From Candidatus Nealsoniibacteriota bacterium (lineage in GTDB: Bacteria > Patescibacteriota > Minisyncoccia > Minisyncoccales > GWA2-38-27), in assembly GCA_030616085.1 (NCBI GenBank), contig JAUWYA010000007.1, forward strand, positions 1 through 37,849: a stretch of DNA of 37,849 nucleotides. Reading direction: 5' to 3'. Below the pieces are notes generated by a model, which did no database searches, was not told the origin of the DNA, and saw only the letters and a program-made list of their open reading frames with translations. A program made the position numbers and the translations under genes. Below are positions 1-37,849 of the stretch, piece by piece. Positions within the stretch are counted from its first letter, which is position 1. Each line of letters begins with the position of its first letter.

Positions 1-89
1 GCAACCTTTCTAATGCTCCATCCCTGCCTTACAAGCGTTACAGCTTGCATTCTCACCCTGGGCAGATTAGGGTTTTTAGAGTATGCCAT
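1..89 (-). mobile_element. N-terminus of a transposase (HTH), truncated by the window edge
   Basis: Complement from 89 reads MAYSKNPNLPRVRMQAVTLVRQGWSIRKV..., a typical IS transposase HTH N-terminus; continues beyond position 1. Confidence 0.65.
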
Positions 90-145
90 ATACATACATT
101 TTACACCATTGGGTGGTGCCAAGCTATTGAACCATTACAAAAGGG

Positions 146-174
146 TTGACAAAAATATGAATATATGATATGAT
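146..174 (+). promoter_or_regulatory. sigma70-like promoter TTGACA-N17-TATGAT
   Basis: TTGACA 146-151, 17-nt spacer, TATGAT 169-174, followed by hairpin TCAAGAA-gtgtt-TTCTTGA. Confidence 0.7.
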
Positions 175-246
175 TAAGATATTCAAGAAGTGTTTTCTTG
201 ATGTAAAAATAGTACATGAAAAACTAAATATAGAAAGGGACAAAAA

Positions 247-1437
247 ATGAGAATGTTTGTGACAATTCTATCAGTGTTGCTCATATTGGCTGGTTCTGTT
301 TTTGTAGGAGAGTTGTGTGAGTATATTCTTAAAGCTATTGGACTGCCCAATTGGGTTTGCTTCTGGATTAGTTTGCTTATAGAAACCTTTTTGTTTATTT
401 ATTTAACATATAGGTTTCTTAAAGACGCAATAAGAGAAATTCCTGCTGACCCTCCGCACAAAGCCATACTTCTCTTTTTGGGCAAAAGGCAGGACAAGAT
501 TCTTGATGAGGGCTGGCGCTTGCTACCCTTCTATCAAATTATCTTTGACGTAATAGCTATTGATGTAACAAAAAACAATGAGGATTTACCGCCCCAAGAA
601 GTAAAAACGCCAGATTTGGCTGATTTGAGTTTTGAAGTAAGTATTACTTGGTCAGCTGGTGGTTATTGGGACGAAGGAAAGAAAAAACAGATAGAGCTTT
701 TGAATAATTATATCATGAGCGAGAAGGAAAAAGGCGTTAAGAAAATCTATAAAGATATTATCCAGAGTCGTTTGAGGGCTTGGGTTTTTGCCGAAGACGA
801 AGGGCCTGCAACATGGCAAGAAGCTATAGGATGCAAAGATGAGATTATCGCCACTCTTGTTAAGGCGATTTTAGGGGATAATATTCCTGCTATTCCCTCT
901 GATATTCCCACTAATGTTTTATTAAGATATTTTAGCGTTCCTCGTAAGGGCCCGTTAGAATATCAAAAGCAAAAATGGGGCAAACAAACAGAGCAAGGAA
1001 GCAACTGGGAGGGCATTGAAGCGCAATTGGAAAAGATAGGAGACAGTAAATTAGAGGAGCTTAAGAAAGCAATAAAGGAGAGACAGAATATTATAAGAAC
1101 ATTGAGAGAAGGAAACGGATCTCTTGTTCATAAGAAGCTTGGCATCACTATCCACTTACTTACTATCAACAACGTTGCTTTAGTGGGTCCAGTGGCAGAA
1201 GCTGTCCAGAAACGGGCTAAAGAAAAAGAAGAGGCTTTGGCAGAAAAAACAGAGATTGACCATCTGCTTAATATGATTGGGAAATTGAACAGAGAGGGCA
1301 AAATATCAAAAGAATTGGCCGCAGAGCTTGTTCAAACAGAACGAGGCAAGATTACCAAGAATGTAGATGAAAAAAAAATAAGCACTTCTCCAGAGCTAAC
1401 CAAAATACTCAAAAAGCTTGCAAATGCCATATCTTAA
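247..1437 (+). CDS. SPFH/Band-7-like membrane protein
   Basis: Two N-terminal TM segments, SPFH-like beta region, Ala/Glu-rich C-terminal helix. Confidence 0.5.
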   Translation: MRMFVTILSVLLILAGSVFVGELCEYILKAIGLPNWVCFWISLLIETFLFIYLTYRFLKDAIREIPADPPHKAILLFLGKRQDKILDEGWRLLPFYQIIFDVIAIDVTKNNEDLPPQEVKTPDLADLSFEVSITWSAGGYWDEGKKKQIELLNNYIMSEKEKGVKKIYKDIIQSRLRAWVFAEDEGPATWQEAIGCKDEIIATLVKAILGDNIPAIPSDIPTNVLLRYFSVPRKGPLEYQKQKWGKQTEQGSNWEGIEAQLEKIGDSKLEELKKAIKERQNIIRTLREGNGSLVHKKLGITIHLLTINNVALVGPVAEAVQKRAKEKEEALAEKTEIDHLLNMIGKLNREGKISKELAAELVQTERGKITKNVDEKKISTSPELTKILKKLANAIS

Positions 1438-1442
1438 ATACA

Positions 1443-1480
1443 AAACCCTGTTTGTATTAAACATACAAACAGGGTTTTTC
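1443..1480 (+). terminator. Rho-independent terminator (bidirectional)
   Basis: ACCCTGTTTGTAT-taaac-ATACAAACAGGGTTTTT. Confidence 0.85.
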
Positions 1481-1513
1481 TATTTTATCTATTTTTTACT
1501 CGTCTTTCTTTTT

Positions 1514-3682
1514 TTATTTTTTTCTTTTGCGTTTTTCTGTTATATTTTTAAGTTTTTGCTCTTCTTTTTCTATTCTAGCTTTTTTTTCAGGTATATCTTC
1601 AAGGACTCTTGGTTTTCTTTCGCCTATGCTTCTAAGTTTTTCTACTTCTTTTTCTACTTTTCCTAAAACTACTGCTCCAACAGAAGTTCCAGATGGTGTT
1701 GCTCTTTGTACTGATGTTTTATATTTAGCGTGTTCTTCCCACCCCAATGATGTAAATCTTTCATTAGTGACAGCTTTAGCGATTCCTGGCGTTGATACAT
1801 TATATTTCTTTGAAAGATGGTCCATATATTTGTCCCAGTTTTCTTTTTCTTTTGTTGGGTCAAGTTTTTTCTTTTCTACCCATTTTGAAATGATGTTATT
1901 AACAGTGTCTTGTCTTGCCATAACCCCTCCTTTCAGGTTTCCAAAGGCACGAAGCTGGTTTTCGCCACAGACAGCCATTACTATTTCCATTACTTCTTCG
2001 TTGTCTATTACTTCTCTTTCCATGTTTGCAATATCGCTAGGTTTGGCATTTATTATAGATTCTATCATTTTCTTTCTACCCGCTTCTTTTGACTTTCCAA
2101 TTTTTGCCAAACGAGAATCCATTCTTAAAACCTTGCCTAAATTACCAGTTTTACTCATAAAGTCTAAAGCCTTTTTTGCATATTTATCATTTAAGAACCT
2201 TTTATCTTTGAACAGTCCTTCTTCATCTACCTTTTTTGTTTTCTTATTCCAGTATCCATATTTTTTCGCGTACGCTTTTACAAAATCCTGACTGTCGCCT
2301 CTGTCTCTTACAGCTGTGTCTAGCCAGGCAGCTGCTTCTTTAGGCGCAAGTTTTCCGTATGCAAGTCTTTCCATTCCTATGTCGCTAGGACCAGTATTTT
2401 GTTTCTTCGCTTCGTCCATCGCTACTCTAAATTCAGAGAATTTTCGTAATGGTTCAGGCCTAAACCATCTAAGGAATTTTGTGCGGTCCCAAGTTTTTGT
2501 TATCCCTTCTGCTGCATGGCGAGCAGTAGTAAGTTGAAGGAACCGTCTTTTACCCTCTTCGTCTTTTGATAGTACTTTTGGAATGAATTTTCTATCTGCC
2601 AAAGCCATGCCTTTCCAACTTTTCTTTGCTACCCATCCAGCGCTTTTTGCAGTGCCTCTTAAAGTTCCTCTGTCCCTTGCTTTGGCAAAATTTACTACTG
2701 TTGAAGCGCCTATGGCTGAGGTTTGGAGTCCGAAGACAAATCCAATGCCGAGAAAGATTGCTGAAACAAAATAAGGAAGAATTCCATTAAAAACAGCATT
2801 TCCTGCTGTTGATGGGATGCTAACTGCAGCGCCAGCCTGGATTCTAGTTACAAGAAGGAGTCCTAAATACAAGAAAAATCCGCAGCTTACTCCAATAAAT
2901 GACCAGTTGATAAACTGTTCCCACCATCTGTCAAAATATTTCCTAGTAATTGGTAAAATATAGCAGGCAAAGGCTAAAGGAGAGAGAATGACTAATAACC
3001 AGATAACAAGATATCTTAATATAAAAATAACAGTGAAGAGCAATAAAATAAATGTTAAAACCCAAAGGAACGGAACCATAACAGCGAGTTGCGTGATAAA
3101 TGGCCATGCGCTTTCAACTTCTGTTCGTTCATCAAAACCAGCAGAAATTTGTTCAACGCTTCTTACCATAGTTGCTCCAAAAGCATCTGCTTTTAAATCT
3201 TGGATAAAGAAGTTCATTACAATATTAGAAGCGTCAACAATTAAACCGCAAATAACCGGCGCAAAGTTTACTAAAAGAGCAACAATAATAAATGTTATTA
3301 AAAGTTTTTTTGTTTCATAACCAGCTAATCGCAAAATAGTGGCAATAGCAATATATACCAAAATTAAAACTAAAAGCATGTTGACAAATCCTTGAGTAAC
3401 TCCTAATCCCGTTTCAATTATGGGATTAGCCTTTGGCCCACCAGGATTTGTATAAGAGTAGCTAATAAAATTAGGGCTTAGCACCCAATTTAAAAGAGAG
3501 CCAGTCAATCCTGTAAAAAACTTGGCTATATTTACAGCGAGCTTAATGATGAGAAATAAAATATATGTGCCGATCCCCTTTTTTAAATTATCTACCCATC
3601 CTGCCGAAGAAATAAAAGGGTAGAGAATTCCTAAGAGAATAGTAGAAGAAACAAATAGAGATTTTTTGATTCTTTGAATCAT
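1514..3682 (-). CDS. VirB6/TrbL-like T4SS polytopic membrane protein
   Basis: 722-aa ORF, multiple TM helices then long basic cytoplasmic tail. Confidence 0.5.
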   Translation of the reverse strand: MIQRIKKSLFVSSTILLGILYPFISSAGWVDNLKKGIGTYILFLIIKLAVNIAKFFTGLTGSLLNWVLSPNFISYSYTNPGGPKANPIIETGLGVTQGFVNMLLVLILVYIAIATILRLAGYETKKLLITFIIVALLVNFAPVICGLIVDASNIVMNFFIQDLKADAFGATMVRSVEQISAGFDERTEVESAWPFITQLAVMVPFLWVLTFILLLFTVIFILRYLVIWLLVILSPLAFACYILPITRKYFDRWWEQFINWSFIGVSCGFFLYLGLLLVTRIQAGAAVSIPSTAGNAVFNGILPYFVSAIFLGIGFVFGLQTSAIGASTVVNFAKARDRGTLRGTAKSAGWVAKKSWKGMALADRKFIPKVLSKDEEGKRRFLQLTTARHAAEGITKTWDRTKFLRWFRPEPLRKFSEFRVAMDEAKKQNTGPSDIGMERLAYGKLAPKEAAAWLDTAVRDRGDSQDFVKAYAKKYGYWNKKTKKVDEEGLFKDKRFLNDKYAKKALDFMSKTGNLGKVLRMDSRLAKIGKSKEAGRKKMIESIINAKPSDIANMEREVIDNEEVMEIVMAVCGENQLRAFGNLKGGVMARQDTVNNIISKWVEKKKLDPTKEKENWDKYMDHLSKKYNVSTPGIAKAVTNERFTSLGWEEHAKYKTSVQRATPSGTSVGAVVLGKVEKEVEKLRSIGERKPRVLEDIPEKKARIEKEEQKLKNITEKRKRKK

Positions 3683-3693
3683 TAGATTATTTT

Positions 3694-3754
3694 ACCCCGT
3701 TAGAGATTGTGAGACAAGTGCATAAAGATAAAGTTCTTTAATCTCTAACGGGGT
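3694..3754. repeat. CCCCGTTAGA palindromic repeat (copy 1)
   Basis: ACCCCGTTAGAGATT ... AATCTCTAACGGGGT inverted arms. Confidence 0.8.
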
Positions 3755-4595
3755 TTAACATATTGGATAATTTAATCCAATTATTAATAAACAAAGTTTC
3801 AGCGCGCTGTGTTGGCTGGATGTTGTTTTTCAAAAGCAAATCATTAATCTCTTTCTTACTTAATTTTAACCCATTCGCTAGATTGTTGGCAAGTTGTTTT
3901 CTTGGATGAGAAAAGCCAGCTTTGACGATTTTGAAAAACAGGTCAATGTCAACATTTTTATATTTTTTCTTTGGAACTATTTTAATTATTGCTGAGTCAA
4001 CTTTTGGTTGGGGGTAAAAAGATTTCTTTGAGATGTAAGAAATGATTTTTACATTAGCATAGAATTGGACAGAAACAGCTAAGATGTTCATTTTGGGGCT
4101 TTTGCCCCGTCTTCGCTCTTCAAGCTTCGGCGGGCGAGGGCATATTCTTTGAGCAACCTCTTTTTGAATAATTAAAATCATTTCTTTGGGAGGATTTTTT
4201 AATTCCAAGAATTTTCTAATAACTGGTGCAGTGATGTAAAAAGGTAGATTAGCTACTAATTTGTAATTTTGAATTTTGAATTTTGAATTTTGAATCAATT
4301 TTGAATTTTGAATTTTAAATTTTAATATATCTTGGTTGATTATCTCAATATTCTTAAGCTCTTTTAAATTTTCTTTGAGAGCTTCACACATCCGTGGATC
4401 TTTTTCTACTGCTATTACTTTTTTTACCGTCTTTGCTATTTCTTGAGTCAAAGCTCCTGTTCCAGGGCCAATCTCTAAAACAATATCTTTTGATTGGAGA
4501 TTCGCTGTTCTTACGACTTTTTTGATAATCTGTTTATCAATCAGAAGATTCTGTCCAAGTCGTTTTATTGGTTTGATCTTATGTTTGATTCTCAT
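3738..4595 (-). CDS. rsmA: 16S rRNA (adenine(1518)-N6/adenine(1519)-N6)-dimethyltransferase
   Basis: LGQNLLID, VLEIGPGTGALT, NLPFYIT motifs. Confidence 0.93.
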   Translation of the reverse strand: MRIKHKIKPIKRLGQNLLIDKQIIKKVVRTANLQSKDIVLEIGPGTGALTQEIAKTVKKVIAVEKDPRMCEALKENLKELKNIEIINQDILKFKIQNSKLIQNSKFKIQNYKLVANLPFYITAPVIRKFLELKNPPKEMILIIQKEVAQRICPRPPKLEERRRGKSPKMNILAVSVQFYANVKIISYISKKSFYPQPKVDSAIIKIVPKKKYKNVDIDLFFKIVKAGFSHPRKQLANNLANGLKLSKKEINDLLLKNNIQPTQRAETLFINNWIKLSNMLNPVRD

Positions 4596-4651
4596 TATTC
4601 AATGATAGCATGCTATGCTTCATAGAAAAAAGGGGTGTGGAAAAACTACTT

Positions 4652-4692
4652 GACCCCGTTAGAAGTTTTCCACTTCTAACGGGGTTGACCCC
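4652..4692. repeat. CCCCGTTAGA palindromic repeat (copy 2)
   Basis: GACCCCGTTAGAAGT-tttcc-ACTTCTAACGGGGTTGAC. Confidence 0.8.
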
Positions 4693-4721
4693 ATTCTTTA
4701 ATAGAGTTATAAAGAAGTAAT

Positions 4722-5759
4722 ATGGAAAACCCTGATGATGGTGATAATAATTTAAGCAAAGAGATTTTTTCTAATGCAAGCATGGTTTTGGTTGCTTTTT
4801 TATTTGCAGGTTTAACATTAGGATTAATTTCAAGTTTAAATTTGCCTAGTCAGATGTCAGCCAGTTTGATTTCTCAGGATTTGTTTGTTGAGCCAGCAAA
4901 GAATTTTCTTAGAGAATCTCCTAAAATGACTTTTATTCAAGATAACAGCATAATTGGGCTTTCTCCGCCAGCAACAATTACTCCTCAGGTTCTGGGAATT
5001 GTGTTAGGGAGTGTTGAAGATGAGATAGAAAGAAGAAATGAAATTATTGAGTATGTTGTTCAATCAGGCGATAGCCTTTCTTCTATTGCAGTTAAATATG
5101 ATATTTCTCTTAATACGATTTTATGGGCTAATGATTTAAGCTCAAAATCAATAATTAAGATTGGCCAGAAACTTATTATTCTTCCAATTTCAGGGGTTGT
5201 CCATCATATTAAAAACGGAGACACCTTAAGCGAGATCGCAAAGACATATAAAAGCAATAGTTCTGAAATTATTGCCTTTAACGAACTTTCAAGCGAAGGG
5301 GATATCTTTATAGGTGATATTTTGGTTATTCCTAACGGGAAAATGCCTCCTCCAAAAAGCACGTATTATGCTTCTCCCCAAGTTCCTATTGGCTCAAGTT
5401 ATTTTATTTGTCCTACTGCCGATTGCAGAGTTACTCAAGGGCTTCATTGGTATAATGCTATTGACTTTGGAGCTAAATGCGGATCCTTGATTTATGCTGC
5501 TGCAGCAGGCACAGTGCAAAGAGTAGAATACGGCTGGAATAGCGGAGCTGGAAATTATATTACAATTTTGCATCCTAATGGAGTAGTAACAATGTATGGA
5601 CATGTTCAGAAGAGTTTAGTTTCTCCTGGTCAGGAAGTTTCTCAAGGAGAGATGGTTGGTTTAATAGGAGGTAAGCCAGGAAGTCCAGGAGCTGGACTTT
5701 CCACTGGATGTCATATTCATTTTGGCGTACGCGGCGCTCGTAATCCTTTTGCAAGGTAG
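4722..5759 (+). CDS. LysM x2 + M23 family metallopeptidase
   Basis: YVVQSGDSLSSIAVKYDIS and HIKNGDTLSEIAKTYK LysM; GLHWYNAIDFGAKCG...HPNGVVTMYGH...GCHIHFGV M23 motifs. Confidence 0.92.
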   Translation: MENPDDGDNNLSKEIFSNASMVLVAFLFAGLTLGLISSLNLPSQMSASLISQDLFVEPAKNFLRESPKMTFIQDNSIIGLSPPATITPQVLGIVLGSVEDEIERRNEIIEYVVQSGDSLSSIAVKYDISLNTILWANDLSSKSIIKIGQKLIILPISGVVHHIKNGDTLSEIAKTYKSNSSEIIAFNELSSEGDIFIGDILVIPNGKMPPPKSTYYASPQVPIGSSYFICPTADCRVTQGLHWYNAIDFGAKCGSLIYAAAAGTVQRVEYGWNSGAGNYITILHPNGVVTMYGHVQKSLVSPGQEVSQGEMVGLIGGKPGSPGAGLSTGCHIHFGVRGARNPFAR

Positions 5760-5846
5760 TGGATAGTGGATAGTGGGTAGTTAAGGAGTTAAGCTCCTTT
5801 TTTTGTTTGTTTGACATGTTTTTTTGAAAAGCTATAATAAAATTGT

Positions 5847-6074
5847 ATGGAGAATCAAAATAATCAAAATAATATTACAATTGGAGATTTAGCTAGAATG
5901 GTGCAAAAGGGGTTTGAAGAAACAGCCAAAAAAGATGAGGTTAATATGCGATTTGATAAAGTTGAAGATCGTTTGGAAACAATAGAGAAGCTTCTCATTG
6001 TCAATCACCGCCAAAGAATAGAAAAATTAGAAACAGAAGTAAAGGAGTTAAAAGAGCTTTTAGCCGTTAAATAA
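5847..6074 (+). CDS. small coiled-coil protein
   Basis: 75-aa ORF, heptad-rich; preceded by TTGACA-N16-TATAAT. Confidence 0.6.
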   Translation: MENQNNQNNITIGDLARMVQKGFEETAKKDEVNMRFDKVEDRLETIEKLLIVNHRQRIEKLETEVKELKELLAVK

Positions 6075-6154
6075 ATTTAAGGAGTTTAGTTTTTTGAAAT
6101 AGCCCTATCTTTGAAGGGTTTTCTTTTTTCTAAAAATTTGCTATGATTAGATTA

Positions 6155-6580
6155 ATGAAGAAAGTATTTCTAATAATCTTTTTGAGCTTGTTGTTTTTTT
6201 CTTTTTTTGTTCCAAATTTAATTTTAGCTGGAGGAACAGGTTGTCCTACAGAAGGATTAGTTCCTTGCGGTAATGTTGATACTTGTCCTTGTGAGCTTTG
6301 CGATTTTTTTGTAATGATTGACAACTGGATTAAAGGTCTTTTGTTTCTGGTTGTCCCGCCTTTAGCAGTTTTAATGATAGCAATTGGCGGTGGAATGTAT
6401 ATTATTTCCCAGGGTAATCCAGAAATGCTTTCTCGTGCAAAAAGATTATTTACAGCAGTTGTTATTGGCCTTTTGATAATTTATGGCGCTTGGCTATTTG
6501 TTAATACATTTTTAATGGCAATTGGAGTAGCTGAATGGACAGGTTTAAAAGAGGGCTGGTGGATAATCCCCTGTGATTAA
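6155..6580 (+). CDS. small secreted two-TM protein, TrbC/VirB2 pilin-like
   Basis: Signal peptide plus two TM helices (GLLFLVVPPLAVLMIAIGGGMYI...GLLIIYGAWLFVNTF); start chosen at 6155 because 6143 overlaps a -10-like TATGAT. Confidence 0.6.
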   Translation: MKKVFLIIFLSLLFFSFFVPNLILAGGTGCPTEGLVPCGNVDTCPCELCDFFVMIDNWIKGLLFLVVPPLAVLMIAIGGGMYIISQGNPEMLSRAKRLFTAVVIGLLIIYGAWLFVNTFLMAIGVAEWTGLKEGWWIIPCD

Positions 6581-6612
6581 TCGCCCCCATAGTTTAATTG
6601 GAAAAGCAATAA

Positions 6613-6685
6613 GGGTCCGTAGCTCAATTGGTGGAGCAGATCCCTCTTAAGGATAAGGTTGAGCGTTCGAGTCGCTCCGGACCCA
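6613..6685 (+). tRNA. tRNA-Lys(CTT)
   Basis: Acceptor GGGTCCG/CGGACCC, loop ctCTTaa, T-arm GAGCG-TTCGAGT-CGCTC. Confidence 0.9.
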
Positions 6686-6692
6686 CAAAAAT

Positions 6693-6959
6693 ATGTTAAC
6701 AACAGAAGAAAAAACAAAAATAATTGAAAAGTACAAACTGCATAACGCAGACACCGGATCTGATGAGGTTCAGATTGCTTTGCTTTCCGAAGAGATTAAA
6801 CAATTGCTTTCTCATTTGAAAAAGCATTCTAAAGACTTTCATTCTAAGAGAGGGCTTTTGAAAATGGTTTCTAAAAGAAGAAAGCTTTTAAAGCATTTAC
6901 AAAAAGAGAACGAGAGAAGATATAATAAAATTGTTAAGGCAATAGGGTTAAAAAAATAA
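6693..6959 (+). CDS. rpsO: 30S ribosomal protein S15
   Basis: HNADTGSDEVQIALLSEEIKQL...HSKDFHSKRGLLKMVSKRRKLL. Confidence 0.96.
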   Translation: MLTTEEKTKIIEKYKLHNADTGSDEVQIALLSEEIKQLLSHLKKHSKDFHSKRGLLKMVSKRRKLLKHLQKENERRYNKIVKAIGLKK

Positions 6960-7057
6960 CAAATAACAAATTTCTAATTTCTAATAAAATTCCCAATGTC
7001 AAAATCCAAATGCCAAAAGTTTGACATTAGTTATTAGGATTTAGACATTTTTAGATT

Positions 7058-7561
7058 ATGGTATTTAAACACATTGGACAGCGCGTTGGAGTATTAATAG
7101 ATGTTCAGAATCTGTATCATTCAGCTAAAAACTTATACAACGCCCGGGTTAATTTTCAAGAGGTTTTGAAGCTAGGAGTGAGCGGAAGAAGCTTAATAAG
7201 GGTTTTTGCTTATGTGGTTAGCACAAAAACAGGAGAGGAAAAGCCATTCTTTGATGCTTTGACTAAACTTGGCATTGAAACAAGAGTGAGAGAGCTCCAG
7301 GAATTCTACGGAGGCCAGAAAAAAGCTGACTGGGACGTTGGAATAGTTATTGATGCCATTAGGATAGCCCCGAGCATTGATGTTTTGGTTCTTGCTTCAG
7401 GAGACGGCGACTTTATCTCTTTGGTTGAGTATTTAAAAAATCAAGGAAAAAGAGTAGAGATTATTGCTTTTGGCAAATCTTCTTCATCTCGCTTAAGAGA
7501 AATATGCGATGAGTTTATTGATTTGGAGAAATCGCCAAAAAAGTATTTATTAAAGAAATAA
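7058..7561 (+). CDS. NYN domain (LabA/DUF88-like) protein
   Basis: GVLIDVQNLYHSAK, DWDVGIVIDAI, VLASGDGDFISLVEYLK. Confidence 0.85.
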   Translation: MVFKHIGQRVGVLIDVQNLYHSAKNLYNARVNFQEVLKLGVSGRSLIRVFAYVVSTKTGEEKPFFDALTKLGIETRVRELQEFYGGQKKADWDVGIVIDAIRIAPSIDVLVLASGDGDFISLVEYLKNQGKRVEIIAFGKSSSSRLREICDEFIDLEKSPKKYLLKK

Positions 7562-7562
7562 C

Positions 7563-7657
7563 AGCGATACCAATAATACCAATGAACATACCAATGATAC
7601 GAATAAAAATAAAAAACATTAGTATAATTGGTATGTAATTCGTATATTAGTATCGCT
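7563..7657 (+). repeat. long imperfect inverted repeat immediately upstream of pnp
   Basis: AGCGATACCAATAATACCAATGAACATACCAATGATACGAAT versus the reverse complement of attagtataattggtatgtaattcgtatattagtatcgct. Confidence 0.8.
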
Positions 7658-7662
7658 TATTT

Positions 7663-9750
7663 ATGAAGTTTAGTTTAAAATTAGACGGGAAAAACATTGA
7701 AGTTGAAACTAATAGTTTAGCTGAACAAGCAAATGGAAGCGCTTTGGTTCGCTGCGGCGATACTTTAGTTTTAGCTACTTGCGTAATGAGCAGGCAAAAT
7801 CGAGAAGACCTCGATTTTTTTCCTTTATTTGTTGAATACCAAGAAAAATATTATGCAGCAGGAAAGATTAAAGGCCCCAGATACATTAAAAGAGAAAGCA
7901 GGCCGTCTGATGAAGCAGTTTGCAATGGTAGGTTAATTGATAGATGTATTAGGCCAAGATTCCCTAAGGGCCTAAAAAGAGAAATTCAGGTGATTATAAC
8001 AGTTCTTTCTTGGGATGGTGAAAATGATCCAGATCTTCTTGGGCTAATAGCCAGTTCAATCGCCTTATCTATCTCTGATATTCCATGGAATGGTCCATTA
8101 GGAGCAGTAAGGGTCTGCAGAAAAGACAACAACTTTATTCTAAGCCCTTCTTATGAACAAAAAGAAGGCGCTGATATGGATATTGTTTTTGCAGGACTTT
8201 GTCATGACAAAGAATTCTTAATTAATATGATTGAAGGAAGTTTTCAGCAAATAGAAGAAAAAGCAATTTTAGAGGCGTATGATTTTGCAGAAAAGCGTAT
8301 TAAAAAGATTATTGACTTTCAAAACGATATTAAGAAGAAAGCTGGAAAAGAAAAAACTGTTTTAGAGCCAAGCGCGCAAGATCCTGATTTAGAAAAAGAA
8401 ATCAAAAAGTTTTTAAACGATAAGTTTGAAAAAGCGTTTTTCCAAAAAGATAAAATCAAGAGATCAGAACAGCTTGACGATTTAACAAAAGAGCTTAGCT
8501 TTTTCATTGAGGATAAATATGAAGATAATAATAAGTTAAAATATGCTTTAAGCTTTTTAGACGAAGAAGCAGATAGATTAGTTCACGAAAATGTTATAAA
8601 ATATGATAAAAGGGTTGATGCGAGAAAGTTGGATGAAGTCAGGAAGATTGCTTCAGAAGTAGGACTTATTCCAAGAACTCACGGGTCAGGATTGTTTTCC
8701 AGGGGTCAAACTAAAGCATTGTCTATTCTAACCTTAGGCGGTCCAGGCGATCAGCAGTTAATAGAAGGAATGGAAATTGTCGGGGACAAGAGATTCATGC
8801 ACCATTATAATTTCCCTCCTTATTCGTCTGGAGAAGTAAAGCCAGTAAGAGGCCCTGGAAGAAGAGAAATCGGCCACGGCGTATTAGCTGAAAAAGCGCT
8901 TTTGCCTTTGCTTCCTAATGTTGAAGAGTTCCCATATACAATAAGGATTGTATCTGAGATTGTTTCCTCAAACGGTTCAACGTCAATGGCTTCTGTATCC
9001 GGCTGTTCATTAGCTTTAATGGACGCAGGAGTTCCTGTAAAAGGATTAGCCACTGGAATTGCTATTGGTTTGATTAAAGATGAAGAAACAGGGAAATACA
9101 AATTATTAACTGATATTCAGGGCCCGGAAGATCATCATGGAGATATGGATTTTAAAGTAGCCGGCACCAGGCAGGGAATTACCGTTGTTCAAATGGATGT
9201 AAAAGTTGATGGAATAAGCAGAAAGATTATAGAAGGAGCATTAGACAGGGCCAAGAAAGCAAGATTTGAGCTTTTAGATGTAATGGAGAAAACCATATCA
9301 AAGCCCAGGGCTGAGCTTTCTCCCTATGCTCCACGTATCTTCACTATCCAAATTAATCCAGATAAAATTGGGGAACTAATAGGACCAGGAGGAAAAGTTA
9401 TTAATAAAATTATTGATGAAACAGGGGCAGAAATAGATATACAGGACTCAGGCCTTGTATTTGTTACCTCAGAAAAGAAAGAGGCAGCTGAAAAAGCAGT
9501 TGACCTGATAAAGAATATTACAAGAGAAGTTAAGGCTGGAGAGGTTTTTCAAGGAAAGGTAAAAACGATTTTAGACTTTGGGGCTTTTGTTGAAATTTTA
9601 CCAGGTCAAGACGGATTAATTCATATATCTAAATTATCTGATAAAAGAGTAGAAAAGGTTGAAGATGTGGTAAAAATAGGAGATGTGGTTTCTGTAAAGG
9701 TGATTTCTGTTGACGATCAAGGCAGAATTAATTTAACGTTATTGAAATAA
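7663..9750 (+). CDS. pnp: polyribonucleotide nucleotidyltransferase
   Basis: Two RNase PH domains, KH (INKIIDETGAEIDIQDSG), S1 domain. Confidence 0.96.
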   Translation: MKFSLKLDGKNIEVETNSLAEQANGSALVRCGDTLVLATCVMSRQNREDLDFFPLFVEYQEKYYAAGKIKGPRYIKRESRPSDEAVCNGRLIDRCIRPRFPKGLKREIQVIITVLSWDGENDPDLLGLIASSIALSISDIPWNGPLGAVRVCRKDNNFILSPSYEQKEGADMDIVFAGLCHDKEFLINMIEGSFQQIEEKAILEAYDFAEKRIKKIIDFQNDIKKKAGKEKTVLEPSAQDPDLEKEIKKFLNDKFEKAFFQKDKIKRSEQLDDLTKELSFFIEDKYEDNNKLKYALSFLDEEADRLVHENVIKYDKRVDARKLDEVRKIASEVGLIPRTHGSGLFSRGQTKALSILTLGGPGDQQLIEGMEIVGDKRFMHHYNFPPYSSGEVKPVRGPGRREIGHGVLAEKALLPLLPNVEEFPYTIRIVSEIVSSNGSTSMASVSGCSLALMDAGVPVKGLATGIAIGLIKDEETGKYKLLTDIQGPEDHHGDMDFKVAGTRQGITVVQMDVKVDGISRKIIEGALDRAKKARFELLDVMEKTISKPRAELSPYAPRIFTIQINPDKIGELIGPGGKVINKIIDETGAEIDIQDSGLVFVTSEKKEAAEKAVDLIKNITREVKAGEVFQGKVKTILDFGAFVEILPGQDGLIHISKLSDKRVEKVEDVVKIGDVVSVKVISVDDQGRINLTLLK

Positions 9751-9755
9751 GAACC

Positions 9756-11816
9756 ATGCCAGAAGAAGAATTTATTAAAAAAAACGCTATCAGGACAATG
9801 AAAAAAGATATCGCTCGTCTTCGGCAGGAAGCTTTTAAGAAGGGCGTGGCTGTTTCTGAAAAAAGCGTTATGGTAAGAGCAAAAGAAGAACAGAAGAAAA
9901 AAGAAGAAGGAGAAAGAAGAAAAATAGCAGAACAAAGGAGGAGGGAAAAAGAAGCTGAAAAATTAAAAGAACTAGAAAGACAGGGAATAAGAATGGAGGA
10001 AGAAGAAAAGGCTGCTGCTAAAGCTTTGACAGAGGAAGAAGAAAGAAAGAGGAGAGAGCAAGAAGCTAAGAAAGCTGAACAAGCTGAAAGAGATAAAGGA
10101 ACTGAACAGCTTAAGCAAGTTAAGCAAGTTGAAGAAGTTGAAAAAGCAAAAAGTAGAATAGATATTCTTTTTGAGCAAAGACAAGAGTTTAAAAGAGAAA
10201 AAGCCGAGCTTAAGAAAAAGATCCAAGAATTGGCTCAAGAGAAACAACCATTAGAATCGCGTAGAACAGCGGCTTTGGAAGAATTGCAAAGAGTGAAGAA
10301 AGGTTTTCAATCTATTGCAGTCCAAGAAAAGAAAATTGAGGAAACCCAAAGACTGATTGAAGAAAAAGAAAGAGCGGCAAGAGCACCAAAACAGAAAAGA
10401 CAGATAGAAAAACAAAGATGGATAATAGAAGAAAAGCGCAGGGAGTTAGAAAAGAAAAGATGGCCTTGGGATGAAAAGATAAAACAGTTGGATGCTAAAA
10501 TACAAAGAATTGAAGCTCAAACCAGTCAAACAGAGCTTAAAGAAAAAGAATTATTTGCAAGGCAGACAGAAATTACTGGGAAAGAGACAAAGATTCAATT
10601 AGAATTAGAAAAAATTGAATTGGAAAAAGACCTCAAGAATTTTGAAGAGTTTGGAGCATCGCTTGAATTAAAGAAAGCTGAACTTTTTAACAAGATAAAT
10701 AAAGTTCAAGTAGATTTAAAAAATGTTCTGGCAGAAGAAGGAAAGATTGAAGGAGAGAAGAGAGTGATTGAGGAAGAAGAAAGAACAACCAAGGACTTGG
10801 CTAGAAAAAAAGAATTAGAAAAGGAAAGATGGAGCGTAGAAGAAAAAAGAAGAGAAATTGAAACAAAAAGATGGGAGATAGAAAAAACAAAACAAAAATT
10901 AGAATCTCAAATAAAAAAATTAAAGAGCAGATTCCAGGTTATAACAGAAAAAAGAGACAATATAACTGCTAAGATAGCAGATATAGACAAAAAGATAGAA
11001 GGAGGATCTAAAGAGCCAGAAAAAATAGTTGAACAAAAACCTGAACAAAAACCTGAGCAAGAACCAATCTCTGCTTCTGCGCCGACTGAAAGAGAAGATA
11101 GAATTGCAGAAGCTAAAAAAAGAATTGAAGCATTGCGGAAAATAGCAAAGGAGGGAAAAAAAGAAGAAAAAGAAGAAGAAAAAGAAGAATCTGCTGTTGC
11201 TAAAGCTATGGCGGCCAAGGAGCAAGAGAGAATAAAACAAGAAATAGAGAAAAAAAGAAAAGATGAAAAAAGAATTGCAAAAGAGCAAAGAAGGAAAGAA
11301 TTATTGGAGAGAATGAAATCACCATTAAGCATTAAAAAAGAACCTATAAAAGTTTCTCCAAAGCCATCTCCAGAATTAGTTAGGGTTGTTTCTAAAAAAC
11401 CAACTATTAGGGAAAAACTTTGGGTCAGAATTTTAATTGTAAGCATTATTTTAGTTCTCTTAGCTGGTGTTGGTACTTTTTGGTATTGGTTTTTTAGAGT
11501 AAGAAGTCAAACCCCTATTCCGTCAGATGAAACATCGGAAGAAGAGATTCTTCCAGGAGAAGAAGAGGAAGAGGAGGAAGAAGAAACACCTTCCGAAGAG
11601 ATAGCCTTGGTTTTTGTTAGCGAGGCTCTTGAGGTTCCTTTAAGGGTAAGACAAGGGCCGGGAGCTGACGATTCTGTAATAGGCGCAGTTTATGCCGGAG
11701 AAAGTTATCCATTGTTGGAAGAGCTTGAGGGGTGGTATAAAATAGAGTTTGAAGATGGCAAAGAGGGCTGGATATCAGCCACATATTCGCATAAAGCAAT
11801 AGAAAGCACTCCATGA
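9756..11816 (+). CDS. long coiled-coil protein with one TM segment and C-terminal bacterial SH3 domain
   Basis: Extended charged helix, TM WVRILIVSIILVLLAGVGTFWYW, SH3 EALEVPLRVRQGPGADDSVIGAVYAGESYPLLEELEGWYKIEFEDGKEGWIS. Confidence 0.8.
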   Translation: MPEEEFIKKNAIRTMKKDIARLRQEAFKKGVAVSEKSVMVRAKEEQKKKEEGERRKIAEQRRREKEAEKLKELERQGIRMEEEEKAAAKALTEEEERKRREQEAKKAEQAERDKGTEQLKQVKQVEEVEKAKSRIDILFEQRQEFKREKAELKKKIQELAQEKQPLESRRTAALEELQRVKKGFQSIAVQEKKIEETQRLIEEKERAARAPKQKRQIEKQRWIIEEKRRELEKKRWPWDEKIKQLDAKIQRIEAQTSQTELKEKELFARQTEITGKETKIQLELEKIELEKDLKNFEEFGASLELKKAELFNKINKVQVDLKNVLAEEGKIEGEKRVIEEEERTTKDLARKKELEKERWSVEEKRREIETKRWEIEKTKQKLESQIKKLKSRFQVITEKRDNITAKIADIDKKIEGGSKEPEKIVEQKPEQKPEQEPISASAPTEREDRIAEAKKRIEALRKIAKEGKKEEKEEEKEESAVAKAMAAKEQERIKQEIEKKRKDEKRIAKEQRRKELLERMKSPLSIKKEPIKVSPKPSPELVRVVSKKPTIREKLWVRILIVSIILVLLAGVGTFWYWFFRVRSQTPIPSDETSEEEILPGEEEEEEEEETPSEEIALVFVSEALEVPLRVRQGPGADDSVIGAVYAGESYPLLEELEGWYKIEFEDGKEGWISATYSHKAIESTP

Positions 11817-12181
11817 TTAAAAAATTACTTTTAGAATTAAAAGGAAAATTAGAAGAACAAAAAGCTTCAATTGAAGCTGAACTCGGAAAATTTGCTAAAA
11901 AGGACGAGAATCTTAAAGGAGATTGGGATACAAAATTTCCTAAAGCAGATGGCGGTATAGGCGGCCAGGTTTTAGAGGATGCGGCTGACCAGGTAGAAGA
12001 ATATGTGAATTTGCTTCCTGTTGAACATAATATGGAGCTTCGGCTCCAGAGCATTAATTTGGCTTTAGAAAAGATAAAAAAAGGCGTTTATGGAAAGTGT
12101 GAGAATTGCGGCAAGAACATTGATGAAGAGCGATTAAGGGTTTTGCCTGAAGCTCGTGAATGCAGCAAATGCGGAAAGTAA
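11813..12181 (+). CDS. TraR/DksA C4-type zinc finger protein
   Basis: YGKCENCGKNIDEERLRVLPEARECSKC. Confidence 0.9.
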   Translation: MIKKLLLELKGKLEEQKASIEAELGKFAKKDENLKGDWDTKFPKADGGIGGQVLEDAADQVEEYVNLLPVEHNMELRLQSINLALEKIKKGVYGKCENCGKNIDEERLRVLPEARECSKCGK

Positions 12182-12211
12182 AAAAACGCCTCGCGAATAA
12201 GGCGTTTTTTG
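12182..12211. terminator. Rho-independent terminator
   Basis: AAAAAACGCCTCGCGAATAAGGCGTTTTTT. Confidence 0.85.
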
Positions 12212-12213
12212 AT

Positions 12214-12287
12214 TGGAGCCAGTGGGCTTCGAACCCACTACCTCCGCGGTGCAAAAGCGGTGCTCTACCAGTTTGAGCTACCTCCCC
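12214..12287 (-). tRNA. tRNA-Ala(TGC) with acceptor-stem mismatches
   Basis: Loop ttTGCac, T-arm GTGGG-TTCGAAG-CCCAC, G3:U70 present; acceptor GGGGAGG/TGGCTCC mismatched at 5:68 and 6:67. Confidence 0.8.
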
Positions 12288-12416
12288 TTAAAAAGTTTTC
12301 CAGATTTAATATTAGTTTTGTTTAATAATGAAATATTTTTATTCATATTTTTAAAAATTTTCTTTTACAAAATGTGGTTTGAGCCGATATTTTTTAAAAA
12401 AATAATTCTCAGGATT

Positions 12417-12710
12417 TTATCTAAGGAGCCTTTTTAGTTTTTCATAGAAGTTTTCTCTTGGTCCGATTAAATGGACGATTATTAGCTTTTGGGATTTATC
12501 AATATTATCAATAGTATACGCTAAGCGATATTCGACGCCTTTGAATTTGATATGAAAAGAGTATAAAAAATGGAGAGATCCAGAAAGTTTCTCTCCGAGA
12601 TAAGGATTTTCTTTGAGCTCTTGAGACTGCTTAATAATTTCTTCTCTAATTTGTTTTGGCAATTTCTTTGCTGTTCTTTTAGCTGAAGGAGTAATAACAA
12701 TTTGAAACAT
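12417..12710 (-). CDS. RelE/ParE-type mRNA interferase toxin
   Basis: ITPSAKRTAKKLPKQIREEI...YRLAYTID...IIVHLIGPRENFYEKL. Confidence 0.8.
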   Translation of the reverse strand: MFQIVITPSAKRTAKKLPKQIREEIIKQSQELKENPYLGEKLSGSLHFLYSFHIKFKGVEYRLAYTIDNIDKSQKLIIVHLIGPRENFYEKLKRLLR

Positions 12711-12712
12711 AC

Positions 12713-12946
12713 TTATTTTAAAATGTTTTCAATCGGCTCAAATTTTCTTTCTCTTGCCTCTCTTAAACTTTCTGAAAGCTGGCCAAGAGATTTTTTGTCA
12801 AGCAAAATTTCTAATGTTTCAAGCTCCGAGGGGGTTAAAATATCCTTCAATGCTAAAAGAGTAAGAACTGCTTCTCTTGCTTTTTCAAAAACTTGAACAC
12901 GCATTGGTGGACGGTCCAAAACCTTTGGAGAATTGTTATTAGTCAT
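12713..12946 (-). CDS. putative antitoxin of the RelE/ParE pair
   Basis: 77-aa ORF directly upstream of the toxin on the same strand. Confidence 0.65.
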   Translation of the reverse strand: MTNNNSPKVLDRPPMRVQVFEKAREAVLTLLALKDILTPSELETLEILLDKKSLGQLSESLREARERKFEPIENILK

Positions 12947-12987
12947 ACTATTTTTAGTATAGATTATTTGAAAATTATGTCAATAGT

Positions 12988-13058
12988 GCCCCTGGAAGGA
13001 TTCGAACCCTCAACTACTGCTTCGAAGGCAGTTATGTTATCCATTATACCACAGGGGC
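12988..13058 (-). tRNA. tRNA-Arg(TCG)
   Basis: GCCCCTG/CAGGGGC acceptor; anticodon arm ACTGC-ctTCGaa-GCAGT. Confidence 0.92.
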
Positions 13059-13110
13059 ATGTCGTAATTCTACCAGAAAAATTGAAAAAAATCAATAAGT
13101 TAATAAGCTT

Positions 13111-13206
13111 CGAAAACAAAATTTTTCAAATCGAACCCCCTTCTCGTCCGCCTTTGGCGGACTCGTCGCGCCCAAACCCCACGATTTGAAAAACTTGTTT
13201 TCTTCG
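13111..13206. repeat. intergenic palindromic element
   Basis: cgaaaacaaaatttttcaaatcg ... cgatttgaaaaacttgttttcttcg arms; internal gtccgcctttggcggac palindrome. Confidence 0.75.
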
Positions 13207-13247
13207 CTTTATATTGAATTTTCTGCCAAATTCAGATAGAATGGATT

Positions 13248-14705
13248 ATGATGGGCATACCAAAAAATGTAAAGTCTGTTGTTGAGAAATTAGAGAAAAA
13301 AGGTTTTCAGGCTTATTTAGTGGGCGGCTGTGTTCGTGACTTAATTCGTGGAGTTGAACCAGGAGATTGGGACATAGCAACTAATGCCAATCCAGAAGAG
13401 ATTAAGAATCTTTTTCCTAAAAGCTTTATGAATAATAAATTCGGAACAGTAACTATTGGAGACCTGCCTCGCAGCAAGGCGGGAATCGAAATTACTCCTT
13501 TTAGAACAGAAGAAAAGTATACTGATAAAAGGCATCCAGATAAGGTTAAATGGGCAAAGACGATTGAACAAGATCTTACTCGGAGGGATTTTACTGTTAA
13601 CGCAATAGCCCTTCGACATAGCTCAAGGCAAGCTCTTAAAATTATAGATCTATTCAAAGGGCAAGATGATTTACAGAAAAAGATTATTAAGGCGGTTGGG
13701 AAAGCTGAAGATAGATTTTCTGAAGATGCCTTAAGAATGCTTAGGGCAGTTAGATTTGCCGCTGCTTTAGATTTTAAGATTGAGGAGAAGACAGCTAAAG
13801 CAATCAAAAAGAATGCTCCATGGCTTCAGGCAATTTCTAAAGAAAGAATAAGAGACGAGGTTTTAAAGATTATTATGGCAGAAAAAGCAGCTGATGGCAT
13901 AGAGCTTTTAAAAGAAACAGGCCTTTTAAAGCATATAATTCCTGAGCTTGAAGAAGGATATAAGGTGAGCCAGAATAAGCATCATATCTATGGATGCTAT
14001 GAGCATGCTATTCTTTCTTTGAAATACGCAGCAAAGAAGAACTTTAACAAATATGTTAGATTAGCTTCTTTGTTCCATGATATTGGCAAGCCCAAAGCAA
14101 AGAGAGGCCAGGGTCCTAATGCTACTTTTTATAGCCATGAAGTAATAGGAGCAAGGATGACAGCCCAGATATTAAATCGCTTGCGTTTTTCCAAAAAAGA
14201 CATTGAAAAGATTGTCAAACTGGTTCGCTATCACCTATTTTACTATAATGTTGATGAGGTAACTGAAGCATCAGTGAGAAAATTAGTGCGTAATGTAGGC
14301 CCTGAAAACATAGACGAACTTTTAGAAGTCAGAATGGCAGACAGAATTGGCTCTGGTTGTCCTAAAGCAGAGCCGTATAAGCTCCGTCATCTCAGGTATG
14401 TAATTGAGAGAGTTTCCAAAGATCCAATTTCAGTGAAGACGTTGAAGTTTAGCGGTGACAATGTAATGAAGATCTTGTCTATTAAGCCAGGACCCAAGAT
14501 TGGTTGGATATTGGATACTTTATTCGGTTATGTTTTAATTGATCCTAAAAAGAATAAAAAAGATTTCTTAGAAAAAGAGATTAAGAGATTAGGTAAATTA
14601 TCAGACAAGAAACTTAATTCTTTAGCTCAAGACGCAATAAAGGAAAGAAATCAGGTTGAAACAAAACAAGACAAAATGACAAAAGAGAAGTATTGGGTAA
14701 CTTAA
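13248..14705 (+). CDS. cca: CCA tRNA nucleotidyltransferase with HD domain
   Basis: YLVGGCVRDLIRGVEPGDWDIATNANPEEI; HD region LASLFHDIGKPKAK. Confidence 0.92.
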   Translation: MMGIPKNVKSVVEKLEKKGFQAYLVGGCVRDLIRGVEPGDWDIATNANPEEIKNLFPKSFMNNKFGTVTIGDLPRSKAGIEITPFRTEEKYTDKRHPDKVKWAKTIEQDLTRRDFTVNAIALRHSSRQALKIIDLFKGQDDLQKKIIKAVGKAEDRFSEDALRMLRAVRFAAALDFKIEEKTAKAIKKNAPWLQAISKERIRDEVLKIIMAEKAADGIELLKETGLLKHIIPELEEGYKVSQNKHHIYGCYEHAILSLKYAAKKNFNKYVRLASLFHDIGKPKAKRGQGPNATFYSHEVIGARMTAQILNRLRFSKKDIEKIVKLVRYHLFYYNVDEVTEASVRKLVRNVGPENIDELLEVRMADRIGSGCPKAEPYKLRHLRYVIERVSKDPISVKTLKFSGDNVMKILSIKPGPKIGWILDTLFGYVLIDPKKNKKDFLEKEIKRLGKLSDKKLNSLAQDAIKERNQVETKQDKMTKEKYWVT

Positions 14706-14776
14706 CGGGGTGTAGTGTAATGGTAGCACGAGTTCTTCGGGAGAATTTAGTTTGAGTTCGAATCTCGGCACCCCGA
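14706..14776 (+). tRNA. tRNA-Pro(CGG)
   Basis: CGGGGTG/CACCCCG acceptor, anticodon loop ttCGGga. Confidence 0.88.
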
Positions 14777-14781
14777 CACTT

Positions 14782-14852
14782 GGGCCTGTAGTTCAGTGGC
14801 AGAATACTACATTCGCATTGTAGAGACGGCAGTTCAAATCTGCCCGGGTCCA
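14782..14852 (+). tRNA. tRNA-Ala(CGC)
   Basis: GGGCCTG/CGGGTCC with G3:U70; anticodon arm CTACA-ttCGCat-TGTAG. Confidence 0.88.
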
Positions 14853-14854
14853 CT

Positions 14855-16399
14855 ATGAAAAAACTATTACTTGTTGATAAAAAGGATAAAGTCATTGGGT
14901 TTGAGACAAAAGAAAATTGTCATCAGGGCAAAGGAATTTTGCACCGCGCTTTTTCTGTATATATCTTCAATAACAAGGGCCAGCTTTTAATTCAACAGAG
15001 AAGCAAGTTTAAGCCATTGTGGCCTCTTTATTGGTGGGCACCCACCTGCTGCAGCCATCCTCGCAAGGGTGAAGGATATATAGATGCAGGAGAAAGAAGA
15101 CTGAAAGAAGAGCTTGGCTTTACTTGCTCTCTTAAAATGATTGATAAGTTCCAATATCAGGCAAGATATAAAAATGTTGGGTCTGAGAATGAAATGTGCG
15201 CAATTTTAATTGGGACGCATAGCGGCAAAGTAAAAGCAAATTCTAAGGAAATAGCTGATTGGAAATGGATTAATGTTAATAGATTGAAGGATGATTTTAA
15301 GAAGAATCCTGATAAATATGTTCCTTGGCTGAAAACCGGCTTTAAAAGATATTTAAAAATAAAAGAGAAAGAAGAAAAGAGTCAAAAGCAATTGGATTTA
15401 TTTTTAAAACAAACAGCAGCAATAGTTAATCCAGTGATTCAAGAACTTTTAGAATCATACATTGATAAGAAATTTCATAAACTTATTAATTATCAGGCAG
15501 CTACTGGCGGCAAAAGAGCAAGACCGGCTTTAACAATTATTTGTTCTAAACTTTTAGGAGGAAAAATAAAAGATGTTTTATATCCGGCAGCTGGGTTAGA
15601 GATTCTGCATAATTCTACTTTAATTGTTGATGATATTATTGACCACGCCCGATTAAGGAGAAAAAAGCCAACTACTTTGTTTAAGTTTGGCCAATCTGTT
15701 GCTGAATGTATGGGATTGGATTATTTAACAACTGCTTTTCAAGGAGCCAATCGTTCTACATCTCCAGTCGAAATTTCAGAGATTTTTGCTGGAACATTAA
15801 AAACAATTGTAGATGGTGAAATCTTAGATATTTTATTTGAACAACGAGGAAGACAAGAAGAACCATATATTGCTAAAAATCGCTATAACAGAATTACCAA
15901 TCAAGAATATTACAAAATGATAGCGAAAAAAACAGCTGCTTTGTTTCAATGTTGTTGTGAGGTTGGGGGGATTTCAGCTGGAGCAACAAAAAAGCAATTA
16001 AAAGCATTAAAAGATTACGGGTTTAATCTTGGCATGGCTTTTCAAGTTAGAGATGATATTCTTGATATATTCGGTAATGAGAAAAAGTTTGGCAAAAAGA
16101 TTGGAAAGGATATAGAAGAAAGAAAATTAGGCAATATTGTTATTCTTTCTGCTTTAACTGAACTTTCAAAATCAGACAAAGAAAAGATTCTTAAGATAAT
16201 TAGAAAGAAAGAGATTAAAAACAAAGATATTAAAGAAGCAATAAAATTAATTAAGAAAACGCGAGCTTGTGAAAAAGCTTGTGATTTGGCAGAGGAGTTT
16301 TCAGCAAAAGCCAAAGAGCAATTAAAGCTTTTGCCTCAAAATAAATGGAATAAATCTTTAGAAAATCTTGCTGATTTTGTAGTTCAGCGAGAAAAGTAA
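14855..16399 (+). CDS. fusion: type I isopentenyl-diphosphate isomerase (Nudix) + polyprenyl diphosphate synthase
   Basis: N-term HRAFSVYIFNNKGQLLIQQRSK...WWAPTCCSHPRKGE; C-term GGKRARPALTII, DDIIDHARLRR, DDILD. Confidence 0.92.
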   Translation: MKKLLLVDKKDKVIGFETKENCHQGKGILHRAFSVYIFNNKGQLLIQQRSKFKPLWPLYWWAPTCCSHPRKGEGYIDAGERRLKEELGFTCSLKMIDKFQYQARYKNVGSENEMCAILIGTHSGKVKANSKEIADWKWINVNRLKDDFKKNPDKYVPWLKTGFKRYLKIKEKEEKSQKQLDLFLKQTAAIVNPVIQELLESYIDKKFHKLINYQAATGGKRARPALTIICSKLLGGKIKDVLYPAAGLEILHNSTLIVDDIIDHARLRRKKPTTLFKFGQSVAECMGLDYLTTAFQGANRSTSPVEISEIFAGTLKTIVDGEILDILFEQRGRQEEPYIAKNRYNRITNQEYYKMIAKKTAALFQCCCEVGGISAGATKKQLKALKDYGFNLGMAFQVRDDILDIFGNEKKFGKKIGKDIEERKLGNIVILSALTELSKSDKEKILKIIRKKEIKNKDIKEAIKLIKKTRACEKACDLAEEFSAKAKEQLKLLPQNKWNKSLENLADFVVQREK

Positions 16400-16463
16400 G
16401 AACCTGACTTCGTCAGAACCTTGATTCGCTAAAGTATAAATATATATTCTTAAATTAAACAAT

Positions 16464-16904
16464 ATGACAAAAAACAAAACAATTGAGATTAACTCAAAAG
16501 AACAATTTGATATTGTTGATTTAACTGATGAAGTTGCATCTTTTGCAAGAGAGAGCAAAATTAAAGATGGTTTAGTAAATATTCAAAGCTTGCATACAAC
16601 TGCTGTTGTTCTTGTTCAGGAAAATGAGCCGCTGCTTTTAGAAGATATTAAGAAATCTTTGGAAAGAATTGCTCCCCAGAACATAGATTATAATCATGAT
16701 GATTTTAGCAGAAGAACAGTGAATATGTGTGATGATGAATGCCGTAATGGCCATAGTCATTGCAAAGCAGTGTTTTTGCCAACATCTGTAACTTTAAATC
16801 TAATTGATGGCCAGATGCAACTTGGCACTTGGCAAAAGATTTTATTCATTGAATTAGACAGAGCCAGACCAAGAAAAATCCAAATCCAAATCCTCGGAGA
16901 GTAA
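16464..16904 (+). CDS. YjbQ/UPF0047 family protein
   Basis: LHTTAVVLVQENEPLLLEDI...GHSHCKAVFLPTSVTLNLIDGQMQLGTWQKILFIELDRARPRKIQIQ. Confidence 0.9.
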   Translation: MTKNKTIEINSKEQFDIVDLTDEVASFARESKIKDGLVNIQSLHTTAVVLVQENEPLLLEDIKKSLERIAPQNIDYNHDDFSRRTVNMCDDECRNGHSHCKAVFLPTSVTLNLIDGQMQLGTWQKILFIELDRARPRKIQIQILGE

Positions 16905-16912
16905 AATAATAT

Positions 16913-17338
16913 ATGAATAATAAAGAAGCTAAAGATTTTATTAATTTAGGAGTGGTTGTTAATGATAAAGATGAGGTTTTGATGATTCGTCGGGTAAAAA
17001 AAGAACCAGGGAAAGAGGGATCAGTTTTAGAGTGGGCTTTTCCAGGAGGCAAGCAGATACTGAATGAAAACAGAGAGGATTGCGTTAAAAGAAATATATT
17101 AAGTAAAACTGGTTATGATATTGATCCAATTAGACAAATAGTTTTGAGAATAGAACACGCTCAATTTCCTATAATGGTAGCTTATCATCTTTGTAGATTG
17201 AATTCAGAAAAACCTATTGCTAAACCCAAAGAGCCACATGAAATAGCTGAAATTAAATGGGTTAAAAAACAAGAAATCAAAAACTTGATTACAACTCATC
17301 TTAATGAAAAAGTCAGTCAAGAACTTGGCCTAGAATAA
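16913..17338 (+). CDS. Nudix hydrolase
   Basis: AFPGGKQILNENREDCVKRNILSKTGYD Nudix-like box (degenerate). Confidence 0.7.
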   Translation: MNNKEAKDFINLGVVVNDKDEVLMIRRVKKEPGKEGSVLEWAFPGGKQILNENREDCVKRNILSKTGYDIDPIRQIVLRIEHAQFPIMVAYHLCRLNSEKPIAKPKEPHEIAEIKWVKKQEIKNLITTHLNEKVSQELGLE

Positions 17339-17343
17339 AACTA

Positions 17344-17368
17344 AGTCCAGCTTAGTTTTAAAAGATCG
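17344..17368 (+). terminator. hairpin terminator
   Basis: AACTAAG-tccag-CTTAGTT followed by TT. Confidence 0.5.
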
Positions 17369-17423
17369 TCTTTTAGGCGATTTTTTGCTTGCTCTGAGCG
17401 AAGCGAAGGGGTAGAATAAAAAT

Positions 17424-19160
17424 ATGGAACTTTTGGATGATGTAAAAATTGTTTGGATTTATATGAGAAAGTATAAAAAAGCAGTTATAAAAACTGTTGT
17501 TTTAGCTATATTCTTTGCATTAATTGGTGCTTTTACTCCATATATTTACGGTCGTTTAGTTGATACTGTTTCTGCTGATCCTTCTATTTCTTTTATTGTT
17601 TTTGCCTTGCTTGGTATTTGGGTATTGATGAGTTTGTTATCAGCCTTTTTTAGAAGAATTATTTCTATTAGAGGAGAATTTATTTCTATAGACATTCTTA
17701 GTGATTCAATTTGCGAGGAGGCAAGTCATATTATAAATTTGCCTTTAAGCTTTCATAGAGAAAAAAAGGCAGGAGAAATACTTTCTAAAATTACTCGGGC
17801 TGGAGAATCTTTAAGAAATATTGTTGGTGAAATATTCTTTTGGCTTTTTCCGCAATTTTTAACAGTTTTCGTTGCTTTAATTGTTCTGCTTTTTATAAAT
17901 TGGCATTTATTTTTAGGAGCTTTAATCGTTTTTCTTCTATCAATGGGAATAACAATATATAGGACCTCAGGCATTGTTAAGAATGAAAGAGAATTAAGCA
18001 AGAGGTTTGAAATTGGCGTGGGAAACTTGAATGATTCCTTTTTAAATATGCAAACTATTAAATCTTGTGGAGCAGAAGATTTTCAAAACGCAAAAATTAG
18101 CAAGTCATATAAAAAAGATATATCTTCAATTTTTAAAAACCTTATCTTTATTTGGGATAACACTATTTTATTCCAGCAGATTATTTTTTCTTTAGGGTTT
18201 GTAACCATCTTCGGTTATGCGATTTTTCTTTTAGGCGCTGGAAAGATTTCTAACGGTGTATTAGTAATGTTTTTGGGTTATTTAATCCTTATGCGCGCTC
18301 CACTAAGAATGCTTATTTGGCAATGGCTTAAAATTCAAAAAGGATTGATTTCTATTAAAAGAGCGAGGGAGCTTCTTGATTTAAAAACAGAAGATTATAA
18401 TAAAAATGGAAAAATTTTAGAACATGTTCAAGGAAAAATTGAGTTTAAGAATATTGGTTTTAGCTATGAGAGAAAACAGCCTGTTTTGGATAATATTAGC
18501 TTTACTGCCCTGCCGGGCCAAAAAGTTGCTTTAGTTGGAGGAAGTGGTGAAGGGAAAACAACAACAGTAGATTTGCTTTCTCTTTATTTTATTCCTACGA
18601 AAGGAAAGATATTAATTGACGATATTAATATCAAAGACTTTAAGCTGGAATTTTTAAGAAGTATTATTGCTTATGTTCCTCAAGAGATAATTCTATTCAA
18701 TGATACAATAAAGAACAATATATTATATGGAAAACCAAAAGCAACAGAGAAAGAAATTATACAATCAGCAAAAGCAGCTAATATTCATCATTTTATTGAA
18801 ACATTACCAAAAAAGTATAACACTTTAGTAGGCGAAAGAGGAATCAAGCTTTCTACCGGTCAAAAGCAGAGATTAGCCATTGCAAGAGCTATAATCCGTA
18901 ATCCTAAGATTTTAGTTTTAGACGAAGCAACCTCTTCTTTAGACGTTGCTTCAGAGAAGCTAATTCAAGAAGCTTTAGAAAGATTAATAGAGAATAAAAC
19001 CACTTTTATAATTGCCCATCGTTTAAGTACTGTGAGAAAAGCTGATAAGATTTTAGTTTTGGAAAAAGGAAAAATAATTGAAGCAGGAAATCATCAAGAA
19101 TTGATGAAAAAGAAAGGCGCCTATTTTAAATTTTATAATCTTCAATTTTCTCAAGAATAA
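17424..19160 (+). CDS. ABC transporter, fused permease/ATP-binding protein
   Basis: Walker A GGSGEGKTTT, signature LSTGQKQRLAIARA, Walker B ILVLDEATSSLD. Confidence 0.95.
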   Translation: MELLDDVKIVWIYMRKYKKAVIKTVVLAIFFALIGAFTPYIYGRLVDTVSADPSISFIVFALLGIWVLMSLLSAFFRRIISIRGEFISIDILSDSICEEASHIINLPLSFHREKKAGEILSKITRAGESLRNIVGEIFFWLFPQFLTVFVALIVLLFINWHLFLGALIVFLLSMGITIYRTSGIVKNERELSKRFEIGVGNLNDSFLNMQTIKSCGAEDFQNAKISKSYKKDISSIFKNLIFIWDNTILFQQIIFSLGFVTIFGYAIFLLGAGKISNGVLVMFLGYLILMRAPLRMLIWQWLKIQKGLISIKRARELLDLKTEDYNKNGKILEHVQGKIEFKNIGFSYERKQPVLDNISFTALPGQKVALVGGSGEGKTTTVDLLSLYFIPTKGKILIDDINIKDFKLEFLRSIIAYVPQEIILFNDTIKNNILYGKPKATEKEIIQSAKAANIHHFIETLPKKYNTLVGERGIKLSTGQKQRLAIARAIIRNPKILVLDEATSSLDVASEKLIQEALERLIENKTTFIIAHRLSTVRKADKILVLEKGKIIEAGNHQELMKKKGAYFKFYNLQFSQE

Positions 19161-19192
19161 AACTTAACCAAGTTAAGTTTAATCAATAAAAA

Positions 19193-19627
19193 ATGAATGA
19201 ATATAAAAATAAATTTGAGCTTTGTGTAAGAGCTATAATTCAAGATGCTGACAGGATTTTGGTTTGTAAGAACAAAGAAAATGATTACTATTATTTTCCC
19301 GGCGGCCATATTGAATTCGGCGAAACGGCAAAACAAGCTTTGATCCGTGAATTAAACGAGGAATTAGAGATATTAGTTAAAAGGGTTTCTTTTATTGGCG
19401 TGGGAGAAAATATTTTTAATCAAGAAGGTCAAGAGTATCATGAGATTAACTTAGTTTTTGAAGTTTTGGCAGATGAGGTAGAAGATAAAAGCAGAGAAGA
19501 TGAAATAGATTTTTTCTTTTTTGATAGAGAAAAGTTTTCAAAAGAAGAAGTTTTACCTATTTTTTTAAAAGAGGCTATAATTAAATGGCGAAAAGATAAA
19601 AAACTCTTTTGGTTAGAACAAAATTAA
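19193..19627 (+). CDS. Nudix hydrolase
   Basis: FPGGHIEFGETAKQALIRELNEELE Nudix box. Confidence 0.92.
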   Translation: MNEYKNKFELCVRAIIQDADRILVCKNKENDYYYFPGGHIEFGETAKQALIRELNEELEILVKRVSFIGVGENIFNQEGQEYHEINLVFEVLADEVEDKSREDEIDFFFFDREKFSKEEVLPIFLKEAIIKWRKDKKLFWLEQN

Positions 19628-19662
19628 GTAACTTAACTTTTTGTTTTTTTAACAAAAAAAAG

Positions 19663-19690
19663 AAAACCGAGACAAAAATCTCGGTTTTTT
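19663..19690. terminator. bidirectional Rho-independent terminator
   Basis: AAAACCGAGA-caaaaa-TCTCGGTTTTTT. Confidence 0.85.
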
Positions 19691-19702
19691 AAAAAAACTA
19701 AA

Positions 19703-20881
19703 TTATCTGAAGATTTTTCTGTATTGTATTACCAGAAACAATCCAATAATTAATACAGAAACTCCTAAAATTTGCAAGGAGAAAGCAAGAGGCCAGATTT
19801 TCAAGAAGAGCCCGAATAGACTTAAGAAGAAAAAACAGGCAAGTCCAGCAACAGCTGATTTAATAGAAATAACCGTTGCCCTGTTTTTACTATCTATGTG
19901 ATGGTTTAAGAATCCTCCCAAAAACGGCTTAACAAAGCCTCTTACAATATTCTGCAGAAAAGTCATACTTATCATTATTTTTGAAACAAAAGTTCCCATA
20001 AGTAGAATAGGCGCTCCTATTAACAGAATCATACTTACTATTGAGGATCGTTCATTTATTTTCTTTTCTAATATATATGCGTAGCAGCTAAAAAACCAGG
20101 CAATAATGTTAAAGAAGAAAAATACTATACCGTAATAGCGTAAATCAAGCTCTACTAATTCAAAATATGGATTATATGAAAAAAACCATATTTTGGAGGA
20201 TACGCTAATTAAGGTTGCAAAAGCAATAATCCATTTTATTTTTTTGCGACTCTTTACAAACAAAATGCTTATTTTCATTAAGTCTTTCTGCTTTTTGAAA
20301 TTGTATTTTTCTGTTTGCATCGGTTCTTTAAAAGAGGCAACTATGAAACAAGAGATAAATATGCCTGGAATCGAAAGCATAAAGGGGATTCTGATGTTTA
20401 TCTCTGACAGAAATCCGGCAAAAAGAGAACAGACAGCTGTAGTCAGCAGTAGATTTCCAAAAGCTGCGCCTTCAATTTTTTTATACTCATTTTCTCTACC
20501 TACTTTTTTAAGAGAGTCATAAAGAAAAGCAGAGTCTGCTCCAGATCTCATAGAAAGACTTATCATCCAAAGAATGTTAGATATCCATACATAAACGGGT
20601 GAACCGGCGATTGTGAGAAATATTTTACTACCCAGCATTAGAAGTGTTCCCAAAAGTATAGTCTTTTTTCTTCCGATGAGATCAGCTAGTGCTCCACTCG
20701 GTATTTCTAACAACACAAGGCCTCCTACAACAATTGCTTCCATGATATAGATGTGCGACAGACTCATTTTGCCTGCATGTTGAAGGTAGAATATAAGAGT
20801 TGGGCCTATAAAAAGAGGTTCAACTAAGACAAAAAACCATTTGTATAAACTTACATTTCTTTTTACTTCTACTTCATTCAT
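19703..20881 (-). CDS. MFS transporter
   Basis: 12-TM pattern; EIPSGALADLIGRKKTILLG motif. Confidence 0.85.
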   Translation of the reverse strand: MNEVEVKRNVSLYKWFFVLVEPLFIGPTLIFYLQHAGKMSLSHIYIMEAIVVGGLVLLEIPSGALADLIGRKKTILLGTLLMLGSKIFLTIAGSPVYVWISNILWMISLSMRSGADSAFLYDSLKKVGRENEYKKIEGAAFGNLLLTTAVCSLFAGFLSEINIRIPFMLSIPGIFISCFIVASFKEPMQTEKYNFKKQKDLMKISILFVKSRKKIKWIIAFATLISVSSKIWFFSYNPYFELVELDLRYYGIVFFFFNIIAWFFSCYAYILEKKINERSSIVSMILLIGAPILLMGTFVSKIMISMTFLQNIVRGFVKPFLGGFLNHHIDSKNRATVISIKSAVAGLACFFFLSLFGLFLKIWPLAFSLQILGVSVLIIGLFLVIQYRKIFR

Positions 20882-20900
20882 TTTATTTCTCCTTTTATTT

Positions 20901-20911
20901 AATTGTTAAAG
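20901..20911 (-). promoter_or_regulatory. boxA-like element CTTTAACAATT in the MFS leader
   Basis: Same element as the + strand leader family, preceded by a short TGTTT...AAACA hairpin. Confidence 0.5.
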
Positions 20912-21179
20912 TTCTGTTTCGCTTAAAACAAAAACTCCAGCTTTCATTTAGCCGGAGCTTTTTTAATAGAAGTTAAGATTTTCTACGAAATTATATTAAA
21001 ACTGCCGCGGCTAAACAAAAGAATCTGTGTGTCTGGATTAGAAACAACAAAATGACCATAATTATTCATGGCCCAAATTATTTTATTTAACTTATAGCAA
21101 TTTATTTGTTGCATATATTTACTTTACACTTCTATTAAAGCAAAAACAAATAATGATGTCAAGCTTTTTAGGGCTGAAT

Positions 21180-21392
21180 TCAACCTTCTAACGCAAACTT
21201 CCGATTATTGATTAATTCGTAAAAACACTCTAATGAGGTTAAGTATTTAAGGGCTTTCCTAGGACGATTATTTAATCTCTCCTCAATCTGTCTAAGTTTT
21301 TTAATAGGTACTTCTCTAAAGTCTACTGTTTTCTTTCCTTTGGGAAAATATTGCCTAATCAAACCATTAGTAAAAAACGCTCCTGACCCCAT
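21180..21392 (-). pseudogene. IS30-family transposase C-terminal remnant
   Basis: TNGLIRQYFPKG...EERLNNRPRKALKYLTSLECFYELI; N-terminal region missing. Confidence 0.8.
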
Positions 21393-21433
21393 TTTTCAAA
21401 TTAGTAAAAAACGCTCCTGACCCCATTTTTCTT
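21366..21433. repeat. 2 x 34-bp tandem repeat at the broken end of the IS30 remnant
   Basis: attagtaaaaaacgctcctgaccccatttttc repeated in tandem. Confidence 0.85.
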
Positions 21434-21502
21434 TCCCATTTTTCTTTCTTTGTATAAATTTAGATCCGCGCTATAATATAATAAAAATAAACAATTAATT
21501 TT

Positions 21503-22218
21503 ATGTCAATAGTTACCTTCAAATATGATATAAAAAAAGATGCTTGGAGTTGGGTGCATATTGCAAAAAAAAAACAAACAAACAAACAAACAAAAGCTAT
21601 TGGGGCCTTAATTGGCGTCCGCAAGTTGCCCATATTCCGGATGATTTATTATCTAAAATTTCGAAATTAAGCTTTTCTAAAGCCCAAACCGTTGTTGAAG
21701 AACACTTAAGGAACCATTCTAAGAGAAAATATCGAGAATTAGTAATTAACGAAGAAATAAGTTCACTTAGGAAAATTTGGGGTAGAGCTGAGAAGAAATA
21801 TTTTAACACCCTTTCAGCTGTTACTAAAAAACCAATATATAGGAATACATTTAAGTGTTTTTTAACAACAGGTTTTATGTGTCCTTATAACAAAAGAGAA
21901 AATTGGTTTATGGTATCAATATGGCATAGTTTGCCATTTTCGATAACAACAATATGTCATGAGCTATTGCATTTTCAATTCCTACATTATTATAAAGATT
22001 ATTTAAAAAAGGAAGGTCTTAACAATAGACAAATAGAAATATTAAAAGAGGTCTTAACTTTTTTATTAAATGAACCAGAATTTAAAAAGATTATTCTAGT
22101 TGAAGATAAAGGTTATCCTGACCATCAGAAATTAAGAAAAGCATTAAAGAAAGTATGGCAAAACGATAAAGACTTCGATGTATTTTTAGAAAAGACAATA
22201 AGAATTATGAAAAAGTAA
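21503..22218 (+). pseudogene. frame-split (possibly phase-variable) HExxH metalloprotease-like protein
   Basis: ATG 21503 reads MSIVTFKYDIKKDAWSWVHIAKKK; frame breaks at A10-(CAAA)n (565-595 of this line); the HELLH domain ORF 21544-22218 is in another frame. Confidence 0.7.
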
Positions 22219-22270
22219 AGATAGTTTAAATTAATCTTAGCAAAATCATACAAAGTATTAGAGTAAAAAC

Positions 22271-22294
22271 AAGAAGCTAAGCTTCTTATTTTTT
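22271..22294 (+). terminator. hairpin terminator
   Basis: AAGAAGC-taa-GCTTCTTattttttg. Confidence 0.65.
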
Positions 22295-22338
22295 GTTTTA
22301 GCCATTATTTTATTTATGGTATAATTGAATTCAAAAAT

Positions 22339-22406
22339 TTGACAAGATTGTTTGATATTGTTAGAGTAAAATTAGTTGCCGGGAGCTTTTCTCGGTTTTA
22401 ACAATT
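22339..22406 (+). promoter_or_regulatory. promoter-hairpin-boxA leader module, copy A
   Basis: TTGACA-N17-TAGAGT, hairpin CCGGGA-gcttt-TCTCGG, TTTTAACAATT. Confidence 0.7.
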
Positions 22407-22437
22407 GAATAATTTCAGAAATGAAAGGAGATACACG

Positions 22438-23910
22438 ATGAGTAAGTTTTATCGAAGAGAACTGCATTTTTTGAGAGGTTTTGATGGGAATCCTATTGCT
22501 TTTGATGTCGGGACATCCAGCGTTATTTATCTAGATAAGATTACTTATGCTATCTTATCTGGTAATTCAGAAATTGAAGAAAGTTTGTTTGTTCAAGAAC
22601 ACGGCAATATATTTCCACAAAAAGCAATAAAATCAGCATTTAGGGAATTGATTAATATGGGTATTTTATCTTCAAAACCTCAAGAAAAAGAAACATTTAC
22701 ACGCGTAAGTTCCGAAGAAACTACTATCGGTGGCGTTTCTTTTAATATCAGTCATCGGTGTAACATGCAGTGCGGGTACTGCTTTGGTGGCGGAGGTTGT
22801 TATGGAGGGCCGAAAACTAACATGAAGAAGGAAATTCTTGAAGCTGGAATAGATTATCTTTTTGCTAATTGTGGTGATTTGCCCTATTGTATAATAAGCT
22901 TTTTTGGCGGGGAGCCATTTCTTAATTGGGAAATGATGCGCTGGGGTATTTCGTATGCTCGATCTATTGCCAATCGGCGTAATGTTGAGATTGCGTTTTT
23001 TATAACTACCAACGGGACACTTTTGACAGAAAAGAGGTTGGATTTTCTTAATCATCAAAGGGTCAAACTGGTTGTTAGTATAGATGGACCGAAGGGAATT
23101 CATGACCAGGAAAGAAAGTTTATTGGAGGACTTGGGAGTTATGATGTTATTGAGCGTAACATAAAAATTATCCTTCAAAAATACCCAGGGATAAATATTC
23201 AAGCTCGTCCAACTATTACTCCAAGGTTTTGTGGAGAAGTTGAAAAGATATATCATCATTTTAAATCAATAGGGATAGAGAAAATGCATGCTCGTCCTGA
23301 AAGTAGAAGTGGCAATCGATTCGGGTTTTCAGTTGATGATTATCGATTATTTTCATCAGGCATAGAAAGTTTAACAAGAGCTATGCTTGATGCTTCTAAT
23401 AATGGTGAATATTGGGGGATAATAAACGTCTTGAAATTTTTGAATATGCTTTATTTTAGTGTAGTAAAGCATGATTACTGTGGTGCTGGAGTTTCGGTAA
23501 TTTCTATATCGCCAGATGGTTCAGTTTTTCCCTGCCCAAGATTTATTGGAGAAAAGGAATTTTTACTCGGAAATATTTTGACTGGTTTGAACAGCGACAA
23601 AAGATTTATCTTTTTAAACAATTCCGTTGATGACCGCTTAGATTGTCAAAATTGTTGGGCAAGGTATATTTGTGGAGGAGGGTGTCTTTATATGCACTGG
23701 ATTGCAACCGGTGATTATCAAAGGAACGATACTATGTGGTGCGAATGGACTCGGCAGTCAATCAAAACTGCCATTAAGGCTTATGCACAGCTTCAAGGTG
23801 GTGATAATGATAAGATGAAAGAGTTTTTTGTGCGGCATACGCCCTTATTATCAGATTTTGGCGAAGGAGCTAATGAATTACTAACCTCTATTTTAAATGA
23901 AAGGAGGTGA
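22438..23910 (+). CDS. radical SAM/SPASM peptide maturase
   Basis: CNMQCGYC radical SAM motif; C-terminal SPASM cysteines CGAGVS...FPCPRF...DCQNCWARYICGGGCLYMHW...WCEW; start at ATG after aaaggagatacacg. Confidence 0.9.
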   Translation: MSKFYRRELHFLRGFDGNPIAFDVGTSSVIYLDKITYAILSGNSEIEESLFVQEHGNIFPQKAIKSAFRELINMGILSSKPQEKETFTRVSSEETTIGGVSFNISHRCNMQCGYCFGGGGCYGGPKTNMKKEILEAGIDYLFANCGDLPYCIISFFGGEPFLNWEMMRWGISYARSIANRRNVEIAFFITTNGTLLTEKRLDFLNHQRVKLVVSIDGPKGIHDQERKFIGGLGSYDVIERNIKIILQKYPGINIQARPTITPRFCGEVEKIYHHFKSIGIEKMHARPESRSGNRFGFSVDDYRLFSSGIESLTRAMLDASNNGEYWGIINVLKFLNMLYFSVVKHDYCGAGVSVISISPDGSVFPCPRFIGEKEFLLGNILTGLNSDKRFIFLNNSVDDRLDCQNCWARYICGGGCLYMHWIATGDYQRNDTMWCEWTRQSIKTAIKAYAQLQGGDNDKMKEFFVRHTPLLSDFGEGANELLTSILNERR

Positions 23911-23915
23911 TAATC

Positions 23916-24032
23916 ATGAAACGTGTTCGTATTGCCCGTGACATCAGAGGCAAAGTTCGTCGGATCAGCGACAAGAAGAAGACTCAAGTTCGGCGACATC
24001 CACTCTGTATGTGTTGCGAATGGACAGATTGA
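23916..24032 (+). CDS. 38-aa candidate RiPP precursor peptide
   Basis: MKRVRIARDIRGKVRRISDKKKTQVRRHPLCMCCEWTD*; strong SD aaaggaggtgat; follows the maturase by 5 nt; terminator downstream. Absent from the supplied ORF track (short). Confidence 0.8.
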   Translation: MKRVRIARDIRGKVRRISDKKKTQVRRHPLCMCCEWTD

Positions 24033-24040
24033 TCAACAAA

Positions 24041-24075
24041 AGGGAGTAAGCTAAAACTGTTTACTCCCTAATTTT
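24041..24075 (+). terminator. Rho-independent terminator
   Basis: AGGGAGTAA-gctaaaactg-TTTACTCCCTaattttt. Confidence 0.8.
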
Positions 24076-24101
24076 TAAACTTATTTAATAAAATATATTT
24101 T

Positions 24102-24569
24102 ATGGAAAATCAAATTAAAATACGTTATTGTAAATTATCAGAATTATTAAAAATAATTTCTTTGACAGCTGATGCTTATAATATTTCGTATAAATCTGGT
24201 ACGATAACAAATAAGCCATGCGAAAATTTAAGAAAAATTGAAAAAGATATCAAGGGTGGAACGAAAATTTTAGTAGCGGAAAAAGATGGTAATTTAATAG
24301 GAGCTGTTCGTTTTAATCCAGAAAATCTGAATATATTAAAGTTAAATCGCTTGGCAGTTTTATCAGAACATAGGAATAAAGGGATAGGTGGTTTATTAAT
24401 AAATTCTGTTCTTAAAATTGCTAAAGAACAGAACTTTAAAATTCTCGTTATAGAAGTAATGGAGGAAAAAGGATTAATCCCTTTTTATAAAAAATTTGGG
24501 TTTAAAATAAAAGATAGAAAAAAACACCAAAATCATCACGATGTCTTTATGGAAAAAAGCGTACAATAA
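24102..24569 (+). CDS. GNAT N-acetyltransferase
   Basis: LIGAVRFN...LNRLAVLSEHRNKGIGGLLINSVLKIA...FYKKFGFK. Confidence 0.9.
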   Translation: MENQIKIRYCKLSELLKIISLTADAYNISYKSGTITNKPCENLRKIEKDIKGGTKILVAEKDGNLIGAVRFNPENLNILKLNRLAVLSEHRNKGIGGLLINSVLKIAKEQNFKILVIEVMEEKGLIPFYKKFGFKIKDRKKHQNHHDVFMEKSVQ

Positions 24570-24588
24570 TAGACTTGCTAAATTTACT

Positions 24589-24619
24589 AAAAACAAGGAA
24601 TTTAGTTCCTTGTTTTTGT
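24589..24619 (+). terminator. hairpin terminator
   Basis: AAAACAAGGAAtttagTTCCTTGTTTT. Confidence 0.7.
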
Positions 24620-24646
24620 TTTAGCCATTATTTTATTTATGGTATA

Positions 24647-24730
24647 CCCTGTAGAGAAAATTTAACTGCCTTCGGTTCGGAAAAAAGAGGTTTTTTACAG
24701 AAAACCTCTTTGTTAAATTTCTTCTACGGG
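24647..24730. mobile_element. MITE-like element, copy 1
   Basis: TIR CCCTGTAGAGAAAATTTAAC / GTTAAATTTCTTCTACGGG, flanked by GTATA on both sides; empty site seen at 22319. Confidence 0.65.
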
Positions 24731-24844
24731 GTATAATTGGTTAAGGAAGAAAATAGATGTTTAGAATCAAAAAAGATGATAATTGAGAAAATTTTGAAAC
24801 AATTAACGCCGGAGAGAATAGAGAAAGAAATTAAGGCAAAAAAT

Positions 24845-24873
24845 TTGACAAGGTGGTTTGGGTTTGTTAAAGT
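24845..24873 (+). promoter_or_regulatory. leader-module promoter, copy B
   Basis: TTGACA-N17-TAAAGT followed by gtcgctgag-like leader upstream of the 24970 ORF. Confidence 0.6.
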
Positions 24874-24969
24874 AAATCAGTCGCTGAGAGTAACTTGCGC
24901 TGAGTTTGGCGAAGCATTTCTCAACTTTAAAAATTTAGTAATTTTAGATAATATTGAAAGGGCTGAAAA

Positions 24970-25158
24970 ATGAGTTATTACGATGAAGGATATGAAAAAG
25001 GACACGCAGATGCTCTTGAGGGAAAACCTAGTTTCTCAGACGGAATAATTTTTGGAGCATTAAGCGCTATTTTAAATGATGACGAGCAATATGAGTACGA
25101 GGATGGTTATAGAGATGGTCATGCAGCTGGCAAAGAAGAAACACAAAACGATGAGTAA
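24970..25158 (+). CDS. small acidic protein with GYxxGHxxA/GYRDGHAAG repeats
   Basis: MSYYDEGYEKGHADALEGK...YEYEDGYRDGHAAGKEE; own leader module and downstream terminator. Confidence 0.65.
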   Translation: MSYYDEGYEKGHADALEGKPSFSDGIIFGALSAILNDDEQYEYEDGYRDGHAAGKEETQNDE

Positions 25159-25177
25159 GCTTATGTTTTATTTTAGT

Positions 25178-25208
25178 AAAAACCGCTTTATTTTTGAGCG
25201 GTTTTTTT
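25178..25208 (+). terminator. Rho-independent terminator
   Basis: AAACCGCTttatttttGAGCGGTTTTTTT. Confidence 0.8.
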
Positions 25209-25209
25209 G

Positions 25210-25719
25210 TTATTTTTGGTAAAGATAATAAGGCGCTGAACCTTCTTTTTTTGATGTATTCTTTGGTTTACTGTCTTCAAATGGCCAATAAGAAAGAATT
25301 AATTTGGCCCCCTTTTTTAGTTCTTTATCAATTTTGTTTTTTAATTTAGGATAAGTTTTTGGGAGTAAAAAAACATAGACCACATCAGCTTCTGAGATGT
25401 TGTGTTTATAGAGATTGCCATATTTAATTTTTACTTTTTTATAGAATAAAGATTTAATTTTAGAATAAAAATACCAAAAAGGCGAGATTTCTATTCCCAC
25501 ACAATCAATATCGTATTTTTTCGATAAATAGAACAATATATTGGCATTGCCGCTTCCCAAATCGTAAAAGGTCATTTTAGGTTGTAAATTAGCCAGTTGT
25601 GCTATTCTGTTGTAATCTTCTTTTTTTGTGGGCACCCATAAGGCATCATAAAGAAGACCAGTAAAGATGATACATATTAGTATGATGAAAAACAAGATTA
25701 AAATTGAAAGAAAATCCAT
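25210..25719 (-). CDS. membrane-anchored class I SAM-dependent methyltransferase
   Basis: N-terminal TM; TFYDLGSGNANILFYLSKKYDIDCVGIEISP. Confidence 0.75.
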   Translation of the reverse strand: MDFLSILILFFIILICIIFTGLLYDALWVPTKKEDYNRIAQLANLQPKMTFYDLGSGNANILFYLSKKYDIDCVGIEISPFWYFYSKIKSLFYKKVKIKYGNLYKHNISEADVVYVFLLPKTYPKLKNKIDKELKKGAKLILSYWPFEDSKPKNTSKKEGSAPYYLYQK

Positions 25720-25817
25720 ATTTTTAATTTATCATAACATAGTTAAAACAAAAAGAGCAGTTATTGGTTTGATGACTGTTTTTTATTTTACGGGATGGAT
25801 TTATGGTATTTCAAAAC

Positions 25818-25882
25818 TTGACAAAGATGTTTGGTGTCGTTAAACTAAAGTCAGCTACGAACAAGGTTTGTTCTTTAACAAT
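25818..25882 (+). promoter_or_regulatory. promoter-hairpin-boxA leader module, copy C
   Basis: TTGACA-N17-TAAACT, hairpin GAACAA-ggt-TTGTTC, TGTTCTTTAACAAT. Confidence 0.75.
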
Positions 25883-25908
25883 AATTAAAATTCGAAAGGA
25901 AAAACGAT

Positions 25909-26865
25909 ATGAAAGCTTATATAGTAAAAAGTGGAAAGGAGATCGATCTATTTGACGAGTATTCTTACAAGAAGGAAATACTTTTCAAAAAATTCAGTAG
26001 CATCTTTGAGCTTTTGAGAGGAGCTTTGATCTACGATTTTAAAGAGTTCTATGAGGCTAAAAAGATTCTAATGCGTTACGATGATAGCGATAATTATATT
26101 AACTATGGTTATTGGCGCGATGGTGAAAAAACAAGAAGTCCTTCTGCATCGCTTGTTCAATATGTTGCATCAAAATTAGAATTAGAGGAAGACGATATTT
26201 TACTTGATGTTGGTTCCGGGCTCGGACAACCGGACATTGATATTATCAAAACCTTTCCTGTTAAAAAGATTATCGGTATCAATGTTTGCTCTAAACAAGT
26301 GAAGTATGCGAATTATAGATTTAGATTATTAAACCTAGACAATACCATAAAGCATCGGGTACTTCATTCTGATAAAATCGCTGATGAGTTAGATGCAGAA
26401 GGAATTTCTTGTATTGTGTCTATTGAAGCCATTGAAGAAATTTCCTCAATCGAGAATTTTATTAGAAATGCATTCAACATTTTGCCGCACAATGGACGTA
26501 TTAGTTTTTGTGGGGTGGTAAGAATAAAAAGCGATAACCTGAGCTTCTCAAGGATGCTGTTGGGCACTTTTTTCAGGAAAATAACCACAATTCTTTATGG
26601 GGATCATTATCGTATGCTTGATATCTATGGAGAACTTTTAGAAAAGCATGGGTTTAAAAACATCCACCACGAACGCATAGGGAGATATGTATATCCTTGT
26701 CTATATCGTTATGCCAAAAAGAGACTCTCGATTTTAAAGCAAAATAAGAATATTCCATTTATTCTTAAGGTGTTTGCTTTTTTACAGCTTCACGGGATAA
26801 ACTTCTTGTTTGCTTGGAAACAAATTGAATATGTGGTGTATTATGCTAAGAAGAAGGAAGAATAA
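25909..26865 (+). CDS. SAM-dependent methyltransferase
   Basis: NYINYGYWRDGEKT..., LLDVGSGLGQPDIDI, methyltransferase fold motifs. Confidence 0.85.
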   Translation: MKAYIVKSGKEIDLFDEYSYKKEILFKKFSSIFELLRGALIYDFKEFYEAKKILMRYDDSDNYINYGYWRDGEKTRSPSASLVQYVASKLELEEDDILLDVGSGLGQPDIDIIKTFPVKKIIGINVCSKQVKYANYRFRLLNLDNTIKHRVLHSDKIADELDAEGISCIVSIEAIEEISSIENFIRNAFNILPHNGRISFCGVVRIKSDNLSFSRMLLGTFFRKITTILYGDHYRMLDIYGELLEKHGFKNIHHERIGRYVYPCLYRYAKKRLSILKQNKNIPFILKVFAFLQLHGINFLFAWKQIEYVVYYAKKKEE

Positions 26866-26878
26866 TAAGCACATTATA

Positions 26879-26910
26879 CCGTTTCAGATTTATTTCTGAA
26901 ACGGTTTTTT
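26879..26910 (+). terminator. Rho-independent terminator
   Basis: CCGTTTCAGatttattTCTGAAACGGTTTTTT. Confidence 0.85.
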
Positions 26911-26930
26911 ATTTATCATTTTGGCGACTA

Positions 26931-26971
26931 TTCTTTTATTGTGATAGGCCAGGCCTATCACAATAAAAGAA
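26931..26971. repeat. 41-nt perfect palindrome (20-bp arms, 1-nt centre)
   Basis: TTCTTTTATTGTGATAGGCC-A-GGCCTATCACAATAAAAGAA. Confidence 0.95.
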
Positions 26972-27025
26972 GCTAAGTTTACTTTTTTTATAACTTAGGT
27001 TTATGCTATAATTGGTTTCAAAAAC

Positions 27026-27093
27026 TTGACAAAATACTTTGGTTCTCCTAAAATAAAGTTAGTCGCTGAGAATGTTTCTCAGTTTTAACAATT
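27026..27093 (+). promoter_or_regulatory. promoter-hairpin-boxA leader module, copy D
   Basis: TTGACA-N17-TAAAAT, hairpin CTGAGAA-tgt-TTCTCAG, TTTTAACAATT. Confidence 0.75.
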
Positions 27094-27126
27094 AAATAAT
27101 TTCAGAAATGAAAGGAATAATTTACC

Positions 27127-28509
27127 ATGGAAAACGAATATATCAGATTAAAAGATGAATGGACCATCAGGGGGGCGGCAGAAAGATGGATACTTTTTAA
27201 TTTTAAAAAAGGTCTTTGCGAAGATAGATTCTCTATTTCTGAAAATGTGTATAGAATTCTTAAGCTAGCTACTGGAGAATTTACGGTTTCTCAAATTAGC
27301 ACAAAAATAGAGCTTGATTCGGCTCCGTACATTGATTATTTGTCAGAGTTAGGAGTAATTGAGTTTTTTGTAAAGCCGGATGTCAAGTTGCGACATTTCT
27401 CAGATTCTTATACTGGGAATAATTTTCTTGGGAGAATCATGTTGCATATTACAGGAAGATGCAATTTGGAATGTAAGCATTGTTATTTAATTGGAAGAGA
27501 ATGGGGAAAGGAGTTAGAATTCGATGAAATAGTTAATCTTATTCAGCAAGCAGTTGATCTCAATGTAGCATCGTTTAGCATAACAGGCGGGGAACCTTTT
27601 GTGCGAGAAGATTTGTTTGATATTTTATATGAGCTTGATAGACAAGAAATGAAAATAGAAGGCATATTTACAAATGCAACTATTGTGTCCGAGACACTTC
27701 TTGATAAGTTTGCAAAACTACAGGAGTTTCCATTTTTTGTAAGCATTAATGGTCCATTTACAAAAGTTCATGACGGATTTGTTGGTGCAGAAGGAAGTTT
27801 CAATCAATCTTTGAGGACTATTAGACGTTTAATAGATAGAGATATTAAAGTTTTTGCCAATACAAGTTTGAGTGTTTTCATCGATGATGATAAGGATATC
27901 GAGAATTTCTACGAACTTGTAAAGGAATTAAAAATTTATCGTTGGAGAGTAAGCAGTCCGTTTCTCGAAGGTAATTGGAAGGATAATTCTTTGAAATTTG
28001 GTATTTCTATTAGGAAAGAACTTCAAATATTTCTTAAGCTCATACGGCTTTGGTTGAAGGATGGAAAGCCTTTTGATTTGGAGCTTGGTCATATTTTTAG
28101 ATATGTAGGAGGTGAATATGCTCAGATGATTTACAATGAATCTGATTACGTATGTGATTATTTCAGAGAGCGTATTATTATTCTTCCTGATGGTAACGTG
28201 GGTGCTTGTCCGCTTCTTATTACTAGTCCTCATTTGGTAGGTAATATTCGGGATTTGTCTTTAAGAAAAATTTGGGGAAGTAATAAGATGCGTTATTATA
28301 AGGACTTAAAGATTCAAGATATTATAAAGGAAGAATGTCGTTCCTGTGCGAAATTAACTAAATGTGGACTTGGTTGTAGGGCCAATTCTGTGCTTATGGG
28401 AGGACAATATGAAGATATTGACTCGGAGATTTGTGAGATATCTTTGAGTCAATTATATGATGAATTTGAAGAATATTTAAAAGAAGTTGGTTTAATAAAT
28501 GGAGGATAA
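27127..28509 (+). CDS. radical SAM/SPASM peptide maturase with N-terminal PqqD-like domain
   Basis: PqqD-like N-term (FSISENVYRILKLATGEFTVSQIS), CNLECKHC, SITGGEPF, SPASM CRSCAKLTKCGLGCRANSVL. Confidence 0.9.
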   Translation: MENEYIRLKDEWTIRGAAERWILFNFKKGLCEDRFSISENVYRILKLATGEFTVSQISTKIELDSAPYIDYLSELGVIEFFVKPDVKLRHFSDSYTGNNFLGRIMLHITGRCNLECKHCYLIGREWGKELEFDEIVNLIQQAVDLNVASFSITGGEPFVREDLFDILYELDRQEMKIEGIFTNATIVSETLLDKFAKLQEFPFFVSINGPFTKVHDGFVGAEGSFNQSLRTIRRLIDRDIKVFANTSLSVFIDDDKDIENFYELVKELKIYRWRVSSPFLEGNWKDNSLKFGISIRKELQIFLKLIRLWLKDGKPFDLELGHIFRYVGGEYAQMIYNESDYVCDYFRERIIILPDGNVGACPLLITSPHLVGNIRDLSLRKIWGSNKMRYYKDLKIQDIIKEECRSCAKLTKCGLGCRANSVLMGGQYEDIDSEICEISLSQLYDEFEEYLKEVGLINGG

Positions 28510-28855
28510 TCTGATTATGCAACAATATGAATTTTTTCCAGAGATGGTAAAAAGAATGGAACGGCTCAATTTAACTATCCCTGGCCTTACAGCATGGTTG
28601 TTAGAAAGTAAATCGAATCGGCAAATTGTAATTATGCAGTTTGATCAAGATTTTTTTTCTAAAGAATCACACAGGAATGAATATTCGCAATGGGGAGTTG
28701 TTCTAGACGGAGAAATTATATTACACACAGACGTTAAACAGGCCCTGAAAAAAGGTGATACCTTTTTCATCCCAAAAGGAATGTTGCATCAAGTTAAGAT
28801 TAAAGCGGGATATAAAGATATTACTTTTTTTGACGGCCTACGATACAAGAGATAA
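28499..28855 (+). CDS. cupin-domain protein
   Basis: WGVVLDGEIILHTDVKQALKKGDTFFIPKGMLHQVKI; overlaps the maturase 3' end. Confidence 0.85.
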   Translation: MEDNLIMQQYEFFPEMVKRMERLNLTIPGLTAWLLESKSNRQIVIMQFDQDFFSKESHRNEYSQWGVVLDGEIILHTDVKQALKKGDTFFIPKGMLHQVKIKAGYKDITFFDGLRYKR

Positions 28856-28894
28856 TATGATTTAGGACATTGTTTTATTGAAAGGAAACTTCTA

Positions 28895-28978
28895 ATGAAG
28901 AAAAAAAAAGATGTCCGCAAGGAGATTAAAGCCGAACGGCTTATTATCTCCACAAAGTCTTCGATTAACCTCAATTAA
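28895..28978 (+). CDS. 27-aa candidate precursor peptide
   Basis: MKKKKDVRKEIKAERLIISTKSSINLN* with upstream gaaagga; last small ORF of the rSAM/cupin operon before a terminator. Confidence 0.55.
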   Translation: MKKKKDVRKEIKAERLIISTKSSINLN

Positions 28979-28994
28979 GGAAAAATCGAAGAAA

Positions 28995-29031
28995 AAAGGG
29001 AGTTTGCTCAAAAGAGCTTGCCCCCTTTTTT
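28995..29031 (+). terminator. Rho-independent terminator
   Basis: AAGGGagttTGCTCaaaaGAGCttgCCCCCTTTTTT. Confidence 0.75.
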
Positions 29032-29048
29032 ATTTATGAATATTAATC

Positions 29049-29645
29049 TTAGGTTAGTTTTGCAACAATTAGGATCCATTTAATTCTATTATAGGTATAG
29101 GAGAATATTTCTGAAGAAATTATCTTAAATTTATTTTTTATCAGATATTCTTCAATCTCTTTTTTGTGAAACATCGTGAATATACGTTTGTCGTTCTTTT
29201 TGCCAAGAATTCTTTTTTTTGCCTTTGGTACAATTATTCCTAGTGTCCCTCCTTTTTTTAAAACTCTTGAAAACTCTCTTAATATTTTGTTAAGATCTTT
29301 TTTTTTCACATGTGTTAATCCAGAAGAGCACCATATTCCATCGAAAATATTTATTTGGAATTTTAAATTAAAAAAATCCATCAATTTAAATTTTCCTTTA
29401 AAATTCTTTTTAGCATAACTTATCATTTTTTTTGATAAGTCAATTCCTAAAGAATCAAATCCTTTTTTAGTTAAATAATTAGTATCATGTCCGGGCCCAC
29501 AGGCGACATCAAGAATTTTATCTCCTCGGACTTCTTTAATAAATTTATTAATTTGACTCTTTAAGACAACAGCACTATGGCTTGTAGTATAAGCTTTAAT
29601 GTTTTTATCATAAAATTTTATAGTATCTTTTGTATATTTTTTCAT
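29049..29645 (-). CDS. class I SAM-dependent methyltransferase
   Basis: ILDVACGPGHDTNYLTKKGFDSLGIDLS. Confidence 0.9.
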   Translation of the reverse strand: MKKYTKDTIKFYDKNIKAYTTSHSAVVLKSQINKFIKEVRGDKILDVACGPGHDTNYLTKKGFDSLGIDLSKKMISYAKKNFKGKFKLMDFFNLKFQINIFDGIWCSSGLTHVKKKDLNKILREFSRVLKKGGTLGIIVPKAKKRILGKKNDKRIFTMFHKKEIEEYLIKNKFKIISSEIFSYTYNRIKWILIVAKLT

Positions 29646-29708
29646 ATTCTTTAATTTATCATAACATGATTGAAATAAAAAGAGCAGTTAGGATTTAATA
29701 CTGTTAAA

Positions 29709-29732
29709 AAGTAAACTAAGTTTACTTTTTTT
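29709..29732 (+). terminator. hairpin terminator
   Basis: AAGTAAAC-taa-GTTTACTTTTTTT. Confidence 0.7.
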
Positions 29733-29768
29733 ATAATTTAGGTTTATGGTATAATTGGTTTCAAAAAC

Positions 29769-29836
29769 TTGACAAAATACTTTGGTTCTCCTAAAATAAA
29801 GTTAGTCGCTGAGAATGTTTCTCAGTTTTAACAATT
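29769..29836 (+). promoter_or_regulatory. promoter-hairpin-boxA leader module, copy E
   Basis: Near-identical to copy D: TTGACA-N17-TAAAAT, CTGAGAA-tgt-TTCTCAG, TTTTAACAATT. Confidence 0.75.
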
Positions 29837-29866
29837 AAATAATTTCAGAAATGAAAGGAAAAGAAA

Positions 29867-30799
29867 ATGAAGAATGCAATGATTATTTTGGGAGTGTTTG
29901 TGATTATAGCAAGCAGTATAATGATAGGTTGTAGGAAGGTTGATGGAGAAAAAAGTAAAGAAAACGGAAAGGGGAAAGTCATAGTTGGCAAATGGGAAGA
30001 GGTAGATGGTACTCAAACTATTAAATTTTTCAAAGAAGGAACAGTGGTTGTCATAGATAAAGGAGATCCGCCGCTGACCGGAGATTACAGATTTATTGGT
30101 GATAGCCGGATAAGGATGGACCTTAAGGGTCTTGGAGAATTGCTTGGACCTGTTATTGCCAAGATATCTATTTCCATGGATGAAATTGTCCTAACAAACC
30201 CTTCTGGGAAAATTGAAAAGTATCGGAAGCTTGAACAAATAGGCAGAGCAACAAAATCTAATATTGCAGGAAACTACACAATTGTAATGAAAATGCCTGA
30301 CGGAGAAGAGTTTAAGAACCCGGCCTTGATAACTTTGAAAGAAGATGGGACAGGATTAGTTAGTTCTTCTGGTAAATGGAACATTAGTGGTGACCAATTG
30401 GAATTTCAGTATGACCAAGATGTAACTGGGGTTGGAGGGGAAATTACAATGGATGCCTTACGCCGGAAGCCTCCACAGGTAAGTTTGAGAAAACGAAGAA
30501 AAGCAGAGGTAATCAAGAGAATAAAAACAGGGAGCATCCTTTGGAGCGAATATTATTTTACTGGAGATAGGTCAAGCATAATTAAGTCAATTAATTTGGA
30601 AATAAAAGAACACGGTACTTTCCAAGAGTTATTTGTCCGAAGGGATGTATGGAGAATTAAAGATGGCGGCGTAGAGATTACTGTTGCAGATGAAAATCAG
30701 AAAGAAAGAAAAATTAAAGGAGAAATTGAGGAAAACACTATAATATTTCAAGACGGTGAAACTGAATTTAGATATATTAAAGTGGAAAACGCGCCTTAG
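29867..30799 (+). CDS. lipoprotein with two beta-rich (lipocalin-like) repeats
   Basis: Signal peptide and lipobox SSIMIGC; KWEEVDGTQTIKFFKEGTVVV / GNYTIVMKMPDGEEF...GKWNISGDQLEF. Confidence 0.7.
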   Translation: MKNAMIILGVFVIIASSIMIGCRKVDGEKSKENGKGKVIVGKWEEVDGTQTIKFFKEGTVVVIDKGDPPLTGDYRFIGDSRIRMDLKGLGELLGPVIAKISISMDEIVLTNPSGKIEKYRKLEQIGRATKSNIAGNYTIVMKMPDGEEFKNPALITLKEDGTGLVSSSGKWNISGDQLEFQYDQDVTGVGGEITMDALRRKPPQVSLRKRRKAEVIKRIKTGSILWSEYYFTGDRSSIIKSINLEIKEHGTFQELFVRRDVWRIKDGGVEITVADENQKERKIKGEIEENTIIFQDGETEFRYIKVENAP

Positions 30800-31069
30800 C
30801 AGAGAGTTGTAGGTAAATATGTTTTTGAAGGAGGGATTGTAGGAAAAAAAGTAGAGAGAAATCCTAGAAAGTCTACTATATCTTCATCACCGGTATTTTC
30901 GTCATCGGATACAGTCGACCCTTCTTCTACTTTGCGTAGTAGGCGTGCTCAATAATAGATGATAGCGAGAAAACTAAAGGGCTGGATTTTTCAGCCCTTC
31001 TTTTTATTAATTGCAGTTATTGGTTTGATAGCTGTTTTTTGTTTTAGCCATTATTTTATTTATGGTATA

Positions 31070-31149
31070 CCCTGTAGAGAAAATTTAACTGCCTTCGGAA
31101 AGAAGAGGTTTTTTCACAGAAAACCTCTTTGTTAAATTTCTTCTACGGG
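31070..31149. mobile_element. MITE-like element, copy 2
   Basis: Same TIRs and GTATA flanks as 24647-24730. Confidence 0.65.
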
Positions 31150-31195
31150 GTATAATTAATTAAGGAAAAAACATAAATGTTTAGAATCAAAAAAG

Positions 31196-32188
31196 ATGAT
31201 AATTGAGAAAATTTTAAAACAATTAACGCCGGAGAGAATAGAAAAAGAAATTAAGGCAATTCAAGAGGTTAAACTTCCTCCAGAGCTTCAGAAGTGGGTG
31301 AAGGAGTATGAAAAAGTGGGAGATAGAGATGAGTTTATTTGGAAGTGGAGCTATATTGGTTTAAAAAAGCTCACATTGCCTAGCGTATCAAAAAAATATA
31401 GGAATTTGGTTTTAGAGGCTAAATTTATTAGTATTGTTCTAAATGTTCTACTAGATGATCTTGCCGACAAAAGGAAAAATAAAAATTTATTAGAGAAAGC
31501 TATTAATATATGTATCTTGCGGAATAGTGTCCAAAAAGATCTTAAATTAACACTTTTTGATAAAGAAGATCAAAGTTGTCTTGATTTAATTAGAGAAATA
31601 TGGCTTTTTCTGAATCGTACAATTAAGAGATTGCCCAGATATAAAGAATTCAGAGATATTTTTTTATACGATTATCAACAATTTCTTAATTCTGTTAGGT
31701 ACGGATATTTAATTAATAAAAATTTAAATTTAATCAATATTATAGAAGATCAAATTTACTCTTCTCATAATATGCAGGGGATGATAATGGGAACAATGGA
31801 TTTAATGGCTTCTCTTAAGTTTAATATAAATGAACTCGGACTTTTTAGAGAAATAATATGGCGGGCACAAAGAATGGGAAGAATAGGGAATTCTTTAACT
31901 ACTTGGAAAAGAGAGATTCTTGAAAACGATTTTTCAAGCGAAATTTTTGGCTATGCTTTAATAAATGGCATTCTTAGTCAAAAAGATCTCAGAAAAGAAA
32001 ATAGCGAGGAGATTGTCAAAAAAATAGAAAAATCAGATATCAAGAATTATTTTCTGAACGAATGGGAAAAGCGATATAAAGAAATCAGAGAGTTTAATAA
32101 AGAAATGAAATCTTTTAATTTTAAAGAAGTTCTTGAAGGATTAGAGAGTCTTATTGTAATGCATTTCTGTAGTGTAGGTTTTAAGTAA
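31196..32188 (+). CDS. class I terpene-synthase-like protein
   Basis: All-helical 330-aa protein with 87-DDLAD-91 and 232-NSLTTWKRE-240 (NSE-triad-like). Confidence 0.7.
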   Translation: MIIEKILKQLTPERIEKEIKAIQEVKLPPELQKWVKEYEKVGDRDEFIWKWSYIGLKKLTLPSVSKKYRNLVLEAKFISIVLNVLLDDLADKRKNKNLLEKAINICILRNSVQKDLKLTLFDKEDQSCLDLIREIWLFLNRTIKRLPRYKEFRDIFLYDYQQFLNSVRYGYLINKNLNLINIIEDQIYSSHNMQGMIMGTMDLMASLKFNINELGLFREIIWRAQRMGRIGNSLTTWKREILENDFSSEIFGYALINGILSQKDLRKENSEEIVKKIEKSDIKNYFLNEWEKRYKEIREFNKEMKSFNFKEVLEGLESLIVMHFCSVGFK

Positions 32189-32216
32189 TAAAAAGTGATA
32201 ATAACTGTAATCATAA

Positions 32217-33827
32217 ATGTTTATATATCAAGTTTTGGCATTTTTAATAATAATCTTAGGATTGTTGCTGGCAATCTGGGTTTTTTCCGCTGATAGAAAA
32301 TCAAAAATCAACAGGATATTTTCCTTATTCACTCTTTCATTTCTTTTATGGGCACCCTTGCCTTATTTTTTTAATCTATCTAGTTTGTCTTCTGTTGCTT
32401 TATATTTAGTAAGATTTGGTTATGGAACAGTGTCTATTTTTTTAGTTGCGTTTTATTTTTTGGCGACATATTTTCCTCGGATAGAAAAGAGATACCCGAT
32501 TTTAGAAAAAACCGCGCTTATTATAGGAATAGGTTTTGCTTTCATTTCAATTTTTACAAATATAATTGTAGAGAATGTAGAAATTACTAAATGGGGGGTA
32601 AATCCTCTTTTCGGGATAGGAAAAATTCCTTATTTTGGTTCAGTATTCTTCCTGGCTTTAATAAGTATGGGTTTGTTGTTCAAAAAATATTTTTCCCTTT
32701 CCAAAGAAGAAAAACTTAAAATTCAGTACGTTTTTATTGGATTGATACTATTTGTAATCCCAAATATCATTTTTAATGTAATATTTCCTTTCATAGGAAG
32801 AACAAGCCAAGTTCAATATTATCCTTTTGGTAATTACTCTGCTATTTTTCTTTTAGGTTTTACAGCATATGCAATTGTAAAACGAGAGTTATTTAATATT
32901 AGGGTTGTTCTTACCGCTTTGTTGGTTAGCTCAATTGCTATTTTATTAGGTTTAGATATTTTCGTATTTACAACAGAATTGATGTTTCAGCTCTATAAGG
33001 GTTTAGTTTTGGTTGCTTTCATTTATTTCGGGTATTTGCTTATAAGAAGTGTGTTGAAAGAGATTGAGATGAGAGAGAGAATTAAAAAAGCATATGATAT
33101 AGAGAAGAAAGCGCGTAAGCAGATAGAGGAGCTTACTGAAGCAAAGACCCAGTTTATTATGGCTACTCAGCATCATTTAAGAACTCCTCTAACTTCAATG
33201 ATAGGTTTTTTGGATTTACTTTTTGGAGGAACTTATGGAAAAATTCCTGCTAAAATTAAACAATCCCTTTTGAAGTTTGAATCATCAACTAAAAGATTAA
33301 TGAGAGTAGTTAATGAGCTGTTAGATATTTCCCAATTTCAATTAGGCAAGGAGGTTGTTTCTCTTAATCCAGGCACTGACTTGTCTCTTATCTTAAAAGA
33401 AGTAATAGAAGAGCTTCAGTTTGAAGTGGAATACAGGGATCTTTATCTTAAGTTCCAGAAAATAGGAAAAATCCCAAAAATAAAGGCAGATTCTGAAAAA
33501 CTTAAAGTAGGTTTGTTTAATATTGTTGATAATGCTATAAAATACACTCGTAAGGGAGGAGTAACAGTTGTTTTACAAAAGGTAGGAGCTAATGTTCGGA
33601 TTTCTATTAAGGATACTGGCATTGGTCTTGATCCGGAAAAAGCAAAAACATTATTCAAGTCAGCTTTTGTAAGAGGCAAAGAGGCAAAAAAGGTTCATGG
33701 GTTTGGAAGAGGCATAGGAGTATATATCACCGGTCATATTATTAAAGCCCATCATGGTAAAATCTGGGCAGAGTCAGAAGGAGAGAACAAGGGAAGCACA
33801 TTCTTTATTGATTTGCCGGTTGGGTAG
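32217..33827 (+). CDS. 7TM-sensor histidine kinase
   Basis: Seven TM N-terminus, HisKA QHHLRTPLTSMIGFLDLL, HATPase NIVDNAIKYTRKGG, DTGIGLD, GFGRGIGVYI. Confidence 0.93.
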   Translation: MFIYQVLAFLIIILGLLLAIWVFSADRKSKINRIFSLFTLSFLLWAPLPYFFNLSSLSSVALYLVRFGYGTVSIFLVAFYFLATYFPRIEKRYPILEKTALIIGIGFAFISIFTNIIVENVEITKWGVNPLFGIGKIPYFGSVFFLALISMGLLFKKYFSLSKEEKLKIQYVFIGLILFVIPNIIFNVIFPFIGRTSQVQYYPFGNYSAIFLLGFTAYAIVKRELFNIRVVLTALLVSSIAILLGLDIFVFTTELMFQLYKGLVLVAFIYFGYLLIRSVLKEIEMRERIKKAYDIEKKARKQIEELTEAKTQFIMATQHHLRTPLTSMIGFLDLLFGGTYGKIPAKIKQSLLKFESSTKRLMRVVNELLDISQFQLGKEVVSLNPGTDLSLILKEVIEELQFEVEYRDLYLKFQKIGKIPKIKADSEKLKVGLFNIVDNAIKYTRKGGVTVVLQKVGANVRISIKDTGIGLDPEKAKTLFKSAFVRGKEAKKVHGFGRGIGVYITGHIIKAHHGKIWAESEGENKGSTFFIDLPVG

Positions 33828-33877
33828 TTTTGCACTTGACGTTGAAATATGTTCTGCTAATATATAAATACTAACAC

Positions 33878-33914
33878 CCCCGCCCCTAGCTTAGGCTAAT
33901 GGCGGGTTTTTTTT
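33878..33914 (+). terminator. Rho-independent terminator
   Basis: CCCGCCcctagcttaggctaatGGCGGGTTTTTTTT. Confidence 0.8.
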
Positions 33915-33954
33915 CTGGAAGAGGAATTTTAAATTTGGGTATGTAGATTTTAAT

Positions 33955-34548
33955 CTAATAAATGAAATTCATTATTGAAATTATAGCCATTGTTCCTATA
34001 ACAGCCGATACAATATTAGCACAGAAAGAAATTAGAGCTGCTTTTGTAAAAGTTATCGTCACACTGGTTTTTTTATATCTAAACAAGATTTTTAATAAGA
34101 CAAAAATTAAAATGGCCTCGATAATAAATACTAAAAATTCCCCCAGTGCCTCAATTGTTAGAAATCTTAATGGTTCTGATATGCTGTTTTTTCCATAACC
34201 AGAGTCTGAAGCAAGATAAATAAAAATCCATAACAGGGATGTGGTTATTATATTAATAACCGAGAAGATACTAAATAAATATGAAAAAGTAAGGATTTTT
34301 CTTAGAAATAAATAAAGGATAGGAAGCTCAAATAACATTGTTAAAAGAAATGCTACAATAATCAGTATGACAAATTCTATAATAAAATCTGGAGTTAGAT
34401 ATTTTGAAGTAAGTTCTCTTTCTTCGTAATCCCAATAATAAGCAGGAAGTGTTACGTCAGCATAAACCTGAGAAGATGGTAGCAATGTCAACACAAATAA
34501 AATTATTAAGAAAACTATATTTTTACAATTAATTATTTTTTTGGTCAT
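33955..34548 (-). CDS. secreted/multi-TM membrane protein, unknown function
   Basis: Signal peptide then four or more TM helices. Confidence 0.65.
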   Translation of the reverse strand: MTKKIINCKNIVFLIILFVLTLLPSSQVYADVTLPAYYWDYEERELTSKYLTPDFIIEFVILIIVAFLLTMLFELPILYLFLRKILTFSYLFSIFSVINIITTSLLWIFIYLASDSGYGKNSISEPLRFLTIEALGEFLVFIIEAILIFVLLKILFRYKKTSVTITFTKAALISFCANIVSAVIGTMAIISIMNFIY

Positions 34549-34642
34549 AGTTTTGTTATTTTAGCTTTTTTCTATTTTATTATGAAAGATATATTAATGC
34601 AATGGTGCGTGCTTGCAAAGATGTTATCTATGTAATATACTA

Positions 34643-34762
34643 ATGAATATCTTAAAGAGAATGAAAAACAGATTAGTTAAAAAGTATATATTAATTTTTG
34701 CAATTATATTTGCCGTTTTAATTTTGCCGAATTTCTCAATGTATGTTAAAGAGAAAACATGA
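34643..34762 (+). CDS. 39-aa single-TM peptide overlapping the next ORF (ATGA)
   Basis: MNILKRMKNRLVKKYILIFAIIFAVLILPNFSMYVKEKT*. Confidence 0.4.
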   Translation: MNILKRMKNRLVKKYILIFAIIFAVLILPNFSMYVKEKT

Positions 34763-34989
34763 AGGTTAAACTGATAACAATTTTTTCAGCAACCATAATA
34801 ATATTTTCAATAATGGTGCCTTTCTCGGTTTTTGGAGAAACACCATTATTTGAGGAACCTGAATTACCAAAGGAACCTTTAATCCCGAGTAGAATAGAAA
34901 GAGCTGGGACTTATTTTGAAATCCAAGATAGCGAATATCTTGATATTACTCTAGGAAGCGCTTTCTTTATTGAACTGCCGATTGGATAA
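34759..34989 (+). pseudogene. signal-peptide ORF fused to a histidine-kinase C-terminal tail
   Basis: N-term secretion signal; ends GSAFFIELPIG like the kinase end GSTFFIDLPVG. Confidence 0.5.
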
Positions 34990-35064
34990 TATTTACAGAA
35001 GTTGACATATTTTAGAGAATTGTCTAAAATTAAAATATAGATATTTATATTTTTAAATAACACA

Positions 35065-35283
35065 ATGACTTATAAATTTACAACAATTATTACTCAAGAA
35101 GACAAGTGGTATGTTGCGCGTTGTGTTGAGTTAGGAGTGGTAAGTCAAGGAAAAACAATTGAGAAAGCTCAGGAAAATCTTAAAGAAACTGTTGAGCTTT
35201 ATTTAGAAGATCAACCGAAGAGTAAAAAGTATTCTCCTAAAAAGGCACCGTTAATTACCAGTTTTGAATTAACACATGCCTAA
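35065..35283 (+). CDS. hicB: HicB-family antitoxin
   Basis: FTTIITQEDKWYVARCVELGVVSQGKTIEKAQENLKETVELYLED. Confidence 0.85.
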   Translation: MTYKFTTIITQEDKWYVARCVELGVVSQGKTIEKAQENLKETVELYLEDQPKSKKYSPKKAPLITSFELTHA

Positions 35284-35489
35284 ACTCTTTTCTGCAAAAA
35301 AAGTAATTAAAATCTTATGCCGAGAGTTCGGCTTTTATTTTGTCTCTCAAAAGGGCAGTCATGTTAAACTAAGAAGAAAAATTAAAGGAAGAAAGATTAC
35401 CACCATAGTTCCACTTCATAAAGAGCTGTCGCCAGGGAATTTTAGAGTTAGCTGAAGTGGATGAGGAGGAATTTTTTAAGAAAACATAA
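35276..35489 (+). pseudogene. hicA: HicA-family toxin with 3' frameshift/deletion
   Basis: MPKLFSAKKVIKILCREFGFYFVSQKGSHVKLRRKIKGRKITTIVPLHKELSPG then frame shift; ILELAEVDEEEFFKKT* follows in another frame. Confidence 0.75.
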
Positions 35490-35574
35490 TAATACTTAAT
35501 ATCTATAATGTAAAATCTGGGCAGAGTCAGGCGGAAAATAATAAAAAAATAAGAAGAATAAAGAGGAGATTATT

Positions 35575-36417
35575 ATGAAAGATAACAACAATAAACCAGA
35601 CACGAAAGAATTATTCAGTAGCACATATGAGTATTATGTAAAGTATCGACCAAGTATACCGAAAGAAGTAATCAATGTAATCGTTAAGCACTTTGACATT
35701 AAACCAACTGATAGAGTTTTGGATATTGGTTGCGGCACTGGACAAGTAGCTCTGGCCATGGAAGACAAATGTGATGAAATGGTCTGCTTGGATCTTGATC
35801 CGGAAATGCTAAAACAAGCAAAAAAAGCGACAAAAGATTCCCAAATGAAGCTTACTTGGATTAATCGTAGCTCGGAAGATTTGGGAAAAATCAAAAAAGA
35901 ACTTGGCACCTTTAAGGTGGTTATGATTTGTCGAGCGTTTCATTGGATGAATCAAGAGCAAGTGTTAAAAGACCTTGATGAGTTAATTAAGGAAGATGGC
36001 GGCGTAGCAATTTTTAGTGATAGAGTCCTTTGGAGTGGTGACGAAGAATGGCAGAGAGCACTAAAAGAGGTTATCCAGAAATATTTAAGAAAAGAAAGAC
36101 GCGCTGGAAAAGGTAAATTTAAAGCATCAGACGAGCTATGGGAGAACATACTCGCTCGTTCGGTATTTAGGTTTATAAAGACATACGACGTGCCGATTGT
36201 AAGAAACTGGGACGTAGAAAGCATTATCGGTTATGTCTTTTCTACCTCCTTCGCCGCGCCACATCTTTTTGGTGATCAGTTGGATAGGTTTAAAGAAGAA
36301 ATAAAAAGCACCCTTTTATCTATTAATTCAAAAGAAGTGTTTCAAGAAAATGCAGTTTGGTCGATAGTTCTGGGGTCAAAAAAAGGAAGCACTTTCTTTA
36401 TTGAGTTGCCAATTTGA
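35575..36417 (+). CDS. class I SAM-dependent methyltransferase with histidine-kinase-derived C-terminal tail
   Basis: VLDIGCGTGQVALAMEDKCDEMVCLDLDPEML; last residues KKGSTFFIELPI match histidine-kinase ends. Confidence 0.85.
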   Translation: MKDNNNKPDTKELFSSTYEYYVKYRPSIPKEVINVIVKHFDIKPTDRVLDIGCGTGQVALAMEDKCDEMVCLDLDPEMLKQAKKATKDSQMKLTWINRSSEDLGKIKKELGTFKVVMICRAFHWMNQEQVLKDLDELIKEDGGVAIFSDRVLWSGDEEWQRALKEVIQKYLRKERRAGKGKFKASDELWENILARSVFRFIKTYDVPIVRNWDVESIIGYVFSTSFAAPHLFGDQLDRFKEEIKSTLLSINSKEVFQENAVWSIVLGSKKGSTFFIELPI

Positions 36418-36442
36418 TTAAAGTTTATTAAACTAAATTAGT

Positions 36443-36814
36443 ATGAAGAAAACAATCTTATTCATTGAAGATGATTTGCCAACAGTTGAAGTTTATAAAA
36501 CAGCTTTGGAGCATGCTGGATTTAAAGTTGAAACAGCGCTTTCTGGTAATGATGGTGTAAGGAAAATAAAAGCAAAAATGCCGGATTTAGTTTTACTTGA
36601 TTTTCTTCTTCCGGATATAGATGGCATGGAAGTTTTAAAACAAATTAGAGCGCAAAAAGATGCAAAGGATATACCAATCTTTATTTTAACTAATTATACA
36701 GATGAGAAATTAGGACAAAAAGGACTTCTTCTGAAAAACGAAAAATATCTTCTCAAAACAAAGCACACTCCAAGAGAGCTAGTTGAGGTAGTTAAGAAAG
36801 AGCTAGGGGGTTGA
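36443..36814 (+). CDS. single-domain response regulator
   Basis: ILFIEDDLPTVEVYKTAL...PDLVLLDFLLPDIDGMEVLKQIR...IPIFILTNY. Confidence 0.93.
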   Translation: MKKTILFIEDDLPTVEVYKTALEHAGFKVETALSGNDGVRKIKAKMPDLVLLDFLLPDIDGMEVLKQIRAQKDAKDIPIFILTNYTDEKLGQKGLLLKNEKYLLKTKHTPRELVEVVKKELGG

Positions 36815-36889
36815 CCCCGTTAGAAATCCGCCCTGCCAAAGGCATGTCGGCAGACACCTAGGGGCGTCTTATTTCTAACGGGGTTGACA
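36811..36889. repeat. CCCCGTTAGA palindromic repeat (copy 3)
   Basis: TTGACCCCGTTAGAAAT ... ATTTCTAACGGGGTTGACA. Confidence 0.8.
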
Positions 36890-36911
36890 AGCCTGTTGGG
36901 TTTGCTATTAT
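36884..36911 (+). promoter_or_regulatory. promoter TTGACA-N16-TATTAT
   Basis: -35 lies in the palindromic repeat end; upstream of the T-box-like leader. Confidence 0.65.
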
Positions 36912-36944
36912 TAAAATATCTTTGAAAATTATAAAACCTATGAA

Positions 36945-37171
36945 TCGGGTCTCTCGTTTAACGAGGGGTTGGGCCCGAGGAGGTGGTTTCTGCTTCAGTG
37001 GAAACCCGGCTTCCTCCGTAACCAGAGGATAACTGCTTCTTAGTTGAGTCAGTGAGTAGCCCCGCCTTGGCGGGGAATCGGGGTGGTACCGCGGGTACTT
37101 CAGTGCTTCAGCACAAGACTTCTCGTCCCTGTTATTTACTTTAGGTAGATAATAGAGATGAGAAGTTTTTT
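36945..37171 (+). promoter_or_regulatory. T-box-like riboswitch leader with terminator
   Basis: GGGTGGTACCGCGG ... CGTCCCT T-box/antiterminator signature; terminator ACTTCTCGTC...GATGAGAAGTTTTTT. Confidence 0.75.
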
Positions 37172-37235
37172 GTTACTTCTCAATTGTTCTTTAGAAAGAA
37201 AGTACATTGAAAACTAAATTAGAAAGGAAGTAAGT

Positions 37236-37415
37236 ATGCCTCTTAAAAAAGATGCTTGTGTTGTATGCAACGATACAAAAAGATGTAGTGTTTGCAAGGG
37301 AGAAGGAAAGACCTTGAAAGAGGGCGAGAAAGTTACGTGTAAAGCATGTGGTGGTTCGGGAAAATGCGCCCACTGTATTTACAAGCATAGTTTTGGCGGT
37401 TGGGCTTGTTATTAA
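37236..37415 (+). CDS. 59-aa Cys-rich zinc-ribbon mini-protein
   Basis: MPLKKDACVVCNDTKRCSVCKGEGKTLKEGEKVTCKACGGSGKCAHCIYKHSFGGWACY*; 9 Cys, DnaJ-type CxxC. Confidence 0.7.
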   Translation: MPLKKDACVVCNDTKRCSVCKGEGKTLKEGEKVTCKACGGSGKCAHCIYKHSFGGWACY

Positions 37416-37426
37416 AGGAGACTAAA

Positions 37427-37582
37427 ATGATAGAAGAAGATAAAAGATGTCCGGTTTGTTTCGGTAAGAAAAAATGCAAAGTTTGCTCGGGTAAAGGATG
37501 TGTTGTATGTGATAATACTGGTAAATGCTCTAGATGTAAGGGAAAAGGGGTGAAATCTCTTTTCAGTTTTCAGAGAAAATAA
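37427..37582 (+). CDS. 51-aa Cys-rich zinc-ribbon mini-protein
   Basis: MIEEDKRCPVCFGKKKCKVCSGKGCVVCDNTGKCSRCKGKGVKSLFSFQRK*; 8 Cys; SD aaaggag. Confidence 0.7.
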   Translation: MIEEDKRCPVCFGKKKCKVCSGKGCVVCDNTGKCSRCKGKGVKSLFSFQRK

Positions 37583-37721
37583 ATGGAGACACTCGTTCTT
37601 TGTTTTAGGGGAGGAAAGATTAATCTTTCCTCGCACCTATTTATTTAAAGATTTTTCTGTATTGCATTGTTAGAATTAAGTTGTGTTTAAGTATTTTTGT
37701 TAAAGGATCTCTGCTTTCTAG

Positions 37722-37849
37722 TCAGTAGCTTGTCACCACTTGCATAGGAGTTTTAAGATTAATACCAAGATGTAATCTCTCGGTATTGTAGTAATGAATA
37801 TATTCAGGAATGACCTTTTTGTATGCTCTCATTGTTTTAGGAATATCTT
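37722..37849 (-). mobile_element. C-terminus of an integrase-core transposase, truncated by window edge
   Basis: Complement reads ...DIPKTMRAYKKVIPEYIHYYNTERLHLGINLKTPMQVVTSY*. Confidence 0.85.

Follow-up and report, generated by a model that had tools for sequence, protein, structure and literature searches.

The window, the whole stretch of 37,849 nucleotides analysed here, is one contig, C28, of the genome G000 (740 kb, 98% complete). At 22438-24032 it carries a two-gene unit: a gene encoding a radical-SAM/SPASM enzyme, then a 38-codon open reading frame (ORF), then a strong terminator (Table 1). The stop codon of the enzyme gene lies 5 nt before the ATG of the ORF, whose Shine-Dalgarno sequence is perfect. 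As the enzyme gene ends within this sequence, AAGGAGGTGAT, translation of the two genes is probably coupled. The terminator hairpin (24041-24069) has 11 bp and a T tail (-17.3 kcal/mol, z -5.0). Every element of the layout originally predicted (maturase, 5-nt spacer, ORF with Shine-Dalgarno sequence, terminator) was found in its place. Window genes end in TAA (20 genes), TGA (5) or TAG (4); all three act as normal stops, giving translation table 11, and an alternative code reading TGA as glycine is ruled out by the five genes that TGA ends.

Table 1. Features of the two-gene unit and of the surrounding island
Feature	Position	Strand	Evidence or remark
Sigma70-like promoter of the two-gene unit, TTGACA-N17-TAGAGT	22339-22367	+	One of five repeated-promoter copies in the window
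5' leader RNA, hairpin stem 22378-22384/22390-22396, conserved TTTTAACAATTnAATAATTTCAGAAATGAAAGGA	22368-22431	+	Repeats, covariation, covariance model
Radical-SAM/SPASM peptide maturase, 490 aa; ATG 22438, TGA 23908-23910	22438-23910	+	Family models, CteB alignment, tree
Putative N-terminal RRE (PqqD-like leader-binding) region, ~residues 14-95	22477-22722	+	phmmer alignment to CteB 5wgg
CxxxCxxC for the SAM-binding 4Fe-4S cluster (C108, C112, C115)	22759-22782	+	Sequence, Pfam
SPASM region, seven Cys (C348, C366, C403, C406, C412, C416, C435)	23479-23742	+	All align with CteB
Shine-Dalgarno AAGGAGGTGAT within the last maturase codons	23901-23911	+	Sequence
Candidate precursor peptide, 38 aa, MKRVRIARDIRGKVRRISDKKKTQVRRHPLCMCCEWTD; ATG 23916, stop 24030-24032	23916-24032	+	Similar ORF beside the G002 maturase
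Candidate core CMCCEWTD (C31, C33, C34; C34-x3-D38)	24006-24029	+	Sequence; CxC position kept in G002
Intrinsic terminator closing the unit	24041-24076	+	Hairpin and T tail
Repeated promoter and leader, 153-nt copies	22278-22430, 26965-27117, 29708-29860		Repeats
Repeated promoter and leader, shorter copies	24839-24890, 25812-25904		Repeats
62-aa acidic ORF, YExGYxDGHAxGK repeats	24970-25158		Behind a degenerate leader copy
Methyltransferase	25909-26865		Behind leader
Second radical-SAM/SPASM enzyme, 460 aa; its gene overlaps that of a cupin	27127-28855		Behind leader
Lipocalin-like protein	29867-30799		Behind leader

The radical-SAM/SPASM enzyme

The cysteine set originally noted is present in full: C108, C112 and C115 form the CxxxCxxC motif and seven further cysteines lie towards the C-terminus. 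Pfam matches PF04055 (46.9 bits), and the SPASM model PF13186 (19.3 bits) falls just below its cut-off of 21.5. With the CxxxCxxC motif and SPASM cysteines that mark SPASM radical-SAM RiPP maturases at the superfamily level, and all ten cluster cysteines in place, the enzyme belongs, as judged from its sequence, to that superfamily.

Among NCBIfam models, the highest scores come without exception from RiPP maturases or from thioether maturases of peptides or proteins: QhpD (272 bits), Nif11 (257), PapB (243) and SCIFF (241). The enzyme reaches the curated NCBIfam cut-off of no named maturase family, scoring 272 against 453 bits for QhpD (TIGR03906), 241 against 425 for SCIFF (TIGR03974), 243 against 340 for PapB (NF047865) and 113.5 against 370 for HxsB (TIGR03978), this last result giving no basis for a His-Xaa-Ser assignment. 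Models of cyclophane-forming families score far lower (GrrM 70, YhhB 95, DynA 97 bits). In trees the enzyme groups with QhpD, SCIFF and Nif11 maturases, apart from HxsB and FibroRumin-like enzymes, with its exact position within that grouping left unsettled; the HxsB-like CPR enzymes form a separate clade (support 100/100).

The closest solved structure found by phmmer is that of CteB (PDB 5wgg), which aligns with residues 17-448 (1.3e-55) with every SPASM cysteine kept. The alignment begins early enough to cover the RRE region of CteB, whose N-terminal RRE binds the leader of its substrate (PMC8326336). QhpD and SCIFF maturases form thioethers from cysteine to beta- or gamma-carbons (PMC8326336).

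The 38-residue peptide

The peptide has a net charge of +9 and three cysteines, and a peptide search of its own genome found a single copy. Neither Pfam nor the NCBIfam small-protein models match it, and its similarity to SCIFF and QhpC leaders is not significant. Among 100,000 shuffles of the 191-nt gap that holds it, 206 contained an ORF of 36 aa or more behind a strong Shine-Dalgarno sequence, and 1 contained such an ORF that was also basic with CxC in its last 12 residues, these last two features having been chosen after the peptide was seen. Codon usage lends no independent support: the coding score is -1.1 in frame and -1.3 in the next frame, and CGN makes up 88% of the arginine codons but about 27% of those in window genes, which is atypical for the genome. 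An attenuation leader peptide is ruled out, because the ORF sits downstream of the enzyme gene and ends in its own terminator.

Such a peptide might also be made and left unmodified, as an arginine-rich miniprotein that binds nucleic acid or metal or as a small protein that regulates the enzyme encoded next to it. Its charge and a CxCC end reminiscent of metal ligands would suit these roles, and its MCCEWT resembles the MWCEWT loop at the last SPASM cysteine of the enzyme. A short basic leader and a cysteine core beside an RRE-bearing radical-SAM/SPASM enzyme, however, is the usual layout of a RiPP locus; this and the lack of a small-protein family match make an unmodified product very improbable. 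The sequences behind the resemblance (23733-23750 in the enzyme gene, 24008-24025 in the core) are identical at 17 of 18 nucleotides, which 1 of 2000 shuffles reached. No such match between enzyme and core was seen in G002, the second genome described below, and the identity may reflect mimicry, gene conversion or chance.

Recurrence in a second genome

The maturase profile was searched against all 247 available genomes of the order; the class and the phylum were covered by evenly drawn samples (383 and 379 genomes). Most CPR matches in the order are HxsB enzymes of His-Xaa-Ser systems and were excluded from the recurrence count. In the whole order there is just one close CPR relative, encoded by G002, a genome of another genus in the same family, at 31% identity in the search alignment and 28% globally; the pair shares no more similarity than either member does with QhpD or SCIFF maturases, and support for joining the two in the tree (77/89) is not decisive. 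One scan of genome contigs gave distant sulfatase-maturase-like matches only. Viral contigs, searched by the peptide DNA pattern and by the maturase, yielded nothing useful, and plasmids and phages carry relatives of QhpD, Nif11, SCIFF-like and HxsB enzymes, all below 31%.

Between a glycosyltransferase gene and the G002 maturase gene lies a short basic ORF with a GTG start (MVRLLNRRKSTRKYRAAFCRCGRVLW); the Shine-Dalgarno sequence AAAGGAGG stands in front of it and a very stable hairpin behind it. A strong Shine-Dalgarno sequence, basic character and CxC in the last 12 residues, a combination fixed beforehand from the window peptide, occurred together in 4 of 100,000 shuffles of the G002 gap. 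The two peptides align ungapped over 20 residues, with 7 of the 20 identical, further conservative pairs and a common [LF]CxC (p ~0.0003 in local-alignment shuffles with composition held). Both end five residues past CxC with a tryptophan within the last three, and both write arginine mostly as CGN (86% in G002, 88% in the window). The recurrence on which the original prediction could be checked, a similar basic ORF beside a homologous maturase, is therefore found, in a small sample of two genomes; the exact CxCCEW motif does not recur, whereas [LF]CxC and the near-terminal tryptophan do. The ORF lies on opposite sides of the maturase gene in the two genomes, downstream of it in the window. 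In its 28-aa form the G002 peptide resembles a SCIFF leader (MAVVRLLNRRKSTRKYRAAFC/MKHIKTLNTRKLQNTVKKGGC; p 0.02, or 0.007 when N-anchored).

A profile of the two peptides gave no credible third copy over 246 genomes of the order; that the G002 copy scored high follows from how the profile was built. Since within the order the maturase is confined to the same two genomes, peptide and maturase co-occur: an adjacent short basic CxC ORF accompanies the maturase in 2 of 2 genomes, and neither partner is present in the other genomes of the order.

Recurrence beside the G002 maturase and full-length similarity to CteB, the leader-binding region of CteB included, support the core of the original prediction, a radical-SAM RiPP locus with the small ORF as its precursor; three points first brought forward with it, on the recurring motif, the thioether bond and the novelty of RiPPs in CPR, proved weaker than they were made out to be. 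In our view the 38-residue peptide is likely to be a RiPP precursor matured by the 490-residue enzyme, and with similar confidence we read 22438-24032 as a two-gene RiPP system on a single transcript. The enzyme might instead modify another protein or peptide, as QhpD modifies a whole enzyme subunit, leaving the ORF a chance or decaying sequence. The atypical codons, the coding score that gains nothing in frame and the mere two occurrences would fit this, but the perfect Shine-Dalgarno sequence, the translational coupling, the dedicated terminator and the similar ORF in G002 would not. Neither a QhpC substrate nor QHNDH subunits occur among the window proteins listed and searched, and we regard a different substrate as improbable.

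Proposed maturation

By analogy with CteB, the N-terminal RRE-like domain would hold the strongly basic leader of the precursor (approximately residues 1-29), presenting the short cysteine core LCMCCEWTD. The radical-SAM cluster would generate a 5'-deoxyadenosyl radical that abstracts hydrogen from a residue of the core, the acceptor, and a core cysteine bound at the auxiliary SPASM 4Fe-4S cluster would then close onto the acceptor carbon to form a thioether. The likeliest bond would join C34 to D38, or C33 or C34 to T37, the latter being CteA-like. A protease encoded outside the unit would finally release the core, which might then be exported.

A ranthipeptide-like cysteine thioether is the most likely bond, with about an even chance of being correct. 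The case for it is weaker than originally claimed, since the acceptor residues have no counterparts in the G002 core, FCRCGRVLW, which lacks Asp, Asn, Thr and Glu. In that core CxC is followed by GRVLW, which leaves room for a different kind of bond. A RiPP pair that forms an alpha-carbon thioether, as in sactipeptides, or a tryptophan-centred C-C crosslink, as in cyclophanes and as W36-T37-D38 would allow, is a possible though less probable explanation. Sacti-type bonds tolerate many acceptor residues, and the cysteines and near-terminal tryptophan are the features kept in both cores. Against this stand the best scores of the enzyme, with the QhpD, PapB and SCIFF models and CteB, and for a cyclophane-like bond also the far lower scores of the GrrM, YhhB and DynA models given above.

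Neither a leader protease nor a dedicated exporter is fused to the unit or convincingly adjacent to it. Just upstream on the same strand, 21544-22218 encodes a 224-aa protein with a HELLH zinc-protease motif (Peptidase_M78 at E 0.1 only), a possible candidate for the leader protease. An MsbA-like ABC exporter is encoded at 17424-19160, a candidate only, which the evidence here does not link to the unit.

A shared promoter-leader element

The two-gene unit sits in a 9-kb island whose genes have a promoter-leader hairpin in common. This family comprises TTGACA-N17-TAAAnT, a covarying hairpin and a conserved TTTTAACAATTnAATAATTTCAGAAA. In the aligned hairpin 97% of cells are paired, against 36-58% when the alignment is slid, and five cells carry double changes, modest evidence given that it rests on five sequences. 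With a covariance model, five copies are found in the genome, all at 22-30 kb of the window, of which the fifth (24873-24960) is weak (E 0.06); the sister species G007 has one strong copy (L096, about 3507-3566), which precedes a gene for a 103-aa small membrane protein next to frr. With the promoter-leader common to this sister species, contamination is an unlikely source of the maturase gene. The protein-coding parts of the island have no DNA match in G007.

The second radical-SAM/SPASM enzyme reaches no family cut-off, and no peptide ORF was seen beside its gene. It is possible that the leader-bearing units serve a common pathway. More speculatively, and in our view rather unlikely, the 38-residue peptide might be the substrate of a genus-specific, multi-enzyme RiPP island, in which one promoter-leader hairpin jointly controls the two-gene unit, the methyltransferase, the second radical-SAM/SPASM enzyme with its cupin and the lipocalin-like protein for the production of a new class of peptide, used against or with a host by an ultra-small, probably host-dependent bacterium.

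The island also bears signs of rearrangement. The stretch 24613-24839 is a near-identical duplicate of 31036-31259, comprising a promoter-like element and the start of the gene at 31196-32188; the duplicate gene start, at 24747, is truncated and fused to the leader repeat, a rearrangement by recombination. The complete gene encodes a 330-aa protein with no Pfam match and with DDLAD and NSLTTWKRE stretches, which we take to be reminiscent of class I terpene synthase motifs. Elsewhere in the window, a stretch of about 70 nt (16390-16467) has many copies in G007 and G002 at 81-91% identity and is, by this distribution, an interspersed repeat of this CPR family.

Radical-SAM peptide systems in CPR bacteria

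The original point that RiPPs are rarely described in CPR genomes carries less weight than first put: graspetides have been predicted there (PMC8939145), and the same order holds His-Xaa-Ser and other radical-SAM peptide loci, so a claim to the first RiPP in CPR is not supported. His-Xaa-Ser-type clusters (HxsB/HxsC/HxsD-like proteins and SHSSH-repeat proteins; L048-L053, L057, L086, L087, L089, L091) occur in many genomes of the order, alongside FibroRumin-like enzymes with conserved cysteine-rich peptides, and together these suggest that radical-SAM peptide systems are widespread in it. A conserved 53-aa cysteine-rich peptide ending in EGIxCVHCPCYTSCTRC is encoded upstream of FibroRumin-like maturases in G434 (L058, 7139-7297, minus strand) and G460 (L060, 5075-5235, plus strand), and a 58-aa peptide with CGGICGGTCYC upstream of another in G442 (L054, 7526-7702, minus strand); no NCBIfam model matches either. 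G460 has a further cysteine-rich 42-aa ORF with a strong Shine-Dalgarno sequence (MEIENEATMAKFSVLKEVHPKVEPMQLHSMKCQGQCTCRCCK; L060, about 9711-9840, plus strand). In G532 a PapB-like radical-SAM/SPASM enzyme (L055, 5047-6501, minus strand) has a C-terminal tail of about 100 residues dense in CxxC and CxxxC cysteines, and resembles a fusion of a maturase with the substrate it would act on.

In the literature searched, with subscription journals and preprints outside it, we found no dedicated report of radical-SAM RiPPs in CPR/Patescibacteria, and ATP-grasp graspetides were the only specific precursor systems reported for this branch. The present locus, whose enzyme is of a known class, extends radical-SAM RiPPs to this branch and brings a precursor family that is new; its chemistry is predicted from sequence. 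CPR bacteria have very small genomes and their means of interacting with hosts are mostly unknown. That a minimal two-gene radical-SAM peptide system is kept in a 740-kb genome suggests that the modified peptide is worth its cost.

Comparison with known systems

The predicted CPR graspetides are likewise RiPP loci in CPR genomes, but depend on ATP-grasp ligases and contain lactone or lactam bonds. The FibroRumin-like maturases of G434, G460 and G442 also have a small cysteine-containing ORF with a strong Shine-Dalgarno sequence beside a radical-SAM/SPASM gene. These enzymes nevertheless form a clade of their own in the trees (99/97 and 100/100), and their peptides have no significant similarity to that of the window.

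PapB, the maturase of the ranthipeptide freyrasin, links Cys-X3-Asp (PMC9413430), the spacing seen in C34-E-W-T-D38; PapA has six such motifs, whereas the window peptide has one and the G002 peptide none. QhpD, of the quinohemoprotein amine dehydrogenase system, gives the top NCBIfam score and has its substrate gene directly downstream, as here, but that substrate, QhpC, is a 108-aa enzyme subunit and the candidate here has 38 residues. The SCIFF pair CteB-CteA of C. thermocellum differs in its precursor: SCIFF peptides have six cysteines in about 45 residues, while the 38-residue window peptide has three, at its extreme C-terminus. In both systems, however, a small cysteine-containing peptide adjoins the maturase, and the two enzymes align over their full length, RRE region and all SPASM cysteines included.

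Follow-up and report, generated by a model that had tools for sequence, protein, structure and literature searches.

Genes at the locus

The window, by which we mean the whole stretch of 37,849 nucleotides that was analyzed, comes from a CPR-like genome (G000) of 740 kb that is 98% complete. It contains a gene for a helical protein, P0001, followed on the same strand by a gene for a 7TM histidine kinase, in which we distinguished a sensor (residues 1 to about 220), a HisKA domain (309-375) and a HATPase domain (425-535). Upstream of this pair are a gene for a fusion of a NUDIX domain with a polyprenyl diphosphate synthase, a gene for a UPF0047 protein, and partial copies of the beginning of the P0001 gene (Table 1). 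The initial annotation had described P0001 as a class I terpene-synthase-like protein, and the open reading frame and both of its candidate metal-binding motifs lie where that annotation placed them.

Table 1. Coordinates of the features discussed in the text
Feature	Position	Strand	Evidence
NUDIX domain fused to polyprenyl diphosphate synthase	14855..16399	+	Pfam NUDIX 5.9e-18, polyprenyl_synt 2.4e-58
UPF0047 (YjbQ-like) protein	16464..16904	+	Pfam UPF0047 8.7e-33
Copy of the synthase upstream region and first codons (repeats D2-D4), matching 31036-31259	24613..24839	+	
N-terminal fragment of the synthase (22 codons) in a second copy, 95% identical, that runs into unrelated sequence	24776..24841	+	
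Synthase upstream region, duplicated at 24613-24775; imperfect inverted repeat seen by eye	31036..31195	+	
Class I terpene-synthase-like protein P0001, 330 aa	31196..32188	+	ORF with ATG start, family alignment, AlphaFold2, Foldseek
Aspartate-rich metal-binding motif DDLAD, residues 87-91	31454..31468	+	Alignment of 15 homologues
NSE/DTE-type motif NSLTTWKRE, residues 232-240	31889..31915	+	Alignment of 15 homologues
7TM histidine kinase, 536 aa, 28 nt downstream of the P0001 gene	32217..33827	+	Pfam HisKA, HATPase_c, sub-threshold HisKA_7TM

The P0001 family has conserved metal-binding motifs

The P0001 family comprises at least 15 CPR proteins that are 28-50% identical to P0001, and 15 full-length members were aligned. 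Five residues (D88, R229, N232, E240 and D245) were invariant in all 15 sequences, and position 236 was S or T in every one. Within the first motif, D87 was replaced by N in two members (D in 13 of 15) and D91 by E in one (D in 14 of 15). The family has the DDxxD-type first metal motif of bacterial class I terpene synthases, and the NSE/DTE pattern N-x3-S/T-x3-E is present in 15 of 15 members. The serine at the second NSE position, to which the initial annotation had drawn attention, is found in P0001 and, among its relatives, only in those from G175 and G176; most relatives have the more typical form NxxSTWERE.

Given how often it arises in shuffled sequence, the motif pair of P0001 alone would be suggestive and not decisive. 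A DDxxD/NSE pair separated by 120-170 residues appeared in 112 of 20,000 composition shuffles of P0001, and P0001 was the only one of the 18 window ORFs of at least 200 aa that had it. Judged from the sequences, conservation across the family is better evidence than the pair by itself.

A break in helix G with a pyrophosphate-sensor arginine and a C-terminal RY pair are common, not universal, in class I terpene synthases. The helix-G arginine was not conserved in the family alignment, and the RY pair was mostly replaced by Y or F followed by K or R. The lack of conservation of this arginine, together with the asparagine that two members have at the first aspartate, would fit a reading of P0001 as a catalytically dead class I fold acting as a prenyl-diphosphate-binding regulator. 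We regard this as very improbable, as all three NSE positions and D88 have been kept while overall identity fell to 28-50%.

Profile searches detected the family weakly. With P0001 alone, searches of Pfam, NCBIfam and PDB sequences gave chance matches only. The profile HMM comparison that the initial annotation had asked for gave a divided result: P0001 itself had no match to Terpene_syn_C_2 (PF19086) at E ≤ 10 and did not reach the curated cut-off, whereas 8 of 12 relatives matched this profile weakly at E ≤ 1 (best E, 1.3e-4). Among 12 family members examined, two matched Terpene_synth_C and one weakly matched SQS_PSY. An NCBIfam search with the whole family returned nothing, and the family profile found only Sat1646 among PDB sequences, at the NSE motif and with a non-significant E of 0.66-1.3.

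The predicted fold resembles that of terpene synthases

An AlphaFold2 model of P0001, built with 12 family sequences, was all helical, with a pLDDT of 89.6 and a pTM of 0.88. The DDxxD motif lies near the C-terminal end of the helix at residues 66-93 and the NSE motif near that of the helix at 211-242, and in bacterial class I terpene synthases the two motifs are placed likewise on two long helices. A break at residue 189, where there is no conserved arginine, falls in the presumed equivalent of helix G.

When the model was compared with the PDB using Foldseek, the first 15 of 15 matches were terpene synthases, as were nearly all of the 50 matches listed; the exceptions were the N-prenyltransferases DabA and DsKabA. 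The best match was tolypothrichol synthase (9kgb; E, 3.7e-5; TM, 0.60). TM scores were moderate (0.5-0.6) and rmsd was large. The all-helical class I fold that structure prediction was to look for is thus what the model has, at the level of a prediction. P0001 shares with tolypothrichol synthase and with Sat1646 (7e4n; PF19086) an all-helical predicted fold, corresponding long helices that carry DDxxD and NSE, and its length. It differs from these proteins in having no sequence match to the class, no conserved helix-G sensor arginine and no RY pair. A trans-prenyl synthase identity was rejected, because there was no match to polyprenyl_synt (PF00348) in the P0001 family and the fold neighbors are cyclases.

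Distribution of the family

Of 100 near genomes, 10 had a family match, as did 14 of the 247 genomes of the order; these numbers take in the genome of the window and a few partial matches. Convincing matches were present in three more genomes of the phylum, and the match in G595 was weak. There was no family member in the 13 other searched genomes of the GTDB family to which the genome of the window belongs, so the P0001 gene is patchily distributed. Scanning the genome contigs added one truncated relative (L003). A match in G159 (L029) was dropped as a chance match; its frame looks like that of a restriction/modification protein.

Prenyl-diphosphate enzymes accompany the family

Polyprenyl-diphosphate synthase was found in 16 of 16 genomes with the P0001 family and in 5 of 20 genomes without it (Fisher p = 3e-6). 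The set of 16 includes G062, where the family is represented by no more than an N-terminal piece at the end of a contig. Like P0001, bacterial class I terpene synthases show gene linkage to a prenyl diphosphate synthase. Genes adjoining the relatives of P0001 encode an isomerase, a prenyl synthase, thiolase, HMG-CoA synthase or geranylgeranyl reductase and, in G075, a methyltransferase.

The fusion gene, 15 kb from the P0001 gene, is the only polyprenyl_synt match in the genome of the window. From its sequence and from adjacency, the NUDIX domain reads as a type 1 IPP isomerase, and the fusion likely supplies the substrate of P0001. In G072, genes for the fusion, UPF0047, the synthase, the kinase and a response regulator follow one another directly, with UPF0047 between the isomerase-prenyl synthase fusion and the terpene synthase, and against this arrangement the window looks like the G072 operon in split form. 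UPF0047 also adjoins the prenyl synthase in G034, G035 and G121. The genome of the window keeps the IPP isomerase and prenyl synthase, but searches of it for IspG, HMG-CoA synthase and GHMP kinase gave no match, and uptake may thus be the source of its isoprenoid precursors. Mevalonate-pathway genes are known in CPR (PMC11052028).

Together, the motifs, the fold, the weak Terpene_syn_C_2 matches of the relatives and the linkage to polyprenyl synthase and IPP isomerase largely bear out the initial description of P0001 as a class I terpene-synthase-like protein.

A clade of 7TM kinases is coupled to prenyl and terpene enzymes

In the 13 loci measured, the kinase gene was directly downstream of the synthase gene, with a gap of -1 to 28 nt. 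Distances among the synthases correlated with distances among the sensors (Mantel r = 0.60, p = 0.0004). Of 29 sensors placed in a tree, the 13 synthase-linked sensors, three UbiA-linked sensors and one unplaced sensor formed one clade (support 100/99), and more distant 7TM kinases with other neighbors fell outside it. G265, a 2-Mb genome, was an exception in that the kinases flanking its synthase were outside the clade. The P0001 family is a genuine family, new and divergent, of class I terpene-synthase-like proteins in CPR. Its conserved 7TM kinase partner was unexpected and had gone unremarked in the initial annotation. Both the occurrence of the family in CPR and its coupling to the kinase set it apart from known class I terpene synthases.

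We searched the order for kinases with a profile built from the linked kinases and then read the upstream genes, which were assigned by Pfam at some loci and by sequence reading at others. A prenyl/terpene-type gene was upstream in 31 of the 35 strongest informative sensor-clade loci. The upstream gene encoded the synthase described here at 12 loci and a UbiA prenyltransferase or UbiA fusion at 17 (Pfam was used to test ten of the UbiA calls, the others being read off the alignment), with a terpene synthase in G057, a helical DDxxD protein in G129, and other genes at four. For loci absent from the sensor profile the proportion was 17 of 21, and for the outgroup of distant 7TM kinases it was 0 of 9. 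The UbiA and kinase genes mostly overlap by 4 nt, which indicates translational coupling. The UbiA-type prenyltransferases belong to a membrane family unrelated in sequence to P0001, and in other genomes of the order they have the same gene position, next to the same kinase clade.

The G057 terpene synthase (L115:4951-5889) is a different protein, of 312 aa, that scored above the Terpene_syn_C_2 cut-off (E, 1e-12); its gene lies between a geranylgeranyl-reductase-like gene and a kinase of the same clade. Helical proteins with LDDLFDE/LDDLLDE precede the kinase in G089 (L132:4908-5795) and G129 (L119:4852-5874). Neither had a Pfam match, and they are possibly another class I enzyme.

The sensor domain (32217-32936) was predicted by AlphaFold2 (pLDDT 88) to be a 7TM bundle with a beta hairpin between helices. 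Foldseek gave only marginal matches to GPCRs (best E, 1.4e-3; TM, about 0.5), and as these were marginal we claim no ligand class from them. More distant 7TM kinase/response-regulator pairs of the order (L074-L082) adjoin genes for other small-molecule enzymes, which read as SpeD-like, ThiF-like, nitroreductase and CoA-ligase-like, and these neighbors suggest a wider enzyme-sensor pattern.

Proposed activity of P0001 and its relation to the kinase

With motifs and predicted fold computed, we infer activity, substrate length and product as follows. It is highly probable that P0001 acts on a prenyl diphosphate, and probable, with somewhat less confidence, that it is, strictly speaking, a terpene synthase. 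The most likely source of the prenyl diphosphate is the isomerase-prenyl synthase fusion. Judging from its homology in fold and motifs, P0001 would bind this substrate with Mg2+ through DDxxD (D87/D88/D91) and N232/T236/E240, ionize it, and release a terpenoid that could be cyclic or linear.

Another reaction that such a fold could carry out is prenylation of a small molecule without cyclization, as by DabA (6vkz) and DsKabA (9m1w). These two share their fold class with P0001 and are among its Foldseek matches, UbiA prenyltransferases hold the same gene position in other genomes, and the pyrophosphate-sensor arginine is not conserved. We nevertheless think a prenyltransferase improbable, since DabA and DsKabA rank below true cyclases, no conserved gene for an acceptor substrate was found near the family, and the same position in G057 is also held by a protein above the Terpene_syn_C_2 cut-off.

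If P0001 is a terpene synthase, the 7TM kinase, which is translationally coupled to it, would most likely have the terpenoid as its ligand or as a bound lipid cofactor, and the two proteins would form a synthase-receptor signaling unit. The gene linkage was computed, and the ligand is what we infer. The strongest hint comes from gene order: unrelated prenyl-diphosphate enzymes precede the same sensor clade, and the feature that they would share is the chemical class of the product. Operon linkage of synthase and kinase is not proof of product sensing, and we put the chance that the product of P0001 is the signal of the kinase at about even. For the combined reading, in which P0001 is a divergent class I terpene synthase and the coupled kinase senses what it makes, our estimate is just above even and is weighted towards the enzyme.

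P0001 might instead be an ordinary divergent terpene synthase that makes a membrane or defensive terpenoid, with a kinase that regulates production or monitors the state of the membrane and to which the product is no signal. The fold, the motifs and the prenyl synthase linkage account for the enzyme alone, and distant 7TM kinases of the same order adjoin many unrelated genes. However, the kinase clade tracks at least three unrelated kinds of prenyl/terpene enzymes, often with overlaps of 1-4 nt, and this favors a functional tie to the product. We hold the ordinary synthase to be unlikely, if still a serious alternative.

The loci also resemble comQXPA of Bacillus, where a prenyl enzyme gene is upstream of a gene for a multi-TM kinase, followed by a response regulator gene (PMC4008528), as is sometimes the case in the P0001 family. 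By analogy, a ComQ-type isoprenyl transferase would modify a small peptide sensed by the kinase. The gap of -1 to 28 nt contains no conserved alternative-frame ORF at the junction, and P0001 and its family lack a PF00348 match; such a system is strongly disfavored. The family loci have neither a polyprenyl_synt-type ComQ nor a ComX gene between enzyme and kinase. A ComX-like peptide gene was sought there and was not found; there was no room for one and no conserved small ORF.

Pairing of an autoinducer synthase gene with a membrane histidine kinase gene is known from the CqsA/CqsS and LqsA/LqsS quorum-sensing systems, and the adjacency at the P0001 loci is alike. CqsA and LqsA are PLP-dependent enzymes that make hydroxyketones. 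The enzyme class differs: the P0001 pair has a prenyl/terpene enzyme and a putative receptor for its product. More generally, and tentatively, CPR bacteria of the order may have synthase-receptor cassettes that are interchangeable. The enzyme of a cassette, whether a terpene synthase, a helical DDxxD protein or a UbiA prenyltransferase, would produce an isoprenoid that serves as an autoinducer or as a membrane-soluble cue, and a dedicated 7TM histidine kinase would read it.

In the literature searched we found no report of a characterized terpene synthase in CPR, and the terms tried brought up no paper that connects terpene synthases to sensor histidine kinases. The statement in the initial annotation that CPR bacteria are not known for terpene cyclization was nearly right, the qualification being one Saccharibacteria genome in a soil metagenome study for which software called a terpene cluster (PMC7298704). 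A new terpene synthase family in reduced CPR genomes would widen the range of bacterial terpene makers, and its strict pairing with one sensor-kinase clade offers a directly testable case for terpenoid signaling or sensing. If the cassette reading is true, there would be terpenoid-based signaling in ultra-small bacteria that are probably host-dependent.

Duplications and other features of the window

There is a second copy of the 5' region and first 22 codons of the synthase gene 6.4 kb upstream of the gene. The N-terminal fragment is a probable pseudogene remnant, and N-terminal pieces of a similar kind occur in G075 and at the contig end in G062. Judged by eye, the inverted repeat upstream of the synthase has an attC-like look. 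Direct repeats that are 90-97% alike (26965-27117/29708-29860; 25723-25763/29650-29690; 25757-25790/31013-31046) sit in intergenic spacers between 24.6 and 31 kb, giving this part of the window a cassette-like appearance. Two radical SAM proteins (22405-23910 and 27127-28509), one of them with SPASM, are encoded in the window with a cupin and several methyltransferases nearby, and these genes may belong to a locus for peptide modification or for a natural product.
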